Assembly (NCBI GenBank): GCA_003168255.1
Contig: PMSU01000212.1
Coordinates: 1-64,000, forward strand
Length of the DNA: 64,000 nt
DNA from: Actinomycetota bacterium
GTDB taxonomy: Bacteria > Actinomycetota > Actinomycetes > Streptosporangiales > Streptosporangiaceae
Direction: 5' to 3'
Shown: positions 1 through 64,000 of the stretch, one piece after another
Position numbering within the stretch: position 1 is the first letter of the stretch
How the letters are laid out: each line of letters begins with the position of its first letter
The notes under the pieces: model-generated
Databases searched by the model: none
Told to the model about the DNA's origin: nothing
The model's input: the letters and a program-made list of their open reading frames with translations, nothing else
Made by a program: the position numbers and the translations under genes

Positions 1-105
1 GCGGGCTTGAGATGTCTCGGTGGGTGCTTGAGGTGTCTCGGTGGGAGCCTGCGGTGTCTCGGTGCGGGCTTGAGGTGTCTCGGCCCGGGCCTGCGCGGCG
101 GTCTC
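1..105. repeat. Imperfect 21-bp tandem repeat
   Basis: About four to five degenerate copies of a 21-bp unit built on CTTGAGGTGTCTCGGTG cover the first 105 bases. The last copy, with GGTCTCG, is the most diverged. The period is a multiple of three and the minus-strand reading gives Pro/Thr/Glu/Gln-rich heptads, so the repeat is probably part of a coding linker. Confidence 0.75.
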
Positions 106-186
106 GCCGCGGGCCTGCACGGGTACGCGGCAACGCGCCTGTGGCGGGGTGCCATCAGGCGTCCGGGCGGGGAAGGCGGCAGACAT
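1..186 (-). CDS. Partial hypothetical protein with TETPQAP repeats (runs off the left edge)
   Basis: Read on the minus strand from an ATG at 186, an open frame of 62 codons continues past position 1. The N-terminus starts MSAAFPARTPDG and then becomes a low-complexity linker in which the heptad TETPQAP or a close variant repeats about four times. A 21-bp unit kept in phase with a Pro/Thr-rich heptad suggests translation in this frame rather than in the Arg/Leu-rich plus frames. There is no clear ribosome-binding site and no recognisable domain inside the window. The gene would diverge from the tRNA-Lys at 331. A non-coding repeat is the main alternative. Confidence 0.4.
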   Translation of the reverse strand, partial: MSAAFPARTPDGTPPQARCRVPVQARGETAAQARAETPQARTETPQAPTETPQAPTETSQAR

Positions 187-330
187 GCGTCACGACGTTA
201 CCGCAGTAACCCAAGCCAGGCAGGTCAGCAGCAAAAGGCAGGGCAAAGCGCGCTGGCACAGGGATGGGGGCCGCGCGATGCTGGATATTCGCACCACCTC
301 CCGGATACTGCTAACATCACAGCGTCCCAA

Positions 331-403
331 GCGCCGCTAGCTCAACTGGCAGAGCAGCGGACTCTTAATCCGCGGGTTCGGGGTTCAAATCCCTGGCGGC
401 GCA
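331..403 (+). tRNA. tRNA-Lys (anticodon CTT)
   Basis: The 73-nt sequence folds as a standard cloverleaf. The acceptor arms GCGCCGC (331-337) and GCGGCGC (396-402) pair perfectly, followed by discriminator A403. The D-arm contains AGCTCAACTGGCAGAGC, the anticodon loop is ACTCTTAAT with CTT, and the T-arm is GGTTCAAATCC-like. The CCA end is not encoded. It is the target of the 14.8-kb island: the part from 351 onward is duplicated at 15139. It remains structurally complete, as expected when an island restores the 3' end of its host tRNA. Confidence 0.95.
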
Positions 404-408
404 CCCGT
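351..408 (+). repeat. Left attachment repeat (within tRNA-Lys)
   Basis: These 58 bases, starting AGAGCAGCGGACTC and ending GGCGCACCCGT, recur without mismatch at 15139-15196. They cover the tRNA from the end of the D-arm to five bases past the discriminator. A weaker match continues for roughly 50 bases through the terminator. Confidence 0.9.
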
Positions 409-411
409 TCT

Positions 412-446
412 GACCTGGGGTAATGTCTCCCCAGGTCTTCTTTTTT
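412..446 (+). terminator. Intrinsic terminator behind tRNA-Lys
   Basis: GACCTGGGG (412-420) pairs perfectly with CCCCAGGTC (429-437) around an 8-nt loop and is followed by TTCTTTTTT. The distal island end at about 15199-15235 carries a decayed copy of the same hairpin with mismatches in the right arm but the same T-run, so homology between the two ends extends beyond the tRNA. Confidence 0.85.
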
Positions 447-623
447 GATCTTGATGTGGGGCCAGTGTGGGTCCCCGGTGGGACCAGACTCTCCGTGGTG
501 ATCATTTTTTGTGCTGAGTCCGCTTGTTCCGGAAGGTCTTTTGGCATGGTGAAGGCCCGGCTGGCCGCGCCGGGTCGGCGGTTCCGGGTCCTCAGCTCGT
601 CGGGATGCAGGGAAGCGCCGCTG

Positions 624-1889
624 TCACGCCGGGCAGGAAATCAGCTGCGATACACGGGTAGCGACGATGGCTCGTGGCGGTGGGCTGCGTCGCCGGGTGT
701 GGCCGCCGCCGGGTGGGCGTCTGCCATGACGCAAGATCAACCGGGCGGTGGCGGCTGCCACGGCCAGGCCGAGTTCGATGGCGACGCTGAGGTAGGTGTC
801 GGCGGTCAGCACGATGCTGGAGTGACCAAGCTGGTCGGCGATGGCCTTCAAGTCCGCCCCGGCCAGAAGCATCAGCGTGGCAGCTCCGTGGCGCAGGTCA
901 TGCAGCCGCACCGGGGGCAGGCCGGCGTTGGCTGCCAGCGTGTTGAAGGTGCGGGTCAGATGTTCGGGGGACAGTGGCCCGCCGTCGGGTGCGGTGAACA
1001 CGTACCCGCTGAGAATGATGCCGCGGGCACGGGCGTCGTGGTGCTGGGCGCGGCGGTGTTCGCGCAGCGCTGCGATGGTTGTCCGGTCCAGGGCCTCTGC
1101 CCGGCGACTGGCCGGTGTCTTCAATGGGCAGTCGGTGAGTTTCCCGCCGATGTGCTGGATTTGGCGGGTGATGTAGGCCAGCCCGGCGTCCAGGTCCAGG
1201 TCGGCCCAGCGCAGCCCGCAAGCCTCACCACGGCGCAGCCCACGCAGCGCGATCAGCCGGTAGGCGAGGTGCAGCCGGTGCCTGGCAGTGGTTTTCAGGA
1301 ACCGGCGGGTCTGGGAGGTGGTCCAGACCGCGACCGGCGGGCGATCTCCGGTGCGCTGCCAGTCCCGTACCCGGCGGCGGGTCCAGATCACCGCGTGTGG
1401 CCGGTGGCCCGCAGGCACTTGCAGGTACCGGGCGGGGTTGTCGGTGATCAGTTGCTCGCGGACGGCGGCGTTCAGCGCCGACCGCAGCGTGCAGTACACC
1501 CGCCGGACCGTCGCTTCCGTCATCCCCGCCTCCAGCATGCCGGTGAAGACCTGTTGCAGGCGGGCGGCGTCCAGGTCGGCCAGCAGCATGCCACGCAGCC
1601 GCGGGCGCAGGTGGCAGCGCAAGTGTCCTTGGTAGCTGCGGCGGGTGCTGTCGCGCAGCTGAGGCTGGGTGGTAAGCCAGGTATGCAGCCACGCCACCAC
1701 CGTTACCGGCCGCGGGTGGACGCGCGCTCGCTGCCGCCCGGGGGCGCTCGGCGCGCCCGCCGCAGGTGGAGGATCGTGTTGTGGAACCGGCTCGCTGTGT
1801 TCGTGCCGCGGACGCCCCCGGATCTGGCGCTGGGGGAGGCTTAACCCAGGAAACCTGCACCCCAGCGATCTGGCTAGCTTGATTCTCAT
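624..1889 (-). CDS. Tyrosine recombinase (island integrase)
   Basis: The 421-residue protein is a site-specific tyrosine recombinase that would catalyse integration and excision at the tRNA-Lys site. After a poorly conserved N-terminus of about 60 residues, residues 60-155 form the SAM-like core-binding domain and 190-375 the catalytic domain. Visible active-site residues are Arg219 (GLRRGE), His330 and Arg333 (HDLRH), His356 (LGHSS) and Tyr366 (TADTY). Its ATG overlaps the stop of the excisionase gene as ATGA, so the pair is probably translationally coupled. It reads toward the left attachment repeat only about 215 bp away. It is homologous to the second integrase at 2727-4079, with shared blocks such as ALRGLRRGE. 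Confidence 0.92.
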   Translation of the reverse strand: MRIKLARSLGCRFPGLSLPQRQIRGRPRHEHSEPVPQHDPPPAAGAPSAPGRQRARVHPRPVTVVAWLHTWLTTQPQLRDSTRRSYQGHLRCHLRPRLRGMLLADLDAARLQQVFTGMLEAGMTEATVRRVYCTLRSALNAAVREQLITDNPARYLQVPAGHRPHAVIWTRRRVRDWQRTGDRPPVAVWTTSQTRRFLKTTARHRLHLAYRLIALRGLRRGEACGLRWADLDLDAGLAYITRQIQHIGGKLTDCPLKTPASRRAEALDRTTIAALREHRRAQHHDARARGIILSGYVFTAPDGGPLSPEHLTRTFNTLAANAGLPPVRLHDLRHGAATLMLLAGADLKAIADQLGHSSIVLTADTYLSVAIELGLAVAAATARLILRHGRRPPGGGHTRRRSPPPRAIVATRVSQLISCPA

Positions 1890-2203
1890 TTACCGTCCCT
1901 CCTCCCGGCACAGTTCGAGCAGGGCGCGGTTATGCCCAGCACTGCCAGCAGGCTTGCGGTGGGCACCTGATAGATTCTGCCGACCTGCTCCACGCGGCAG
2001 GGGAACGATCCTGCCCGGGCCAGCTCGTAGCTGCGGGTGCGCCCTATCCCGAGGGCCTTCCCGGCACTGACCAGATCCGTGATGGCCGGGAGCGTCATCA
2101 CCTCGGCCAGGGTCATCCCTTTCCTGACCTCGGCCATGGTCATCCCTTTGGGGATGGTGCTGACGGCGGGCCGGCCGGCTCGCTTGCGCAGGGAGATCTT
2201 CAT
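1886..2203 (-). CDS. Excisionase-like helix-turn-helix protein
   Basis: This 105-residue basic protein has a MerR/Xis-type winged-helix segment around residues 44-85 (AGKALGIGRTRSYELARAG, then FPCRVEQVGRIYQVPTASLL), typical of recombination directionality factors encoded beside actinobacterial integrases. It also carries a short internal duplication, MTMAEVRKGMTLAEVM, near residue 21. It overlaps the integrase start by four bases. The expected role is to bind attachment-site arms, favour excision and perhaps regulate the pair. A DNA-binding regulator without excisionase activity is the alternative. Confidence 0.8.
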   Translation of the reverse strand: MKISLRKRAGRPAVSTIPKGMTMAEVRKGMTLAEVMTLPAITDLVSAGKALGIGRTRSYELARAGSFPCRVEQVGRIYQVPTASLLAVLGITAPCSNCAGRRDGK

Positions 2204-2381
2204 GGTTACCTGCCTTCCTGATCAGCGGCTGCCCAGGCCCGCCCGGGAAGCCACCGGCGTCGCCGGCCGGCCCAGGCAGATGTCTTAGCAGTGGTGTTCC
2301 CCGCGCCACCCGTGCAGCCGCGCACAGAGGCCAGTTCCGGCAATGACGGACTTGATCTGTCTGCTGTGTCACGATGAGGTC

Positions 2382-2630
2382 ATGAGTGAGGAGATGCCCT
2401 CGCCGCCGTTCCCCGACCCTGACTCACCGGTGCTCAAGCTGATCGTGACGCGCGCGATCGAGGCCATGCGAACCGGCGAGGCCACCGCTGAGCAGGCCAT
2501 CTTGCACGCCGCCGTGCACGGCTGGTACGAGGGCCACATCCAGGGCGAGGATGCTTGCCCCGGCTGCGACTTCCGCGGCAACCTGCCCAAGCAGACACAG
2601 CGGGGATGGGTGGACCCCAGCAGCAACTGA
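2382..2630 (+). CDS. Small hypothetical protein with CPGC motif
   Basis: The start is the ATG at 2382 (MSEEMPSPPF), preceded by ATGAGGT; an earlier in-frame ATG at 2343 lacks a ribosome-binding site. The product of about 82 residues is acidic and mostly helical at the N-terminus. It ends with GEDACPGCDFRGNL, a CxxC that could be half of a metal site. It lies divergently between the two integrase genes on the island. No family is recognised; small proteins of this kind are common in integrative elements of actinomycetes. Confidence 0.55.
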   Translation: MSEEMPSPPFPDPDSPVLKLIVTRAIEAMRTGEATAEQAILHAAVHGWYEGHIQGEDACPGCDFRGNLPKQTQRGWVDPSSN

Positions 2631-2726
2631 GCACCACCCCTGCGGCCTTGTTCCCGCCGTACACTGCCCTGCCCGCCGGGCACACGGTCAACGGCCGGCG
2701 CCGACGGCCCCCGCGCCCCGTTCTCG

Positions 2727-4079
2727 TCACGCGGCCCGGTCCCTGTCCTGGCCGTGGCGGCGCCGCGCCCAGGCCGGGCCACGGCGGCGGCCTGCGGACA
2801 CCCCGGGGCGCTTCCCGCTCCCCTGCCGCGGGCGGGCAGGAAACAGCAAGGCGGCGGTATTGTCCGCAGCGGCGCGGGCGGTTCGCGGCAGCACGCTGGT
2901 GTAGGTGTCGGCGGTCAGCATGATCGTGGAGTGCCCGAGCTGGTCCTGCACGATCTTCAGATCCGTACCAGCGGCCAGTGCCAGGGTGGCCGCGCCGTGC
3001 CGCAGCCCGTGCAGCGTGACCGGTGGCAGGCCGGATTCGGCGACCAGGCGGCGGAACAGCCGGGTCAGCCGGTCCGGCCCGACCGGCTTGCCCAGTGGCG
3101 TGGTGAACACATACCCGGTCTCGGCCCACCAGGGCCCGGCAGCGGCACGCTCGGCCTGCTGGCGGGCCCGGTGGCCGCGCAGCGCCGCGATCGTGGTCCG
3201 GTCCAGCGCGACCACCCGCCGCCCCGCCTCGCTCTTCGGCGCCCCGGCTACCAGCCGACCGCCGATCTGCTGCAGCTGCCCGCTCACGGTCAGCGTGCCG
3301 GCATCGAGATCCAGATCGGCCCACCGCAGTCCGGCCGCCTCGCCGCGGCGCAGGCCACGCAACGCCACCAGGTGAAACAGGGCATACAGCCGGTGCGTGC
3401 GCACGTGGCTCAGGAATTGCGCCGTCTGCTCCGCCGTCCACACCCCCACCGCCGGCCGCCAGCCCTCCCGCTGCCACAGCTCCACCCTGGCCGACGTCCA
3501 TACCTGCGGCCGCGGCCTCGCGGCGGCGGGCAGCTCTGGCCACCGGCCCGGATTGGTTGGAATCAGGCCCGCGCGGACCGCCGCGTTCAGCGCCGCCCGC
3601 AACGTGGCGTGAATCCGGTGCAGCGTCGCCGCGGTCACCGGCCGGCCCAGCGCCGCATCACCGCGGATGATCGCGGTGAACATCCCCTGCACATCAGCAG
3701 GCGACAGGTCCGCCAGCGGGATCCCGCCCAGATACGGGATGAGGTACCCGCGGACATGCGCAGCGTATCCACGGCTGGTTGAATCCCGCAGCGACACCCT
3801 CGAGGCCAGCCACCGCTCCAGCCACTCCCCCACCCTCAGCCCCTGCACCGGGCCTGGGGCCGCGCCCGTTAGCGCCTCCAGCGCGGCGACCGCTGCCGAT
3901 TTGCTGGCAAACCCGCCCCGGCGAACCCGCCGCCGGTCCCCCGACCGCGACGGCAGTTCCACGCTGAAGTACCAGGTGCCGTGCCGCCGGGAGCTGAGAC
4001 GGGGGCAGCGCACCCCGAGCAGCCTTCCTGTGCCCTGGTCGCGGCAGCCGCAGCGCCGGAACACCGAACCGTGATTCAT
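2727..4079 (-). CDS. Second tyrosine recombinase
   Basis: The start is the ATG at 4079 (MNHGSVFRRCGC), which has GGGGGAGGA just upstream; the frame stays open to 4151 without a better signal. The 450-residue protein has an AP2-like arm-binding N-terminus (about residues 5-65, with CGC near its start), a core-binding domain (80-180) and a catalytic domain with Arg244, His357, Arg360, His383 and Tyr393. All active-site residues are present. No excisionase overlaps it, unlike the first integrase. It may be the remaining recombinase of another element nested in or fused to this island, or an alternative integrase. Its C-terminal tail is Arg/Gly-rich and unstructured. Confidence 0.9.
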   Translation of the reverse strand: MNHGSVFRRCGCRDQGTGRLLGVRCPRLSSRRHGTWYFSVELPSRSGDRRRVRRGGFASKSAAVAALEALTGAAPGPVQGLRVGEWLERWLASRVSLRDSTSRGYAAHVRGYLIPYLGGIPLADLSPADVQGMFTAIIRGDAALGRPVTAATLHRIHATLRAALNAAVRAGLIPTNPGRWPELPAAARPRPQVWTSARVELWQREGWRPAVGVWTAEQTAQFLSHVRTHRLYALFHLVALRGLRRGEAAGLRWADLDLDAGTLTVSGQLQQIGGRLVAGAPKSEAGRRVVALDRTTIAALRGHRARQQAERAAAGPWWAETGYVFTTPLGKPVGPDRLTRLFRRLVAESGLPPVTLHGLRHGAATLALAAGTDLKIVQDQLGHSTIMLTADTYTSVLPRTARAAADNTAALLFPARPRQGSGKRPGVSAGRRRGPAWARRRHGQDRDRAA

Positions 4080-4461
4080 GAATCCTCCCCCAAGGTCCCG
4101 ATCACGTCCCAGGAACCCAAAATGCCTCACATAACACAGGGGCAACTCCACACTCGCTGAGAATCAGCTGAATCGCCCCGCGCGTGCCGCTTATCAGCTT
4201 GATGGGAACGGGGAATTGCCACGCTAAAAGGAACAGCGTCTACCGGGCTGCCTGCGCGCAGTACTGGCGCGACCATCGCAGGCGGCGATGCTGATGATGA
4301 GGTTTGGCTCGCGCGTTGCAGTTGTGGAGGAACCGGAGTCACATCGGCCCGGTTGATGACGTTACCGGCTCATCCCACGGGGCATCACAACCTGTGATAT
4401 CTCGGCGGCAGTTTATGGATACGGGGATGGGGCTGTCTGACCGGATTCCGGGGAGGTGCGC

Positions 4462-5997
4462 ATGCCGAAGATTTCCGCGATCTTGGACTGTTACACGGTG
4501 GAGCCGAGCGGGCTCGGGGTCCCGCCATATTTATCCACCTACGCCCGTGCGGCCTACGGCGCGCTGGTGACGGCGTTCCCCGGTTCGGACATCCGGTACC
4601 TGACGATCGACGACGTGCGGTGGTGCCTGAACGGTGGTCGGCCGCACGTCGCGCTGCCCTTGTCGGATCCGCTGACTTACTCGGCCACAGCCAGCCGCAG
4701 CCAGGCACTGGAGGTTCTCGCGGACGCGGAGATGGTCGTGGTCATCGCGGGTGACGCGGTGCCGTCGGTGCATCTTCAGGCGCAGAACGGGTCGGTGGAG
4801 GAGATCACCCGGGCGCTGGCATGCGTGCGGGGCCGACGTGTGCTGCTGGGCCCGCTGGCCTCTTGGGTGCTGCAAGATCAGGCTTACGCTGGCTTGTTCG
4901 ACGCCGTGCACACGCACACGGTCACCTCCGCTGACCTTGGTGCCGGCAGCCGGGCAGCCGCCCCTTATGAGCGTCTGGCGGGTGACCGGGGCTCGTTCGA
5001 GGGGCTGGTCGGCCAGCTCCGGTGGCGGCCGGTGGCGGAGGTGGAACTGTACCGGGGGTGTACCCGGCGCAGGTTCTGCTCGTTCTGTAACGAGCCAGTA
5101 AAAAGCAGCCGGGTCAGCTTCCGTGACCCCGCAGACGTGCTGGACGAGGTCAGCGCGCTGTATGCGGCCGGGGTGCGCCATCTGCGGCTGGGCCAGCAGA
5201 CCTGCTTCTTTTCCTACCTCAACCGGGACACCGCCGCGATCGAGCGGCTGCTGGCAGGCATCCGCGAGCGCTGCCCCGACTTGGAGGTGCTGCACATCGA
5301 CAACGCCGACCCGCTGGCGGTCGCCTCGCCGGCCGGCGCGACGATCGCGCACCTAGTGGCCCGGTACTGCACCGAGGGCAACTGCGCCCCGCTGGGGATG
5401 GAGAGCTTCGACCCGGCGGTGATCGAAGCCAACACCCTGACCTGCACCCCCCAGGTGCTGATACGCGCCATCGCCAACATCAACCAGGCCGGCGCGCATA
5501 CTGGCCCCGGTGGCCTTCCGGTGCTGCTGCCGGGCCTGAACCTGATTTACGGCCTGCCCGGCGAAACGCACCGAACCCACTATGAGAACCTCGCCGGGCT
5601 GGCGCGGATCCTGAACGAGGGGTATCTGTGCCACCGGATGAACGTGCGCCAGGCCCGCACGTACCATGGCACCCCGCTCGCGGCGATGCACCAGGCACAG
5701 CCGCCACCATCGGCCGAGCATTTCGCCACCTGGAAGGCGGACGTCTCCTACGTGTTCGACCAGCCGATGAAGCAACGGGTCTATCCGGCCGGGCGCACGA
5801 TCACGGGCCTGCACTCGTTCTTTGTCACCAGCAGCGGCACCTGGCACCGGCGGCTCGGCTCCTATCCCATCCAGGTCTTGGAGCGCGGCACCGCCCGCCC
5901 GCTGTTCGAAGACGCCGATCTGACCGTCACCGGCCACCAGCCGCGGTATGTGATCGGGACACGGGATGCCGCCGCAGCCGGCCGCGCCGCTGCCTGA
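4462..5997 (+). CDS. Radical SAM protein of the COG1031 type
   Basis: The ATG at 4462 follows GGGGAGG by five bases. The 511-residue protein has an N-terminal B12-binding-like alpha/beta region (to about residue 190) and a radical SAM barrel. The cluster motif is ELYRGCTRRRFCSFCNEP: Cys200, Cys206 and Cys209, spaced Cx5CxxC rather than the usual Cx3CxxC. The following blocks, HLRLGQQTCFFSY, VLHIDNADP, GMESFDP and LPGLNLIYGLPGET, are those I associate with the archaeal-type COG1031 family. The reaction is unknown; a radical-based modification is expected. It is the first gene of a six-gene overlapping operon, unusual for an actinobacterial mobile island. It lacks the helix-hairpin-helix C-terminus described for archaeal members. 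Confidence 0.8.
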   Translation: MPKISAILDCYTVEPSGLGVPPYLSTYARAAYGALVTAFPGSDIRYLTIDDVRWCLNGGRPHVALPLSDPLTYSATASRSQALEVLADAEMVVVIAGDAVPSVHLQAQNGSVEEITRALACVRGRRVLLGPLASWVLQDQAYAGLFDAVHTHTVTSADLGAGSRAAAPYERLAGDRGSFEGLVGQLRWRPVAEVELYRGCTRRRFCSFCNEPVKSSRVSFRDPADVLDEVSALYAAGVRHLRLGQQTCFFSYLNRDTAAIERLLAGIRERCPDLEVLHIDNADPLAVASPAGATIAHLVARYCTEGNCAPLGMESFDPAVIEANTLTCTPQVLIRAIANINQAGAHTGPGGLPVLLPGLNLIYGLPGETHRTHYENLAGLARILNEGYLCHRMNVRQARTYHGTPLAAMHQAQPPPSAEHFATWKADVSYVFDQPMKQRVYPAGRTITGLHSFFVTSSGTWHRRLGSYPIQVLERGTARPLFEDADLTVTGHQPRYVIGTRDAAAAGRAAA

Positions 5998-6685
5998 CCC
6001 GCGGGGCGGGCACGGGGTCGGCCATGCCGGGGTGCTGGTGCCGTGGGCGAACCTGGTGATGGAAGCGGAGCTGCCCCGGTGGGCGGGCACGTCGGTGGCC
6101 TGGCATTACGCGCGGCTGGTTCCCGCCAGCCGGGGCACGGCATTGGATGAGGAGTTCCTGGGCGGGCTGCTGGCCGCCGTTCCCGCGGCGCTGAGGCAGC
6201 TGGCGGCGCTGCCGCTGCCGCGGGTGTACCTGGGCTGCACCTCGGCCGGGTTCATGCTCCCGGACCAGGTCACGAACGCCACGGCGCGCGCTGAGGTGCC
6301 GGTGGTCACCGCGTTCGATGCCATCCTGGCCGCGCTGCGGCAGCGGCAGGCCACCCGGATTCTCTTGCTGACTCCCTATCCGGAGCAGGTCTGCGACACG
6401 GAGGCCGCCTCGTTCGCTGGTCGTGGCATCGTGGTGACCGGGCGTGCGACGCTGAACCTGCGCGACGGGTACGCCGCCGTCGAACCAGGCCAGATATGCG
6501 AGCTGGCCAGACGAGCAGGCAGGCGGGCAGCCGAGGAGGCGCAGGTGATCGTGTTGTCATGCACCGGATGGCCCACCTTCGGGCTGGACAGGACGCTGGG
6601 GCGACAGCTTGGCCGGGAGGTTGTGTCGTCGAACCGGGCTATCGCCCTGCACGCGCTGCAGGCCTGCGCGGGAGGACGCCGGTGA
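5966..6685 (+). CDS. Asp/Glu racemase superfamily (maleate isomerase / arylmalonate decarboxylase-like)
   Basis: The 239-residue product has the two-cysteine layout of the Asp/Glu racemase superfamily. LGCTSAGF (near residue 91) and VLSCTGWPT (near residue 195) would supply the catalytic cysteines, and LLLTPYPEQV is typical of the maleate cis-trans isomerase/arylmalonate decarboxylase branch. Such enzymes act by 1,1-proton transfer or decarboxylation of small dicarboxylates; the substrate here is not predictable. The gene overlaps the radical SAM gene by 32 bp and the next gene by four (GTGA), so co-translation is likely. A later GTG near 6032 is an alternative start. Confidence 0.72.
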   Translation: MPPQPAAPLPDPRGGHGVGHAGVLVPWANLVMEAELPRWAGTSVAWHYARLVPASRGTALDEEFLGGLLAAVPAALRQLAALPLPRVYLGCTSAGFMLPDQVTNATARAEVPVVTAFDAILAALRQRQATRILLLTPYPEQVCDTEAASFAGRGIVVTGRATLNLRDGYAAVEPGQICELARRAGRRAAEEAQVIVLSCTGWPTFGLDRTLGRQLGREVVSSNRAIALHALQACAGGRR

Positions 6686-7518
6686 GCGGGCACCCAGGCC
6701 TGGCCCTGACCGAAGACTCGCCACAGCTCGCCGAGCGGCTGGGAGATTTTGTCAGCCGTGCCGCGGCGCTGCCGGACGTCCAGGCCGCCGTGGAGGCCAA
6801 TCATGACGACAACCGGTGGTGGCCGGCATATGTGCAGGACTGGCGGGTGCGGATGGCGGTGGCCGGCTGGAGCAGCCGGGTCTCCTATGCGATGGTCGGC
6901 ACGTACGCCAGCGTGGTCGCCGGCGCGGATACCCTCGGCTGGGATCCGCTCACCCGGCTGAACGACGAGTCCCTGGCCCGCCTGGTCCGCCCGATCGGCC
7001 TGCCCGCCGCCCGCATCCGCTACCTGCGGTCACTGGCAAGCTTCATCGACCAGGCTCCGGCATCTACGGTCGGCATCGCCGCGGCGAACCCGGATGACCT
7101 GATCGCCTCGCTGGCCACGGGCGTAGATGGGGCCGGGTTTAACACCGCCCAGTGCGCGGTGCTGTATGCGCGCGGCTACCACTGTGGGATCATCCCGGTG
7201 GACACGGGCATGGTCACCAAGCTCGCCCCCCTGATCGGGATCACGCTGCCCACCGGCGCAGCCGCCTACGAGCACCTGCGGAAGCTGCTGCAGCCTGCCG
7301 TAACCAACCGCGCTGATGACTACCGCGACCTAGCCTCACACCTGGGCTACCGGATCACCATCCCGCCCGATGCGGCCCCGGCCTGGTTCGTGCACCTGGT
7401 CCTCATCTATTTCAAGCGGCTGTACCTCAACCGGCCGCGGCCAGACCTGTGCCCGCGCCGCCCGGCCTGCCCGGTACTGCTGGGATGCGGCTGCTCCCCA
7501 GCCAGGGACACCTGGTGA
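6682..7518 (+). CDS. HhH-GPD superfamily protein (endonuclease III/MutY-like)
   Basis: The start is the GTG at 6682, overlapping the previous stop; longer in-frame starts lie deep inside that gene. The 278-residue protein resembles base-excision glycosylases. A helical segment (45-125) leads to a hairpin-like block around 148-160 (GVDGAGFNTAQC) and IPVDTGMVTKL, where Asp174 matches the catalytic Asp of the VDT motif. The lysine position of bifunctional lyases is not conserved. Cys257, Cys263, Cys269 and Cys271 at the end resemble a degenerate [4Fe-4S] loop. It could remove a modified base from DNA or act on nucleosides as a repurposed fold. The operon context favours nucleobase chemistry. Confidence 0.7.
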   Translation: MSGHPGLALTEDSPQLAERLGDFVSRAAALPDVQAAVEANHDDNRWWPAYVQDWRVRMAVAGWSSRVSYAMVGTYASVVAGADTLGWDPLTRLNDESLARLVRPIGLPAARIRYLRSLASFIDQAPASTVGIAAANPDDLIASLATGVDGAGFNTAQCAVLYARGYHCGIIPVDTGMVTKLAPLIGITLPTGAAAYEHLRKLLQPAVTNRADDYRDLASHLGYRITIPPDAAPAWFVHLVLIYFKRLYLNRPRPDLCPRRPACPVLLGCGCSPARDTW

Positions 7519-8318
7519 GCGTGCTGGCCGTGCTCGGCAACATCTCCCGCGATCAGGCCATCTACCCCGATGGCCGCCGGTTCGACCTGCTGGGCGGTGC
7601 CGCCTTACACGTCGCACGCGCCGCCTGCCGCGCCGGGATGGCGTGTGCGCTGGTGTCGGTGATCGGCGCTGACCTTGACTGGATCCGCGGCGACCCGCGC
7701 CTGGCCGACCTCGACCTGAGCCATGTCGCAACGCGCGAGGAGCCGTCGTGTGCCTTCACCCTCACTTACACCGCCACCGGGACGCTGGCCAGCATCGACT
7801 GCTCGTTCGGCGCCGCTGAATCGCTGACCAGCCACTGCCTCACCGCCATCGGCCACCACGGCCAGTACCACGTCTGCTGCCGGCGCCCCCTGGATGCTGC
7901 CACGGTCCTTGGACGGCTGGCCCGCGACGGGCTGGCCTTCAGTGCCGACTTTCACCTGGCCAGCGCGGGCGAGTTGATCCGGGCCGCCCTGCCGTTCCTG
8001 TCCCTTGCCAGCGCCGTGTTCGTCAACACCGCCGAGTTCGCCACCCTCGCCGCCCTGATTGACCCTGCCCGCCTGGCCGCTGTCGTCGTCTCGGATGGTC
8101 CCCGGGAAGCCAGGCTGATGCGCCACGGCCGCATCACCGCGGCCATCCAGCCACCGGGCGCTCGGGTGGTGGAGGCCACCGGCGCGGGCGACAGTCTCGC
8201 CGGGACTTTCCTGGCTGCCCAGGCCGCCGGGCTCGGCGACCATGCCGCGCTGTGGTCGGCCGTGCTCGCGGCAACCCAGGCCATCCAGGTCCCCGGCCTG
8301 ATCATCAGCAGTCACTGA
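7515..8318 (+). CDS. PfkB/ribokinase family kinase
   Basis: The GTG at 7515 overlaps the stop of the preceding gene (GTGA). The 267-residue protein has the N-terminal GG motif (DLLGGAALHVA, around residue 27) and the C-terminal anion-hole motif ATGAGDSLAG with catalytic-base Asp226. PfkB kinases phosphorylate sugars or nucleosides at a hydroxymethyl or hydroxyl group with ATP. Next to deoxyribosyltransferase-like and dNMP-kinase-like genes, a nucleoside or (deoxy)ribose substrate is the natural guess. At 267 residues it is shorter than typical ribokinases (about 300) and lacks much of the lid region. Confidence 0.82.
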   Translation: MSVLAVLGNISRDQAIYPDGRRFDLLGGAALHVARAACRAGMACALVSVIGADLDWIRGDPRLADLDLSHVATREEPSCAFTLTYTATGTLASIDCSFGAAESLTSHCLTAIGHHGQYHVCCRRPLDAATVLGRLARDGLAFSADFHLASAGELIRAALPFLSLASAVFVNTAEFATLAALIDPARLAAVVVSDGPREARLMRHGRITAAIQPPGARVVEATGAGDSLAGTFLAAQAAGLGDHAALWSAVLAATQAIQVPGLIISSH

Positions 8319-8327
8319 CACGCGGTC

Positions 8328-9284
8328 ATGTCCCTGTACTACGTCGCGCACCGGCTGTTCTCCGCCCACGACCGCGCCCTGGGCGCCTACGCCGCCCACC
8401 GCCTTGCCCAGCGCGTCGGCGCCGACGCGGTGTTCCTGCCGTTCTGCGACACCAGCGAGGACGAGCTGACCGACCCGTGCAAGGGCCGGCGCCTGTTCGA
8501 GCTCGACCGCGAACGGCTGCACGGCATCGACGCCATGCTCGCACTGCTGCACGGCCCCAGCCTGGATGACGGCGTGTGCATGGAGATCGGCTATGCCGCC
8601 GCTCTTGGCGTGCCCGTCGTAGCGCTCACCACCGACTTCCAGACCTATGGCCCCACCAGCAACGGGCCGGCCCGCACCTTTCCCGACCCTCTGCTGGACT
8701 TCCTGCTGGCCGAGGTGATCCGGGCCCCGCACCTCGCCCCGCCGCCAGCGCAGCCAACCGACCGGTTCGCGGCGTTCCTGCACCGCAACCTGCAATCCAT
8801 CGACGAGGCCATCGACCAGGCGATCTCCGCGCTGCTGCGCGCCCAGCCACCAGCTGCTGACAGCCGCGCCGCGCCCGCGGCGGCCGGGCGCTGCGCGTTC
8901 ATCGACCCCTCCCCCTACCTGCCGCGCGACCTATGGGGCGACATCATCCACCTGCTCGAATCCCGCGGCTGGCAGGCCCGCCTCGCCACCCGATTCCGTG
9001 ACTCAGCTGATCCCTGTCATGCGGCCCACGCCGACTGGGCCGCAGCCCGCCGCGCCGACTTGACCCTCATCGACACCCGCGGCCCGGAAACCCCGCCGGG
9101 CGCCGCCATCATCACCGGCGCGTGCGCCGCGACCGGACGCACGGTGCTCGCCGCGGATCCGGGCCGGCAGTGGACGTTCGCCGACGGCCGCGAACCGAAC
9201 TGGCGGAACCTCATGATCCAGTACGCGGTGAGCGGCCGGTTCGCCAGCACCGCAGAACTCGCCGCCCTGATCGAGCTGCCGTGA
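8328..9284 (+). CDS. Nucleoside 2-deoxyribosyltransferase-like protein
   Basis: The 318-residue protein begins SLYYVAHRLFSAHD and carries the family signature around LLHGPSLDDGVCMEIGYAAALG. Glu86 corresponds to the nucleophile that forms the covalent 2-deoxyribosyl intermediate, and GVPVVALTTDF follows as in the family. A second, shorter Rossmann-like segment (about residues 198-318, with a DLTLID/GAAIITGACAATG pattern) looks like a degenerate repeat of the same fold. The expected role is exchange or hydrolysis of the glycosidic bond of a (deoxy)nucleoside or nucleotide. It follows the kinase after nine bases and overlaps the next gene by four. Confidence 0.8.
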   Translation: MSLYYVAHRLFSAHDRALGAYAAHRLAQRVGADAVFLPFCDTSEDELTDPCKGRRLFELDRERLHGIDAMLALLHGPSLDDGVCMEIGYAAALGVPVVALTTDFQTYGPTSNGPARTFPDPLLDFLLAEVIRAPHLAPPPAQPTDRFAAFLHRNLQSIDEAIDQAISALLRAQPPAADSRAAPAAAGRCAFIDPSPYLPRDLWGDIIHLLESRGWQARLATRFRDSADPCHAAHADWAAARRADLTLIDTRGPETPPGAAIITGACAATGRTVLAADPGRQWTFADGREPNWRNLMIQYAVSGRFASTAELAALIELP

Positions 9285-9778
9285 CCGTGCCCGGCCTCAC
9301 CGGCCCGGTGAGCCAGCAGCACCTAGTGGTCATAGACGGCTGCGACGGCGCCGGGAAGTCCACCCTGGCCCAAGCGGTCGCCGCCCGCCACGGGCATGCC
9401 ATCGTGCATGCCACCCTCACCCCCGAGGGGGTAGACCTGTTCGCCAAATACCAGGCGATCCTTGCCCGCCCGGGCCCGCTCGTGCTTGACCGCAGCTTCG
9501 TCAGCGAGCTAGTCCACGGCCCCCTCGATCGCGGCCACTCCCGGCTCACGCTCACCCAGGCCACACAACTAGCCGCGATAGTGGCGCAGCGCGGCGGCAT
9601 CCTGATCCACCTCACCGGCCAGCCGGACCAGATCGCCGCCCGCCTGCTGGCCCGCGACGGCCATACCCCGCCACTGGCACGCGTCAGCGCGTTGATAACC
9701 ACCTACGCCGACACATTCGACAAGCTCGCTGCTTATGCGCCAGTCGTCACCATCGACACGACCACAAGCACGGCGTGA
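9281..9778 (+). CDS. Thymidylate kinase-like P-loop kinase
   Basis: The start is the GTG at 9281, overlapping the previous stop (GTGA). The 165-residue protein has a canonical P-loop GCDGAGKST (residues 20-28), a DRS motif (LVLDRSFVSELVHGP) and a short lid, as in thymidylate kinases and related dNMP kinases. At 165 residues it is smaller than Tmk (about 210), so a phage-like or specialised dNMP kinase is plausible. It is the last gene of the operon and would supply a nucleoside diphosphate after the upstream base-exchange step. This pathway order is inferred. Confidence 0.75.
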   Translation: MTVPGLTGPVSQQHLVVIDGCDGAGKSTLAQAVAARHGHAIVHATLTPEGVDLFAKYQAILARPGPLVLDRSFVSELVHGPLDRGHSRLTLTQATQLAAIVAQRGGILIHLTGQPDQIAARLLARDGHTPPLARVSALITTYADTFDKLAAYAPVVTIDTTTSTA

Positions 9779-9781
9779 CCG

Positions 9782-10114
9782 TCACTGCGGCGTGGACGGC
9801 GGCGGCTGGGTAACGGCTGCATCCTTCACCGGCACCCCGTTGGGCAGCCGCCGGTACACCCGCGCCTCGTTCACCGCCAGCTTGGCCTCCACCGCCTCCT
9901 GCAAGTCGGCACCGGCCATCTCCGCCAAACCCAGCAGGTAGATCGCGACATCCGCCAGTTCCTCCGCGACCTGCGGCCGACCCTTGCGCCAAGCGTCGAA
10001 AGCTTCCGCAACCTCGCCACTAAGTAGGCAAAACTCCAGCGGGATATCAGTGGTGTTGAAGCCTTTCGCCAGCTTGTTCTCCCAGGCAAGCTTTTGCGCC
10101 GACCTGATATCCAC
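9782..10114 (-). CDS. MazG-like nucleotide pyrophosphohydrolase
   Basis: The GTG at 10114 sits four bases after GGGAGGGAG. The 110-residue protein has the all-alpha NTP-PPase pattern: GEVAEAFDAW (ExxE) followed by EELADVAIYLLGL (ExxD), the Mg-binding set of the MazG/iMazG family. Such enzymes hydrolyse (d)NTPs to monophosphates. It is transcribed toward the kinase operon and ends three bases from it, so the two units are convergent. It may clear unwanted dNTPs or support the same nucleotide pathway; house-cleaning is the simpler alternative. Confidence 0.82.
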   Translation of the reverse strand: MDIRSAQKLAWENKLAKGFNTTDIPLEFCLLSGEVAEAFDAWRKGRPQVAEELADVAIYLLGLAEMAGADLQEAVEAKLAVNEARVYRRLPNGVPVKDAAVTQPPPSTPQ

Positions 10115-10129
10115 CGCACTCCCTCCCAC

Positions 10130-10600
10130 CCGTTAGCAGGTCATGTGCTGACTGGGTGGCCAAGCAAAAATGCCACCCATCCCGGCCAGGGACGGTACGT
10201 TACCGGCGCTAGCTTGTGGATCGCTACGTGCACAAACAGCCGTGAGCTGTGGGAAACTACGTCGCCGGAGACGGCCACCTGTGCATGACCGACACTGACT
10301 TCCCAGCCAGGACTACGTACGCTGCCTGTGGAAACGAAAAGCCTCTGTGGACAGCCCGCCTCCGAAACGATTCTGCGCTACCCCGGACCTGGCCACACGA
10401 TCATGTTGGGCACCGCACGAACAGCCTGCCTGCGACACGCCCCGCAGCGACAGTGAGGCCACGACGCCGCTGCCTGACTGGCGGCCCGACTGCTGACCCG
10501 CAGGGCTGTCGGCACATGCGAACGGCATCCCGGCGGACCAGCACTCGGCCCGCAGAGCATTGCGATCGGGGTCGTGCACCGCGATCAGGCTGACCAGATC
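10130..10600. other. Gene-free stretch in the island
   Basis: Short frames here have no family resemblance and contradictory codon use. A minus-strand frame continuing from the integrase-like remnant (RNALRAECWSAG and following) runs through part of it but resembles nothing I know. It is probably decayed DNA between the two cargo blocks. Confidence 0.5.
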
Positions 10601-10603
10601 CGC

Positions 10604-10714
10604 CAGGCTCTTGGCGGTCTGGAAGATCCGCCCGTCCAGAGTCGTGCCGTGCCTCTTGATCTGGGCGCGCAGCAGCGTGACAAGCTCGGGCGGGATCGGG
10701 TGGTCCTCATCTCG
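10604..10714 (-). pseudogene. Remnant of a third tyrosine recombinase
   Basis: About 37 codons read RDEDHPIPPELVTLLRAQI followed by KRHGTTLDGRIFQT, a segment typical of the catalytic-domain N-terminal half of actinobacterial integrases (usually R-x-VPIPPxLVxLLRxHI...DGRLF). No upstream core-binding domain and no downstream HxxR or Tyr motif is found, so only a fragment survives. It lies in the gap between the two cargo operons, consistent with piecewise assembly of the island. Confidence 0.55.
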
Positions 10715-10719
10715 TGGGC

Positions 10720-11050
10720 GCCGCGGTGCTCCACTGGTGGAACTGCGCCAGGGGATGGGCGGACGCTCGTGTTCGGCCCGCTGTGGGCCGACGGTGGATG
10801 CGGGAGGAGGACTCCGCGGGGCTCTGCAGCGGGTGATTGCCCGGCATGAATGGCGCCCGCAGTCCGCAGCAGCTTGGTAATCTCCCCGGCTTCCCGACTG
10901 CCACATTAGTCGCAACTATCACAACGCACTGGGCGGCGACACCATCGATTACAGAAAGTCATTACCTGTCTTTCTTGGCCGCCGAATCTCGCAACGTTAA
11001 GTGGTATACGTAATGGCAACCGAACAGGTACAGAGTGCGAGCGAGGTGCA
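10720..11050. other. Probable promoter region of the nuclease/NTPase operon
   Basis: No supported gene is seen. The last 120 bases are less GC-rich than the surroundings (CGTTAAGTGGTATACGTAAT) and end in GAGCGAGGTGCA before the GTG at 11051, so a promoter probably lies here. I see no clear operator repeat. Confidence 0.4.
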
Positions 11051-12004
11051 GTGGCAGGCCAGCTATCTTCACCGCTTTCGACTGGTGACGCCGGAGGCAT
11101 CTACGAGTACGACGTCGCGACGATCTTGCTAAGCAGGCTCCTGCGGGGAGTCAGTGTCCCGGTCGGTCTTCACGCGCCGGTCGTCCGCGTTGCGTTCCAG
11201 CAGAGCAACGAGGGCTACCCTCTCGATGACGTCGTCGCCTGGGGGCACGCCGACCCGTCTGCTGACGAGCCGCACATTCAGATCCAGGTGAAGCGGAGCG
11301 TCAGGGCAACGGCGAGCGACGCCGAGTTCGTTAAGGTCATGGCACAGGTGGTCACGGCATGCAGCGGGCAGCCGGAGCGGATCTTGGAACGACATTTGCT
11401 CTTCGGCCTGGCGGCGCGCCCCAGCCGAGCGAGCCACCTCGATGAGCTCACCGAGCTGACCGAAATGGCGCGGGCCCATGACAGACATGAGACCTTCGAG
11501 AGCCTGCTCCGCGAGGGGATCACCGGGAAGCCGCTCCGGAACAGGCTCGCGGAAGTCTCGGAGGCTGTCGCGACCGCAGCGGGCGCTACTGATCCCGGTA
11601 CGGTCGGCCCGCTCACTCATCAGATCCTGCGAGCCCTGCACGTGTGGCCGGTCGAGGACGGGCCAGATGGGCGGGACTGGCGGGCTGAACTCGACGGTCT
11701 GGCGGACTTGGCGGCGGAGGCGGGAACAACCTCCACGGGCATCATGGACCGCCTTCGAAGCCTCGCTGAACGCTTCGGGCCACGGTCCGGCAATGTTAAT
11801 GCCGATCACGTGCGTGACCAGCTGGCCCGGTTCCAAATCTACCTGCCCGGCGCGAGCGCCGACATTAGGCCCCCTGCGTCACATGCCACCACCGTCAACG
11901 CGAGTGGGAATAGCACCGTCTTCAACGGCTACTACCAGCAATTCGGCCCAGTCAATATCAACAGCAGGCCAGCCGCACCCGGAGAGGACAACGGAACATC
12001 GTGA
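11051..12004 (+). CDS. PD-(D/E)XK-like nuclease protein, first gene of candidate defence operon
   Basis: The 317-residue protein starts at a GTG and begins with the layout of Cap4/DUF4297-type nuclease domains. GGIYEYDVATILLSRLL is followed by Glu54, the Asp59/Asp60 pair (YPLDDVVAWG) and Gln79-Val-Lys81 (IQIQVKRS), together giving an E...D...QxK active site. The rest (100-260) is helical. The C-terminus, with NASGNSTVFNGYYQQFG, resembles a short beta-rich tag. It overlaps the downstream NTPase gene by four bases. A restriction-like effector cutting DNA on infection is the likely role, inferred from fold motif, gene coupling and island position. Confidence 0.65.
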   Translation: MAGQLSSPLSTGDAGGIYEYDVATILLSRLLRGVSVPVGLHAPVVRVAFQQSNEGYPLDDVVAWGHADPSADEPHIQIQVKRSVRATASDAEFVKVMAQVVTACSGQPERILERHLLFGLAARPSRASHLDELTELTEMARAHDRHETFESLLREGITGKPLRNRLAEVSEAVATAAGATDPGTVGPLTHQILRALHVWPVEDGPDGRDWRAELDGLADLAAEAGTTSTGIMDRLRSLAERFGPRSGNVNADHVRDQLARFQIYLPGASADIRPPASHATTVNASGNSTVFNGYYQQFGPVNINSRPAAPGEDNGTS

Positions 12005-14148
12005 CAGTGCCCGAACTCAGCCAAGCCGTCCACGTGGCGGATCGAGGAACCGCCTTCGTCGCGCACACACAGGTCTTTTACTATGGCGAGGACTTCGTCG
12101 AGGTAAGCGTGGTGCCGGAAGCTGACCTGGCTCCGTGTGCGGAGGAAAGGTTCGTGCCGCCAGGTGGACAGTGGCAGAGCGCCGTCGACAAGCTGCGGCA
12201 CTTTGGCGCGCTCATCATGACAGGCGAGCGCGGCATCGGACGGCGGACTGCGGCGCTGCGCCTGCTGAGCGGGATCAGCGCCAATGGGCGCGTCTACGAG
12301 CTTGTGCCAACGTGGAAGCGGCCAAGCACCAGTATCCTCCCTCCACAGCCTGGAGCCCGGTGCCTTCTTGACATGTCGGAACCCACGGAGAGGCCACCCT
12401 CAGCTGACTTCGGAAAGAAGCTGCTGGACTGGGCTCGAGAGAAGGACCTCGTCCTGGTCGTCATCGCCACGGATGAGACGGGCGCAGACCGATGGGCCGA
12501 CAGCGCGGGGAACGCGGCAATCCGGCTCCGGTCACCGGACGCCCGCAAGCTTGCTGCTCGCGAACTCCGCCTCACTGCGGCAGGGACGACACGAACCGCG
12601 ATCCTGGATGACCCCTCGTTCACCAACATCTGGCTGTCCGCTCCGAAGGCAGCGGATACGCGCCGCCTCGTGAAACTCATCGTCGAAGAACCTTTCCGGA
12701 GCCCGGAGCAGATCACTGACGAGTACCAAGGATGGCGCCAATGGATCGAAGAAACCCTCTCAGAGAAGATGATCGGCCCGCGAACCCTGATGTGGGCGGC
12801 GGCGTTCTGTGACGACGGACAGCGCGCGTCCGTGCTGCGGATGTCGGAAGACCTGCGCCGCAACCTGAAGGAGGACCGCAGCCCTGCCGCTGTCCTGAGC
12901 GATGACCCCGCGTCGCAGCGCCTCGGCGAAGCGGGGATCAAGCCGAACGGCGACAGAGTGCGGTTGGACCCTACCCGCCACGGCATCGCGGAAGCACTCC
13001 GCGTCTACCTCTGGCGCGAATTCGAGGATCCGCCCCTTCGTGGCCTCCTCACGGACTGGCTCGTCTCGCAACTCGGGGAGCTTCCCCCCGACGATGCCCA
13101 GCGCCTCGCGCAGGGCGTTCTCGACATCGTCATCCGCTTCCGCGACGACGACCTGCTGCGCGCCTTGCGCGACAAGCTCACCGGCGACAAGCAACCGATC
13201 GCGGCGCGGTTGCTATCCCGCGCGGCGGTTGATCCACAGTTCGGAGCGCACGTGCGATCCAGCCTCTACAGCTGGGTGAAGGACTCCCGCTCCTGGGCGG
13301 ATCTAGTCGCGGCGGTATGTGGTGGTGAGTTCGGGGAGCAGCAGCCGGAAATGGCCCTGGTGCGGCTCGGCTGGGCTGCGCAAAACGTGGGACCGGGCAG
13401 CCCTGCGCTGGCCAAGGCACTCGCATCGATCGCAACCCGCCAACCGGCGGTCGTTCTCGAGAGCATCGCCAAGTGGCTCGATGACAAGAACCGGCTGACC
13501 GCGGGCATCAACGCGTTCCTCGCACTGGCCTCTATCAGCACCGGTGCTGCCCTGCTCAGCGGACGGGCAGATCCTGCTACCGGCGAAGCTGGCTTCCAGG
13601 ATCGCCTGATTGACTGGTTCCAGCGCTCGACATGCGAGAGCGACACCAGCTACCAGGCCACTATCTCCGTGTTCCAGAACTGGGAGAGGTTTTCCGCTGA
13701 CGGCACGATCGACTCGCGGATCGTGATCCCTGTGCTCGGCAGGAGCATCGAGCCAGCGCTCGGGAAGAACCCGATGCGCCAGCTGCATCCTGGGTTCCCC
13801 GACACGGATAGCTTCTGGAGCCAGGTCTTCACGATCGCCATCAGAGGTGAGGATGCTGTCCAAGAGCCGGAAGTCCCAGTCGCGGCTGATGCCTCCACAG
13901 GGCGGGACCCGCACTGGAACGGACTCGCCTACACCGAACCCAGTACCGGCTCCTCCCCGCGGGTTAGCACGCCGGGCGCCACGGCTCCGACGCCGGAAGC
14001 ACCCACCCGGCCGGACCTGCAAATCTACGCGCCCAGCACCCCTACCCCGGCGCAAGCGATCTCCCAGGATGACATGTATACGGATCCGCCCGTGGTATCC
14101 GGCCTGCAAGCCGACACTGGAACGGACGCGCGTGCCCAGGCTGACTGA
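12001..14148 (+). CDS. Large P-loop NTPase-like protein of the candidate defence operon
   Basis: The 715-residue protein starts at a GTG overlapping the preceding stop. Near its N-terminus LIMTGERGIGRRTAALRLL (about 71-89) is a Walker A with Arg in place of the usual Lys, and CLLDMSEP (about 121-128) fits a Walker B. Beyond about residue 230 it is helical, without clear repeat units I can name. Its last 100 residues are Pro/Thr-rich and probably disordered. A STAND-like sensor or scaffold partner of the nuclease is plausible. The Arg substitution raises the possibility of weak or no ATP hydrolysis. No exact family is recognised. Confidence 0.6.
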   Translation: MTVPELSQAVHVADRGTAFVAHTQVFYYGEDFVEVSVVPEADLAPCAEERFVPPGGQWQSAVDKLRHFGALIMTGERGIGRRTAALRLLSGISANGRVYELVPTWKRPSTSILPPQPGARCLLDMSEPTERPPSADFGKKLLDWAREKDLVLVVIATDETGADRWADSAGNAAIRLRSPDARKLAARELRLTAAGTTRTAILDDPSFTNIWLSAPKAADTRRLVKLIVEEPFRSPEQITDEYQGWRQWIEETLSEKMIGPRTLMWAAAFCDDGQRASVLRMSEDLRRNLKEDRSPAAVLSDDPASQRLGEAGIKPNGDRVRLDPTRHGIAEALRVYLWREFEDPPLRGLLTDWLVSQLGELPPDDAQRLAQGVLDIVIRFRDDDLLRALRDKLTGDKQPIAARLLSRAAVDPQFGAHVRSSLYSWVKDSRSWADLVAAVCGGEFGEQQPEMALVRLGWAAQNVGPGSPALAKALASIATRQPAVVLESIAKWLDDKNRLTAGINAFLALASISTGAALLSGRADPATGEAGFQDRLIDWFQRSTCESDTSYQATISVFQNWERFSADGTIDSRIVIPVLGRSIEPALGKNPMRQLHPGFPDTDSFWSQVFTIAIRGEDAVQEPEVPVAADASTGRDPHWNGLAYTEPSTGSSPRVSTPGATAPTPEAPTRPDLQIYAPSTPTPAQAISQDDMYTDPPVVSGLQADTGTDARAQAD

Positions 14149-14905
14149 CATCTGGAGCCCGGCGAGGTCCCGGAAGGCGAACTTCAGCGCGCGGCTGCCG
14201 ACCCGCCTGCCTGGGATCTCGTTCACTGCCCGCGGCCATGCCTGGTTCCGGCAGGACCTCTCGAAGTCCGCGGCCCTGCCACTGCGGACAGCCAGGGCGG
14301 CGGCACTGGCCGGGGTATATGAGATCGCCAAGGCGAAAACCGAGGAGTTCGACCCGGAGGCCGCGTTCCACGCCGAGCAGGCGACCGCCGTTCCCTTGAC
14401 AGGCTGGCAACCCCTCGAGAAGTCTCCTGTCGAGGTCAGAGCCACGCTGGCCCTAGACCTCACCGGTGAAAACGCGGCGAAGGCCGAGCGGTTCACTGAG
14501 TCCCTGCGCGGAGCGCGCCTCAATGAGGCGCTAGCCAGGCAGCACATCGAGTTCCTGCGCGGGGTTGCGCTCAAGGATGAGGACACTGCCCGTTTGTGGT
14601 GGCTGCACCGCAACCTCACCGGAGAGAGTCCTGACACCTCCTGGACGGCCTTCACCGACATCGTTCGTCCGCTCATCCGCATCGCGGACGAGAACGACCC
14701 GGTGACGCGCCTGGCCCGCGCTCTGCTCACGATGAACGACTACTTCCAGGCGGATCCCGACCGGTTGAATAACCTGGCGGACCTCACGGCATTCGCGGCC
14801 AAGAAGGTGAGCGACGACGAGATCGCCAGAACGCTAGCGACGCTGCGCCAGCCCACCAAGCCAAGTCAGTCAGGCACTAACGGAGCGGTACCCGCGGACC
14901 CCTGA
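14132..14905 (+). CDS. Helical protein, third gene of the candidate defence operon
   Basis: The GTG at 14132 (VPRLTDIWSPARS) overlaps the end of the NTPase gene by 17 bases. The 257-residue product has a basic N-terminus (RSRKANFSARLPTR), then a mostly alpha-helical body with several LARALL/ALARQH-type amphipathic helices and a polar C-terminal tail. I cannot assign a family. The overlap with two upstream genes, and its place as last gene before the right attachment repeat, argue that it belongs to the same system, perhaps as sensor or regulator. Confidence 0.55.
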   Translation: MPRLTDIWSPARSRKANFSARLPTRLPGISFTARGHAWFRQDLSKSAALPLRTARAAALAGVYEIAKAKTEEFDPEAAFHAEQATAVPLTGWQPLEKSPVEVRATLALDLTGENAAKAERFTESLRGARLNEALARQHIEFLRGVALKDEDTARLWWLHRNLTGESPDTSWTAFTDIVRPLIRIADENDPVTRLARALLTMNDYFQADPDRLNNLADLTAFAAKKVSDDEIARTLATLRQPTKPSQSGTNGAVPADP

Positions 14906-15138
14906 CATCCTGTACCGCTTCAAAATTTCGCTACCTGGCCCGACCTGCGGGTTCTGCTCACCATGCCGAGCAACCAAATGATCATGCGTGATTGCTCGGT
15001 GATTGCTCGGCAGCCCTGGTACTGCCCGGCAGCCGCTGGCACTACCTGGCACTGCGCGGTACCGACTCTCGGGGGATTGTGCATATCTTGCAAGCGTGTC
15101 AGCGTAAAGACGCTGGTAGGTTGCGAGAGTCGAATATT

Positions 15139-15196
15139 AGAGCAGCGGACTCTTAATCCGCGGGTTCGGGGTTCAAATCCCTGGCGGCGCACCCGT
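15139..15196 (+). repeat. Right attachment repeat (truncated tRNA-Lys 3' part)
   Basis: This is a perfect copy of 351-408. The bases before it (GTCGAATATT) do not match the tRNA 5' half, so it cannot encode a functional tRNA. It marks the distal end of the island; the chromosome resumes after it. Confidence 0.9.
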
Positions 15197-15640
15197 ATTG
15201 ACCTGGGGTTATGTCTCCCTAGGCTTTCTTTTTTGATCTTGTATGGGGCCGTACTGAGGCCATCCTAGGGCCCTCATAGCCAGCCGCTGCCCGAACGCTC
15301 TTGTTGCGGCGTGCGGCCTGGCACGAAGCGCAACCGACTCCCCCGCCGGACCTGTGCCTGCTGGCCCAGCGACTGGAGGGCCTATTCGGTTAGCTTCCCT
15401 TCCTTATCGGTGGTCAGGACAGGAGAGCCACAAAGGCTCAGGGGGAGGCGATTACCTGCTTGGGGCCTTCATCGGGCGCGTTTGCGGTGCCGGGACCGGG
15501 CACGGCCGATCTGCCGGGCCGGATGCGCCCGCGACCGCCGCACCCGGCCCTGGCCATGATCAGCGCCGCTCCGGCGGCGGACCCGGCTGCTTTGGGGCCG
15601 CCGGCGCCGCCGGGTGCCTGGCACTAGGCAGCCCGCCCGG
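15197..15640. other. Chromosomal flank of the island without a supported gene
   Basis: The first 40 bases carry the decayed copy of the tRNA terminator (T-run at about 15229-15234). Beyond that I find only short unsupported frames up to the acyl-CoA ligase remnant. Confidence 0.5.
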
Positions 15641-16384
15641 ATGACCAGCATCGCCACCTTCTCGGCGGCGCTGTGTGCCACGGCGGGCAGGTGCCTTCGG
15701 TCAGCCCGTACCCCTCGATGATCGGGAAGCCGAACCTGTCCTCGCTGCGGCGCAGCAGTTTCCCTGGACACCGGCGCTGCCCCGCACACCGCGAGCCGGA
15801 CTGAGGAAGTGTCGCTGAGCTGGTCCCCGGGCAGCTCGGCCAGCCGCGCGTAGATGGCCGGCACCGCGGAGAAGTACGTCGCCCGGTACCGCGAGATCGC
15901 GGCGAGGAAGGCGTCCGGGGCGAACCTGGCCAGGATCGTCACCTGGGCACCGGCCATCATCGGCGCGAGGCAGCTCACCAGGATCGCGTTCACGTGGAAC
16001 AGCGGCAGCACCAGCAGGCAGCTGTCGTCGGAGCTGAGCTTCATCGCCTCGCCGATCGAGGCACCCATCGCGACCAGGGTCGCATGGTCGAGCATCGCGC
16101 CCTTCGGCCCGCCGGTAGAGCCGCTCGTATAGATCAGCAACGCAAGGTCGCCAAGCCGCCACGCGGCGAACAGGGTGAGCAGCAGCTCTACCCGGTTGGG
16201 CAGCATCACCGCGACCACATCGCCCCGCCCGACCCCGCCCGACCCCGGCCGCCGTGAACTGGCAGGCGATCGCCTCGACGCGGCGAGCTACCTGTGCATA
16301 GGTCGGCTCGGCGTTCGCGTCGCGGATGCAGACGCGGTCAGATAGCGCCTGCGGATGGTTCCACGGCAGGTAATCAATCGTCAT
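15640..16384 (-). pseudogene. Acyl-CoA/AMP ligase pseudogene
   Basis: Pieces of an AMP-binding enzyme lie in several frames on the minus strand. A normal N-terminus starts at 16384 (MTIDYLPWNHPQAL...YAQVARRVEAIA). A second frame carries VMLPNRVELLLTLFAAWRLGD joined directly to LALLIYTSGSTGGPKGAM, so about 80-100 residues between these blocks are missing. A third frame near 15710 reads RFGFPIIEGYGLTEGT. The C-terminal AMP-binding domain is absent. With at least two frameshifts and an internal deletion it cannot be functional. Confidence 0.8.
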
Positions 16385-16651
16385 CGCGCACCTCGAAGAT
16401 CAAGGAGAGTTTTCGCTTTGCGCCGTTCGGGCTTTGCCAGATGCCTTGTCCGGGCGGCTAGAACAGACGGTCAAGATCAGAACGAGCAGGTCACAGGTGA
16501 GCGAAGGCCAGAAAGTTACTAGATCCGGCCAGAAGCGCCCCAGGCGAGCTCTTCAGCCTGGTGAGCCTTCACGTGATTTCTGGCAGATTCGGCAGTGCCG
16601 GCAACTTCGGCCGGGGCTGGGTCGTACTTGGGTAGCGACGAGGAAGGCGTG

Positions 16652-17197
16652 GTGACTCAAGACTGGACTGCCGAGGAGCTCGACGAGTTCCTGGCCGGGC
16701 GTGGTGAGCGGCTGATCCGCACCGCCGTGATGCTCGCGGGCGGCCGGGAAGCTGGCGAGGATCTCATGCAGGCTGCGCTGGAGCGGCTGATCCGGCACCG
16801 CCGACGGATCGAGGGAGATCCGGAGGGATACCTGCGGGTCATCCTGTACAACCTCGCCGCCGACGACTCCTGGCGGCGCGAGAGCAGGTGGCGGGCGAAG
16901 CTGCCGCTGCTCAGGCAGGCCGCTGCGGCGCCGCCAGCCGATGTCACGGCTGCCGTGGACCTCAGGGACGCGCTGGTGCGCATCCTGCTTCAGCTGCCGC
17001 CGGCCCAGCGGGCTGTGCTCGTCCTGCGTTACTGGGAGGAACTCTCCGAGGCGGAGACGGCCGCGGCCCTCCGATGCTCGGCGGGAGCAGTCAAATCGGC
17101 AGCGTCGCGCGGCCTACAGCGGATGCGGGAGCTCACTGCTTGCTGGGACGAAAACGGCAGCACGACGGGGAAGGAAGATCATGAATACGGACGTTGA
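16652..17197 (+). CDS. SigE-family ECF RNA polymerase sigma factor
   Basis: The GTG at 16652 (VTQDWTAEELDEF) has GAGGAAG about five bases upstream. The 181-residue protein has the sigma-2 region (residues 12-80, with EDLMQAALERLI and YLRVILYNLAADDSWRRESR) and the sigma-4 region (about 105-165, LPPAQRAVLVLRYWEELSEA then SAGAVKSAASRGLQRMREL). This is the SigE/SigM-like ECF type common in actinomycetes. It overlaps by 17 bases the gene at 17181, whose product has one membrane segment like an anti-sigma factor, so the two probably form a regulatory pair, although the partner is frameshifted. Confidence 0.88.
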   Translation: MTQDWTAEELDEFLAGRGERLIRTAVMLAGGREAGEDLMQAALERLIRHRRRIEGDPEGYLRVILYNLAADDSWRRESRWRAKLPLLRQAAAAPPADVTAAVDLRDALVRILLQLPPAQRAVLVLRYWEELSEAETAAALRCSAGAVKSAASRGLQRMRELTACWDENGSTTGKEDHEYGR

Positions 17198-17785
17198 AGA
17201 ACTGCTCCGCGAGGGCATGGAACGATTCGGCCAGGACCTGCGGATGCCCGCCGGCATCGCCGCCAGGGCAAGGGGACGGCTGCGCCGGCGCCGGCTGCAG
17301 GCAGTGACCGGCGCCACGGTTGCCGTAGCTGCTGCCGTGGCAATCGTCAGCCTCACAGCTACGCCGGGCGCCCGCCCGGCCCCGGTCAGGCTGGCCGCGT
17401 GGACAGTCATCACCGAGCCCAACGGGACAGTGGCAGTGTCCATCAACGATGTGCGGGACCCGGCAGGCCTGCAGCGCGCACTACGTGCACACGGCGTGCC
17501 AGCCACCGTCCGGTTCTACCCCGGCGGCTCGCTGATGCCTGGCTGCGTGACCTCGGTTCCCAGCAGGCTCGCGACGGTTGAACGGCGGGTCTTCGTGCAG
17601 CCGCCCGCCGGCAGCCAGGGTCACGGCCAGCCCGTGCCTACATCGATCCTGCTGCCGTGCCCGGCACTGACCAGATCGCGATCGAGGCGGTGCGGGGGAA
17701 CGGGTTCAGCATCGGACTGGTCACCCATGATGGCCAATGCCCGCCCGGAAGCAGGCCGGGCGGAACCCGGATGCATTCTTCATAG
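17181..17785 (+). pseudogene. Membrane-anchored anti-sigma-like protein, frameshifted
   Basis: The ATG at 17181 follows AAGGAAG. The first 150 codons encode a basic N-terminus (RARGRLRRRRLQ), one transmembrane helix (about residues 40-62) and an extracytoplasmic domain. Near 17637 the coding frame shifts: the continuation YIDPAAVPGTDQIAIEAVR through to RPGGTRMHSS and stop (17783-17785) lies in the next frame, whereas the original frame degenerates and runs over the convergent SARP gene. A single-base indel explains this; either a pseudogene or a sequencing error is possible. The likely role was control of the upstream sigma factor. Confidence 0.6.
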
Positions 17786-18589
17786 CAGCAACGAGCTGGT
17801 CAAGGCAGCTGAGGGTGCCGAGGTGCCGCCTGCCGCCGTGCCCGCGCCGGTGACCAGGCGCTGCCTGAGCGCGGCCGTGGGCCGCAGTCCGAGCTCGGCG
17901 TGCAGCAGGACGCGGAAGGCTTCGTACTGGCGCATCGCTTCGCAGGTGTTGCCTTCGGCGAGGTAAGCATCGATCAGGGCGCCACGGGCGGATTCGCGTA
18001 GCGGGTCGGCGCTGACGACGGCCAGCCCGGCATCGACAGCGGCGCCGTGCCAGCCGGCGCCGGTCAGCCGGGTGCACAGCGCTTCCAGTGCGTGCAGGCG
18101 CAGCTGATGGAACCGTTCGCGTTCGGGCACGAGCCACAGTTCGGGCCAGCCAGGCAGCAGGTCGTCGCGCAGGTCTGCCCGCAGCGCCCCGGCCAGCCCG
18201 GCGGCGTCGAAGGCGGCTGTGTGGTCGAGCAGCCGGCTGGCCGCGGGTATCGCGGCCCAGTAGTCGACGCTCACCCCGGCGGCGATGCGGACCTCGGCGG
18301 TGGTGGCGGTTAAGAGGGCGGGGCAGCAGCGTTGCAGCCGCCACAAGACGGCGCGCAGGTTCGACGCGGCGTGCGCGTCGGTGGCCTGCGGGTAGAGCAG
18401 CTGGGCGGCCTGCCACCGGGCGAGGGCGCCGACGTGCACCGCGAGCAGGGCCAGCAGCCGCTGCGCCGCCTTGCCCAGCGTGCTCGCCGGAACGCCGGTG
18501 AGGTCGAAGCGGCCCAGCAGCCGCAGCTGGCACTCATCCGGCGGTGCCAGATCGTTGCCTGCTAGGTCATGTGCCGGCGGGAGGGGCAT
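17780..18589 (-). CDS. SARP/AfsR-type transcriptional activator
   Basis: The ATG at 18589 (MPLPPAHDLAGND) gives 269 residues. The N-terminal winged helix (about 16-105, CQLRLLGRFDLTG, LGKAAQRLLALLAVH, ASNLRAVLWRLQR) is OmpR-like, and the remainder is the bacterial transcriptional activation domain (LRLHALEALCTRL, AVDAGLAVVSADPLRESARGALIDAY, EAMRQYEAFR). SARPs bind direct heptameric repeats and switch on secondary-metabolite clusters. Its stop overlaps the convergent anti-sigma-like remnant. It could control the neighbouring metal-type genes or the cluster at 25.7-43.4 kb, but nothing in the sequence fixes the target. Confidence 0.88.
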   Translation of the reverse strand: MPLPPAHDLAGNDLAPPDECQLRLLGRFDLTGVPASTLGKAAQRLLALLAVHVGALARWQAAQLLYPQATDAHAASNLRAVLWRLQRCCPALLTATTAEVRIAAGVSVDYWAAIPAASRLLDHTAAFDAAGLAGALRADLRDDLLPGWPELWLVPERERFHQLRLHALEALCTRLTGAGWHGAAVDAGLAVVSADPLRESARGALIDAYLAEGNTCEAMRQYEAFRVLLHAELGLRPTAALRQRLVTGAGTAAGGTSAPSAALTSSLLL

Positions 18590-18766
18590 GCGAGTCTTTC
18601 CTGAATGCGGGATCCAACAGGACTTCCTGACAGGCTCGGTAGGTTCATGATGCGTCGGCGCGATGTGTTCGTCTAGTAGCAGGGGCGTAACGGTGACGTC
18701 ACGCTGGGGTGGCGGCAGGCCGGCACAATGACCCCTGTGGGGGTGCTCGCCCAGGGAAATGCTGTC

Positions 18767-19158
18767 ATGACGCTGCTGACTGGTACAGGTGTGCCTGGCG
18801 GTACTGGCCTGTCGGCGGGAGCCAGGCCTGGGGTGCTGCTGATCTCGGCGTTCGACCTGGGTCACCATCCGTTCGGGCTGGCGTCCCCGGCGGCGTGGCT
18901 GCCGGTGGTGTCGCTGGGCCGACGGGATTTCCAGGTCCCCGACCGCAGCGGCCTTCCCGCCTTGTCGGAGTACGCGTTCCTGACACTGCCTGACGGTTCC
19001 CGGCGTACAGTCGGGCACACAGAAGTGACCCGCGACTGCAAGCACCTGTGTCGGCCCTGCCCGATCCTGCCGGTCTACGGCGGCCAGTGCCGCAGCTCAG
19101 CGAAACATGGCACTACTGCGCCGAGCCTACCGAGACGCCGCTCGCCCCGCCCGTGTAA
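18767..19158 (+). pseudogene. Deleted paralogue of the CCAEP-tail radical SAM gene
   Basis: Three segments match the intact gene at 20682 in order: GVLLISAFDLGHHPFGLASP (its N-terminus), then VVSLGRRDFQVPDRSGLPAL through TRDCKHLCRPCPILPVYGG (its FeS region with Cx3CxxC preserved), then, in a shifted frame, WHYCAEPTETPLAPPV and a TAA at 19156. Roughly 110 residues between the first two blocks and about 265 between the second and third are missing. Retention of both the cluster motif and the C-terminal tail shows what the parent looked like. The intact DUF169 gene starts 43 bases downstream, so radical SAM and DUF169 were once an operon. Confidence 0.8.
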
Positions 19159-19201
19159 TCCAAGCCCCATGCCAGGCTCCGTCAACCGAGGAGGACCCCC
19201 G

Positions 19202-19906
19202 ATGAATCACGCCGCCACCGCGCAACAGCTCTCGTCCCTGCTGTCACTGCAGCACCCGCCGGTCGCCCTAGCCTTCACCGACCAGCCACCTGATGGCATC
19301 GCGCAGGCGAGCAAGGCAGTGCCATCGGCGTGCACGTTCTGGCGCCAGGCCGAGCAGGGCACCTTCTACGCCACCGCCGCCCAGCACTTCAACTGCCCGG
19401 TCGGGTCGATGGTGATGGGCTTCGAACTGCCGCCGGCCGTCGGCGAGCAGCTCGGCGGGCTGGTGCAGTCGATGTGCGACGCGCACTACCTCAGCATGGA
19501 TGAGGCCGCCAAGATCCCCACCGTGGGACGGCACAGCGCCGGCATCGTCTACGGGCCGCTGCGCGAGTTCCCGCTGGACCCCGACCTGGTGCTCCTGTGG
19601 GTGAACGTGGCCCAGGCGATGCTCTACAGCGAGGCCGCGGGGCGCGCCGCCTGGACCGCTACCCCGATGGAAGTCTCGGGCCGCCCCGGCTGCGCCGCGC
19701 TCCCGTTGGCCCTGAACAGCAATCAGCCCGGCATATCGCTGGGCTGCGCAGGGATGCGCACCTTCACCGAGATCGGCAACGACATGAACCTCGCCGTCGT
19801 CCCCGGCAGCGCCCTGACCGGGTTCGTCGACGCCCTGGCCGGCACGGTGGAGTCCAACACCGCCATGCGGTCGTTCTACGCCGGGCACAAGGCCGCCATC
19901 GGCTGA
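19202..19906 (+). CDS. DUF169 family protein
   Basis: The ATG at 19202 follows a good site (GAGGAGGACC). The 234-residue protein shows the DUF169 pattern: HPPVALAFTDQPP, a cysteine in ACTFWRQAEQGTFYAT, FNCPVGSMVMGF, AGIVYGPLREFPLDPDLVLLW, GRPGCAALPLAL and the end VESNTAMRSFYAGHKAAIG. The biochemical function of DUF169 is not established; conserved cysteines suggest a metal or thiol role. Two further remnants of the family lie at 23540-23740 and 25012-25086, and a decayed radical SAM gene lies just upstream, tying DUF169 to this metal-related neighbourhood. Confidence 0.85.
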   Translation: MNHAATAQQLSSLLSLQHPPVALAFTDQPPDGIAQASKAVPSACTFWRQAEQGTFYATAAQHFNCPVGSMVMGFELPPAVGEQLGGLVQSMCDAHYLSMDEAAKIPTVGRHSAGIVYGPLREFPLDPDLVLLWVNVAQAMLYSEAAGRAAWTATPMEVSGRPGCAALPLALNSNQPGISLGCAGMRTFTEIGNDMNLAVVPGSALTGFVDALAGTVESNTAMRSFYAGHKAAIG

Positions 19907-20681
19907 CGCTGCCGCCTCGCCGGAACCCGGCCGCTGGCCACCGCCGGGAGCACCCCGAGGCGGCCAGATCATGATGACCAGCATGTAGGTCAGGGTTGCA
20001 GCCGCCATCGGGCCGGCCACGGCGGGCGCCGGACCGCTGGCTGCGGCGAGGGCAGCCCTCACCCCCGAATCCCCCGGGACCGTCGCCGCCAGCGTCGGCT
20101 CGTCCCAACCCGCCACCGCCGGCCACCACCCCGATGAAGTCACCATCCCTGGTCATCAGGACGGGCTGGCTGGTGCCACGTCCGGTGATCTTTACCTCGA
20201 CCGGCAGGCCGTCGGCGGGACCGGCCCAGACGTCGACGGCGCCGACGCCATAGTCGTCCGCTCCGCCGAGACGGTCAGGTACGACTGGGAAGCGCAACTC
20301 GCCGTCGTCACCGGTGTCGGCGGTCGTGACATCGCACCCACGGAGGCGCTGGCGCATGTGGCGCGGCGCTGCGCATGCAAAACATATCGGCAAGCAGTCT
20401 ACGACTATATCAGCAAGAGGTCCGCCGCGGCTCAATAGCATCGTACCAGAAACGATATGGCAACAAGTCGCCAATGCCCGACATGACCTGTTGCAATTTC
20501 CAACATAAATAGCTATTCTTTAGAATAGGCAAGCCTAGGACTCGGCTGCTTGAATCGCTGAGCTGCTAGCTCGCGAAATGACTATACCGAGCAGCCAAGA
20601 CATGTTACCAACTAAAGCGAGCTGGGCGACTAACAAGCGTGATCGGCTCTCGCGTCAGCGAGAGCGTGAGGAGGCTAGCCG
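19907..20681. other. Intergenic region with a decayed coding segment
   Basis: On the minus strand 20115-20312 reads as plausible protein (ELRFPVVPDRLGG, YGVGAVDVWAGPADGLPVEV, then TGRGTSQPVLMTRDGDF) but has no proper start, loses its sense on both sides and matches no family I know. It is probably a gene relic. The last 280 bases are AT-richer than the surroundings and hold the palindrome at 20513-20528 and the promoter of the radical SAM gene. Confidence 0.4.
20513..20528. promoter_or_regulatory. Inverted repeat CTATTC-TTTA-GAATAG, candidate operator
   Basis: A perfect 6-bp inverted repeat with a 4-base centre lies about 155 bases before the radical SAM start in an AT-rich stretch. Its size and symmetry fit a dimeric winged-helix repressor such as the CmtR-like protein encoded at 24498-24860, but no second copy was found, so the link is speculative. 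Confidence 0.3.
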
Positions 20682-22115
20682 ATGCGGGTCCTGCTAATTT
20701 CTGCCTATGAACTCGGACGTCAGCCCTTTGGCCTGGGGTCGGCGGCGTCCTGGATGCAGGAGGCGGGATCCGATGTCCAGTGCCTGGACCTGGCGGTGGA
20801 AGAACTGGACGAGGAAAAGGTAAAGCTCGCGGACCTGCTGGCATTTTATGTGCCCATGCACACAGCGACTCGCATCGCGATCGGCATGCTCCCCAGGGTC
20901 ACCGAACTCAACCCGCATGCGCATCTGTGCTTCTTCGGCCTCTACGCATCCGTCAACGAGGAGTACCTGAGAAAGCTCGGAGTAGGTACGGTACTCGGCG
21001 GTGAGTTTGAAGAGGGACTGGTGTCGCTCGTACGGCGACTTTCCCGGCACGGTCACTCCGCGGACGGCAGGCAGCCAGAGCCGGTAATCTCGCTGGCTCG
21101 TCAGCACTTCATGGTGCCGGAGCGCAAATGGCTTCCGCTGCTGTCGAACTATGCGAAGGTGGACCTGGGCGACGGCCAGCAGCGCGTTGTCGGCTCCACC
21201 GAGGCCACCCGGGGATGCTTGCACCGGTGCAGGCACTGTCCGATAGTGCCGGTTTACGACGGGCGCTTCCGCGTGGTGCAGTCCGATGTTGTGCTATCAG
21301 ATGTCCGGCAGCAGGTCAGCGCGGGTGCGCAGCACATCACCTTCGGCGACCCGGACTTCTTCAATGCCCCTGCCCATGCGCTTGAAATCGTGCGTGCGCT
21401 ACATGACGAGTTTCCCGGCGTCAGCTACGACGCCACCATAAAGATTCAGCACCTTAAGAAGCGCATGTCATTGCTGCCGGTGTTGCGGGACACGGGGTGC
21501 CTCTTCGTCACCAGCGCCGTGGAGGCAGTGGATGAAACAACCCTGCTGGCGTATGAGAAACATCATACCAGGCAGGATTTCATAGACGTTACCCGTGAAT
21601 TTCGCAGGGTCGGCCTGACCTTTAATCCGACCTTCGTGACTTTTTCCCCCTGGACGACGCTCGAGAGTTATGCAGACCTGCTGAACCTGCTTACCGAGCT
21701 GGACCTCGTCGACAACGTCTCGCAGATACAGCTAGCCATCAGGCTGCTTATTCCAAGAGGCTCCCGGCTCCTTGAGCTGACCGAGGTAAAGAAGATCATC
21801 GGCGAGTTCGACGAGGCGAAATTGTGCTATCCGTGGCGGCATGCGGATCCACGGGTTGACGAGCTGCACCGGGCGGTGCTCGAACGGGTCGGGCAGGGTG
21901 CCGAGGTCGGCGCGAGCAGGCGGGCGGTCTTCTCGGATGCCCGTACCCTGGTCCGAAACGCCCTGCCGGCGGACTCATCGCTTCGCATCGCCTTGTCCGG
22001 TGAACTGCCCGCGCAGGCAGCCCCCCGTAACGTGCCGGCGATGACCGAGCCCTGGTACTGCTGTGCCGAGCCGACCGACGCGCAGATGCTCGGTGGCCGG
22101 GCGGCGAAGCTATAG
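20682..22115 (+). CDS. B12-binding-type radical SAM protein with CCAEP tail
   Basis: The ATG at 20682 follows GTGAGGAGG. The 477-residue protein has an N-terminal cobalamin-binding-like fold (MRVLLISAYELGRQPFG, residues 1-120), a radical SAM barrel with Cys179, Cys183 and Cys186 (TRGCLHRCRHC), and a C-terminal tail EPWYCCAEPTDAQ with Cys460-Cys461. From memory this is the family NCBI curators call CUAEP/CCAEP-tail radical SAM (seleno)protein, in which the first tail Cys may be selenocysteine; here the codons are TGC TGT. The function is unknown, and the tail thiols could hold a metal or organometal. MerB-like and cysteine-rich metal proteins follow directly. Confidence 0.85.
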   Translation: MRVLLISAYELGRQPFGLGSAASWMQEAGSDVQCLDLAVEELDEEKVKLADLLAFYVPMHTATRIAIGMLPRVTELNPHAHLCFFGLYASVNEEYLRKLGVGTVLGGEFEEGLVSLVRRLSRHGHSADGRQPEPVISLARQHFMVPERKWLPLLSNYAKVDLGDGQQRVVGSTEATRGCLHRCRHCPIVPVYDGRFRVVQSDVVLSDVRQQVSAGAQHITFGDPDFFNAPAHALEIVRALHDEFPGVSYDATIKIQHLKKRMSLLPVLRDTGCLFVTSAVEAVDETTLLAYEKHHTRQDFIDVTREFRRVGLTFNPTFVTFSPWTTLESYADLLNLLTELDLVDNVSQIQLAIRLLIPRGSRLLELTEVKKIIGEFDEAKLCYPWRHADPRVDELHRAVLERVGQGAEVGASRRAVFSDARTLVRNALPADSSLRIALSGELPAQAAPRNVPAMTEPWYCCAEPTDAQMLGGRAAKL

Positions 22116-22132
22116 ATAGGTAACCAGGGCGG

Positions 22133-22816
22133 CTATCCGGTGAGCAGCCGCCCGAAGTCGGCGTGAGCCGCATCGACTGCCTCGGTCTGGGTGACAACCC
22201 GCCCGGACGCCGCTGCGCATTCGCGCAGGTACGCGGCGGCGTGCCGCGCTGTGGCATGAAAGGTGTTGAAAGGGCAGGTGCAGCGCAGCGACGGACCCGC
22301 GGCTCGGCGGCCGACGATGAGGACGGCCGCCGTCGCTGGCCGCCATCGCCAGGTCCCTGCGCGGTGCTCCACCGTGATGCGCTCGTGTGTCACCGGGCTG
22401 ACCGAGCTGATTACGCCGTCTCGGCCGGCCATGAGCGGGATGCCGAGGGCGTCAATCGCGCACATCGCGTATAACAACGGGGCACCGTCGACGCGCACCA
22501 CATGCGGGGTGGGCATGCCAGAGAACGGGTAAGCGGTAGTCGCCACGCCGGTGACCGAGTCGGTGTGGACTAGATCCGCGGCGGCCAGCCCAAGCATTGC
22601 CCTGCGAGGAGCGAGGCCGAGGCCACGGGCCAATCGGCGCAGGTCGATAGGTTCCGGTGGCCTGCCGGTGGCCAGGAACGCCCTGAGCACGTGGCGGTGT
22701 AGCTCCACTAGCGCAGGGGTCATGCTTGCCTGAGCATCGGCTTTGCGCCTTGTGTTCTGTTCACACGAAGATGCGACAAAAGCAGCGCGAGGGCGCTCAT
22801 CATGCCTGTCAGTCAT
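22133..22816 (-). CDS. MerB-like organomercurial lyase family protein (copy 1)
   Basis: The ATG at 22816 has GGGAG eight bases upstream. The 227-residue protein has an N-terminal winged-helix-like part (LHRHVLRAFLATGRPPEP...) and the MerB-type catalytic fold. AYPFSGMPTPHVV and YAMCAIDALGIPLM carry Cys119 and Asp122, and Cys179/Cys181 (RCTCPFNTFHA) follow at the spacing of Cys96, Asp99 and Cys159 in MerB. MerB breaks carbon-mercury bonds by protonolysis. Whether this relative acts on methylmercury or another organometal is open. It converges with the radical SAM gene, ending 17 bases away. Confidence 0.75.
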   Translation of the reverse strand: MTDRHDERPRAAFVASSCEQNTRRKADAQASMTPALVELHRHVLRAFLATGRPPEPIDLRRLARGLGLAPRRAMLGLAAADLVHTDSVTGVATTAYPFSGMPTPHVVRVDGAPLLYAMCAIDALGIPLMAGRDGVISSVSPVTHERITVEHRAGTWRWRPATAAVLIVGRRAAGPSLRCTCPFNTFHATARHAAAYLRECAAASGRVVTQTEAVDAAHADFGRLLTG

Positions 22817-23093
22817 ATCGAAGTCTCCCGGGCATGTCCGGTTATCGACGATCCTACGATGCCAATCATGACAGCCAGGTAGAACATAGACAAAGATGCC
22901 GTCACCACGCCCGGCTGGCACGCGGCGGGTCCGACGTCCATTCTGAGGCGGCACTGACCCCTTCCCGGCGCCCGCTATGTCCCGTATCTTTGATGGGCAA
23001 GGCATCAGCGGATCGGACCGGAGCCCCGCGGCGCGCAACACCGCCGCAGTGTGTAGCACCCCTCATCCGACTTGGGAAACGAAGGGCACGACC

Positions 23094-23432
23094 ATGACCA
23101 CGATCATTGACGAGCGGCACAGAGCGTACCTGGATGCCTGTTCAACCTGCCAGCAAACATGCGAGTCGTGCGCTTACGACTGCTGCATGACCAGTCCGGA
23201 TCTGGTCGAATGTGCCCGGCTGTGCCTGGACTGCGCGGCGATCTGCTCCGCCTGCGTCACCCTCCTAGCTCGGGGCTCCCGCTGGTCGGACGAGCTGTGC
23301 CAGCTATGTACGCAGGTGGCCGAGGCATGCGCGGCCGAATGTGACAAGCACGATGATATCGATCTCTGTCGGCAGTGCGCTGTGGCGTGCCGCGCCTGTG
23401 TCGAGGAGTGCCGGGCAATGGCCAGCGCCTGA
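23094..23432 (+). CDS. Csp-like cysteine-rich four-helix-bundle protein (DUF326)
   Basis: The 112-residue protein contains 20 cysteines, mostly as CxxC and CxxxC pairs along predicted helices (CSTCQQTCESCAYDCC, CLDCAAICSAC, CRQCAVACRACVEEC). This is the pattern of cytosolic copper-storage proteins, which line a four-helix tube with thiolates that bind many Cu(I) ions. No signal peptide is seen, so it should be cytoplasmic. Among MerB-like and CmtR-like neighbours it could buffer a soft metal other than copper. The start ATG follows GAAGGGCACGACC. It diverges from the MerB-like gene over a 277-bp region. Confidence 0.88.
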   Translation: MTTIIDERHRAYLDACSTCQQTCESCAYDCCMTSPDLVECARLCLDCAAICSACVTLLARGSRWSDELCQLCTQVAEACAAECDKHDDIDLCRQCAVACRACVEECRAMASA

Positions 23433-23539
23433 CCAAGCAGGCGATGACAACGTAGCTCGCCACCCCTGGCCCGGCTTTCCCGGTTACCGGAAGCAGTGTG
23501 AGTCCTCCGCCGCGTACCGCCCCACGGTGGCGTCGACCT

Positions 23540-23740
23540 TGGCGCCTTCGGGCTCAACCGAAGCAATACCACGTCGGGATCTACCGGTGCCTGCGCGACC
23601 GGCCCGTAGGCGATGCTGCCGGGCCTTGTGCTGACGGCCGGGACTCCGGACGTGGTAGGGCCGTCGACCCACCCGCTGGTCATGAGCGCGGCTACGTCCT
23701 GATTGCCGACTACTTCCTCTAGTTTCTTGAACCCGTGGGC
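23540..23740 (-). pseudogene. DUF169 remnant (middle segment)
   Basis: The minus strand reads VPAVSTRPGSIAYGPVAQAP then VDPDVVLLRL, matching IPTVGRHSAGIVYGPLREFP and LDPDLVLLW of the intact DUF169 protein at 19202. The preceding HGFKKLEEVVG region fits the helix before it. Neither end of the gene is present and the frame breaks on both sides. It lies directly downstream of the second MerB-like gene on the same strand, suggesting a former ArsR-MerB-DUF169 operon. Confidence 0.65.
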
Positions 23741-23768
23741 ACGCTGCGCGCCAGGGACTGTGCCGCGG

Positions 23769-24407
23769 TCACGTGCCCGTTTCCAGCAGTGGCACGAAGG
23801 TCTGCGCACCGAGTGTCTGGGCACGGGCCTGATCCAGGACGCTGCCGGTGACCTCGGGGTGCTGGCTGGCCCATTGCCCGGCCGAGTCCGGGCTGGCGAA
23901 GAAGTTCAGGTTGCCGCAGCTGACTTGCTCGGTTGTGCCGTCGTGCCCGGTGCGGCCAACGTAGAGCACCGCACCGGGCGGGTCCCAGCTGGCCAGCCCG
24001 CCGGAGAAGGTCACCTTGACCGGTGCGCCGGTAACCGGGTCCGCCGAGGTGACCACGGCGTCGACGCCGAGCATGGGCGGAATCCCCAGCGCGTCGAGCG
24101 CGCACATCGAGTACACGCTGGCGCCGCCGGCGATCGCCACCACGTGCGGGGTCGGTCCGGTTGAGAACGGGTATGCCATCCGGATCCGGCCGGCGTCATC
24201 CAGGCCAAGGAGGTCGGCGGCGACTAGCTCGGCCAGCAACTGGCCAGCGGCTAGGTCGAACGGCCGTTCGGCGGCCTCCAGTTCGGCCGGCTCGGGTGGC
24301 CTGCCCGTGGCCGCGAACCGGCGCAGCACGGCCTGGTACACGTTGCGCGTGCCAGGCGCGAGACTGGCACACCGCGTGGCGAGGCCGGTGCCGAGCCCGG
24401 TGTCCAT
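23769..24407 (-). CDS. MerB-like organomercurial lyase family protein (copy 2)
   Basis: The ATG at 24407 follows GGAGGAGGAAC. The 212-residue protein parallels copy 1: YQAVLRRFAATGRPPEPAEL, MAYPFSTGPTPHVV, YSMCALDALGIPPML with Cys102 and Asp105, and VSCGNLNFFASPDSAGQWAS with Cys164. The 62-residue spacing between cysteines is close to that in MerB, and the final HPEVTGSVLDQA is MerB-like. It retains the HFFAS-like segment better than copy 1 and may be the more conventional enzyme. The gene lies 90 bases downstream of the CmtR-like regulator on the same strand, so control by that sensor is likely. Confidence 0.78.
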   Translation of the reverse strand: MDTGLGTGLATRCASLAPGTRNVYQAVLRRFAATGRPPEPAELEAAERPFDLAAGQLLAELVAADLLGLDDAGRIRMAYPFSTGPTPHVVAIAGGASVYSMCALDALGIPPMLGVDAVVTSADPVTGAPVKVTFSGGLASWDPPGAVLYVGRTGHDGTTEQVSCGNLNFFASPDSAGQWASQHPEVTGSVLDQARAQTLGAQTFVPLLETGT

Positions 24408-24497
24408 CAAGCGTTCCTCCTCCTGAGTCTCCTTGACACGATTAACCCCTCCTTCCCGGGCAAGGTCAAGCAAGGTCAGGGCTTAGCCGCCGGATGA

Positions 24498-24860
24498 TCA
24501 AATCCAGTCTGGCCCGATGCGCTTGCAGGTAGCCAGGTGCTCGGAGTGGTCGGCGACGAGGTCGTCGGCGAGGTCGAGCACCTGCTTTAGCCGTGTGTCG
24601 GCAATTGAGTAGATGACATGCCGGCCTTGCCGGTCGGTGTGAACGAATCGGCACCAGCGCAGGCACGCGAGGTGGTTGGAAATTCGGCTCTGCGGCAGGC
24701 CCGTCATGTCGACCAGTTCGGTGACGGTGCGCGGGCCTGCCAGCAGGTGTTTGATGATGGCAAGGCGGGTCGGGTCGGCCAGCGCCCGGAACCATCGCGC
24801 TTGCGCGATTGCCAACTCTGGCCGGTCAGATGTCTCGGTATGCTCGCCCGCCCGCGTCAC
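24498..24860 (-). CDS. CmtR-like ArsR-family metal sensor
   Basis: The start is taken as the GTG at 24860 (VTRAGEHTET); the frame is open further upstream but with non-conserved sequence. The 120-residue protein has the ArsR winged helix (ALADPTRLAIIKHLLAG, TVTELVDMTGLPQSRISNHLACLR). Cys66 and Cys70 lie in the recognition helix region (LACLRWC) and Cys112 in the C-terminal TCKRIGPDW. That arrangement and spacing match the Cd/Pb-sensing CmtR, with two Cys four apart and a third about 41 residues on. It should repress the downstream MerB-like gene and perhaps its neighbours until a soft metal binds. Confidence 0.82.
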   Translation of the reverse strand: MTRAGEHTETSDRPELAIAQARWFRALADPTRLAIIKHLLAGPRTVTELVDMTGLPQSRISNHLACLRWCRFVHTDRQGRHVIYSIADTRLKQVLDLADDLVADHSEHLATCKRIGPDWI

Positions 24861-25011
24861 AGTGCTGATCGTAAGTGCTCGGGTGGCATGCCGACGACCG
24901 CGCGGACCGCACCAGCCGCCTCGCCGACTCGAACTCGCCCCGGCCGCATGAACACGAATTAACCAGCGGGGTCGCCGGTGTGACCAAAATCGCGCAGAAT
25001 TCGACGTTCCG

Positions 25012-25086
25012 GTGGGTATGGTTGAGTCCAATACCGTCATGCGGTCGTTCTACTTGTCGCATAAGTCAGCAATCGGCCGGCCGTAA
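25012..25086 (+). pseudogene. DUF169 remnant (C-terminal end)
   Basis: The frame VGMVESNTVMRSFYLSHKS followed by AIGRP and a stop matches the last residues of the intact DUF169 protein (VESNTAMRSFYAGHKAAIG). Nothing upstream continues the homology. It is the third trace of DUF169 within 6 kb and shows that the neighbourhood was built from duplicated, then deleted, blocks. Confidence 0.75.
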
Positions 25087-25262
25087 ATCGCTGCCGCCGC
25101 GGGCAGACTGCGGTGGCCGCCGGTGCGTGAGCAACGCCAGCCCTTGCGGTAATTAACCTAACAGGCTAACCTGATAAAATAGTAATCAATTGAGCCGGAT
25201 ATCCTCAGACTCTCAGCCCGAATAGAACCAGCCCAAAAATCGATCCAGTGGAGGTGGCGGCG

Positions 25263-25325
25263 ATGGCGAACGACGCGGGCGGTGGCAGGCATCGAGGCCT
25301 CCGGCATCCGCTGAGCAACTCATGA
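25263..25325 (+). CDS. 20-residue leader ORF coupled to the membrane-protein gene
   Basis: An ATG with a strong site (GTGGAGGTGGCGGCG) opens MANDAGGGRHRGLRHPLSNS and stops in TGA overlapping the next start as ATGA. The downstream ATG at 25322 has no site of its own, so its translation probably depends on reinitiation after this short frame. The peptide resembles nothing known and may exist only for coupling. Confidence 0.5.
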   Translation: MANDAGGGRHRGLRHPLSNS

Positions 25326-25720
25326 AGCCAGGGCTACCGGCCGTCGAGAGTTCCGGGCGAAGGGATCTTGTGCAAACAAGCTCCTGTCTATGGGTCTGGG
25401 GAGTGCCCGGAGCACTGGTTATTTTCGCCAACGCGGCTTGGCATGCGCACTGGCTGTCCTTCGTGGCAGCCGGCCTGCTAATGACGCTCTGCATAGCGTG
25501 GATCGGCGCAGCGTGTTACATCAATGCCAGGCGCTGCGGCCGTACCCACTGCATGATCGACGGCTACCTGCTGCCACCCCTGGCTGTCCTCGGCCTGCTG
25601 AACGTGGTCGGCGTTGTGTCTATCAGCTGGCAGTCCTACATGAACATCTTCTTTCTGATAGTCGTCCTGAGCTTCGTGCTTGAATGCTGCGGCCCGAAGT
25701 ACGTGCGACGCGGCCGATAG
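25322..25720 (+). CDS. Small membrane protein with CGRTHC and CC motifs
   Basis: The 132-residue product has four predicted transmembrane helices (about 24-42, 46-66, 82-100 and 105-122). The loop INARRCGRTHCMIDGYLLP has two cysteines and a histidine, and ECCGPKYV near the C-terminus adds a Cys pair. Related small membrane proteins with a CGRxHC loop occur in actinobacteria; their function is unknown to me. A metal or organometal transporter or chaperone role is suggested by the motifs and by the neighbouring MerB-like, CmtR-like and Csp-like genes. Translation appears coupled to the short ORF at 25263. Confidence 0.7.
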   Translation: MKPGLPAVESSGRRDLVQTSSCLWVWGVPGALVIFANAAWHAHWLSFVAAGLLMTLCIAWIGAACYINARRCGRTHCMIDGYLLPPLAVLGLLNVVGVVSISWQSYMNIFFLIVVLSFVLECCGPKYVRRGR

Positions 25721-25756
25721 CTAACTAGAGGCATGCGGCACCAGAGGGGTCCCGCT

Positions 25757-27466
25757 ATGAGACCAGCATCAATTGCCGGGCTAAAACTTACTCACGACGG
25801 CGCTGTCGCGCTAATCCGTGGCAACGAGCTAGAGTGTGTTGTTGAGCTTGAAAAAATTTACAATAATGCTCGTTATTCCAGGATAGTTCGGCTGGAACAG
25901 GTAACCGAGCTGCTTGCGCACGGCAGAATGACCACGCGGGACATCGACTCGTGGGTCCTCGATGGCTGGTTTACGGAAACTCAGCAGTCGCATGACCCGG
26001 CTATGGAGGTAGATCCCTCACCGAACCTGATCACTCAGGCAGGGGGAAGAAAGGTTCAGCTGCCGGTTGCCGCGTACCGCGAATCGGATAACCAGCCTCC
26101 GTTAGAGGGAATTTCTATAGCTAAGCCGCTCCCAGGTATTTCTGATTCCTACCGGAGCCATCACCATAGTACCGGCCATCTGGCTGGTGGCTACTGCGCC
26201 AGCCCGTTTGCCAGGCAGGAAAGAGTAGCAGCGGTCCTGGTCTGGGATGGTGGTGTCGGGCCGCGGTTGTATGTCGTGGATCCGGGCTCCCGTACGGTGC
26301 GGAGCCTGGGGGCCGTGTTGCCGCTCAAAGGTAACGCCTACATTGAGGTCATCTCACGATTCCCGCCTTTCCGCCTTCCAGAGAATTCCGATAGTAGTAC
26401 TTTTCAAAAGCACCAGCTTTCCGCGCCTGGAAAGGCAATGGCCTATGCTGGGCTGGGCAGCCTAAATCATGAACTACTGTCCGAAATGTCGCGCGCATAT
26501 CCGCTCCTCGCGCAGCAGGCGCCTTTTGTTCTTTTGCCCGTCATGCTCGCCGATAGGATTGAGGCGGCTGCACAGAGCCTGAATGTGGAGAACGCGGACG
26601 CCATCCATACCTGGCAGGCATTTCTGGGCGACCTCCTAGAACATGAGCTGGCCAGCAAGCTCGCTCGGCACGAGCTGACTAATATGCCCCTTATACTCAC
26701 CGGAGGGTGCGCGCTCAACATAGCCTGGAATACGCAGCTACGGGACGGTGGCCGATTTGCCGACGTATGGGTTCCGCCGTTTCCCAATGATTCAGGATCT
26801 GCCCTCGGAGCTGCCTGCGCGGAGATGATGCGCAGTGGTGGCCGATGGATTCTGGAGTGGGATGCCTACCGCGGTCCTTATTTGCGAGATGAGCCGATTC
26901 CGCCGGGCTGGAACGCGCGGCCAGCAGAACTGACCGCGGTGGCCGAACTGCTGCATGCTGGAATGCCGGTCATGTTCATGCACGGCCGAGCGGAACTCGG
27001 ACCCCGCGCACTTGGCCATCGCAGTATTCTGGCACCGGCGACCGATCGGGGGATGCTGGATCTCCTGAACAAGATCAAACAGCGGGAGCCGTATAGACCG
27101 GTTTCTCCTATTTGCCTGGAAGAGCGAGCGAGCGAGATATTCGATCCGGGTGGCAGCGACCCGTTTATGCTCTTCCAGCACCGCGTTCGCCCTGCGTGGA
27201 AGGAACGTATCCCTGCGGTGTCCCATTTTGACGGCACGGCGCGGCTTCAGACCATATCCGAGAAGCAGGAACCCGCCATCCACGAGCTGCTTAGTCACTA
27301 CCAGCGGCTGAGCGGAGTTCCTGTGCTGTGCAATACAAGCGCCAATTATCCTGGCCGCGGGTTTTTCCCGAGCATCGCGGACGCGCTACGGTGGGGAGGT
27401 GTAGAGCACGTGTGGTCGCAGGGGCTGCTGTACACATCCGCGAGTTCCCAGGCGACACCGAGCTGA
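25757..27466 (+). CDS. NodU/CmcH family carbamoyltransferase
   Basis: The ATG at 25757 (MRPASIAGLKL) follows AGAGGGG; one in-frame ATG lies at 25733. The 569-residue protein has the N-terminal ASKHA/Kae1-like domain (HDGAVALIRGNEL, SHHHSTGHLAGGY, VLVWDGG, LTGGCALNIAWN) and the C-terminal YrdC-like carbamoyltransferase domain (GRAELGPRALGHRSILA, REPYRPVSPICLE, LCNTSANYPGRGFF). These enzymes make carbamoyl-adenylate from carbamoyl phosphate and ATP and transfer the carbamoyl group to a hydroxyl or amine of a natural product. It converges with the dioxygenase gene and most likely belongs to the same cluster as a tailoring enzyme. Confidence 0.88.
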   Translation: MRPASIAGLKLTHDGAVALIRGNELECVVELEKIYNNARYSRIVRLEQVTELLAHGRMTTRDIDSWVLDGWFTETQQSHDPAMEVDPSPNLITQAGGRKVQLPVAAYRESDNQPPLEGISIAKPLPGISDSYRSHHHSTGHLAGGYCASPFARQERVAAVLVWDGGVGPRLYVVDPGSRTVRSLGAVLPLKGNAYIEVISRFPPFRLPENSDSSTFQKHQLSAPGKAMAYAGLGSLNHELLSEMSRAYPLLAQQAPFVLLPVMLADRIEAAAQSLNVENADAIHTWQAFLGDLLEHELASKLARHELTNMPLILTGGCALNIAWNTQLRDGGRFADVWVPPFPNDSGSALGAACAEMMRSGGRWILEWDAYRGPYLRDEPIPPGWNARPAELTAVAELLHAGMPVMFMHGRAELGPRALGHRSILAPATDRGMLDLLNKIKQREPYRPVSPICLEERASEIFDPGGSDPFMLFQHRVRPAWKERIPAVSHFDGTARLQTISEKQEPAIHELLSHYQRLSGVPVLCNTSANYPGRGFFPSIADALRWGGVEHVWSQGLLYTSASSQATPS

Positions 27467-27501
27467 TCGCGGTGCTGCTGTACCCGCCGGCGGGTAACTT
27501 T

Positions 27502-28368
27502 TTATACCGGTGCGCTGAGCCGATCAGGCGGCACGCCACCCAGGGTACCGGATCGGCTGGGCGGAATACGGGTGAATGTTACATTATCCGGGGGTGTAAT
27601 CCATCGCCTGGAGGTCCACCCGGCGGTGAGCGAATCCCAGCCAGGTACCCCGGGATAGCGAACGGGCAGGCCCGCTTCCGCAGGTGCGGGGTACCGGGCC
27701 GACTGCCACTTGAACGCGCATGACAGCCGCAGCTCATCGGTCTGGTTCGGCAGGCTCCCGTGTACGGTGAAATTGTGAAAGATGACGATATCACCCGGCT
27801 CGAATCCGGTCGTTACCCACTCCGGGCCGAAGTCGGACTGGCCATAACCGTAACCGGGCAGGTAGCCGATATTCTGCGTTCTCGGTAGAACCGCGAGTCC
27901 GCCTTGTCGCATGGGCGTATTCCCGATAGAAATCCAGGTCGACAGAACGTCCTCCGACCAGCGAACGCCTTCTTGATGAGGCTTCGCGTGAGTGCCGCCG
28001 AGGTGCTCTGGCCACATCATGTAGGGAGCCTTGCCCGGCCAGGGGTACATATCTTCCCCTAGAAGCGCTGACATGATTGCGGTAAGCCGGGTGTCAAACG
28101 CCATCCGATGAAACGACTCCAGGGCCTGCACGCCGCCGAATCCGGCCCAGTACCGTGGATCTTCCTGGCCGTTTATGAGCGGTTGGAGAGATCCGTCAGC
28201 CGCTATCCACTGAGCCCGGCGCAAGGCGTCGAGAACATCTGACTTTACCTCGCGGATTAGCTTGGAATCGATGACCCCGCGAATGAAGAGGTAGCCCTCT
28301 TCATTCATGCGCTCCCGCAATAGTTCACCATCTTCAACTTCAATGGTAGAGTCCTGCATTGCTTTCAC
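27502..28368 (-). CDS. Phytanoyl-CoA dioxygenase (PhyH)-like Fe(II)/2-oxoglutarate enzyme
   Basis: The GTG at 28368 overlaps the decarboxylase stop (GTGA); an ATG three codons later is an alternative. The 288-residue protein has the PhyH cupin core with His131-Gln-Glu133 (PHQEGVRW), His203 (FHNFTVHGSLPN) and Arg214 for 2-oxoglutarate. The acidic iron ligand is Glu rather than the usual Asp, which some members tolerate. The expected reaction is hydroxylation or another oxidation of a peptide or amino-acid-derived intermediate. The C-terminal 50 residues are Arg/Pro-rich and may be unstructured. It is the last gene of the minus-strand operon starting at 31810. Confidence 0.82.
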   Translation of the reverse strand: MKAMQDSTIEVEDGELLRERMNEEGYLFIRGVIDSKLIREVKSDVLDALRRAQWIAADGSLQPLINGQEDPRYWAGFGGVQALESFHRMAFDTRLTAIMSALLGEDMYPWPGKAPYMMWPEHLGGTHAKPHQEGVRWSEDVLSTWISIGNTPMRQGGLAVLPRTQNIGYLPGYGYGQSDFGPEWVTTGFEPGDIVIFHNFTVHGSLPNQTDELRLSCAFKWQSARYPAPAEAGLPVRYPGVPGWDSLTAGWTSRRWITPPDNVTFTRIPPSRSGTLGGVPPDRLSAPV

Positions 28369-29855
28369 CGGGGCGCACTCCTTAGTAGTCGATCCGTTGC
28401 CGGGACGGTGCTTGACGGGTCGTCGAAGCGTCGCGACCGGACGTCTTCACGGGCACGGTCGAGCAGCTTGATCAGCAGGTCGATGTCCTCGGCGCAGGTG
28501 GCGTAGTTGGTAACGCACGCCCGAAGGACTAGCCGTTCCCCGAGCCGAACCGTGAAGATGCGCGCCTCGCCTGACTGGTTGACCGCCTCCGCGACCAGAT
28601 CGGGCCCGTCGTCGGAGTCGTCGGAGTCGTCGGCGAAGCAGACGACAGGCAGGGGCGTGTCGTTCATGAGGGTCCAGCCATCGCTCCTCAGCCCATCGCG
28701 CAACTGCCACGCGAGCAGCACCTGGCGGCGCAAAGCGTCCTCGTAGCCGTGCCAGCCCGCGACTGCGAGGGACAGAAGCAGCTTGAGCCCTGCGAAGTCT
28801 CGTGACCACCTGATGGATCGGGTGTGGGGATCTACGCCTGGTTCTTCCCGGCCGGCCAGGAAGGGTACCGCTACGGCGAATGCCTGATCGAGCAGCCCGC
28901 GGTGGCGAGTGAGCAGGAGCCCGCAACCCATCGGCACCGACAGCCATTTGTGCGGGTCGAAGGTGATCGAATCCGCCTGATCAACCCCACAGAGTGCGTC
29001 GCGGAGCTCGGGCACCAAGATCGCGGCTCCTCCCCATGCCGCGTCGACGTGAACCCACACGCCTTGCCGCGCCCCAACGCCAACGACATCGGCAATGGGA
29101 TCGATGACGCCCGCATCGGTGGTGCCAGCCGTGGCGACGACCAGAAGCGGAATCCGGCCGGCGGCCAGGTCCGCCCGGATCAGCCGCTCCAGCGCCGCCG
29201 CGTCCATGCGGTGCCACTGATCCGTCGGGACCACACGGACGGCGGCGGTTCCTAGCCCGGTTACAGCCGCGGCCTTCAGGACCGATGGATGCGCGTGCCG
29301 GCTCGCGTAGATCATCGGCTGACCGGTCACTGTCTGCAGACCGCGTTCGCGGTGACCGGGAAATCGCGCTTCGAGCGCCAGCACGACAGCCGTGAGATTG
29401 GCTTCTGAGCCTCCCGAAGTGATGACGCCGTCTGCTGAAGCCGGTTCATAGCCGAACAGTCGTCCAAACGTCCGGACAAGATGGCGCTCGGTCTCGACCC
29501 CGAACGGGCTGCCCGCCCAGGACGCCAGACATGGATTGAACGCGGCAGCTAGCGCCTCGGCCACCACCCCCATGGCCGTCGGGGCGGGATCGAATAGGCC
29601 GAAGTGGCGTGGATGGAGGGCATGCGGCTCCAGCCGGCGCAGCGCGTCGACCACTCGGTCAACCGCCTCCCGCGGGGGCAGCGGACGATCGAAATCGAAT
29701 CGCTCTACGGCCGCCCGAACCTCGTCCATGTTGATTTTGGCGCTCACGCTGAGGTGCCGCACGTCGCGGTAGTAGGCCTCGATCGCCTCGCCGACCGCTC
29801 GCCACACCTCCCGTCGGGTTGCCCCGTCGAGATGCAGCGGATCCGCATGCGTCAT
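28365..29855 (-). CDS. PLP-dependent decarboxylase (group II, aromatic-amino-acid type)
   Basis: The ATG at 29855 has GGAG six bases upstream. The 496-residue enzyme has the group II decarboxylase fold: FGLFDPAPTAMGVVAEAL, TSGGSEANLTAV, HAHPSV for PLP stacking, HVDAAWGG (Asp271) and the Schiff-base lysine Lys303 in FDPHKWLSVP. Substrates in the family include Trp, Tyr, Phe, Glu and other amino acids; the sequence does not tell which. In this cluster it may decarboxylate a free amino acid used as a building block, or less likely a peptide C-terminus. A Ser/Asp run (DDSDDSDD) near residue 430 is an odd acidic insertion. Confidence 0.88.
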   Translation of the reverse strand: MTHADPLHLDGATRREVWRAVGEAIEAYYRDVRHLSVSAKINMDEVRAAVERFDFDRPLPPREAVDRVVDALRRLEPHALHPRHFGLFDPAPTAMGVVAEALAAAFNPCLASWAGSPFGVETERHLVRTFGRLFGYEPASADGVITSGGSEANLTAVVLALEARFPGHRERGLQTVTGQPMIYASRHAHPSVLKAAAVTGLGTAAVRVVPTDQWHRMDAAALERLIRADLAAGRIPLLVVATAGTTDAGVIDPIADVVGVGARQGVWVHVDAAWGGAAILVPELRDALCGVDQADSITFDPHKWLSVPMGCGLLLTRHRGLLDQAFAVAVPFLAGREEPGVDPHTRSIRWSRDFAGLKLLLSLAVAGWHGYEDALRRQVLLAWQLRDGLRSDGWTLMNDTPLPVVCFADDSDDSDDGPDLVAEAVNQSGEARIFTVRLGERLVLRACVTNYATCAEDIDLLIKLLDRAREDVRSRRFDDPSSTVPATDRLLRSAPR

Positions 29856-29900
29856 GACTGCTCCGGTAATGAACTATGGCCGGGGGGTACAGGAAGGCTC

Positions 29901-29934
29901 GATCGGGGGTGGCGGGGTTCTGCCACCCCCGATC
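29901..29934 (-). promoter_or_regulatory. Strong hairpin behind the peptide gene (attenuator-like)
   Basis: GATCGGGGGTGGC (29901-29913) and GCCACCCCCGATC (29922-29934) form a perfect 13-bp stem with an 8-base loop. It lies just after the stop of the small peptide gene and before the decarboxylase gene on the same strand. There is no U-tract, so partial termination or mRNA protection is more likely than full termination. Such hairpins after RiPP precursor genes raise precursor mRNA over enzyme mRNA. Confidence 0.7.
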
Positions 29935-29942
29935 ACCGGTCG

Positions 29943-30062
29943 TTATGAGGAGCCGCCGTAGTGGAATGAGCGGTTCTGATCGTTGTCGTCGTTCTCCGCG
30001 TCTGCTGTCGGCTCCGCGTCCTTGACGGACCAGGACTGAACGGGAAGATCAAGATTACGCAT
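29943..30062 (-). CDS. 39-residue acidic peptide, candidate RiPP precursor
   Basis: On the minus strand an ideal ribosome-binding site (AAAGGAGGTGA, 30068-30078) precedes an ATG at 30062. The product starts MRNLDLPVQSWSVKDAEP, continues with an acidic stretch (DAENDDNDQN) and ends RSFHYGGSS before TAA. The size, conserved-looking hydrophobic N-terminus, acidic leader and short C-terminal segment with His, Tyr, Gly and Ser are typical of ribosomally made modified peptides. It sits between an M29-like gene and a decarboxylase gene, and a strong hairpin follows. No known RiPP class is recognised from the sequence, and a small regulatory protein remains possible. Confidence 0.65.
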   Translation of the reverse strand: MRNLDLPVQSWSVKDAEPTADAENDDNDQNRSFHYGGSS

Positions 30063-30125
30063 CGTATTCACCTCCTTTCTCTTATGGCTTCTTTATCCGG
30101 GACGCCAGACGCCACCGGAGTCATT

Positions 30126-31103
30126 TCAGGCCGAGACCAGGAATCGGTGATTACTTTGCGCCACAATGAAGTCCATGTGGGCTCCGGTGGTTCCTTCGCC
30201 GAACCCGAGGTGGACAGGGCCAGCCCCCTCGTTCAGTTGCGAGTTGATCTGCCACTTCACTTCGGGTAGGACGCCCTGATTCGTGCCGATCCCCAGCTCA
30301 AGGGCCTGGAGGCCGTGCTCGGGATTGGTGACTTCTCGGACAGCATCGGTGAAGTCCCGGCCGGCGGCGCGGACTTCGGTCAGCACGCCGCCGTCAAGGC
30401 GCAAGCTGATGGGAGCGGCCGCCACGAGCTCGCCGCGCAGCTTGTCGGCTGCCCTGATTCTGGTGTCGCCGATCTCGCTGAAATGCCGATCGCGCGCCAC
30501 GAGAACCCCGGATGCGATGGCGGTGCCGTCGAGGCTGAACTGGTGCGGCTGATCGTGCGAATCGGTCGTGAGCGATAGTTCGCAGAAGGACCCGACGCTG
30601 ACCCACTGCCCTGGTTCAATGACGGGCTCAAGCACGGCCGCGGCACTCAGGTCATCGGAGAATGAGCAGACCAGTTCGGTGCGCTCGGGTCCGCTGCCGG
30701 TTTCCTCGGCATCGTCGGTGTAGAAGACGAGCGGTCCGGTCTGGTTCTTAATGTTGTCCACCCAGTAACGACCCTGCGCGCAAGCGGAACGATAATCCGT
30801 GATCATGACCAGTTTCTGGGTATACAGCGCCGCTTCGAGCGTCGGATCGAAATTGATGATCGGAATCACCAGCACCTTGGCAAAGGGGAATAGCTTCCTG
30901 AGGCCGGAGCTCACCAGCTGATGGCGGAGGAGAAGCACGACATTGGCATCGGGCGGGAGTTTCGACGCGTCCGCCAGCTTGAGGCCCGTCAGGCCGTAAT
31001 ACGCTGCCGCGGTTTCCAGCCACTCGCAGTCCGTGACGGCATAGATTTCGCCGTGGGGAAAGAGCTGGTGCAGCATGTTTCGCTGGTGCTGTTCTATTCT
31101 CAT
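30126..31103 (-). CDS. Aminopeptidase M29 (AmpS)-like protein
   Basis: The ATG at 31103 (MRIEQHQRNML) has GAGG seven bases upstream; a GTG at 31127 is an alternative. The 325-residue product has a Rossmann-like N-terminal half (GEIYAVTDCEWLE, ANVVLLLRHQL, KVLVIPIINFDP). Its C-terminal beta-rich half carries GLQALELGIGTNQGV, LNEGAGPVHLGFGEGTTGAHMDFIV, resembling the metal-binding region of M29 aminopeptidases. Several ligands seem altered, so it may bind a peptide without cleaving it. Next to a precursor-like peptide gene, a leader-binding or peptide-processing role is attractive but unproven. Confidence 0.55.
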   Translation of the reverse strand: MRIEQHQRNMLHQLFPHGEIYAVTDCEWLETAAAYYGLTGLKLADASKLPPDANVVLLLRHQLVSSGLRKLFPFAKVLVIPIINFDPTLEAALYTQKLVMITDYRSACAQGRYWVDNIKNQTGPLVFYTDDAEETGSGPERTELVCSFSDDLSAAAVLEPVIEPGQWVSVGSFCELSLTTDSHDQPHQFSLDGTAIASGVLVARDRHFSEIGDTRIRAADKLRGELVAAAPISLRLDGGVLTEVRAAGRDFTDAVREVTNPEHGLQALELGIGTNQGVLPEVKWQINSQLNEGAGPVHLGFGEGTTGAHMDFIVAQSNHRFLVSA

Positions 31104-31135
31104 TTCCAGTCCTCGGTGGGATGCCACTTGGTCGC

Positions 31136-31810
31136 CTACTCCTCGCGTAGTGCGATGGGGTTCGTCCGCAGGTACTCGTCGAGAATATGGCGTGACTCGT
31201 CCCTTTCCGCCTTGGGAACGGTTTCTCTCGGTCGGACCATCGAGTAGTACTCCGCCCGAAGTATTGATCCGATGATCGCATCGTGATGAGTGCCGTCGAA
31301 GTAGTAGTAATCTCGCAGTACGCCTTCAATGTGGATCAGCCCGGAGCAACAAGCCTGGATCGCGGGCTTGTTGAATACTCCGCATACAAACTCGACTCGG
31401 TGCGCGTGTTTAGTGTCGAAGAGCTGCCCGATGATCGCAAGGACCGACTCAATTCCGTACCCGATCTGCCAGCGTGCGGGATCGCCGATCATCGTGCCGA
31501 TCTCGAAGCTGGCTGGATACTGCCCGCTGCGCCAGGTAACGGCCCCTATTGACCGTCCGTCGCGATCGATGACCATCAGAAAATTATCTCGGCCATTCTC
31601 AGCGATTTTCCTGAACGCTTCGGCATTGAGATATTGCCGTGACCCACCGGCGTAGACCCACGACTTCGATGATGCCCACTTGGAAAGCAACTCGAAATCA
31701 TCATTCGTGACAGGTCCGAGTGTCACGGATGGCAATGGCAATTGAATACATTTCTGACTCGTATCGAATTCGCCGTTCGCGATGCGCATCGGTGAACGAT
31801 TGTTTGACAT
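31136..31810 (-). CDS. GNAT-family acyltransferase
   Basis: The ATG at 31810 follows AAAGGGGC. The 224-residue protein matches the RimJ/RimL-type GNAT fold: LGPVTNDDFELLSKWASS (strand 1/helix 1), FLMVIDRDGRSIGAVTWR, FEIGTMIGDPARWQIGYGIES (acyl-CoA-binding turn) and HRVEFVCGVFNKPAIQACCSGLIHIEGVLRDYYYF. It transfers an acyl group from CoA or a carrier protein to an amine. In a cluster with a peptide gene and a PKS it could acylate the peptide N-terminus, as GNATs do in known lipidated RiPP pathways; self-resistance acetylation is the alternative. It is the first gene of the minus-strand operon. Confidence 0.82.
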   Translation of the reverse strand: MSNNRSPMRIANGEFDTSQKCIQLPLPSVTLGPVTNDDFELLSKWASSKSWVYAGGSRQYLNAEAFRKIAENGRDNFLMVIDRDGRSIGAVTWRSGQYPASFEIGTMIGDPARWQIGYGIESVLAIIGQLFDTKHAHRVEFVCGVFNKPAIQACCSGLIHIEGVLRDYYYFDGTHHDAIIGSILRAEYYSMVRPRETVPKAERDESRHILDEYLRTNPIALREE

Positions 31811-32014
31811 TGTATGCCCCTTTTAAAATTAACAGAGCCGGGCCGGTCATTGACAACGCCGCCCGCTTCGCGGTCGTTGTGCTAAGGACGACGCTGTCAG
31901 CAAGCTGGCCAAAATGGAAGACATTGGCGAGTTCTGGCCATATTGATCCTGCTGCGACGCCGTATAACCATGGCAGACTTCAGGGGCCAGTCAAGCCCGG
32001 CCCGGAGGAAACAT

Positions 32015-33022
32015 ATGACGATTATCGAGGCACGGGGGCTTGGCCGAACGTTCAAGACCCGGCGGGGAGTCGTCGAGGCCGTGGCGGGCGTCGATCTGGC
32101 AGTCGAGCAGGGCGAGATCGTCGGGTTCCTCGGCCCCAATGGTGCCGGGAAGACGACTACCTTCCGCTTGCTCACAACGCTGCTGCGGCCGACTACCGGA
32201 ACGGCCACGGTTGTCGGTGCCGACCTGATCCGCGATCCGGTCGGCGTTCGCATGGGCATCGGCTACGTCCCCCAGGCCATCGGCGTGGTTGGCGGTGGCT
32301 CCGACCCGAACTCGACGGTTCGTGAGGAGCTTGTGCTGCAGGGCAGGCTCTACCGCAAGCCGGCGGCCGAGGCGGCCCGACGGGCGGACCTGCTCGTCAG
32401 GCAACTGGATTTGGTGGGACTTGAGCGCCGACTCACGAAGACGCTCTCGGGTGGCCAGCGTCGCAGGCTCGACATCGCGCTCGGCTTGGTGCACTCTCCG
32501 CGAGTCATATTCCTCGACGAGCCGAGTACCGGCCTAGACCCGCAGAGCCGCAGCAACCTCTGGGACCATATTCGCAGGCTAAGGAAGGAACTCGGTACCA
32601 CCGTGTTCCTCTCGACGCACTACCTCGATGAGGCGGACGCGCTCTGCGACAGGGTGCTGGTCATCGACCACGGGAAGGTGGTCGCGGAAGGTCGGCCGGA
32701 GGAACTGAAACAGCGCCTTTCAGGCGACATTATAACGCTCAGCCTGAACGGCGATCCAGGCATTGTGCAGGAAACGTTCGCAGGCCGCGCTGATATCCGC
32801 GAGATCACGCTTAACGGCTGCATGATGCGGCTGACCGTGCAGCACGGCGAAAGAGTGCTGCCTGAGCTGCTGCGGATTCTCGACGGCGCCGGTGTCACAC
32901 TGAATTCGGTTCAGCTGATCAGTCCCACGCTGGATGACGTGTTCCTGACTCTGACCGGGCGCGGCCTTCGTGACGGCACTATGGTCATGCCTGATCCGCT
33001 GCTGTCCGCCGCGGCCTCCTGA
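32015..33022 (+). CDS. ABC transporter ATPase, DrrA-like
   Basis: The ATG at 32015 (MTIIEARGLGRTF) follows GGAGGAAAC; upstream in-frame codons are not conserved. The 335-residue protein has Walker A GPNGAGKTTT, the Q-loop, signature LSGGQRRRLDIALGLVHSP, Walker B VIFLDEPSTGLD and the H-loop LSTHYLDEADALCD, followed by a DrrA-type C-terminal domain (residues 225-320). It would energise export of the cluster product together with the permease 11 bases downstream. The roughly 200-bp gap to the divergent GNAT gene probably holds promoters for both operons. Confidence 0.93.
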   Translation: MTIIEARGLGRTFKTRRGVVEAVAGVDLAVEQGEIVGFLGPNGAGKTTTFRLLTTLLRPTTGTATVVGADLIRDPVGVRMGIGYVPQAIGVVGGGSDPNSTVREELVLQGRLYRKPAAEAARRADLLVRQLDLVGLERRLTKTLSGGQRRRLDIALGLVHSPRVIFLDEPSTGLDPQSRSNLWDHIRRLRKELGTTVFLSTHYLDEADALCDRVLVIDHGKVVAEGRPEELKQRLSGDIITLSLNGDPGIVQETFAGRADIREITLNGCMMRLTVQHGERVLPELLRILDGAGVTLNSVQLISPTLDDVFLTLTGRGLRDGTMVMPDPLLSAAAS

Positions 33023-33033
33023 GGAGATCTGAA

Positions 33034-33801
33034 ATGAACTTCGTCCTGGATACGCGACTGGTCTTCGGTCGCCAGATGCGCCTGGCGCTTCGCAATCCGG
33101 TCTGGACGGTCATCAGCCTGCTGCAGCCGGTTATGTTCCTGGTATTCTTTGGCCCGTTGTTCGCCAGCGTCTTTAACCGCGGTCTCACCGGCGGCGCGGG
33201 CAACGCATACGGGTATTTCGTGCCTGGCCTGCTGATCCAGCTCGGTCTCTTCGGGTCCGCTTCGGTGGGATTCTCGATCATCGCGGACTTTCGGTACGGA
33301 ATAGTCGACCGGCTCAGGGTAACCATGGTGAGCAGGCTCGCCATCCTGGCCGGGCGTATTTTGCGCGATGTCGTCGTGCTGCTCGTCCAGTCCGTCATGC
33401 TGATTCTGGTCGGCCTCGCATTCGGGTTGCGTGCCCCGGTTACCGGGATCCTGATCGGCCTTGGGTTCATCGCGCTGATTGCGGTCAGCCTCTCGGCGCT
33501 GTCCTACGGGATAGGGTTGCTGACGAAAAGCGAGGCGGTCCTCGCTTCCGGTCTCAACCTGCTGATCATGCCGATCGTGCTGCTCTCCGGGATAATGTTG
33601 CCGCTTACGATTGGGCCGGGCTGGCTGCAGGGGATCGGGAGCGTCTCACCGTTCCGCTACATCATCGACGCGATGCGTGAGGCGTATGTAGGCAATTACG
33701 GCGGTGCGGTGATGGTTGAAGGGATCTCAGTCGCGGTCGCGATGGCATTGATCTGCTTGTGTGCAGCTACTATGATTTTTCTGCGCGAGAATTCCCGATA
33801 A
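33034..33801 (+). CDS. ABC-2 type permease, DrrB-like
   Basis: The 255-residue protein starts at an ATG 11 bases after the ATPase gene. It has six hydrophobic segments (about 28-48, 62-82, 110-132, 138-160, 172-190 and 226-246) and an ABC-2 signature around LLSGIMLPLTIGPGWLQGIGSVSPFRYIIDAMRE, as in daunorubicin-type DrrB. With the preceding ATPase it forms a complete two-component exporter, probably for self-protection and export of the peptide/polyketide product. The LLM gene follows convergently. Confidence 0.92.
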   Translation: MNFVLDTRLVFGRQMRLALRNPVWTVISLLQPVMFLVFFGPLFASVFNRGLTGGAGNAYGYFVPGLLIQLGLFGSASVGFSIIADFRYGIVDRLRVTMVSRLAILAGRILRDVVVLLVQSVMLILVGLAFGLRAPVTGILIGLGFIALIAVSLSALSYGIGLLTKSEAVLASGLNLLIMPIVLLSGIMLPLTIGPGWLQGIGSVSPFRYIIDAMREAYVGNYGGAVMVEGISVAVAMALICLCAATMIFLRENSR

Positions 33802-33809
33802 GACGAACT

Positions 33810-34751
33810 TTACGTTCCAATCGCTTCTTCCAGCGTAGCCAGGAAGTGCTTTTCTGACAGTGGCGCTATCGCGACGTCGGTGACCCCGGCCTCCCGATAG
33901 GCTTCGATCCGCTCCCGGACTACCTGTCCGCTTCCGATTGCGCACAGCTCGTCGATCATCGCATCGCCGACTCGCAGGGACCTGACATCGTCACCGAATC
34001 CGCAGGCCGCCAGCAGCGTCTGGTAATTCTCCATGCGGAGGTAGCTCGTGAGCATGCCGCGGGCACCCTCGCGGCCCTCCTCGGGTTGCGGCGAAACGAG
34101 CGCTGGCACCATCGCCACCACCCCGAACGTTGCATGGTCGTCTTGCCTGCGCGCCCAGCCCGCTCGCAGGCTGGGCATGACGACGTCGCGGACGTACGAC
34201 GGGGTACACATCCACAGGATCACTCCGTCGGCGAGCTCGGCAGCGAGTTCCAGCATCCGCGGGCCGAACGAGCCCACGTACACCGGCAGCTGGGGGCGAC
34301 GGGGCGCGGCGTAGAAAGCGCGGCCGGTGAACCAGGATCCGGCGATGTTGACCTCGCCCTTGCGGATGAGGGACGTCACGATGGTGAGATATTCGCGCAT
34401 GGGTCCGACCGACGCGGAATATGTGCCGCCGAGCATCCACTCGCCGTACATCCGGTGTCCGCGCCCGAGACCGAGCACCAGCCGGTTACCGGAGATCTCA
34501 TCGAGGGTCAGGGCTGTCTGCGCCATGGTGACCGGCGGGCTCATGTAGATGGGAAGGACCGCGGTGCCGATTGTCACACCTGGAGTGCGGGCGGCGAGGC
34601 CGGCTAGCAGCATGCCGGCCTCCCGCTGGCTCGGAGGCTGTGACACCCACAGGCCGTCCACCCCGGATTTCGCCGCGATGTCTGCCCGCTCGAGGATTGT
34701 GCTGAGTGACAGACCGACCTGGTCGATCGTGACACTGATTCGAGACTTCAT
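33810..34751 (-). CDS. LLM-class flavin-dependent oxidoreductase
   Basis: The 313-residue protein has the TIM-barrel pattern of luciferase-like (F420- or FMN-dependent) enzymes: GVDGLWVSQPPSQREAGMLLAG, VTIGTAVLPIYMSPPVTMAQTALTLDEISGNRLVLGLGRGH, PVYVGSFGPRMLELAAELADGVILWM. The GLGRGH segment is closer to F420-dependent members. It starts eight bases after the PKS gene on the same strand, so it is co-transcribed and likely reduces or oxidises a polyketide intermediate or monooxygenates the product. In PKS clusters LLM enzymes sometimes act on carrier-bound chains. Confidence 0.87.
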   Translation of the reverse strand: MKSRISVTIDQVGLSLSTILERADIAAKSGVDGLWVSQPPSQREAGMLLAGLAARTPGVTIGTAVLPIYMSPPVTMAQTALTLDEISGNRLVLGLGRGHRMYGEWMLGGTYSASVGPMREYLTIVTSLIRKGEVNIAGSWFTGRAFYAAPRRPQLPVYVGSFGPRMLELAAELADGVILWMCTPSYVRDVVMPSLRAGWARRQDDHATFGVVAMVPALVSPQPEEGREGARGMLTSYLRMENYQTLLAACGFGDDVRSLRVGDAMIDELCAIGSGQVVRERIEAYREAGVTDVAIAPLSEKHFLATLEEAIGT

Positions 34752-34759
34752 CTATTAGC

Positions 34760-37700
34760 TCATTTCAGGTCGGCCGGTGTGAGCTTGCGGTCAGCACCCT
34801 CGATTGACGCCGCTAGGGTACGGACGGTGCGGCTTTCAAAGAGCTGCGCGACAGATACGTCGGTCTTAAATCTGTGCGCGATCCGGCCAACGAGTTGCAC
34901 CGCCACCAGCGAATCACCGCCGAGTTCCAGGAAGTCGTCGTCGATACCGACCTGGTCAACCACGATCACATCCCGCCATAGGTCCGTGATCGCCCGCTCG
35001 GTGTCCGTCTCGGGAGCCGCGTACGGAGTGTCAATGCTGCGGGTAGCCCCGGCCTCGGCCCGCACGCTGTTGAGCCGCTCCATCAGCACCGAGCGGGTGA
35101 GCCTGCTGGCACGACGCACCCGCTCGGTGATGCCGCCCGGACACAGGATTACCTGAGGTCCGACGGCGCCGCCGAGCATGAGGCGCAGCGCCTCGCTGCC
35201 TTCAGCCGAGGAGATGCTGCTCTCCTCGTTGGCCTCGCGAATGAGTACGATCACCGGGTCCTCCTCCGCGGCCCGTGACCCGCCCGGAGTCTTCGTGCGT
35301 CCGCTTGTCGCTTCGGCGGACACCGCATGGGAGGCTCCGTCATCGCTGACCCGAAGCAGGCTGTAACCCTCGGCCGCCACCAGCTCCGCTCCGTCCTCGC
35401 CCACTATCGTCACGTCGATGCGGGTAAGTTCCCCGAGCGTGTCGTCGAAATGGCGGATCACGCTGTAACACGACGGGGGGACGGAGCCGCGCACCACGAT
35501 CCGATCGTAGCCGAATGGCAGGTATTTTCCGTCCCCTGGCCTGCTCATCCCGACGGCGCCAGCGGCATCCAGCATGGCAGGATGTACCCGGAACTGATCC
35601 ATGTCACCGGCGAACTCCGCGTCCAGGCGGAGGGTGAGAAGATCGACGTCGCCGACCGAATGACGTGACCGGATGACGTCCCAGCGCTTCCCGAACTCCA
35701 TCAGCCCCACTCTGGCCTGGAATGCGGGGGTAGTGTCCGAGGATCCCTCGCGCAGGGCGTCCAGGTCGTGCCGCGGGACGGGGCCGGCCTCTGCGGGATA
35801 CGCACGGCCGCGCGCGTACTGCTCTACAGGGCTGCCCGGCAGGCCCCCGGCGAGGGTGAAGGCATACCCGCCATCCGGCGTGCGGCGCAGCTCCGCGCGC
35901 GCCTCGATGCCGGGCTTGACCGCGAGCAGGCTGGGGAACATGAGGTCCCTGATCTCCACGGTGGCGCTGCCGGTAATCTCCTGGTAGGCAGCGCGGATCA
36001 GCTCGACCATCCCGGTGCCGGGCATGGCGGGCATCCCGTTCATGCGGTGCTCGGCGAACACCCACAGGGCGGGATCCAGCTCGACGTCGAACGCGACCAC
36101 GTCGGTCCCCTCGCGGCGGGTGCGGAGCATCGGGTGGGCGACCGGCACGGCAGAGCCCAGCTCGAGGTCACGCAGGACGCTTGAGCCATGGACCGCGATC
36201 GCCATGCCGACATCGTTCCAGGCCGGCCAGTTGATGGACACCACATGCCGCCCGTGGCCCCACCGCGTCTGCGCGAACGCGTCAAGCACCGCGTTGGCCC
36301 CGGCGTAGTCACCGAGCCCGAAGTCCCCCGCGATCACCGCGGTCGAGGAGTACAGCACGAAGAGACCGGGATGGAAGACGTCCTCCAGGACGTAGGTTCC
36401 TTCGACCTTGGGGCGCAGGACCTCTTCGGAGGCCCAGCGGGGACGGGCCTCGAGCATTCCGCCGCCAGCCACCGCCGCCAGGTGGAAAATGCCGTCGACC
36501 GGTCCGAAGACGGCTTCGGTCTCTTCCCGGACCGCCCGCATCCTGGCCTCGTCGGTGATATCCGCCGCGCAGGAAAGTACCTTCCCGCCGGCCTCCTCGA
36601 TGGCCACGACGGCGCGCACCCGGCGGGCAACCGGGTCATCCTCTGTTGCCTGGTCAAGCAGCGCTGCCCAGTCGTCCCTGTCCGGCAGGCCGGTGCGTCC
36701 AAGCAGCACCAGCCGTGCCTGGACGAGCTCGGCGAGCTGCGCGGCGAGCACCAGTCCGAGCCCGCCGAGCCCGCCGGTGATCATGTATACGCCGCGCTCT
36801 TTCAGGATCGGCGGAGCCCCCGGCGAGGCCTGCGGCCAGACGGCTGCGTAGGACCACGTCCATCGCTTCCGGCCGCGATAGGCGACCTGCTCGGTACCCG
36901 AGCCCGCCATGGACTCGGCGAGGAGTTGTGCGGCGATGGCCCCTGCGGACGCCGCCGTCACGTCGATGTCCATGCTCCGGCAGCGGATCCGGTCAAACTC
37001 CTTCGCCGCGACCTTCACCAGCCCGAGCACCGCGGCCTTGGCCGGCTCGATGTCGCCGTCCCCGGCCACATCCTGCATGCGGCTCGTGACGATGCACGTG
37101 TCGACGGGTGTGCCGCCTAGTAGCCGTGCCGCTGCCTGAACGGCCGCGAGCACGCTGAAGAAGCCATGGTTGAGGGTCTGGCTGGCGCGTTCCGCCTCGA
37201 CAAGGCCGCTGTCGGGCTCACCTGCCGTCCATGCGTGTACCAGCCGGACGTTGTCCGGGTTCCTTGCCGCGATGGCGCTGAACAGCTCGGCGTAGTCGGC
37301 CGGATCATCCACCCGGAGCACATAGCGTTCGTCCGGCCCGGCCGCATAACCATCGCCCGGCTCGGCGACAATCACCTCTGCGCCTGCCCCGCGCAGCAAC
37401 CCGATGAGGCCGCCGACTCGGGGGTCACCGGGCAGGGTGAACACCACCCAGAGCGTCCGGTCGGCGGCGAGCCCGTCCTCGGCCGGCGCGGTAAGCGGAC
37501 TCTCCCGCCAGGTGGGCACGTAGAACGGGCCGATGTCGCCTTCTGGCCCGGCCGCCGCGGCGGCGTCGCCGGCACTGCGCTCGATCCAGAATCGGCGGCG
37601 CTCGTACGGGTAGGTCGGCAACGGCACCCGCCGGCGCCTCTCGCCAGACCAGAACCGCTCCCAGTCGATGGGAGCGCCCGCCGCCCACATTCGGCCCAGC

Positions 37701-40237
37701 GACTCCACGAGCATCTCGGTGTCATCCCGCGTCTCATCGGCCGCGCGCATCGTCGGGACCGCGGCGGGGGCAGGACGCGCGGATGCCGCGGGCTGCGCGT
37801 GAGCAGCAACGAGCCCCGTGAGCACACGGCCAGGGCCTACCTCCGCGAACACGTACCCGCCGGCGATCAGCGCCCGCAAGTTGTCGGAGAAGCGGACGCA
37901 GCAGCGCAGGTGCCGGACCCAGTACTCGGGGTCGGTCGCCTCCTCGGCGCGGATCCAGGTCCCCGTGACGTTAGAGAGGTACGGGATCCGCGGCGGGCAG
38001 AGCGCCACCCTGCCGACACGCTCACGGAACGCCTCCAGAACCGGATTCATCATGCTCGAGTGGAAGGCATGCGAGGTCCGCAGGGGGCGCGCACTGATTC
38101 CCTGGCCGGTGAACATCGCCCGCATCTCGGCGATGTCCTCGTTCGATCCGGAGATCACGCACAGCCCCGGGCCGTTGACGGCCGCGAGGTCCACTCCAGC
38201 AGGCAGCATCGGCAGGAGTAGCTCCTCGGGCAGCATGACGGCGAGCATGGAGCCCGCGGGCATCGCCTGCATCAGCGCTCCACGGTCGGCGACCAGCCGC
38301 AACGCCTCGTCCGGCTCGATCACCCCGGCCAGGCTGGCGGCGACATACTCCCCCACGCTGTGCCCGGCCATAGCTGCCGGTTCGACGCCCCACTCCCGCA
38401 GCAGCACGGCGAGCGCGTACTCGACGGCGAACAGAGCGGGCTGAGTCACCTCGGTCTGGCTAAGGCGATCGGCGGTATCCGTGCCAGCCTGGTCACCGAA
38501 TAGGACGTCCCGCAGGTCGAAGCGGTGGGAGTTGGCCAACACCGTCGCGCACCGGTCAATCTCGGCGGCGAACGTAGCCTCGGTGCCGTACAGACCGCGT
38601 GCCATCCCCGCATACTGCGCGCCCTGTCCGGGGAACAGGAACGCGGCCGAGCGTTCGATCCCCACGGGCAGCGTCCGCGCAGTCGGTCCGCCACTCGGGC
38701 TGGAGAGCCTGGTGGCCGCCTCGGCGCGGTCCCTGGCGACCACGAACCGCCTGACCTGAAGGTCTGCGCGGCCCAGGTTCAGGGTGTAAGCGGCGTCGGC
38801 CAGTTCTCCTGTCATCGCGATGAGGTGCTCGGCAAGCTCCGCAGTCACGACGTCCAATGCGCTTGCTGTGCGCGCGGAGACTGTCAGCAGCTGGTACGGC
38901 CTGCGCCCCTGAACCGCTGGCGGGGGCTCGGGCGGCGATTCGATGATCACATGCGCATTGGTTCCGCCGACGCCGAAGGCGCTCACGCCCGCTCGGCGCG
39001 GCGTATCCACATCATGCCACTTGCCGAGTGTGTTATTGACGTAGAACGGGCTGTTCTCGAAATCTATGGCAGGGTTCGGCTCGCTGAAATTCAAGCTGGC
39101 CGGCAGAATGCCCTCGGAGACACACAGGGCTGCCTTGATAAGACCGCAGATCCCGGATGCCGCGCCAAGGTGGCCCACGTTACCTTTCACCGAAGCGATT
39201 GCGCAGTAGCCGGTGCGCTGCGTGTGGCGGCGGTACGCCTCGGTGAGAGCGGCGACCTCGATCGGATCCCCCACGACCGTACCGGTTCCGTGCGCCTCGA
39301 CGAAGCCAATGGTGTCAGGATCGACGCCGGAGTCGCGCAGGGCAGCCTCTATCACAGCAATCTGGCCGGTCTTACTAGGTGCCGAGAAGACCGACTTGCC
39401 GGCGCCGTCATTGTTGATCGCGGTACCGAGGATAACGGCCTGGATGGTGTCGCCGTCGGCCAGTGCGTCACTCAGCCGCCGCAGCGCCACCACGCCACAG
39501 CCACTCCCGAAAACGGTACCGCGAGCATTCGCGTCGAACGGGCGAACCTGCGCGTCAGGGGAGTTGATGCCGCCTTCTTGATAAAGATAGCCGCGGACCA
39601 TTGGGACGGGGATCTCGACGCCTCCGGCAAGCGCGATCTCGCACTCGCCGTTGCGCAGCGACTGGCATGCGAGATGGACACCGACTAGTGATGTCGAACA
39701 CGCGGTGACCGCGGTTATGGCAGGACCGCGCAGGTTAAGCCGATAGGCTGCGCCGGTGGCCAGGTAGTCGGTTTCGTTGGAGATGGTCACTGCCATTTCA
39801 CCGACGGTGTTCTTAAGGCCGGGATTGGTGGCCAGGTTGCTACTCACATACTCGTTGCCGCGCGATCCAGCGAAGACACCGATGCGCCGGAGATCGGTGC
39901 AGCCGTCGTAGCCAGCGTGCTGCAGTGCCACGTGACATGTCTCAAGGAAGACTCGGTGCTGAGGGTCGAGTACCTCGGCCTCGCGCGGGCTGATCCCGAA
40001 GAAAGCCGCGTCGAACATGTCAATCCCATCGATGATGGGGGCAGCCTTCACGTAGTTTGGGTCGCGGAGATCATTTTTCGTGACGCCAGCCGCGGTCAGT
40101 TCGTCATCATCAAAGAAAGAAAACGATGCTGTGCCGGCGACAAGGTTCTGCCAGAACTCGTCGACATCTCGTGCGCCGGGAAAACGGCCTGCCATTCCGA
40201 CAACGGCTATCGCACTGAGCTCTGCGTCTTCCGACAT
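34760..40237 (-). CDS. Single-module type I polyketide synthase (KS-AT-KR-DH-ACP)
   Basis: The 1825-residue protein carries, in order: KS (about 8-435; Cys180, His316, His356), AT (about 530-830; Ser627 in GHSVGE and SHAFH at 722-726, suggesting malonyl-CoA), KR (about 1145-1345; TGGLGGLG, Tyr1311), DH (about 1365-1660; His1397 in HRMNGMPAMPG and a later HPAMLDAAG) and ACP (about 1749-1815; Ser1776 in LGGDSL). There is no loading domain, ER or thioesterase. KR before DH is not the common cis-AT order and recalls iterative enzymes, so repeated use to make a short unsaturated chain is possible. Transfer to an acceptor could be done by the GNAT or the hydrolase. Confidence 0.92.
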   Translation of the reverse strand: MSEDAELSAIAVVGMAGRFPGARDVDEFWQNLVAGTASFSFFDDDELTAAGVTKNDLRDPNYVKAAPIIDGIDMFDAAFFGISPREAEVLDPQHRVFLETCHVALQHAGYDGCTDLRRIGVFAGSRGNEYVSSNLATNPGLKNTVGEMAVTISNETDYLATGAAYRLNLRGPAITAVTACSTSLVGVHLACQSLRNGECEIALAGGVEIPVPMVRGYLYQEGGINSPDAQVRPFDANARGTVFGSGCGVVALRRLSDALADGDTIQAVILGTAINNDGAGKSVFSAPSKTGQIAVIEAALRDSGVDPDTIGFVEAHGTGTVVGDPIEVAALTEAYRRHTQRTGYCAIASVKGNVGHLGAASGICGLIKAALCVSEGILPASLNFSEPNPAIDFENSPFYVNNTLGKWHDVDTPRRAGVSAFGVGGTNAHVIIESPPEPPPAVQGRRPYQLLTVSARTASALDVVTAELAEHLIAMTGELADAAYTLNLGRADLQVRRFVVARDRAEAATRLSSPSGGPTARTLPVGIERSAAFLFPGQGAQYAGMARGLYGTEATFAAEIDRCATVLANSHRFDLRDVLFGDQAGTDTADRLSQTEVTQPALFAVEYALAVLLREWGVEPAAMAGHSVGEYVAASLAGVIEPDEALRLVADRGALMQAMPAGSMLAVMLPEELLLPMLPAGVDLAAVNGPGLCVISGSNEDIAEMRAMFTGQGISARPLRTSHAFHSSMMNPVLEAFRERVGRVALCPPRIPYLSNVTGTWIRAEEATDPEYWVRHLRCCVRFSDNLRALIAGGYVFAEVGPGRVLTGLVAAHAQPAASARPAPAAVPTMRAADETRDDTEMLVESLGRMWAAGAPIDWERFWSGERRRRVPLPTYPYERRRFWIERSAGDAAAAAGPEGDIGPFYVPTWRESPLTAPAEDGLAADRTLWVVFTLPGDPRVGGLIGLLRGAGAEVIVAEPGDGYAAGPDERYVLRVDDPADYAELFSAIAARNPDNVRLVHAWTAGEPDSGLVEAERASQTLNHGFFSVLAAVQAAARLLGGTPVDTCIVTSRMQDVAGDGDIEPAKAAVLGLVKVAAKEFDRIRCRSMDIDVTAASAGAIAAQLLAESMAGSGTEQVAYRGRKRWTWSYAAVWPQASPGAPPILKERGVYMITGGLGGLGLVLAAQLAELVQARLVLLGRTGLPDRDDWAALLDQATEDDPVARRVRAVVAIEEAGGKVLSCAADITDEARMRAVREETEAVFGPVDGIFHLAAVAGGGMLEARPRWASEEVLRPKVEGTYVLEDVFHPGLFVLYSSTAVIAGDFGLGDYAGANAVLDAFAQTRWGHGRHVVSINWPAWNDVGMAIAVHGSSVLRDLELGSAVPVAHPMLRTRREGTDVVAFDVELDPALWVFAEHRMNGMPAMPGTGMVELIRAAYQEITGSATVEIRDLMFPSLLAVKPGIEARAELRRTPDGGYAFTLAGGLPGSPVEQYARGRAYPAEAGPVPRHDLDALREGSSDTTPAFQARVGLMEFGKRWDVIRSRHSVGDVDLLTLRLDAEFAGDMDQFRVHPAMLDAAGAVGMSRPGDGKYLPFGYDRIVVRGSVPPSCYSVIRHFDDTLGELTRIDVTIVGEDGAELVAAEGYSLLRVSDDGASHAVSAEATSGRTKTPGGSRAAEEDPVIVLIREANEESSISSAEGSEALRLMLGGAVGPQVILCPGGITERVRRASRLTRSVLMERLNSVRAEAGATRSIDTPYAAPETDTERAITDLWRDVIVVDQVGIDDDFLELGGDSLVAVQLVGRIAHRFKTDVSVAQLFESRTVRTLAASIEGADRKLTPADLK

Positions 40238-40525
40238 TCTGCATGACCTGCCTATCCCGACCCGACGTAAAATTGCCCGCCATCCCTACCGCTTCGGGCC
40301 AGGGAGCACAGGGATGACCCTGTCAGGCTGTCCGATCGGCACCGCGAAAACAATGGCGAATTGCCAAGGTGGCGAGAAGTTGCCAGAACCGCTGGCCGTG
40401 AGTGAGCAGATCGCACCAGTCGTGGCAGCATGTCGGGAAGTCGCCACGGTACTTGACAGTCGCAATGTGCGGGCGTTCGCTGAATCCGTCTTGGGCCCAG
40501 AGAACCGAAGAAGGGACGTGCTTAC

Positions 40526-41329
40526 GTGCCGGTCATCACGGTGCAGGGATTGCGATTGGCCTACGAGGAGTACGGCAGCGGCGAGCCCGTCCTGCTGATC
40601 CCGCCGGCGGCGACGCCCGAGGGCGCGTGGGCCATGCATCAGATCCACGCCATCGTGGACGCTGGCTATCGCGCTATCGTCGCCGGCAGCCGGGGGACTC
40701 CTCCGTCGACTGTCCCGAGTGCCCCGTTCCGGTTGGCTGATCTCACCGATGACGCCGCGTGCCTGATCACCGAACTCCGGCTCGGGCCGTGCCTCATCGT
40801 CGGAGCCTCGCTTGGCGCGATGGTCGCGCAGGAGCTCGCGATTAACAGGCCCGACCTCGTGCGCGCCGCGGCCCTGCTCGGCACCCGTTGCCGGACGGAC
40901 TTCATCCGCGGCAGGTTCGCGCGGGCCTACGCTGACCAGGTCAGGCGGGGGGAACCGCCATCCGACCTCGATTCGGTCATGCTCGTGATGCAGTTGTTCT
41001 CGTCCGCCACACTGGCCAATGACCGCCTGGCCGCCGACTGGCTATCGCTGTTTCAGGCTTTTTCGGCACGTGGGGTGGGGGCGGCGATGCAATACGAGGC
41101 CACCCTCATTCCGGACAGGACAGCTGCGCTGCGTCAAGTCGACCGTCCGTGCCTGGTCGTCGCGTTCGCCGAGGACTCGGTGACGCCGCCGGTACTTTGC
41201 CAGGAGGTCGCTTCGGCGATTCCTTGCTGTCGTTATGTCGAGATCGCCGATTGCGGGCACTTCGGCTTCCTTGAGCGACCCGAGTCGGTCAACGCAACGC
41301 TGATTGATTTCTTCTCTGCGGTTCGTTGA
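40526..41329 (+). CDS. Alpha/beta-hydrolase
   Basis: The GTG at 40526 (VITVQGLRLAYEEYG) follows AGAAGGGACG. The 267-residue protein has the fold's hallmarks: oxyanion region VLLIPPAATPEG, nucleophile elbow VGASLGAM, acid near VAFAEDSVTPP and catalytic His in DCGHFGF. It diverges from the PKS gene over 288 bases. Because the PKS lacks a thioesterase, this enzyme could release or edit the chain as a type II thioesterase, but its sequence is closer to esterase/haloperoxidase-type hydrolases, so the substrate is uncertain. Confidence 0.85.
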   Translation: MPVITVQGLRLAYEEYGSGEPVLLIPPAATPEGAWAMHQIHAIVDAGYRAIVAGSRGTPPSTVPSAPFRLADLTDDAACLITELRLGPCLIVGASLGAMVAQELAINRPDLVRAAALLGTRCRTDFIRGRFARAYADQVRRGEPPSDLDSVMLVMQLFSSATLANDRLAADWLSLFQAFSARGVGAAMQYEATLIPDRTAALRQVDRPCLVVAFAEDSVTPPVLCQEVASAIPCCRYVEIADCGHFGFLERPESVNATLIDFFSAVR

Positions 41330-41687
41330 TGGCTGACACGATCGTTGGCGCGATCGTGCAGAGCGGGACCCATCCGCGCAGTGCGACCTCCATGCCTGCC
41401 TGGAAACGGGTATTGACGCCGAGATAGACGAGAAGCTCAGCAACCCGCCTGCTGAAAGTCCTTGGCGAAATGCTGAGCCGGCGGCTCACGGTCACGTCGG
41501 TGTCCCCGCTCAGCAACTCTTCCAGAATCGACAACAGGTGAACTGGGGGGGGCGCGTACGCCGCACCGACAGCCGCGGCGTCCGTCGTGATCACGTACCA
41601 GCCGCCACCCGATAGCGCGGACGGGTAAAGGCGTGCCGTCGTCCGTATCCCGCCTACCGAGGTGAGACGCGTCGCGCGCGCGCTCAC
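41289..41687 (-). CDS. Short LuxR-type HTH protein, possibly truncated
   Basis: A 132-residue frame ends with a LuxR-like DNA-binding helix set (LLSGDTDVTVSRRLSISPRTFSRRVAELLVYLGVNTRFQAGMEVALRGWV, here spanning about residues 60-110). The N-terminus (TRLTSVGGIRTTARLYPSAL) could be the end of a larger sensor domain: the frame stays open upstream only to about 41757 and then meets a stop. Its 3' end overlaps the convergent hydrolase gene by 41 bases. It may be a small pathway regulator or the relic of a longer regulator that lost its sensor domain. Confidence 0.6.
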   Translation of the reverse strand: MSARATRLTSVGGIRTTARLYPSALSGGGWYVITTDAAAVGAAYAPPPVHLLSILEELLSGDTDVTVSRRLSISPRTFSRRVAELLVYLGVNTRFQAGMEVALRGWVPLCTIAPTIVSAINEPQRRNQSALR

Positions 41688-41868
41688 ACGGACGGCCTCG
41701 GAGAGTTGGGCACTCGTCCTGGCTGCACCTTCTGCCTCGCTGCCTGCCGGCGTTCAGCAAATCGCCGTGGACGCCCCCATCCGGGGTTGCCCCTGATAGC
41801 GGACTATACCACAGGTTATCCTGATACGACGTCTGGACGGGTGCCGTCAAGTGGTTTGATCCGTTACG

Positions 41869-43347
41869 TTATGCGGGAATCCGTTCGCGGAGCTGGCTCT
41901 TTACGACCTTGCCCGCCCTGTTTCTGGGTAGCTCGTCCAACTCGAGAAACCGAGTCGGGATTTTATGTGGCGCCAACCGTGAATGCAGGAAATCGCGGAG
42001 ATCGCGGATGGCGACCGGCCGGTGCAGGACGACTGCCGCAGCCACGTTCTCGCCGTGTACGCGGTCGGGAAATCCAAAAACCGCGCAGTCCGCAACGGCG
42101 GTGTGCTCGCATAGGACGTTTTCTACCTCAAGCGAGCCGATGGTGAGCCCGCCCTTGATGATCACGTCTTTGAGTCGGTCGACAAGGTGGAGGTACCCTG
42201 TCTCGTCGAGGTAACCAGCGTCTCCGGTCCGCGTCCAGCCATCCACGAATACGCTGGCCGTGGCCGCGGCATCGCGGAAGTAGTGCTGCGGGGGTACGCC
42301 GGGCCAGCGCAGCCGGATCTCCCCGACCACGCCAGGCGGAACTTCCGTGCCCACTTCGTCGGTCACCCTGACCTGCGTGGCGCCACGAGGCGTGCCGACG
42401 GAGCCGGCGTGCGCCCCGTCGTAGAGCAGCGCCGTTCCCGCGTGCCGGGCTTCGGTAAGTTCATACAGGTTGACCAGGCGCGCGTTGGCGAACGCCGCGG
42501 ACAAGCGCGGTATCAGGGGCGTTGGAAGGGGCGCGCAGCCCATGGATACGACCCGGACGGCGGCCAGATCGTGCTCGCGTTCGGCTCCGGTGTCGAGAAT
42601 GCTGATCGCCATGGAAGGCACGAGCTGCACGACCGCGGCGGCGTTTTCGGCAAGGAGGTTGCAGAGCCGGCCGGGATCGAACACCGGCAGTGCGAGCGTT
42701 GTCATCCTCAGCGGCCCGAGGGGTTCGACGAGACGTAGCTGCCCAGCGGCGGTGGAGATCGCGTTGGCGTGGACTGAGACGCCCGCCGCGCACGCGCGCC
42801 ACCACGTCGGTGGCCAGCTGGCATCCATGAGCGGACGCACGGCATGCACATGCCTGCACGCCACTCCCTTGGACAGGCCGGTGGTGCCGGAGGTGTATAG
42901 AACCTCGGCGACGCTGTCTGGCCCTACCGGGATCTGGAATGTCTCTCCGCTTTCCCCTCTTTCGAGTTCCGTCACCGTTGCCATCCAACCCGGAGCCTGC
43001 GGCTTCTGCGCACCCCAGATGACCCCGACAGCCGCGCAACGGTCGACGATGGACGTGAGCTCCCGGCCGGTGAACCGGCTGGAAAGCGGCACGGCCGTCG
43101 CTCCGGCCTTGAGCACTCCAAAGTAAGCGGCCGCGAAGTCCAGCCACTCAGCGTTCTCGAAGAAGGTCGCGACCCGATCGCCTACGGCGACTCCTCGCTG
43201 GATCAGATTGCGGGCAATGACGTTGGACCGCGTCTCCCAGTCGCCATAGGACATCGACCCCCGGCCGTCCACGATCATGGCGATCCGGTCTGGCTCTGAC
43301 GCTGCCCGCTCGCGCAGCAGGTCCGGCAGTAAGGTCGATTCGGTCAT
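41869..43347 (-). CDS. AMP-dependent acyl-CoA synthetase/ligase
   Basis: The start is the ATG at 43347 (MTESTLLPDLLRERA), with GGGGCGAGAG before it. The 492-residue enzyme has the A3 loop VLYTSGTTGLSKG, YELTEA, the hinge GDAGYLDETGYLHLVDRLKDVI and the final adenylation lysine in PRNRAGKVVK. It activates a carboxylic acid as acyl-AMP and then as a thioester on CoA or an ACP. Lying at the edge of the PKS cluster it may supply a starter unit. No fused carrier protein is present. Confidence 0.9.
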   Translation of the reverse strand: MTESTLLPDLLRERAASEPDRIAMIVDGRGSMSYGDWETRSNVIARNLIQRGVAVGDRVATFFENAEWLDFAAAYFGVLKAGATAVPLSSRFTGRELTSIVDRCAAVGVIWGAQKPQAPGWMATVTELERGESGETFQIPVGPDSVAEVLYTSGTTGLSKGVACRHVHAVRPLMDASWPPTWWRACAAGVSVHANAISTAAGQLRLVEPLGPLRMTTLALPVFDPGRLCNLLAENAAAVVQLVPSMAISILDTGAEREHDLAAVRVVSMGCAPLPTPLIPRLSAAFANARLVNLYELTEARHAGTALLYDGAHAGSVGTPRGATQVRVTDEVGTEVPPGVVGEIRLRWPGVPPQHYFRDAAATASVFVDGWTRTGDAGYLDETGYLHLVDRLKDVIIKGGLTIGSLEVENVLCEHTAVADCAVFGFPDRVHGENVAAAVVLHRPVAIRDLRDFLHSRLAPHKIPTRFLELDELPRNRAGKVVKSQLRERIPA

Positions 43348-43851
43348 CTCTCTCGCCCCTTGACGTCGGCGGGCCGGCTCGCTTCCATGCTCTGATCGGC
43401 GCGCTCCGGCCACCAGCGCCAACCGCCGCTCATCCACGTGCGGCAGCGCATCGAACTTGGCCGCCGACGCCCGCTCGTTAACCTCCACAACGGGGCCATG
43501 ACGCAAGCATGACCCCCGGTTACTCTCAAGGGAACTCTATTCTGCGTCATGCTCACGCGCAGCCCCGGTGCGGCCGCAACGGGCTACGGTCGAGCACGTG
43601 GGTTCGACCGCGGTGGCGGCTCGTGCCGAGTACGAAAATCTCAAACGCCAGACCGTCCCAACTGGTTCTTCATGCCAAGAGATTGCCTCAGCCTGCTGGA
43701 CTGATGCCAGGGTGAGTTGCATTTCTATACCGACGTGCTACTCTCTGCCAGGTCGGTAGCCTTTCTCAACCGAACAGGCCTTCGCCATCGAGACCACAGC
43801 GCGGCTGTCCGACGAGTTCATCCCCGTGCAGCCTGAATCGCGGAGTTGACA
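43348..43851. other. Gene-poor stretch between cluster edge and IS elements
   Basis: No convincing gene. The end of it, up to a TGA at about 43848, reads TEQAFAIETTARLSDEFIPV on the plus strand, possibly the last residues of a lost protein. Otherwise only short unsupported frames. Confidence 0.4.
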
Positions 43852-43911
43852 ATGGAGATCACGGCGATCCGCCTGCCCGCAGCAAACGCATACCTAGTGT
43901 CTCATAATTGA
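43852..43911 (+). pseudogene. N-terminal stub of a gene cut by the IS630-like element
   Basis: ATG at 43852 starts MEITAIRLPAANAYLV and hits TGA after 19 codons as the IS630-like element begins. The start is reminiscent of enolase/mandelate-racemase proteins (MKITxIRLP). The rest of the gene is not found on the far side of the IS cluster. The homology is too short to be sure. Confidence 0.3.
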
Positions 43912-43953
43912 ATTTCCTTTACCAGGGCATGTTCTTATGGCATAATATGAGTC

Positions 43954-44499
43954 ATGGCATTATCGGAACATCAGCGCGCTGAGCTCCAGGCCAGTCTGCC
44001 ACCGGAAGGGTATGACGGGTCAGTCGCCTCGCGAGTGCAGATCGTGCTGTGGCATGATGAGGGATATTCGGCGCCAGAAATTGCGGCCAAGGCGGGGACG
44101 TCGAAGGTCACGGTATATAAGTGGCTGGACCGGTATGAGGAGGGTGGCCTGGCTGCCCTGGAGAGCAGGAAATCAACGGGCCGACCGCGCGAGGTTCCTG
44201 ATGAGGTGCGCGCCCGTATTCTCGCGCTCACCAGGCAGACACCTCCGGAAAGCACGGGCCTGTCGCACTGGTCCAGCTACGAGATGGCCAGCTACCTCAG
44301 GCGCGCTGAGGGAATTAAAGTGTCGCATAACTTTGTCTCGGTGCTCTGGCGCGAGAACGGGATACAGCCACACCGGCAGGGCACCTTCAAGCTGTCGCGT
44401 GACCCGGAATTCGTTGCCAAGGTCGTCGATGTCACCGGGCTGTACCTTGACCCGCCTGCGGGCGCGGTGGTGCTGTCGGTTGACGAGAAGACGCTGTAA
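43954..44499 (+). pseudogene. IS630-family transposase, C-terminally truncated
   Basis: The 181-residue frame has the HTH part (SRVQIVLWHDEGYSAPEIAAKAGTSKVTVYKWLDRY) and winged helix (TGLSHWSSYEMASYLRRAEG, VSHNFVSVLWRENGIQPHR) of an IS630 transposase. It stops just after VVLSVDEKTL, where the first catalytic Asp of the DDE domain occurs. The remaining DDE domain is missing, so it is inactive. The AT-rich bases before it (CATAATATGAGTCATGG) are probably the left end of the element. Confidence 0.85.
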
Positions 44500-44555
44500 T
44501 CTGAAGTAAAGTAAATTCGGCGATGACGACGTCCGGCAGGAAGTCCGGTACCGGC

Positions 44556-45341
44556 TCAGCCAGGCCGGGTGCGACCTCGTCTACTCCCGGCACTTCGACT
44601 CGTGGACGGCCAGCTTCGTGCGCGGAACCCCCGAGGCACCTTCTTGAGCACCGGCTCGCCGTATCGGGCCTGCTCATCGGCGCGGGAGGGACGCAGCAGG
44701 GTGATGGAGTAACCGGCCAGCAGCTGCTCGAAGTCCCGCCCGGCGAAGCCCTTATCAGTGATCAGCAAGATGCCGTCGTGGCCGGCCACAACCTCAGCGT
44801 CGACCTCCAGCATGGCGGCCAGGACTTCCCGCTCGCCGAGCTTGGGGTCGGCCAGCGCCCACAGGATGGGCATCCCGGCCTCGGTGCATACCAGGTACAG
44901 CCGCAGCCCCCAGAAGAACCGCGAGTGCGAGGCGCAGTACCCGTAGCCGGCCCATCCGGCCAGCTCCGAACGCTGGACTGCGGGCCTCGACATGCCGCAG
45001 GGCACCGGGGCGGAATCGGCGATCCAGTAGCTATCCAGCCAGAAATCGCTCGACCGGGCCAGCAGCCGGATCACCCGCTTGACCAGCCCGAGCCCAGCCC
45101 GCAGCCGCTTGTTATAGCCGGACTGCTGGGGCAGGTACGGGAACAGGCCAGCCAGGTGCTTGCGGGCATACCGCAGCCAATGTGCCTCGGAGGTGAAGCC
45201 CAGCAGCGCTTGGGCGGCCGCCAGGCACACCAGCTCCGGATCGGTCAGCACCGGCGGGCGGCCCAGCCACCGCGGCCCGCCCAGCTCGTCGTCGATCTTC
45301 ACATACAGTGCGGTGATGAGGGTCTCGATGTCGTTCGTCAC
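44556..45341 (-). pseudogene. IS982-family transposase, C-terminal region lost
   Basis: The frame starts MTNDIETLITALYVKIDDEL and follows the IS982 pattern (LTDPELVCLAAAQALLGF, FWLDSYWIADSAPVPCGMSRP, GYGYCASHSRFFWGLRLYLV, LLITDKGFAGRDFEQLLAGY). After RYGEPVLKKV the sequence turns into unrelated Arg/Ser-rich residues, so the last part with the final acidic residue and C-terminal helices is replaced. It lies directly behind the truncated IS630-like gene, indicating stepwise insertion and deletion. Confidence 0.82.
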
Positions 45342-45409
45342 GCAATGGCAACGAGACCCTCACCCCCCTCACTTCCCCAGCAGGCATTAGGACTTACTCG
45401 TCTAGCCTG

Positions 45410-45740
45410 CTAAACAGCGCAGACCTGGCGGTCCTGGCAGTGTGCTGGCTCCATCTCAGGTTCCTGCCAGCGGAAAACTCGCGGCTCCCCGTGGACGACG
45501 ATGCCCTGTTCGCTTCGGAGGAGCCGCAGGAGATACCGCTGGAGGAATCAGAAGTGGCGAGCAGCGTACCGGCCCTGTCCAAGAAGACAGTCGGCATCTC
45601 CGTGGGGAAGCTGAAGAGGGCAAGGTTCCTCATCCAGCGCGAGGGAAAGCACAGGCCGACGGGCCTCAGTGATCTTGCTTCGCGAGGATGGGAGTGGATC
45701 TCGCGTCACTGTGGCGTGTATCCCGTGGAAAGCGTCGGTT
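45410..45740 (+). other. Possible gene fragment of unknown family
   Basis: A plus-strand frame reads LAVLAVCWLHLRFLPAENSR, LPVDDDALFASEEPQEIPLE, VPALSKKTVGISVGKLKRAR, which looks like protein and not like the antisense frames. It has no good start and loses sense after RHCGVYPVE, before the convergent MFS gene. I do not recognise it. It is probably the tail of a gene broken by the IS982 insertion. Confidence 0.35.
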
Positions 45741-45783
45741 CGCGCGGCGTGACGGAGGCCCGGCACCCTCACTCCGCTGGAGA

Positions 45784-47076
45784 TCATGCGCGCGGCGCAG
45801 AGGGCGCTGCAGGCGTGCTCACGTCAGATGCCGAAGCGGACTCATGCGGATCCGGTCTCCCGGAGCGCATCTCGCGGATTTCAGGGACGAGCAGGAGCAG
45901 CGCCGAGTTTGCCGCCGTAATCACGCCGGCACCGATCAAAGTCGCGCTCACGCCGACCAGCTGTGCCAGCGGAGCCGCGATCACCAGTCCGAGCGGGCGC
46001 AGCACCATTCCTCCCATCTGGTTATAGGCCGCAACGCGGCCGTAGGAGGCCGGCGGGATCTGCTCCTGCAGCGTGGTCTGCCACAGCACGCCGACGATCG
46101 CGACCGCCGCTCCGGAATAGAGCTCGGTCACGGCGATGAACGGCGCGGGTGCCGCCACGCCAAGCAGAAACAGACTCAGCGAGCAGCTGGTAGTCAAGGC
46201 GAACGCGACGAACAGCGGGCGCCGCAGCCGGATGTGCAGCGCCACGACGTTGCCGAGGATGGCCCCAACGCCGAACGCCACCAGAATCAGCGCCCAGGCC
46301 GAGGAGCCGCCGAGTGATCGCTTCGCGACCAGAGGGCCCAGGACGCTGAACGACGACAGCCAGACCAGCGCCGCAATGGCCCCGTTGGCAGTACCCGCCC
46401 ACACCCAGCGCCGTGAGATGACCTCGCGCCATCCCTGTCCGAGCTCGCGGAAGAAACCCGTGCGGGGCGCGGGCGAGAGCGCAGGCAGCCGCATCGGGAT
46501 CAGCAGGATCGCAGCAACCGCAAACGACGCTGCATCGCCGAGGATCGCCCATCCGGTGCCGATCGTCGCGACAAACACACCCGCCAGCGCCGGCCCGGCG
46601 GCTGCGGCGACACCGGCCGCCCCCCACATCAGCGCGTTCGCCTGCTGACGCCGCTCCGCTGCGACAATCTCGGCGGTGAGTCCTCCCAGCGCCGGACGAG
46701 CGAACGCGGTGGCCGCTCCCTGCACGACCTGGAGCGCCACGACCTCCCAGATCCGGGCCTCGCCTGAGACGAGCAGGAAACCGAGCAGCCCCTGACTTGC
46801 CAGCTGGCTGAGGTTGGTGCACATCATCAGGGTCCGGCGCGAAAGCCGGTCGGCCCAAACCCCGCCAGTGAGCAAGAACACGATCGTCGGCACCAGCCGC
46901 GCGGCCAGGACCAAGCCGAGATCCGATGCCGAGCCCGTCAGGTCCAGGACGGCGAACGCCAGCGCCACCGGCACGATCTGATTGCCGAGAAGCGATATCC
47001 CCTGCGACCAGAACAGCAACGCGAACTGGCGCTCTCGCAGAGCCGCCAGAGACTCCAGTCTGGGAGGCTTATGCAA
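45784..47076 (-). CDS. MFS exporter (EntS-like)
   Basis: The 430-residue protein starts at a TTG (MHKPPRLESLAAL) and has about twelve hydrophobic segments. The MFS motif GVWADRLSRRTLM lies between helices 2 and 3 and the central loop is around residues 195-215. It resembles the EntS/enterobactin-exporter-like branch common in actinomycetes, with a short hydrophilic C-terminal tail. Substrates of this branch include siderophores and drugs. It is the only intact gene within the IS-rich segment. The start lies inside one arm of a 17-bp inverted repeat (47060-47076/47151-47167), which may be an operator or a rearrangement scar. Confidence 0.87.
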   Translation of the reverse strand: MHKPPRLESLAALRERQFALLFWSQGISLLGNQIVPVALAFAVLDLTGSASDLGLVLAARLVPTIVFLLTGGVWADRLSRRTLMMCTNLSQLASQGLLGFLLVSGEARIWEVVALQVVQGAATAFARPALGGLTAEIVAAERRQQANALMWGAAGVAAAAGPALAGVFVATIGTGWAILGDAASFAVAAILLIPMRLPALSPAPRTGFFRELGQGWREVISRRWVWAGTANGAIAALVWLSSFSVLGPLVAKRSLGGSSAWALILVAFGVGAILGNVVALHIRLRRPLFVAFALTTSCSLSLFLLGVAAPAPFIAVTELYSGAAVAIVGVLWQTTLQEQIPPASYGRVAAYNQMGGMVLRPLGLVIAAPLAQLVGVSATLIGAGVITAANSALLLLVPEIREMRSGRPDPHESASASDVSTPAAPSAPRA

Positions 47077-47167
47077 AACCTTCCACTTCTAAGATCAACG
47101 ATCTTGGGCGCAGCAGGTCAGCGAGGGTAGACCATAATCACGGAAAGGTGTTGCATAAGCCTCCCAG
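47060..47167. repeat. 17-bp inverted repeat at the MFS start
   Basis: CTGGGAGGCTTATGCAA (47060-47076) is repeated in inverse orientation as TTGCATAAGCCTCCCAG (47151-47167), with an inner hairpin AAGATC-AAC-GATCTT at 47090-47104. Both arms, read outward, begin a frame LHKPPR preceded by GGAAGG or GGAAAGG, as if the 5' end of the same gene had been duplicated in divergent orientation. The right arm runs straight into a transposase remnant. Confidence 0.65.
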
Positions 47168-47199
47168 AATCGGCGCGTGGACAACGCAAGCGGCCCGCA

Positions 47200-47410
47200 A
47201 CTTCTGATGGATCTCGGGCCAGCGCGCCGCGTCAATCAGATTCCTGATCCGGGACCGTGCAGGTCAGTTCACCAACTCCTTCGACGCCGTATTCCTGGCG
47301 GACGGCACCAGGATTCTCGCCAGCCCGCCGCAGGCGCCGAGAGCGAACGCCGTCTGCGAAAGAATGATCGGCACCGGGCCAGGCACCCCAGCAGCCGCCC
47401 CCGACGCGCC
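47200..47410 (+). pseudogene. Integrase-core (rve) transposase fragment
   Basis: The plus strand reads IRFLIRDRAGQFTNSFDAVF followed by LADGTRILASPPQAPRANAV and CERMIGT, matching the DDE core of the transposase fragment at 62021-62578 (IRDRAGQFTEAFDAVLAAAG). Upstream, GAWTTQAARNF matches GAWTVQQARNLLMDL with a frameshift after it. Only this core survives. Confidence 0.7.
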
Positions 47411-47608
47411 CGCATCCTGATCCTGCCGACGATCACAGTTACACGCCTCCGCCGCGCTACCCGTGCCGTCGGCACGCCGTCTATCAAGGAATCCTTGTCG
47501 TTCATGGCAGAGTCCTGCCAGTCGGGTGCCGTCCGCCGACCGACCCGGCCGCCGGGGCTAGCAGGCCTGCGGGTGGCACGTGAGGTATCCGCATCGGGAC
47601 CTGAGCGG

Positions 47609-48570
47609 TTATTCGGTGCGCAAGGCGGTGGCGGTCTTGGCCGCGGCGGCCCAGCTGGCGGGCCCGAGTGCACCGACGGCGGCGATGCCCAGTCCGGCCA
47701 GGGCCAGCAGCAGGAGGTCGGCGATACCCAGGACGTGCACAAAGCTGCCGGGCAGCACTATGCCGCCGAAGCCGGTCGTCGATGAGCTGGCGGCGAGCTG
47801 CCGCACGAGGGCATCTTGCAGGATCAGCCCGGCGGGCAGGGCGATGACCGCGGGAGCAACGGCCCAGCAGGCCACCATGGCGATGGCCTGCCGCGGGGTC
47901 AGTCCGACCGCCTTGAACACCCCCACGTCTTGGACGCGTTCCCGCGTGGCCATGAGCACGGAGTTGAGCACGCCAAGCGCGGCGAGCACGGCCACCAGCA
48001 CCGCCAGCAGCCGGAACCAAGTGGTGTCGACCTGCGCGGCGACAGACGGCCGGCCGGGCTAAAGACGACGTAGCCGTGCCCGAGGGCCTGGTCCATCGCG
48101 CCGCTGTAGGCCTGGGTGCTGGTGCCCGGCTTGAGCGCGATGTCGTAGTGGCCGACGGCCAGGCCGGCGGCCGCGCCGCCGAGGGTCTGCCAGCTGGTAA
48201 ACAGGGTGGGCAGCCCGCTCGGGTCGAACACCTCACCAGCGATCCGGACGGTGACCGGCTTGCCGTTGACGGTCAGCGTGATGCGGTCGCCCACCGCCTG
48301 GCCGGTGGCGGCCAGCAGGACCGAGCTGGCATCCACCTCGCCCCGGCCGTGGTACCAGCGACCGCTGATCAGGTTCCAGCCCAGCCAGGACGGGTCGCCG
48401 TTGTAGGCGTAGACCGGCAGCTGGAGTTTTGGCCGCCCGGCCACGCCGACGGCCGCCGTGGGCGGCGGCCGCCTCCCGTTCCCTGATGCCCGGGGCCCAG
48501 GGCATCAGGTCGGTCTGGGCCACGTAACGGAGCGTTCCTGGCTGGGCGCGCATCGCGGCCAGGATCTTCG
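47609..48570 (-). pseudogene. FtsX-like ABC permease remnant, frameshifted
   Basis: Two frames carry pieces of a MacB/FtsX-type permease. An extracytoplasmic part (PVYAYNGDPSWLGWNLISGR, VTVRIAGEVFDPSGLPTLF, HYDIALKPGTSTQAY) ends in a frameshift near 48060. The C-terminal membrane domain (LVAVLAALGVLNSVLMATRE, RVQDVGVFKAVGLTPRQAIA, ending in TALRTE) follows. The N-terminus is replaced at about 48570 by a transposase fragment. Such permeases work with an ATPase in lipoprotein or peptide export; no ATPase gene remains nearby. Confidence 0.8.
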
Positions 48571-48693
48571 CCGCAGCATGAGGATCTCGGCGTCCTTCCA
48601 CCACCACTCCCGCCCCGACAACCCCAGCAGCGACACAGCACGCGTGACAATCAAGAAGATCAGCGTCAACGCCCGGTTACATGCGGTGTTCAT
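48571..48693 (-). pseudogene. 5' fragment of an IS3-like/rve transposase
   Basis: About 40 codons (LIFLIVTRAVSLLGLSGREW, WWKDAEILMLR) match the beginning of the transposase remnant at 52546-53560 (LIFLIATRAVSLLRLSQREE). The homology ends abruptly at the FtsX-like remnant, so only the 5' end of the element is left here. Confidence 0.75.
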
Positions 48694-48892
48694 CCGCGGC
48701 CCCGCCGGCAACAACCTCGAGATCGTCTGTCCTGGCCGGTGAGCAGGCAACCGGGATCCAGGCAGCCAGTCTTACCGCATGCGCCCCTGCCTTCGGGCAA
48801 GCGCTCCGGGTCACCAGGGAGAACCCGCAAGGTCGCCCGGACCTGGCGGGTGCCATGGAGAGCCGGCGCCGCCTGGCGGTAGCGTGTCAGGT

Positions 48893-49543
48893 GTGGAACC
48901 TGCCATGCTGCCGGCCGCGGCGCTGGACGCGGAGTCGGCGGCCTGGCTGTGTCGTCTGGGCGCGGGGGGTGCGGAGCGCTGGGCGGCTGAGCGCGAGCTG
49001 CATGCGAGGCTGGTCCGCATCGCGCTGGCCGAGGTCCGCCGCCGGGCGGCCAGCACCCCGGTGACCGGCCCGGAACTCGACGACGTCGCGCACCAGGCCG
49101 CCAGTGACGCGATGCTCGCGATCCTGGCCAAGCTGGGTGACTTCCGGGGCGAGAGCCGGTTCACCACGTGGGCGTACCGGTTCGTCATCCTGGAAGTCTC
49201 CAGCAAGCTCGGCCGGCGCTACTGGCGCAACCCGCCGGTCCCGCTCGACGCCGACCAGTGGGAGCGGCTCCCGGACCGGCTCGGGATCGACCCGCAGCAG
49301 TACGTGGAGTCGGCGGGCATCCTCGCCGAGGTACGCCGCGTCGTCGAGGACGAGCTGACCGCGCACCAGCGGCGGGTCTTCACCGCGATCGTGGTCGACC
49401 AGATACCGCTCGACGCGCTCGCCGCCCGGCTGGGCCTGCGGCGCAACGCCATCTACAAGGTGATCTTCGACGCACGGCGTAAGATCCGCCGGGCGCTGGC
49501 CGCCAACGGATACCTGGAAGAGCCGGGTTTGGAGCAGCGATGA
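48893..49543 (+). CDS. ECF-type sigma-70 family RNA polymerase sigma factor
   Basis: The start is the GTG at 48893 (VEPAMLPAAALDAE) or the ATG at 48905. The 216-residue protein has sigma-2 elements (HQAASDAMLAILAKLGDFRGESRFTTWAYRFVILEVSSK) and sigma-4 elements (LTAHQRRVFTAIVVDQIPLDALAARLGLRRNAIYKVIFDARRKIRRAL). It belongs to the ECF group that is often paired with a short zinc-motif protein. The next gene starts in its stop codon (ATGA) and encodes such a protein, so a sigma/anti-sigma pair is likely. Confidence 0.9.
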   Translation: MEPAMLPAAALDAESAAWLCRLGAGGAERWAAERELHARLVRIALAEVRRRAASTPVTGPELDDVAHQAASDAMLAILAKLGDFRGESRFTTWAYRFVILEVSSKLGRRYWRNPPVPLDADQWERLPDRLGIDPQQYVESAGILAEVRRVVEDELTAHQRRVFTAIVVDQIPLDALAARLGLRRNAIYKVIFDARRKIRRALAANGYLEEPGLEQR

Positions 49544-49755
49544 GCGACCTGGACAGACTGGAGCGGTTCCTGCGCACCGACCCGCGCGACGTCGGCTGCG
49601 ACGAGGCGATGGCCGTCCTGCACATCTACGTCGACCTCATGGTGACGAGTGGGGACGCGGCGGAGCGTAACCCGGGCGTCGCCGCCCACCTGCTGGCATG
49701 CGGGCCGTGCGCTGAGGACTTCACCGGACTGCTCGCGGCAGTTGCCAGTGATTAG
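49540..49755 (+). CDS. Small zinc-finger anti-sigma-like protein
   Basis: The 71-residue protein starts in the overlap with the sigma gene. It contains HIYVDLMVTSGD followed by VAAHLLACGPCAEDF, an H-x3-C-x2-C arrangement like the ZAS domain of RsrA-type anti-sigma factors. There is no membrane segment, so it is a soluble zinc-binding regulator. It probably holds the sigma factor inactive until redox or metal stress. The neighbouring peroxiredoxin and DsbA-like genes would fit a thiol-stress regulon. It overlaps the downstream HAD gene by eight bases. Confidence 0.75.
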   Translation: MSDLDRLERFLRTDPRDVGCDEAMAVLHIYVDLMVTSGDAAERNPGVAAHLLACGPCAEDFTGLLAAVASD

Positions 49756-50449
49756 CAAGGATCATCCTGGTGACGGCGAGGTGCTGGCGTTCGACCTGTA
49801 CGGGACGCTGGTGGACCCGACCGCCGTCTCCAGTGAACTCGGCCAGGTCCTCGGCGACCTCGACGGCCGTGAGGCGGCGCGGCTATGGCGGCTCAAGCAG
49901 CTGGAGTACACATTCCGGCTTACCGCGATGGGCCGTTACGAGGACTTCCGGTGGGTGACGGAGCGCGCGCTCGGCTTCGCGCTGGCCTCCCTCGGGGTCA
50001 GCCTGCCGGACAAGCAAGCCCGATGGCTCACTGACCTGTATGACCACCTGCTGCCGTTCCCGGACGCCGTCCCGGCGCTGCGCGCGCTCACGGACAACGG
50101 ATATGAGCTGGCGGTGCTCTCCAACGGCAACCCAGCCATGATCAGGAACTGCCTCGCTAACGGCGGCCTGGAAGAATTCTTCGGCCAGCGGATCAGCGCC
50201 GACGAGGTCCGGGCGTTCAAGCCGTCGCCCCTGGTGTACCAGCACGCGGCAGAACGGCTGGCCTGCCCGGCCGGGCAGGTCCGGCTCGTCACCAGCAACG
50301 CGTTCGACAGCGTCGGGGCCAGCGCCGCCGGGATGCGCACGGCCTGGATCAACCGTGCCGCCGCCCCGTTCGACACCATCGGCACCCAGCCTGATCTCAC
50401 CGTGCCCGCCCTGGGCCGCCTGCCCGCGGCCCTGGCTGACGCCAGGTAA
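49748..50449 (+). CDS. HAD-superfamily hydrolase (2-haloacid dehalogenase type)
   Basis: The GTG at 49748 overlaps the preceding gene by eight bases. The 233-residue protein has motif I FDLYGTLVDP with the nucleophile Asp, motif II VLSNGNPAM, the lysine of motif III in FKPSPLVYQ and motif IV SNAFDSVGA. FDLYGTL and SNAFD are those of L-2-haloacid dehalogenases, which replace a halogen by hydroxyl through an ester intermediate. Coupling to a sigma/anti-sigma pair is unusual; its substrate could be a halogenated or phosphorylated metabolite. Confidence 0.88.
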   Translation: MISKDHPGDGEVLAFDLYGTLVDPTAVSSELGQVLGDLDGREAARLWRLKQLEYTFRLTAMGRYEDFRWVTERALGFALASLGVSLPDKQARWLTDLYDHLLPFPDAVPALRALTDNGYELAVLSNGNPAMIRNCLANGGLEEFFGQRISADEVRAFKPSPLVYQHAAERLACPAGQVRLVTSNAFDSVGASAAGMRTAWINRAAAPFDTIGTQPDLTVPALGRLPAALADAR

Positions 50450-50474
50450 CTGGGGCCGCGGGCCCAGGCGGTCC

Positions 50475-51251
50475 TCAGGCTTGCGCGGAGGCGGTGTCGA
50501 CGTCCCAGATGGCCCCGGTGCCGTCGCCGGCCAGGTGGGCCAGTAGTCGCGCGGCGGAGTGCCCGGGGGCGATCAGGGCGCCCTCGGCGAAGTTCCGGTT
50601 GAACCGCTCGTGCAGGCCGCCGATGCGCTGGGGGTCCTGGCTGCGGATCCAGGCCTGCATGGCAGTGTCCACTCCGCCCGGCCGGTAGACGTTGACGGTC
50701 ACACCGGTGCCGGCCAGCTCGGCGGCCAGGTTCACCGTGTGCGCCTCAAGCGCGGCCTTCGTGGCGGCGTAGGCGTTGCCGCGCACCATGCCGGCCGGGT
50801 TGGAGACGATGCCGCTGGAGACGTTGACGACCCGGCCCCAGCCGGCCTCCAGCATGCCCGGCAGCACGGCGGCGGTGAGCGCGGCCGGCGCGACCACGTT
50901 GACCTCGAAGGCCAGCCGCAAGTCCGCAGGCGCGATGCCGATGGTGGGTCCGAGCGGCTCAACGGTGGCCGCGTTGTTGACCAGGATGTCGACGCGGCCC
51001 TCCGCCAGCACGCCTTCGGCGGCGCGGCTGCGGTCCTGCTCATCGGCTAGATCGGCCGGCACTACGCTGGTCCTCCCGTCGGGCACGCCTTGTTCGCGCA
51101 GCAGGTCGCGGGTCTGCTCCAGTTGCCCGGTGGTGCGGGCGAGCAGCACGACGCGGGCGCCGGCACCGCCCAGCCCGAGCGCGATGGCCCGGCCGATACC
51201 GCGCCCGGCCCCGGTGACCAGCGCGGTCTTGCCAGTGAAATCGGTTGCCAC
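50475..51251 (-). CDS. Short-chain dehydrogenase/reductase
   Basis: The GTG at 51251 (VATDFTGKTALVTG) is taken as start because the SDR fold begins there; about 95 further codons upstream look non-conserved. The 258-residue protein has the NAD(P) motif TGAGRGIG, NNAA, the active-site Ser in NVSSGI and YAATKAA with catalytic Tyr and Lys. The Arg after the first strand region (LLART) suggests NADP(H). The substrate is not predictable. It is divergent from the peroxiredoxin gene. Confidence 0.88.
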   Translation of the reverse strand: MATDFTGKTALVTGAGRGIGRAIALGLGGAGARVVLLARTTGQLEQTRDLLREQGVPDGRTSVVPADLADEQDRSRAAEGVLAEGRVDILVNNAATVEPLGPTIGIAPADLRLAFEVNVVAPAALTAAVLPGMLEAGWGRVVNVSSGIVSNPAGMVRGNAYAATKAALEAHTVNLAAELAGTGVTVNVYRPGGVDTAMQAWIRSQDPQRIGGLHERFNRNFAEGALIAPGHSAARLLAHLAGDGTGAIWDVDTASAQA

Positions 51252-51486
51252 TGCAGTCTCCCTCACGGTCCAAGGTGCCAGCGGGACGGTACGGAGCGGG
51301 CCGCCCGTTCGCTCTTGCCTGTTCTGGTCTTCTTCCTTGCGGTTAGCGGCGTCCGGCGGCGCTGTCTTACCGTCCGGGACCAGCCGCGTGAACTCCCGGG
51401 TAAGACCGGCGGCCAGCGCGACGCATACCAGGCAGACGGCTCCCGCCCTGGACCGTCCCGAACAGCAAACGTGAAGGAGAACCACC

Positions 51487-51978
51487 ATGCCCCTGCTCAA
51501 CCCAGGTGACCCGTTCCCGAAGCTGGCGATCACCACGGCCGACGGTCAGACGCTCACCCTCCCAGACGCGTTCGCCGGCGACTTCGCCGTCGTGCTGCTC
51601 TACCGGGGCGCCTGGTGCCCGTACTGCAACGCGCAGCTGCGCGCCTTCGAGCGCGCCAGCCAGGCGCTGACCGACAATGGCATCCGCGTCGCCGCCCTCT
51701 CGGTCGACGGCAAAGAGACCACCGCCGCGCTGGTCGCTAAGCACAAGCTGAGCTTCCCGGTCGGCTACGGCGCCGACGCGCAAGCCGTCGCCGCGCTCAC
51801 CGGCGCGTTCGTCAACCCTGACCCGGTCTACCTGCAGTCCACCGGCTTCGTGCTCGACCCTGCGGGTAACGTCGTCGTCAGCGTCTACTCCAGCGGCGCG
51901 ATCGGACGGCTCGTCCCCGACGACGTCACCGGCCTGGTCGGCTACTTGCGCGAGCACACCCCGGCCGCGACGGCCTGA
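51487..51978 (+). CDS. AhpC/TSA-family peroxiredoxin
   Basis: The ATG at 51487 follows GAAGGAGAACCACC. The 163-residue protein has the thioredoxin fold with YRGAWCPYCNAQL, where the first Cys is the expected peroxidatic residue and the CPYC pair makes it look like an atypical or thioredoxin-like peroxiredoxin. Later VSVYSSGAIGRLVPDDV is typical of small actinobacterial members. It reduces peroxides with a thiol donor. It is followed after a few bases by a truncated DsbA-like gene, which may have been its partner. Confidence 0.88.
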   Translation: MPLLNPGDPFPKLAITTADGQTLTLPDAFAGDFAVVLLYRGAWCPYCNAQLRAFERASQALTDNGIRVAALSVDGKETTAALVAKHKLSFPVGYGADAQAVAALTGAFVNPDPVYLQSTGFVLDPAGNVVVSVYSSGAIGRLVPDDVTGLVGYLREHTPAATA

Positions 51979-51995
51979 CCATGGCGGGAGAAAGC

Positions 51996-52535
51996 ATGCC
52001 TGACGCGGACGTCCGGTTCTACTTCGACCCGGTGTGCCCCTTCGCCTGGATGACCAGCAAGTGGCTGCGCATGGTCGCCGCGCAGCGCGACTACACCGTT
52101 GACTGGCGGTTCATCTCGCTGCGGATGATCAACTCCGGCATCGACTACGACATCCACTTCCCGGCCGGCTACGAGGAGGGGCACACCTCGGGGCTGCGGC
52201 TGCTGCGGGTCGCGGCGCGGGCACGGGCCGAGCACGGGCGGGCCGCTGTCGGACCGTTCCACGAGGCGGTCAGCAGCGAGATATTCGACTCCCCCGGCGT
52301 CGCCGAGCTGACGGCCGCCATCCGGGGCAGCCTCGCCTTCACCAAGCCGCTGCTCGCCAAGGCGGGCCTGCCACCTGACCTGGCCGACGCGCTGGCTGAC
52401 CCGCGGTGGGATGAGGAGATCCAGGCCGAGGGCGAGGAGGCGCTGGCGCTGACCGGCAGGGACGTGGGCACGCCGATCATCTGGTTCGGCCCGCCAGGAG
52501 GCACGGCCTTCTTCGGGCCGGTAATCAGCCTGTGG
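51996..52535 (+). pseudogene. DsbA-family (FrnE-like) oxidoreductase truncated by IS
   Basis: The start is probably the ATG at 51996 (MPDADVRFYFDPVCPFAW) with GGGAGAA ahead, or ATG 51981. The protein follows the mycothiol-dependent nitroreductase/DsbA-like family (DVRFYFDPVCPFAWMTSKW, LAFTKPLLAKAGLPPDLADAL, DVGTPIIWF) up to FFGPVIS. Beyond that the frame enters the transposase remnant and the usual last 25-30 residues are lost. The thiol site is a single Cys (VCPF). Whether the shortened protein folds is unclear. Confidence 0.75.
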
Positions 52536-52545
52536 GTGCCGAGAA

Positions 52546-53560
52546 CTATGCCACCAGGCGATATTCATGGATCACGCCTCCGGCGCGGTCGCGCCGCCGG
52601 ACGCGGAAGGTGTCTAGGTTGGCGACGCCGTCTGGCAGCGGGCGGAGCGGCGCGGCCTGGTTCAGGGCGCGGTGTGGCCGGTGGTGATTGCAGAAGTCCC
52701 CGTACTCACGCAGGACGCTCATCAGGTGACGCTGGTTCCAGATCAGAGTCCGGTCCAGCAACTCACGCCGACAGCTGCCGATCCAGCGTTCCATGATCGC
52801 GTTCATTCGCGGCGCCTGGATCGCGGAGCGGACGACCCTAGCGCCAGCGGCCCCGAAGACGGCGTCGAACGCGGTGGTGAAGCTGGCGTCACGGTCATGG
52901 AGGACGAACTTCGCGGTCATCCCTGCATCGTCTAGGTCCATCAGCAGGTTCCTGCCCTACTGCACTACCCAGGACTGGACCGGATGCCCGGTGGTTCCGA
53001 GGATCCGGATGCGGCGGGTGCCATGCTCAATGACGGCCAGTACGTAGACCTTCGTCCGCCCAGCCCGGGCCGTCCCGGCGCGGCGCCGGGCTGATGCCAG
53101 CGTCCTTGAGGATCTGCCAGACCGTACGGCGCCACGATGATGCCAGGCCCGGCGAGCTCGCCGTGGATCCGCCGGTATCCCCACGACTCGTTCTCCCGGG
53201 CCAGCCGCAGCACCGCCGACCACACCTTGCGATGCGTCGCCGGGCGCCCGGAGCGGCTCCGGAGCGACCGGCGTGCCCAGCGGCGACGGACGATGTCGCG
53301 GTGCCAGCGCAAGATCGTGCCGGGAGTGACGATCAGCCGCATCGCCGCCAGGCGCTCTGCTGGCATCGTCCCCGCAAGCAGCGCCAGCCACGCCCGGTCC
53401 GGCCACCTCAGACGCGAATGAGCGCGAGGCTGCTGGCGCCGGGCTACAGCGAGCTGATGCCGCAGCATTGAGGATCTCGGCGTCCTTCCACCACTCCTCC
53501 CGCTGCGACAACCTCAGCAGTGACACGGCACGGGTGGCAATCAAGAAGATCAGCTTCAAC
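52546..53560 (-). pseudogene. IS3-like/rve transposase remnant
   Basis: The element begins (minus strand, about 53560) with LIFLIATRAVSLLRLSQREE and has an extra base after WKDAEIL, moving MLRHQLAVARRQQ into another frame. A deletion around 53100 removes the segment between VAP and TKVYVLAVIEHGTRR. A stop separates this from the C-terminal DDE core (KFVLHDRDASFTTAFDAVFG, MNAIMERWIGSCRRELLDR, ending RDRAGGVIHEYRLVA). All catalytic residues can be found but in different frames. Its 3' end lies against the truncated DsbA-like gene. Confidence 0.85.
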
Positions 53561-53843
53561 CCCACAAGCCGAAGATCGTCCCACGCCCTGGCAGGCGGCG
53601 CGCGCCGAGCAGCCAACGGTCAGCGGAGTATCTGGCCAGCTGGCACAGGTTTTCGGCACCCACAAGTCAGGTGGACGAACATCAGGTACAGCATCCGTAT
53701 GGCCACAGGCTCGCGACACGGCCAGCGCCGCAGCCAAACCCGCACGCCAGCCGTTTACGCACCCTTTCGAAAGCCTGCAGGGGAAACGCGCTGTTGCGCG
53801 ATCGTGAACCGGTGCGCCCCGTCGCACGGTTGATTTCACGATG

Positions 53844-53862
53844 TTAGGATAGCCTATCCTAA
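53844..53862. promoter_or_regulatory. IdeR/DmdR-type iron box
   Basis: TTAGGATAGCCTATCCTAA is a perfect 19-bp palindrome closely matching the DtxR/IdeR consensus TTAGGTTAGGCTAACCTAA. It lies 21 bases before the ATG (60 before the alternative GTG) of the Tat-exported protein, where a bound repressor would block transcription under iron-replete conditions. Confidence 0.88.
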
Positions 53863-53882
53863 CCTCCCCCGCCTGCTCATCC

Positions 53883-55493
53883 ATGGCAGGTCCCCGCACA
53901 GGCAACGAAGGGTCTGGTCCGGTGGCTGACACGAACGAAGATGTGGTTGCGAGCGACGCTCGGAGGTCTACGAGCAGGCGACGTTTTCTTCAAGGAACAG
54001 CCGGCACCGCAGGTGCCGTTGCTGCGTCGCTGGCATTGCCAGGCACCTTTTACAAGATGGCCGATGCGATCGCCGAACCGCCGGCTCGGCCTGCTGGCGT
54101 CGCTGGCCCACCGCTGCAGGAACAATATCTGCTCCAGGACACCAAGGTGATTGATGTCGGCGGTTCGGGCATACGAAGCAAGCATGGTTCGGTCGCCGTA
54201 GATGTGCCGCCCCTGCACGATCATGTCGTTACGGCGAAGCTGGATGTGCCGGCGGATCCTAAAGCGCTGCAGGAGGCTCAGCAGCACTTGGAGTCTGTCC
54301 TCACAGAACTGGAAACCCACCTGCCGCCCACTCCCGCAGGAGTAGGCATCACGATCGCTTGGGGACTTCCCTACTTCCAGCAGTACATCCCAACCCTGGG
54401 CAAGACATCCGGTTTTTTCAAGGCAGGTACCCGTTACCCAGCCTATTTGCCGATCGATTTGGCGACATCGAAGACGGCGGGCCACACCGTTTATGCGCTG
54501 CAGAAAGCCAGGACGTTCCCCAGCGACCAGCCCCCATCTGACTTCGGTCCCGTCCGCCTGGAACAGAATGACGTGACCATACTCCTCCGCAGTGACTCGC
54601 TCGCCAACATCACATCAGCCGCCAACGCCCTGTTCGGGTCGGGATGCAACCAGGCAGGTGCTCTGTTCAAGGTGACGAGTATCCGTCAGGGCTTCGCCGG
54701 GGGCGGTTTCTACGGGCAGCAAGGCCTGCCGAGCAAACTCGCGCTCGCAGCGGGCATCCCCGGCGCGGAGTCAATTCCCCGGCAGTCGCCGCTGTTCCTC
54801 GGCTTTACCAGCACCCTGGTGTCGAATATGGGACCTGATATCATCGCCAATCTGGAGACTCTGCCTGGCCTCACCGATCAGTGGCCCAATGGTTACTTTA
54901 AACAGGGTACGACCATGCACCTCTCGCACCTGTATGAGGATCTGGAAACCTGGTACGACAAGAGCTTCCCCAAGTATTCGCAGCAAGTCCAGGCAATACA
55001 GTATCCCGGCATCACACCGCCGACTGGCACCTACGCCCTCCAGCCGCCGGGCCAAACTTTGACCCAAGTGGAGCAAGGAGTCAAGCGATACCACTCCTAC
55101 GGCCACAGTGGAAGCCTGTCGGTTGTGGACAGCACCCCATCGCAAATCACCAGCAACTATGGTGAAGTCTACCCCGATGGAACCACCATTCCAGTGCGCG
55201 GCGATTTCAACACCCTTGATAATCCATTCCACTACACATCGGACCCGGAGGGAGACCACTATCGCAACAAGCCAGCGGCGGGGTTGCACTTCCTCATGTT
55301 CCAGCCAACAATCGGGATCTTCAATAGTGTCCGGCTGGCGATGGACGGACACTTTCCGGGTAAGACACTCTCTGTCACACCGCATTCGCCCCACGCAGGC
55401 ATCAACTCAGTCCTGCATACGACCCACCGGCAGAACTATCTGGTCCCACCGCGTCGCCATCGCTCCTTTCCGCTCGCGGAGTTCCTTGCCTGA
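53883..55493 (+). CDS. Tat-exported DyP-peroxidase-like protein, iron-regulated
   Basis: Starts at ATG 53883 or, more likely, GTG 53922 (VADTNEDVVASDARR). The N-terminus carries a twin-arginine signal (STSRRRFLQGTAGTAG, then AAVAASLALPG). The mature part (GVGITIAWGLPYFQQYIP, LEQNDVTILLRSDSLANITS, IRQGFAGGGFYGQQGLPSKL, MHLSHLYEDLETWY) resembles the DyP/EfeB-like or DUF7405 group of exported proteins, but I cannot place the haem-ligand motif with certainty. The iron box upstream predicts expression under iron limitation, fitting a role in haem or iron acquisition like EfeB. Confidence 0.68.
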   Translation: MAGPRTGNEGSGPVADTNEDVVASDARRSTSRRRFLQGTAGTAGAVAASLALPGTFYKMADAIAEPPARPAGVAGPPLQEQYLLQDTKVIDVGGSGIRSKHGSVAVDVPPLHDHVVTAKLDVPADPKALQEAQQHLESVLTELETHLPPTPAGVGITIAWGLPYFQQYIPTLGKTSGFFKAGTRYPAYLPIDLATSKTAGHTVYALQKARTFPSDQPPSDFGPVRLEQNDVTILLRSDSLANITSAANALFGSGCNQAGALFKVTSIRQGFAGGGFYGQQGLPSKLALAAGIPGAESIPRQSPLFLGFTSTLVSNMGPDIIANLETLPGLTDQWPNGYFKQGTTMHLSHLYEDLETWYDKSFPKYSQQVQAIQYPGITPPTGTYALQPPGQTLTQVEQGVKRYHSYGHSGSLSVVDSTPSQITSNYGEVYPDGTTIPVRGDFNTLDNPFHYTSDPEGDHYRNKPAAGLHFLMFQPTIGIFNSVRLAMDGHFPGKTLSVTPHSPHAGINSVLHTTHRQNYLVPPRRHRSFPLAEFLA

Positions 55494-55575
55494 CCCGAAA
55501 ATCCACGAGCAGGCCGCACGAGGAAACAGTCGCCTACGGCACAGGCACGGCCATGCTGGCCGGCTGCCCTTGCCA

Positions 55576-56247
55576 TCAAATCCGCACCAAGAGCTCCGGC
55601 TTCGCCGGTTCCTCGTTGACTACCACGACCTCGGCGCGCTCGCGCGGCCGCACCTCGTCGAGGTACCGCCGCTCCCCGGGGATGTACTTGGTGTGATACC
55701 GGCGCTCCGCGTCGGCCGCAGAACCTATCCACTGCTGGTCACGCGCCACACCACGGCGCAGCACCTCATCGAAGCTGACATCCACGTAGACACGCAAGTC
55801 CCAGTAGGGGTCCAGTTCCGGCCGCTGCAGGAACACCCCGTCAGCGAGGAGCACGGCATCGTCGGGGGCCACCTGGACCGACCTGTTCAGGGCAGCCCGA
55901 GCCCGCAGGTCCATGATCCCGGCCTGGAAACGGCGATCCCCGCCGGGGCCCAGGGGGATCAGCAGGCGGTCCCGGATCGCCGCATTGTCCCAGGAATCAA
56001 GGTAATAGCTCTCCGGCGAATCGCGCGGGTAGGCGGTGCGCGACTCGGCCGCGCGCTTGAAGTGGTCGATGCCAACCCGGATGATCGCGCGATCGGTACG
56101 AGCGCGCAGCACCTGCCCCAAGTCATCCGCCAGGGTTGTCTTGCCCGCCGCTGAGCAGCCGTCGATGGCGACCCGGACCGGGTGAGGCCGGTGGACCGCC
56201 AAGATCACTCCCGCCAACTCGGCCAGTGTCTCAGCCCGCTGTTCCAC
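55576..56247 (-). CDS. Uridine kinase-like P-loop kinase
   Basis: The 223-residue protein has the P-loop AIDGCSAAGKTTLADDL (about residues 27-43), the DHF motif (RVGIDHFKRAAESR) and YYLDSWDNAAIRDRLL, matching the uridine kinase/phosphoribulokinase-like family of actinobacteria. The expected reaction is phosphorylation of a nucleoside or small polyol at a primary hydroxyl. The 5' region has no strong ribosome-binding site. It lies next to an aminocyclitol-like gene set, but in the opposite direction to the dehydrogenase. Confidence 0.82.
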   Translation of the reverse strand: MEQRAETLAELAGVILAVHRPHPVRVAIDGCSAAGKTTLADDLGQVLRARTDRAIIRVGIDHFKRAAESRTAYPRDSPESYYLDSWDNAAIRDRLLIPLGPGGDRRFQAGIMDLRARAALNRSVQVAPDDAVLLADGVFLQRPELDPYWDLRVYVDVSFDEVLRRGVARDQQWIGSAADAERRYHTKYIPGERRYLDEVRPRERAEVVVVNEEPAKPELLVRI

Positions 56248-56587
56248 GCCATCTTCCCGTCTTCCGAAGCCTGCTCGATTCTGCCGGATGGCGCACCGCC
56301 GGTCACCGGCCGCACGTGGAAGTACCCCCGGCGGGGCTGCGACACGATAGCGGCTGATGCGTCAGCCCACCGCATCGAATACGACTGAGGGGGATCCTCG
56401 CACCGGAGAACGCCTCTCGCAGGAGCAGCAGGGTTGTCAGGACTGGCCGGGCAGCCCGGCCTTCGCTCCCGGCTTGCCATTTTCACCCTGCCATTTTCAG
56501 GGTACGACTCACCCGGAGTGGAAATCGACCGAGTCGTCCGTTCCGGCAGGGTAGCTCCGGGCTGGCGTCCTGAAAGGTAGCTGCACC

Positions 56588-57631
56588 ATGCGCGCATTGG
56601 TATACCTGGGTCACCGGAGGCTGGCCCTTGAGGATCGTCCCATACCGCGGGTATGCGCTCCTGACGACGTGCTGGTACGGGTAATCGGAACTGGCATCTG
56701 CGGGACCGATCGGAAGATTCTCCTCGGGTCGTTCCCGGCCAGGATAGGCGTCGTGCTCGGGCACGAATCGGTAGGTGTGGTAGCTGACGTCGGGACTGCG
56801 GTCAAGTCGGTCGTCGAGGGCGATCGGGTGGTCGTGAACCCGACGTCGTACTGCGGACAGTGTGTGCGTTGCCTACGCGGAATGACAAGCTTCTGCCGCA
56901 AAAAGGTCGGACACGAGGTCGGTGCCGATTATGACGGCACATTTGCGGATTATGTCCTGTTGTCGGAGCGATTCGTCCATCGCGTGCCTGTAGCGATGAG
57001 CTTCGAGCGGGCCGTGATGATCGAACCACTCGCCTGTGTCCTGAACAACCTGGGCGCCGCCCCCGTCGGCTTCGATGACGTCGTCGTCGTAATCGGCGGA
57101 GGACCGATTGGGTTCTTGTGCGGCACCGTCGCCGATAAGTGGGCGCGGCGGACGGTGATCCTTGAGTCGGACCCCTACCGGCTGGCGATGGCGCGCGCGG
57201 CATTAAGCCATGTTGTCGACGCCGGCCCCGAGGACCAAGTGGACGCGATCCTGGAAGCCGCAGGAGGCGAGCGGCCGAGCGTCGTCATAGACACCACCGG
57301 AACCGGATTGGAATCCGCTCTGGGCCTCGTGGACGACGGAGGATGTGTCGTCGTCATGGGGTTCGACGGGAACTACCGCGCCGCTGTATCCCCGCTCTAC
57401 CTGACGAACCATGGGATCCGAGTTGTTGGTGCCGGGGACTACCCAGCGCAGGTGTTCCCGGTCGCAGTCGACATGGCGAGCAACATCGACCTCGACCAGC
57501 TGGTCACTCATCAGTTTCCGCTGGAGCAGTACAGCGAAGCGTTCGACACCCTCGGTGGGGTAGTCGCCGGTCCAGAGATAGTGCAGAGCTACACCGCGAT
57601 GAAGGTTGTTCTTCGTTCCGACCTGGCCTGA
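56588..57631 (+). CDS. Zinc-dependent alcohol/polyol dehydrogenase
   Basis: The ATG at 56588 (MRALVYLGHRRLALED) has GAAAGG upstream. The 347-residue protein is a medium-chain dehydrogenase. Catalytic zinc ligands are in GICGTD and LGHES, the structural zinc cysteines in CGQCVRCLRGMTSFC, the EPLACVLNN block follows, and the cofactor motif is VIGGGPIGFLCG with an acidic residue (ILESD) suggesting NAD. Length and motifs fit sorbitol/threonine-type enzymes and also the 2-deoxy-scyllo-inosamine dehydrogenases of aminoglycoside pathways. Convergent aminotransferase and inositol-phosphatase-like genes support a polyol or aminocyclitol substrate. Confidence 0.87.
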   Translation: MRALVYLGHRRLALEDRPIPRVCAPDDVLVRVIGTGICGTDRKILLGSFPARIGVVLGHESVGVVADVGTAVKSVVEGDRVVVNPTSYCGQCVRCLRGMTSFCRKKVGHEVGADYDGTFADYVLLSERFVHRVPVAMSFERAVMIEPLACVLNNLGAAPVGFDDVVVVIGGGPIGFLCGTVADKWARRTVILESDPYRLAMARAALSHVVDAGPEDQVDAILEAAGGERPSVVIDTTGTGLESALGLVDDGGCVVVMGFDGNYRAAVSPLYLTNHGIRVVGAGDYPAQVFPVAVDMASNIDLDQLVTHQFPLEQYSEAFDTLGGVVAGPEIVQSYTAMKVVLRSDLA

Positions 57632-57796
57632 GTGGATGTTCAACCGAGTGCATTTTGTAGTCGATGAACGCCTGCTGGCACCGGCATCGGGGCTGAGCGG
57701 GTTGGGTTGTGGTCGATGGGGTCGGCGAAGCCGCCAGCCAGCTTGCTCAATAATGACCTCTGCTGCGGTGCCGCGGTCACGCCAGTCCCCGGCAGG

Positions 57797-59635
57797 TCAG
57801 CCGCGCTGGTCGTCGGGACGACTGAGCAATCGTTCGATCATCGGCCGACCCGGCTTTCCTACCCGGCGGAGGTAGGCTGGCACCAAGCGACGCTGTAGAT
57901 CGTCTCGGACCGATGGAGCAGCGATCAGGCTGGTGAGATCCGCTATGGCGAGGGCCTCCTCGAAAGCGGCCAGCTCCCCGTCACCCTCGAGCGCCCAGCC
58001 TAGTTCGCACAGCACGACCCCCGAGCGGTTGAAGGCAGCGGTATGCGCCGTCCGATCACCGAGAACAAGTCCGTGGTCGTGGGCCATCTCGATCCATCGT
58101 TGATGGTGCAGGATGATGGTGTTCGCCACCTCCCTTCCCTCAGCGTCATCGTCGATCTGACGGAGGAAGGTGGCGAGCGAGGCCTGTTTGAGCTGGTCGG
58201 AGGATGACGTCAGCTGGCATTTCACGCCGATGCTCTTGAGGGCGCCGGCAAGGGCAGCCATCTCCGCCGGCTCCCGCCGCCGGATGCTGGCCGTCGGGAC
58301 CAGCGCACGAAGCGACTCGGCCCATGCTGGCTGCCGGTGTGCCAGATCGAGGCCGGATGTGGCGATCACTACCGGAGCAGCAGTCACCGACCGCGTGCCC
58401 ATTTCGTCCTCCACATCACGGAACAGCGCGGAAAGGCGCCGTCCCACGGCCGTCGAGGTGGCGCCGTCGATGATGACCGCTGGCTTGACGAGTACCGCGA
58501 TCGAGTGGTTATTCCGCAGCAGAAGACCGCGTTCAAGGCCGCGACGGACGGCGCATTCGATCCAATCCGGCGCGACCTGCTCGGGAGGCCGGAATGCAGC
58601 GAAGAACCCCGAGATCCGCAGGTCGAGGAATGGGCATTGTCTCGCCACCCCGCCCATAGCGTCCTGAAATGCTCGCATGTTGTCCGTGATCGTCTGCTGG
58701 TTGGCCACCAGGAACTCCAACCCGGAAAGGCCGGCCCGGGCGGGGAGTGCCTGCCCACCGTGGGTGAACTCGGCCTCGCCGTAGATGATGAGGCTGCGGA
58801 GCTCTTGGGAGCACATGGTGGCCGCCAAGGGGAGGCCAGCCCCGAGCGCCTTACCCAGACAGAGAAGGTCTGGTGTCACGCCATATAGGCACGTCGCAAA
58901 GAGTCCTTCTCCCAGGTATCCATAAGTCTGGGACTCGTCGAAGATCAGGAGGCTCCCGGTGTGGTCGCACGCGGCACGCAGCGACCGAAGCCCGGCGCGG
59001 ATGGTCTCCGGTCGGAAAAGGCCGTTGGACACCCCGATTGGATCGACGATGACGGCGGCCACATCGGGATTGCTATACGCGGCTACGGCCAGCGATTCGA
59101 GTGTGTTGTCCTCGGAGTACCTGATCGGTCCGACCTCGCCGACTAGGGGGTACCGGTGCTGATGGTTCATTCCGACCGTGGCGATCGTCTCGCCGTGCCA
59201 GCCGCCTCGGACGCAAAGGATCGCCTCCCGCCTGGTGTGCAATCGAGAGAGCTTCATGGCTGTCTCAACCGCGTCCGCCGCGTCACACTGCTTGAGGTTG
59301 ACGGTGTCAAGACCGTCGGGGGTAAGCGCCACCAGTCTCCGGCACAGTTCTGCGAAGGGTTCGGAGCCGAACTTCGAAGACGTGAACCAAATTCGCCCGA
59401 GCTGGTCGCTAAGGTCGGCCAAGACCTGCGGGTGAGCGTGCCCGAGCGCCATGTTGAGCGTCTGGCCGCACAGGTCGAGGTACTCGTTGCCGACGGCGTC
59501 CCAGACAGTCAGACCACGACCCCGGACCAATGGCGGCAGTTGCGGCGAGATATTGGCCATGATCTCCGGCAGTGCCGTGGTCGTGTAGTTCTCGGGAAAA
59601 GAGGATCGAACCGGTTCGATCTGCTCGGCTACCAT
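57797..59635 (-). CDS. Class III aminotransferase with C-terminal extension
   Basis: The ATG at 59635 (MVAEQIEPVRSSF) overlaps the stop of the preceding phosphatase-like gene. Of its 612 residues, about 20-430 form a class III PLP aminotransferase: GNEYLDLCGQTLNMALGHAHP, GGWHGETIATVG, LLIFDESQTYGYLGEG (Asp/Gln of the PLP site) and the Schiff-base lysine in CLGKALGAGLP. The remaining about 180 residues (VVIATSGLDLAHRQPAWAES, MAALAGALKSIGVKC, TIILHHQRWIEMAHDHGLVL) form an additional domain I do not recognise. It probably makes an amine from a keto-polyol, coupled to the phosphatase and dehydrogenase. Confidence 0.85.
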   Translation of the reverse strand: MVAEQIEPVRSSFPENYTTTALPEIMANISPQLPPLVRGRGLTVWDAVGNEYLDLCGQTLNMALGHAHPQVLADLSDQLGRIWFTSSKFGSEPFAELCRRLVALTPDGLDTVNLKQCDAADAVETAMKLSRLHTRREAILCVRGGWHGETIATVGMNHQHRYPLVGEVGPIRYSEDNTLESLAVAAYSNPDVAAVIVDPIGVSNGLFRPETIRAGLRSLRAACDHTGSLLIFDESQTYGYLGEGLFATCLYGVTPDLLCLGKALGAGLPLAATMCSQELRSLIIYGEAEFTHGGQALPARAGLSGLEFLVANQQTITDNMRAFQDAMGGVARQCPFLDLRISGFFAAFRPPEQVAPDWIECAVRRGLERGLLLRNNHSIAVLVKPAVIIDGATSTAVGRRLSALFRDVEDEMGTRSVTAAPVVIATSGLDLAHRQPAWAESLRALVPTASIRRREPAEMAALAGALKSIGVKCQLTSSSDQLKQASLATFLRQIDDDAEGREVANTIILHHQRWIEMAHDHGLVLGDRTAHTAAFNRSGVVLCELGWALEGDGELAAFEEALAIADLTSLIAAPSVRDDLQRRLVPAYLRRVGKPGRPMIERLLSRPDDQRG

Positions 59636-60537
59636 ACGATCTCCTCGAGGAGGCTGCGGTGTAGCTGCTCGGTGCAAGCTGCGATACATGACTGTTGGTT
59701 GGCGACGCTCACGTCGGTGAGAACCGTTGTATCGAGAGAACGACCATACGCGTCAGTGACGACGACGCCTGCCTTCTCCGCGAGCAGGACGCTGGCTGCG
59801 ATGTCGTACGGGAACAGGTGCAAGACCTTGCCCTTCCCGACTCGTTCGAAGTCCGCCAGGAGACTGGGGTCGTCGCGCAGGAGCCGATTGCCGATATCGA
59901 CATACGCGTCGAGTTGCCCGGTGATCACACGGGAAATCGAGAACGAAGCACTGCAGAAGACGAACACCGCCCCGGTGTTGGCCGACCGGTCGATCAAATG
60001 ACCATACGCCCGGGTCATGCGCTGGGCTGGGTGGCCGTTGAATTCGATCGACCAGAACATGCGCGAAAGGTCCGTGTTGTCGCTGAGAGCCGGTACGCCG
60101 TGGTGGTAGCCGCTGGCTTCCACACCATCTTTCGCCCGGTCGGCGTACAGGTACGCCCCGCTCCGCAACTCCCGCAGTAGGGCAAACTCGACGTCACGTA
60201 TACAAGGCCGTTCCGTAAACCGCGCCGCTGCCACAGAGATGGTCGCCATCTCCAGCCCGGCAACAGCCGGTCGCGTGCCGTCGATAGGGTCGACGATCAA
60301 AAGGTACTCAGGGGACTGACCGAACATACGTAGGCCGTGATCCTCGGAAAAGAGGGCGATCGACTGGCCGGAATCGGCGATGTAGTCCCGGACGGCCGCC
60401 TCCGCGAGGTCGTCGAGCGTGAATTGCGCGTCGCCGCCAGGGGAATGACCACGGATTTGGCGCCGTTCGAGCCACGAATCGGCAGCGGTAACCCGATCGC
60501 AGACGAGCCCGGCCAACCCGAGAAGAAATTCTTTCAC
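59629..60537 (-). CDS. Inositol-monophosphatase family protein
   Basis: The GTG at 60537 opens a 302-residue protein. It has the metal-binding motif LLIVDPIDGTRPAVAGLEMATIS and the C-terminal PYDIAASVLLAEKAGVVVTDAYG in place of the usual W-D-x-A-A-G. An early acidic residue lies in ALFSEDHG. These place it among Mg-dependent, Li-sensitive phosphatases (inositol phosphate, histidinol phosphate, PAP). Its stop overlaps the aminotransferase start. The combination suggests dephosphorylation of a cyclitol phosphate before oxidation and transamination, but no cyclitol synthase is present in the window. Confidence 0.82.
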   Translation of the reverse strand: MKEFLLGLAGLVCDRVTAADSWLERRQIRGHSPGGDAQFTLDDLAEAAVRDYIADSGQSIALFSEDHGLRMFGQSPEYLLIVDPIDGTRPAVAGLEMATISVAAARFTERPCIRDVEFALLRELRSGAYLYADRAKDGVEASGYHHGVPALSDNTDLSRMFWSIEFNGHPAQRMTRAYGHLIDRSANTGAVFVFCSASFSISRVITGQLDAYVDIGNRLLRDDPSLLADFERVGKGKVLHLFPYDIAASVLLAEKAGVVVTDAYGRSLDTTVLTDVSVANQQSCIAACTEQLHRSLLEEIVW

Positions 60538-60998
60538 GGGGAAGAATGCCTCGGGGTCGGGTGTGGGCCTAAGAGCGTCGGTGTGGAATCTGCTGGCGAT
60601 GAAGGTGACCCGCTGGCGCAGGCGTAGCCGATCCGAATGGCGGTGGTGTACGCGAAGGAGTCCATGGCCCGATCGTCCCTGAATACATCCCGGAACTCAA
60701 GGCGCTGCGACGGCGCTATCGGCCGCGACCAGTCTGAATACTGCCTGCCGCTGCCGGCCTGGGAGGACGGGCGGATCCGGCTGGCCGCCCCGTCAGCGGA
60801 GTCATCGAGCCGGTAACGGAGCCGGTGATCCCCACCGAGCCCACCACGGCCTCGGCCGGCCGGTAGCCGGCCATCCGCCGGCTGCGGCCCAGCCCGCTAT
60901 GTCCCAGTCCCCTATGTCCCAGCCCCCAATGTCACAGCCCTGCCAGCCCCATGGCGCTCCCGCGCCCGGTACGTTTCTCCTGGAACGAAGGAGGCGCG
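60538..60998. other. Gene-poor stretch with short coding relics and a 12-bp repeat
   Basis: Two short plus-strand pieces (GPIVPEYIPELKALRRRY near 60680; EYCLPLPAWEDGRIRLAAPS near 60740) look like relics of proteins but lack starts and neighbours. Around 60899-60940 a 12-bp unit, ATGTCCCAGCCC and variants, occurs three times in tandem (MSQSPMSQPPMSQP if translated). No gene is supported. Confidence 0.45.
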
Positions 60999-61862
60999 GT
61001 GGTTGCCATCAGTCAGGATCTCAGAGTCGGCATCGTGTTCCGCCCGCAGCTGCCCCCCGAGCGGTTGCGCGAGTTCGCCGCGTCAGCCGAAGCGGCCGGC
61101 CTCGATGACCTCTGGCTGTGGGAAGACTGCTTCGGTGAGGGCGGCCTGACCAGCGTGACCGCCGCGCTCGCCGGCACCGCCCGGCTGCGTGTCGGCCTCG
61201 GCCTGATGCCGGTCCCGCTCCGCAACCCGGCCCTGGCCGCCATGGAGATCGCCACGCTGGCCCGCCTGTTTCCCGGCCGGTTCGTGCCCGCCGCCGGGCA
61301 CGGCGTACTTTCCTGGATGGAACAGGTGGGAGCCCGCGCCGCGTCCCCGCTCACCCTGCTGCGCGAATGGGTAACCGCCGTCCGCGCGCTGCTGCACGGT
61401 GAGACGGTAACGGTGAACGGTCAGTACGTAATTCTCGACCAGGTCGCCCTGGACTGGCCGCCCCAGACCGTCCCACCCTTGCTGGTTGGCGCCCGCGGCC
61501 CGAAGACCGTCGCCCTGGCCGGCGCGCATGCCGACGGCCTGGTCCTCGACGCCGGCATCACCCTGGACGGCGTCCGCCGCGCCATCGAGACCGCCGCCGC
61601 CCCCCGCCCCCACGACGTGGTCGTCTACCTCATCTGCGCCCCAGGCGACGGCAGGGATCGGGTAACAGCCGAACTCCCGGTCTCATCCGGCCCGCTCCCT
61701 GCCAGGGCCGCCGTAGGCACCCCCGCCGAAGTGGCCGAAGTCATCCGCTCCTTCGCCATCGCCGGCGCCACCACCGTCATCCTCCAGCCCACCGCCGACG
61801 ACCCCGACATGGAAGCCACCCTCCACCTAGCCGCCCAAGCCAAGTCCCTCCTCCACGAATGA
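60999..61862 (+). CDS. LLM-class F420-dependent-like oxidoreductase
   Basis: The GTG at 60999 (VVAISQDLRVGIVFRP) has the perfect site AAGGAGG upstream; a longer frame to 60951 includes the tandem repeat and is unlikely. The 287-residue protein is a luciferase-like barrel: GLDDLWLWEDCFGEGGLTSV, LRVGLGLMPVPLRNPALAAMEIATLARLFPGRFVPAAGHG, PPLLVGARGPKTVALAGAHADGLVLD. The GHGV segment and overall pattern are those of F420-dependent members common in actinomycetes. The substrate is unknown. It stands alone, with transposase debris downstream. Confidence 0.88.
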   Translation: MVAISQDLRVGIVFRPQLPPERLREFAASAEAAGLDDLWLWEDCFGEGGLTSVTAALAGTARLRVGLGLMPVPLRNPALAAMEIATLARLFPGRFVPAAGHGVLSWMEQVGARAASPLTLLREWVTAVRALLHGETVTVNGQYVILDQVALDWPPQTVPPLLVGARGPKTVALAGAHADGLVLDAGITLDGVRRAIETAAAPRPHDVVVYLICAPGDGRDRVTAELPVSSGPLPARAAVGTPAEVAEVIRSFAIAGATTVILQPTADDPDMEATLHLAAQAKSLLHE

Positions 61863-62020
61863 ACCACCGGCATGAATGAACCACGGCGTGAATGAGGTCA
61901 GCGGCGTGCCCGCCGCGGTGCGGGGTCTCGCCGAGCGGTTCTTGCGCGACGCGGCCTGTGGGGTTCCATAACGTTGCCGTGGTCGCTGACCTGCGATCTC
62001 ATGGCTGGGGCCGACGACGG

Positions 62021-62578
62021 TCATGCTGCCCGTTGATACTCGTTGATCAGCCCGCCCAGGTCCCTCCGCCGCCGTATTCCCGCCGCCCTCATGTCGCTGA
62101 CCACGGCCGTGGTGACGTCGTGACCATCGGGTGGCCGCAGGTTCCGCGCTCGGTGCGGACGATGCTGGTTGTAATGCGCGACGTACTCATCCATAACCGC
62201 GCGAAGGTGCCGTGGCCCGGTGATCAGCATTCGATCGGTGACCTCGGTCCGGGCTGTCCGCACCCATCTTTCGGCATAGGCATTCGCTCTCGGGCTGCGC
62301 GGCGGGATCGTCACCGCTGCTATCCCCGCAGCGGCCAGCACCGCATCAAACGCTTCGGTGAACTGTCCAGCCCGGTCCCGGATCAGGAACCTAGTGGCGC
62401 GCTCCCCCAGGTCCATCAGCAGGTTCCGGGCCTGCTGCACGGTCCACGCACCGTCCGGGTGTGCGGTCACACCCAAGACAGCCCCCGCCCGCCACGGCAA
62501 GGCCGGACACTGGGCACCCGCGCTCATCGGTGTCGGCGACCTGCCACTGTCCTCGTCCGAAGTCCGTGAATCTATCAT
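62021..62578 (-). pseudogene. Integrase-core (rve) transposase fragment
   Basis: Residues from GAWTVQQARNLLMDLGERAT onward form the C-terminal part of an rve transposase: RFLIRDRAGQFTEAFDAVLA, TIPPRSPRANAYAERWVRTA with the catalytic Glu, and HYNQHRPHRARNLRPP. The N-terminal HTH and first half are absent; the first 40 residues of the frame are unrelated. The same family left a fragment at 47200-47410. Confidence 0.8.
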
Positions 62579-62589
62579 CGGCTCGGGCC

Positions 62590-62848
62590 GCGGCTGCCAC
62601 GCCGACCCGCCCCGCCTGCACGGCCCCTACTGGCAATGGACCGCAAAGTCGCCGCGAAAACCATCGGCCGCTGGCTCACCGCCGACCAGAACCGCGACTA
62701 CACCCCCTGGATCGACAACGACCGCCGGCTGCACGAACTGCTCACCCAGCTCGAAACCCTCGGCACCGCCGCCCTCGACGCCGACCCCCGCGCCAGACAC
62801 CAGCCAGGACAGCCAGCCCGCACAACCGGAACCACAACCTCCAGATAA
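62590..62848 (+). pseudogene. DUF6788-like remnant, frameshifted
   Basis: The pieces DPPRLHGPYWQWT and, after a one-base shift at about 62640, KVAAKTIGRWLTADQNRDYT and PWIDNDRRLHELLTQLETL fit the small actinobacterial DUF6788 family (usually RLHGPYWQWTRKV...). The N-terminal half is missing. These genes often accompany transposons, as here beside the rve fragment. Confidence 0.6.
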
Positions 62849-63339
62849 CGTGGTCAGCACCCACTTAACCTGTAGGCAGCACCCCACCCAGACCCCGTTC
62901 GCCCAGATCAGCCCTAAACGTGAACACCTCACCCGTCCTGAACTGGTTATTTTTTCGGTCTCTTTACCCTCTGGGATGGCCCCTGCGGGGCCGCTGGTTG
63001 CTCGTTTGCACGGATCGCGCACGCGATGATCATTAACCAGCGGATTTCTGTGGCGGTGTGGGTCATTCGTTGCAGCGCCTTGGTAGATCGCAGGTCTGTC
63101 GGCGGTCGGTTCATGTAGCGCGTGGCGCTGGCCGAGAGACCCCTAGGTGTCCGGTGGTGCCTCGTCGCCGCAGCTGGCCGGGTTCTGATGAAGCTCGTCT
63201 TCTGGCACGAGCCTTCAGCGAGGATGGTTTAACTGCCGGTGCCCGTTCCTCCCAGCCCGCCGATCGACATCCACGAGAATCCATAGAGGCATGTGTGGCG
63301 TCGTTTCACTTTGCTGCCTGGTCATCTGCGCGCTATGTC
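62849..63339. other. Intergenic stretch, no gene seen
   Basis: Only short unsupported frames occur on both strands between the DUF6788-like remnant and the 3' end of the response-regulator gene. I see no RNA gene or clear terminator. Confidence 0.5.
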
Positions 63340-64000
63340 CTATGGCGATTGCGGGGCGGGCAGATTCAACGGGGCTTGATCCCCGGGTCTTGTGCGGTGG
63401 AGTTCGAGGTACTTGATGACGGCCAGGACGCGCCGGTGGTCGTCGATGCTGGGCGGGAGCTGGAGTTTGTCGTAGATGCGGGTGACGTGGTTGACGATGG
63501 CACGTTCGGACACGGCGAGGTCTTTGGCGATGGCGGCGTTGGATCTGCCCTGGGCGATCAGGGCGAGCACGGCGGCTTCCCGTGCGGTCAGGGCGTGCAG
63601 GCGGTCGTGCTGGCGGCTGGCCCGGTCGAGCATGATCGAGACGACGTCGGGGTCCAGGACGGTTCCGCCGGCGGCGACCCGGCGGACGTCGTGGCAGAAG
63701 GTTTCGACGTCCGCGATCCGCTGCTTGAGCAGATAGCCGACGCCGGCTGCCCCGGTATCGAGCAGTTCACTGGCATATTGGCGGTTCACGTGCTGGGACA
63801 GCAGGAGCAGGTTGGTGCTGGGGTGGGAGGTGCGTATCGCCACGGCAGCCCGCAGGCCGTCGTCGGTGCCGCCGGGAGGCATGCGGATGTCGGTGATGAC
63901 CAGGTCGGGTCGCAGCGCGGCGGCTAGTTGCTGCAGCTCGCGGGCGTCGGCGGTGGTGGACGCTACCACGATCCCGTCGGCTTGGAGGATGTGGGCGAGC
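63340..64000 (-). CDS. NarL/FixJ-type response regulator (N-terminus beyond the window)
   Basis: The open frame continues past 64000; the visible part starts within the receiver domain (AHILQADGIVVASTTADARE) and includes the phospho-acceptor Asp in LVITDIRMPPGG, LLLSQHVNRQYASELL and the conserved Lys in GYLLKQRI. The C-terminal LuxR-type HTH (LTAREAAVLALIAQGRSNAAIAKDLAVSERAIVNHVTRIYDKLQL) is complete and followed by a 40-residue tail. The cognate histidine kinase should lie outside the window. It would be an autonomous two-component regulator. Confidence 0.92.
   Translation of the reverse strand, partial: LAHILQADGIVVASTTADARELQQLAAALRPDLVITDIRMPPGGTDDGLRAAVAIRTSHPSTNLLLLSQHVNRQYASELLDTGAAGVGYLLKQRIADVETFCHDVRRVAAGGTVLDPDVVSIMLDRASRQHDRLHALTAREAAVLALIAQGRSNAAIAKDLAVSERAIVNHVTRIYDKLQLPPSIDDHRRVLAVIKYLELHRTRPGDQAPLNLPAPQSP

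What the first reader, a model, noticed from the sequence alone, without database searches (positions are those of the whole stretch)
4462..10114. Candidate undescribed nucleobase/nucleotide pathway carried by the island
Five of the six plus-strand genes are joined by stop-start or longer overlaps and the sixth starts after nine bases. They encode a COG1031-type radical SAM protein, an Asp/Glu-racemase-like enzyme, an HhH-GPD glycosylase-like protein, a PfkB kinase, a nucleoside deoxyribosyltransferase-like protein with its nucleophile Glu, and a small dNMP kinase. A MazG-like gene follows convergently. I know no described system with this composition. A coherent reading is release of a base, radical modification, re-attachment to a (deoxy)ribose and phosphorylation, giving a modified nucleotide for DNA protection, defence or a nucleoside product. 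Gene order and families are seen; the pathway is inference.
Basis: partly seen in the sequence, partly recalled or inferred. Interest (0 to 1): 0.9.

Follow-up and report, generated by a model that had tools for sequence, protein, structure and literature searches.

The report
Mobile seven-gene deoxynucleotide-modifying cassette
A compact set of seven enzyme genes that travels as one unit between soil actinobacteria probably builds an unknown modified DNA building block and cleans it up, and we found no described system with this make-up.

Summary
All seven lie together in the same order in 29 of 29 non-redundant complete loci. These come from 39 bacterial places found; the other 10 are one near-duplicate, two contig-end truncations and seven decayed or fragmentary copies. 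In one pair of different genera the homologous stretch is just the cassette (5.9 kb, 94% identical) with unrelated flanks, so it can move as one unit. Here it sits in a 14.8-kb integrative element in tRNA-Lys; elsewhere on linear Streptomyces plasmids or beside integrases. All seven genes are under purifying selection in 12 tested pairs, evolve in step and keep catalytic residues. At the thresholds used, the HhH-like and two-domain deoxyribosyltransferase-like families were seen only in this cassette or its remnants. The radical SAM protein resembles an archaeal protein but has CX5CX2C and six further invariant cysteines. Deoxyribosyltransferase, (d)NMP kinase, dNTP pyrophosphatase and DNA-glycosylase folds point to deoxynucleotides. 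Best reading: a pathway making and activating a modified deoxynucleoside, with its own sanitising enzymes. Substrate, product and purpose are inferred.

The parts
351..408 (+). left attachment site: 3' part of tRNA-Lys (331-405) plus 3 bases
   Evidence: 58-bp exact direct repeat with 15139-15196; a 37-base core occurs twice in the held genome, up to 2 mismatches allowed
624..1889 (-). tyrosine integrase next to the attachment site
   Evidence: Pfam Phage_integrase 3.8e-22
2727..4151 (-). second tyrosine integrase
   Evidence: Pfam 1.6e-19, PHROG_1 9.3e-69
4462..5997 (+). radical SAM protein, CX5CX2C cluster motif plus six further invariant Cys (10, 248, 303, 308, 328, 390)
   Evidence: Pfam; alignment A1 of 16; 29/29 for each Cys; 35% identical to a haloarchaeal relative in the alignment
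5966..6685 (+). Asp/Glu racemase superfamily, maleate isomerase / arylmalonate decarboxylase / EutA branch, two invariant Cys (C91, C199); start codon uncertain
6682..7518 (+). HhH-GPD-fold protein, catalytic-type Asp (D176 in the numbering of 6676-7518), C-terminal C-x5-C-x5-C-x-[C/H]
   Evidence: Pfam 0.004, below cut-off, AlphaFold model and Foldseek, alignment A2
7515..8318 (+). PfkB-family kinase (sugar or nucleoside), GAGD motif kept
8328..9284 (+). two-domain nucleoside 2-deoxyribosyltransferase-like protein; N-domain nucleophile E86, C-domain possibly a degenerate copy
9281..9778 (+). small thymidylate-kinase-like (d)NMP kinase
   Evidence: PHROG_761 1.7e-16, PDB yorR 1.9e-14, actinophage thymidylate kinases about 30% identical
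9782..10129 (-). MazG-like dNTP pyrophosphatase, seventh member of the cassette
   Evidence: DCTPP1 1.8e-08, MazZ 1.3e-07; last gene in 29/29 loci
15139..15196 (+). right attachment site
   Evidence: 58-bp exact repeat

Best explanation
A self-contained mobile pathway for a modified 2'-deoxynucleoside or nucleotide. The radical SAM protein, with the racemase-like enzyme, modifies a nucleobase-like ring or its precursor (inferred). The deoxyribosyltransferase-like enzyme attaches the base to deoxyribose, the PfkB kinase makes the monophosphate and the thymidylate-kinase-like enzyme the diphosphate (families shown, substrates inferred). The MazG-like pyrophosphatase and the HhH-GPD glycosylase-like protein act as the sanitising side: MazG takes the finished or a competing dNTP back to dNMP, and the glycosylase removes the odd base from the carrier's own DNA. 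The product would thus be an antimetabolite against phages or competitors, with built-in self-protection. Shown: the seven genes, their linkage, movement as one unit, selection on each, and retained catalytic residues. Inferred: substrates, product and purpose.
For: Seven-gene cassette complete and in order in 29 of 29 complete non-redundant loci. A 5.9-kb unit shared by two genera with unrelated flanks. dN/dS 0.06-0.47 for every gene in each of 12 pairs. Pairwise distances of all 21 gene pairs correlate at r 0.81-0.96, against at most 0.36 in 500 permutations each. Four families point at deoxynucleotides: deoxyribosyltransferase; kinase whose phage relatives (57 records) are annotated thymidylate kinases in the 12 rows listed, with MazG or dUTPase named beside it in 6 of those 12 and in both records opened; MazG closest in the PDB to DCTPP1 and MazZ; DNA-glycosylase fold. 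The transferase-type DDGxxxE stretch is kept (its meaning recalled). Parallels: in human cells DCTPP1 takes 5-aza-dCTP back to the monophosphate, and SMUG1 acts on hmdU in DNA (PMC11183266, passages read); DNA glycosylases as self-resistance genes inside Streptomyces clusters are established for other folds (PMC9040887, abstract read).
Against: No exporter or regulator was found as part of the conserved unit (an incomplete gene picker: it recovered the racemase gene in only 7 and PfkB in only 10 of 18 sources, so a shared neighbour could be missed). No substrate is known for any of the seven. The HhH hairpin lacks the usual LPGVG, so DNA binding is unproven; the lysine at the lyase position is Asn in 2 of 29, the window being one; profile comparison with E. 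coli Nth failed. In the decitabine paper DCTPP1 promotes rather than prevents toxicity (its loss gives resistance), so a MazG gene need not be protective. PADLOC has no confident model for any cassette protein: only the P-loop kinase scores, at best 1.8e-05.
Confidence: 0.42

Rival explanations
1. DNA-base replacement or marking: the modified dNTP is meant to enter DNA, MazG depletes the canonical competitor dNTP (as MazZ does in Z-DNA phages, recalled), and the glycosylase edits wrong positions or attacks unmodified foreign DNA.
For: dNMP kinase + MazG + dedicated glycosylase-fold protein; relatives of the kinase in phage dNTP-metabolism loci and of MazG in 9 phage records.
Against: No polymerase or nucleotide synthase of the known replacement systems in the unit; rSAM not found in 50,697 phage records, and no confirmed relative in viral contigs for rSAM, HhH and deoxyribosyltransferase queries.
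Confidence: 0.18
2. Sanitation and repair only: the cassette removes a particular damaged base or deoxynucleotide (for example a hydantoin-type lesion), with glycosylase, MazG and glycosidase clearing it and the radical SAM and racemase-like enzymes breaking it down or reversing it.
For: MazG + deoxyribosyltransferase-superfamily + DNA glycosylase fold resembles human DCTPP1/DNPH1/SMUG1 (grouping recalled); a 36%-identical racemase sits beside hydantoinase genes.
Against: Two kinases of the salvage direction and a transferase-type rather than hydrolase-type motif; patchy, mobile distribution is odd for general repair.
Confidence: 0.15
3. The product is not a nucleotide: the pathway makes another small molecule (cofactor or signal) and the nucleotide-enzyme folds have been recruited for other substrates.
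For: PfkB, Asp/Glu-racemase and radical SAM families are promiscuous (recalled); the HhH protein has an atypical hairpin and a rearranged metal-type site.
Against: Four independent families with deoxynucleotide or DNA ancestry; all keep family-type catalytic residues.
Confidence: 0.15

Closest known systems
Archaeal radical SAM protein with C-terminal helix-hairpin-helix (COG1031 type, label recalled), Natronorubrum bangense WP_006067939
   Same: Homology over nearly the whole length, 30% (tblastn) to 35% (alignment) identity, shared GVPPY and LHxDN motifs
   Different: Archaeal protein has CX3CX2C, ends in an HhH-like stretch, lacks the six extra Cys and is beside a TRAM-domain gene, not the cassette; only one archaeal sequence was compared
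Nucleoside 2-deoxyribosyltransferases (PDB 7m5h, 7o62, 1s2d)
   Same: Fold of the N-terminal domain, nucleophile Glu, DDGxxxE stretch (the single top Foldseek hit is an unrelated resistance protein at TM 0.24)
   Different: Two domains in one chain; second domain possibly a degenerate copy without Glu; the full-length form was seen only in the cassette in the samples searched
HhH-GPD DNA glycosylases (endonuclease III, NTHL1, OGG)
   Same: Predicted fold and position of the catalytic Asp
   Different: No significant profile match to E. coli Nth; TM-scores only 0.44/0.51 for the top hit; hairpin not LPGVG; C-x5-C-x5-C-x-[C/H] instead of the C-x6-C-x2-C-x5-C of endonuclease III (recalled); a conserved N-terminal EANHDxNxWWP block
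Phage thymidine hypermodification operons (HMUDK / alpha-glutamyl-putrescinyl thymine pyrophosphorylase)
   Same: Combination of HhH-type helical proteins and small kinases with base modification (recalled)
   Different: Only weak fold hits to those proteins (E 0.31 and 4.8); other genes differ
Glycosylase self-resistance in Streptomyces clusters (AlkZ/HedH4, YtkR2)
   Same: DNA glycosylase encoded with a biosynthetic pathway as self-protection (PMC9040887 abstract; PMC8626424 start of abstract in the listing)
   Different: Those belong to HTH_42 and AlkD-related families, not HhH-GPD

Membership tests
HhH-GPD DNA glycosylase superfamily | HhH-GPD fold | tested here: met
   AlphaFold pLDDT 81; 3 hits with E<=0.001, all Deinococcus endonuclease III, and 50 of 50 hits shown (of 228 with E<=10) are glycosylases of this fold; TM-scores modest (top 0.44/0.51)
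HhH-GPD DNA glycosylase superfamily | Sequence profile above curated cut-off | tested here: not met
   17.9 bits against 26.2; hhalign with Nth not significant
HhH-GPD DNA glycosylase superfamily | Catalytic Asp | tested here: met
   D176 in 29/29, just before the helix that follows the hairpin in the model; equivalence to the enzymes' Asp is by motif and position, not by solved structure
HhH-GPD DNA glycosylase superfamily | Glycosylase activity on DNA | not testable with these tools
   needs assay
Nucleoside 2-deoxyribosyltransferase family (PF05014) | Profile match and nucleophile Glu | tested here: met
   63.8 bits against 28.8; E86 29/29
Nucleoside 2-deoxyribosyltransferase family (PF05014) | Transfer between bases rather than hydrolysis | not testable with these tools
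   DDGxxxE motif suggests it (motif meaning recalled)
Radical SAM superfamily | CX3CX2C motif and Radical_SAM profile | tested here: inconclusive
   profile met (35.4 against 29.5 bits); motif is CX5CX2C in the 16 of A1, and the three Cys are 29/29
Phage DNA hypermodification systems | hydroxymethylpyrimidine synthase, HMUDK or pyrophosphorylase genes with phage replication genes | tested here: not met
   none among the seven genes; no phage or viral hit for rSAM
Known anti-phage defence systems (PADLOC-DB 2.0.0) | match of core proteins to a system model | tested here: not met
   among the seven cassette proteins only the P-loop kinase scores, weakly, best 1.8e-05
Nucleoside antibiotic biosynthetic clusters | nucleoside product and export or resistance genes | tested here: inconclusive
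   no conserved exporter seen (incomplete gene picker); product unknown

The most novel reading that the evidence does not exclude
An undescribed mobile seven-gene system that makes a modified 2'-deoxynucleotide by radical chemistry with a CX5CX2C enzyme probably carrying an extra iron-sulphur site, uses it as a DNA-directed chemical weapon or DNA mark, and carries its own HhH-GPD glycosylase and dNTP pyrophosphatase as safety catches.
Probability: 0.4. Interest if true: 0.92.

Novelty: categorically new. Interest (0 to 1): 0.82.

Why it matters
The cassette is a clean seven-gene unit. At least one of its genes was found in about 4% of sampled Streptomycetaceae (15 of 394) and own-family genomes (13 of 341; 11 of 302; remnants included), while a sample across the phylum gave only the own genome (1 of 396). 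Two of its protein families were seen only in it or its remnants. If it makes a modified deoxynucleotide, it offers a new nucleobase chemistry, a radical SAM enzyme with an unusual cluster motif, and a direct test of whether bacteria arm DNA precursors and protect themselves with a matching glycosylase. It is small enough to express whole and assay in one experiment.

Tried and rejected
Phage hypermodification operon: rejected as a family, because only weak fold hits appear and no phage or viral homologue of the rSAM was found.

Known defence system: PADLOC gave no confident match to a cassette protein. Flanks of 15 loci (130 of 158 predicted flank proteins given) hold some defence-type genes: in the 25 families shown of 114, JetA-like in 2 proteins, MADS-type in 2-3, kinase-type (PD-T4-6) in 2. 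Of 10 flank proteins scanned singly, 3 matched: a type IIG restriction-methyltransferase in L029 (3.2e-67), a MADS/kinase-type protein in L022 and a mad3-like one in L024. No partner is shared widely, and no random-region control was run, so a defence role is neither shown nor excluded.

A conserved eighth gene: all-against-all comparison of predicted neighbours in 18 sources found no further family in more than 4 of them. The gene picker was incomplete (racemase recovered in 7, PfkB in 10 of the 18), and the 13 loci fetched later (3 plasmids, 10 Streptomycetaceae) were not in it; close Streptomycetaceae pairs share 8.7-12 kb, more than the cassette.

Profile detection of the HhH protein against E. 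coli Nth failed, so the fold claim rests on the predicted structure.

Variant cassettes: the Natronorubrum record has a radical SAM relative but no HhH match anywhere on that plasmid (a search without a positive control). NBC_00829, which looked like a variant, is a remnant with a cut PfkB gene.

A shared operator: no inverted repeat with arms of 7 or more common to the upstream regions of the 29 loci.

Paper searches (10 calls): six returned no paper; the other four aimed at parallels or broad terms (116: 1 paper, 117: 14, 118: 3, 119: 1,346 of which 10 listed). None listed describes this composition by title or abstract start. The library lacks most subscription journals.
Full report
WHAT IS THERE. 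The window holds six overlapping or near-touching plus-strand genes at 4462-9778 and a convergent MazG-like gene at 9782-10129. Junctions are -32, -4, -4, +9 and -4 bases; three are GTGA stop-start overlaps, at 6682, 7515 and 9281. One search prints -118 for racemase/HhH in the window because its script chose an earlier in-frame start; the GTGA start matches the -4 seen in most relatives. Family assignments are (Pfam; NCBIfam; PHROGs). The radical SAM, racemase-like, PfkB and deoxyribosyltransferase genes pass Pfam's cut-offs. HhH-GPD, MazG and the kinase do not and needed further evidence. NCBIfam passes none of the proteins given over its cut-off, so none has an assigned exact function.

SETTING. 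A 58-bp exact direct repeat of the tRNA-Lys 3' part lies at 351-408 and 15139-15196. A 37-base core, up to 2 mismatches allowed, occurs only at these two places in the held 7.15-Mb genome (93% complete, 214 contigs). Two tyrosine integrases lie at 624-1889 and 2727-4151. The cassette is therefore very probably cargo of a 14.8-kb integrative element.

SURVEY. HhH queries hit 5 of 100 relatives and 13 of 341 family members, and 11 loci in the species genome collection. The radical SAM query hit 1 of 396 genomes drawn across the phylum (the own genome only), 15 of 394 genomes in the family of G023, which I take to be Streptomycetaceae because three of its hits have the contig lengths of Kitasatospora and Actinacidiphila records, and 11 of 302 in the own family. 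The deoxyribosyltransferase query hit 11 of 338 in the own family. All 11 of those are among the 13 HhH-positive genomes. Of the 11 radical SAM-positive genomes, 10 are among them too; the other, G598, holds a 99-residue fragment. The three samples differ slightly, so absences between them are not all informative. Among plasmids the radical SAM query hit 7 of 72,556 records: 4 linear Streptomyces plasmids with the full set (two of them near-identical), 1 archaeal relative and 2 fragments. The HhH query hit the same 4 plasmids and nothing else; the deoxyribosyltransferase query hit those 4 and the NBC_00829 remnant, and one Enterococcus phage over a third of its length. No rSAM match was found in 50,697 phage records, and no confirmed relative of HhH, rSAM or deoxyribosyltransferase in viral contigs.

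COUNTING THE LOCI. Merging duplicates gives 39 distinct bacterial places: 30 complete cassettes (29 after removing a near-identical plasmid), 2 cut by contig ends (L032, L033) and 7 decayed or fragmentary (L034, L077, L078, NBC_00829, NBC_01724, NBC_01450, G598). This merge was done by hand, using equal contig lengths. In the 29, all seven genes are found by tblastn in the same order; being complete was the condition for entering the 29, so the decayed 7 are the honest complement. Caveats: the PfkB match in L020 lacks its N-terminal part (165 aa), and ORF ends in L021, L026, L073 and L076 look irregular, which may be sequencing error, an assembly gap, start choice or decay. MazG is on the cassette strand in 23 and opposite in 6.

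IT MOVES AS ONE UNIT. Mangrovihabitans endophyticus (L024) and Paractinoplanes lichenicola (L025) share one 5,932-bp stretch at 94.3% identity. It runs from about 180 bases before the radical SAM gene to about 85 bases after MazG, and the flanks are unrelated apart from one 72-base match. The other five pairs compared share longer stretches (8.7-12 kb), so the tight boundary is shown by one pair only. With the window's second integrase as query, an integrase-like match was seen in L021, L025, L030 and in L065, L067, L072 (short), L073-L077, and in no other of the loci given to those two calls. No neighbouring family other than the seven recurs in more than 4 of the 18 sources compared, with an incomplete gene picker.

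SELECTION AND CO-EVOLUTION. In 12 pairs every gene has dN/dS between 0.06 and 0.47. Distance matrices of the seven proteins correlate at 0.81-0.96 in all 21 comparisons, against a maximum of 0.36 in 500 permutations each. This shows joint inheritance, not joint function by itself. Mean identity over the 29 loci is 72% for the radical SAM protein and 51-61% for the others.

THE PROTEINS. Radical SAM: C200-x5-C206-x2-C209, plus C10, C248, C303, C308, C328 and C390, each 29 of 29. The archaeal relative has CX3CX2C, none of those six at the aligned positions, and a C-terminal HhH-like stretch. A further cluster is inference. Racemase-like: C91 and C199, 29 of 29; nearest PDB entries are maleate isomerase (3.5e-19) and arylmalonate decarboxylase (8.1e-17). 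A 36% relative on a plasmid lies beside hydantoinase genes. HhH: predicted structure pLDDT 81.4, pTM 0.79; Foldseek top hits endonuclease III (1.8e-04, TM 0.44/0.51), then NTHL1, OGG and MagIII. D176 is 29 of 29; the lysine position is K in 27 and N in 2, the window being one of the two (numbered 36 higher there). The C-terminal motif is C-x5-C-x5-C-x-[C/H] in the 16 of A2; over the 29 the three Cys are kept in 28, 29 and 28. In 120 relatives its profile hits only the 5 cassette carriers at E<=0.01, although the own genome has five other PF00730 matches. Deoxyribosyltransferase-like: E86 29 of 29; PDB 7m5h 4.3e-11 and 7o62 4.9e-07; model pLDDT 79.9, whose very first Foldseek hit is an unrelated protein (TM 0.24) followed by deoxyribosyltransferases mixed with other unrelated hits. 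Its two halves align only weakly (hhalign E 0.006, probability 6%, against E 0.09-0.53 for four unrelated controls), suggestive of an internal copy that lost the Glu. Kinase: nearest solved structure is yorR of the SPBc2 prophage (1.9e-14); 57 Microbacterium phage records match at about 30%, named thymidylate kinase in the 12 rows listed, with MazG or dUTPase beside it in 6 of the 12 and in both records opened. MazG: DCTPP1 1.8e-08 and MazZ 1.3e-07.

HOW IT MOST LIKELY WORKS. Shown: the gene set, linkage, mobility, selection and catalytic residues. Inferred: a base-like compound is made or altered by the radical SAM and racemase-like enzymes, attached to deoxyribose, and phosphorylated twice. 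MazG and the glycosylase-like protein keep it out of the carrier's own DNA. Human enzymes give a working parallel: DCTPP1 acts on 5-aza-dCTP and SMUG1 on hmdU in DNA (PMC11183266, passages; the role of DNPH1 is recalled, the passages only give its reference). In that paper loss of DCTPP1 gives resistance, so the parallel does not prove protection. Self-resistance glycosylases of other folds are a second parallel (PMC9040887, abstract; PMC8934636, start of abstract in the listing). The purpose (phage defence, competition or DNA marking) is open.

NOVELTY. Ten paper searches listed no paper describing this composition, six of them with no hit at all. One paper on conflict systems was checked by passages on five terms and holds no match (PMC7159879). 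For the seven proteins, PADLOC, PHROGs, NCBIfam and Pfam returned only general or unnamed family models. I call it categorically new by composition; if the product proves to be an exported nucleoside antibiotic, it would become a new member of a known kind.

Noticed in passing
window 11051-14148: Two overlapping genes in the same element: a 317-aa protein of unknown family and a 715-aa protein with a P-loop-like GERGIGRRTA stretch; no Pfam match at 0.01 or confident PADLOC match. Could be a conflict-system pair carried with the cassette.
   Followed up: partly
window 351-15196: The element has two different tyrosine integrases (624-1889 and 2727-4151), perhaps one element inserted in another.
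   Followed up: partly
L018:13793-13866: A tRNA-Lys(ctt) gene lies about 300 bases beyond the cassette in a second relative, the same tRNA type as in the window; L030 (tRNA-Leu) and L076 (tRNA-Thr) have tRNA genes within about 1-4 kb of the cassette.
   Followed up: no
upstream of rSAM in L020, L023, L040, L065-L067, L070, L072-L076: By eye, a shared run of CAACC repeats some 100-150 bases before the start that looks like a regulator site; not seen in the window.
   Followed up: no
L024 and L025, about 100 bases before rSAM: Perfect inverted repeat GAGTCAT-6-ATGACTC inside the shared 5.9-kb unit.
   Followed up: partly
L044 (Streptomyces sp. NBC_00829 plasmid), L034, L077, L078: Remnants of the cassette: first three genes missing and PfkB cut, with a transposase gene nearby (L044); pieces of racemase and HhH (L034); radical SAM in pieces (L077, L078).
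   Followed up: partly
L026: The window's closest complete relative (82% rSAM identity) comes from a genome labelled Solirubrobacterales MAG, possibly a binning error or a distant transfer.
   Followed up: no
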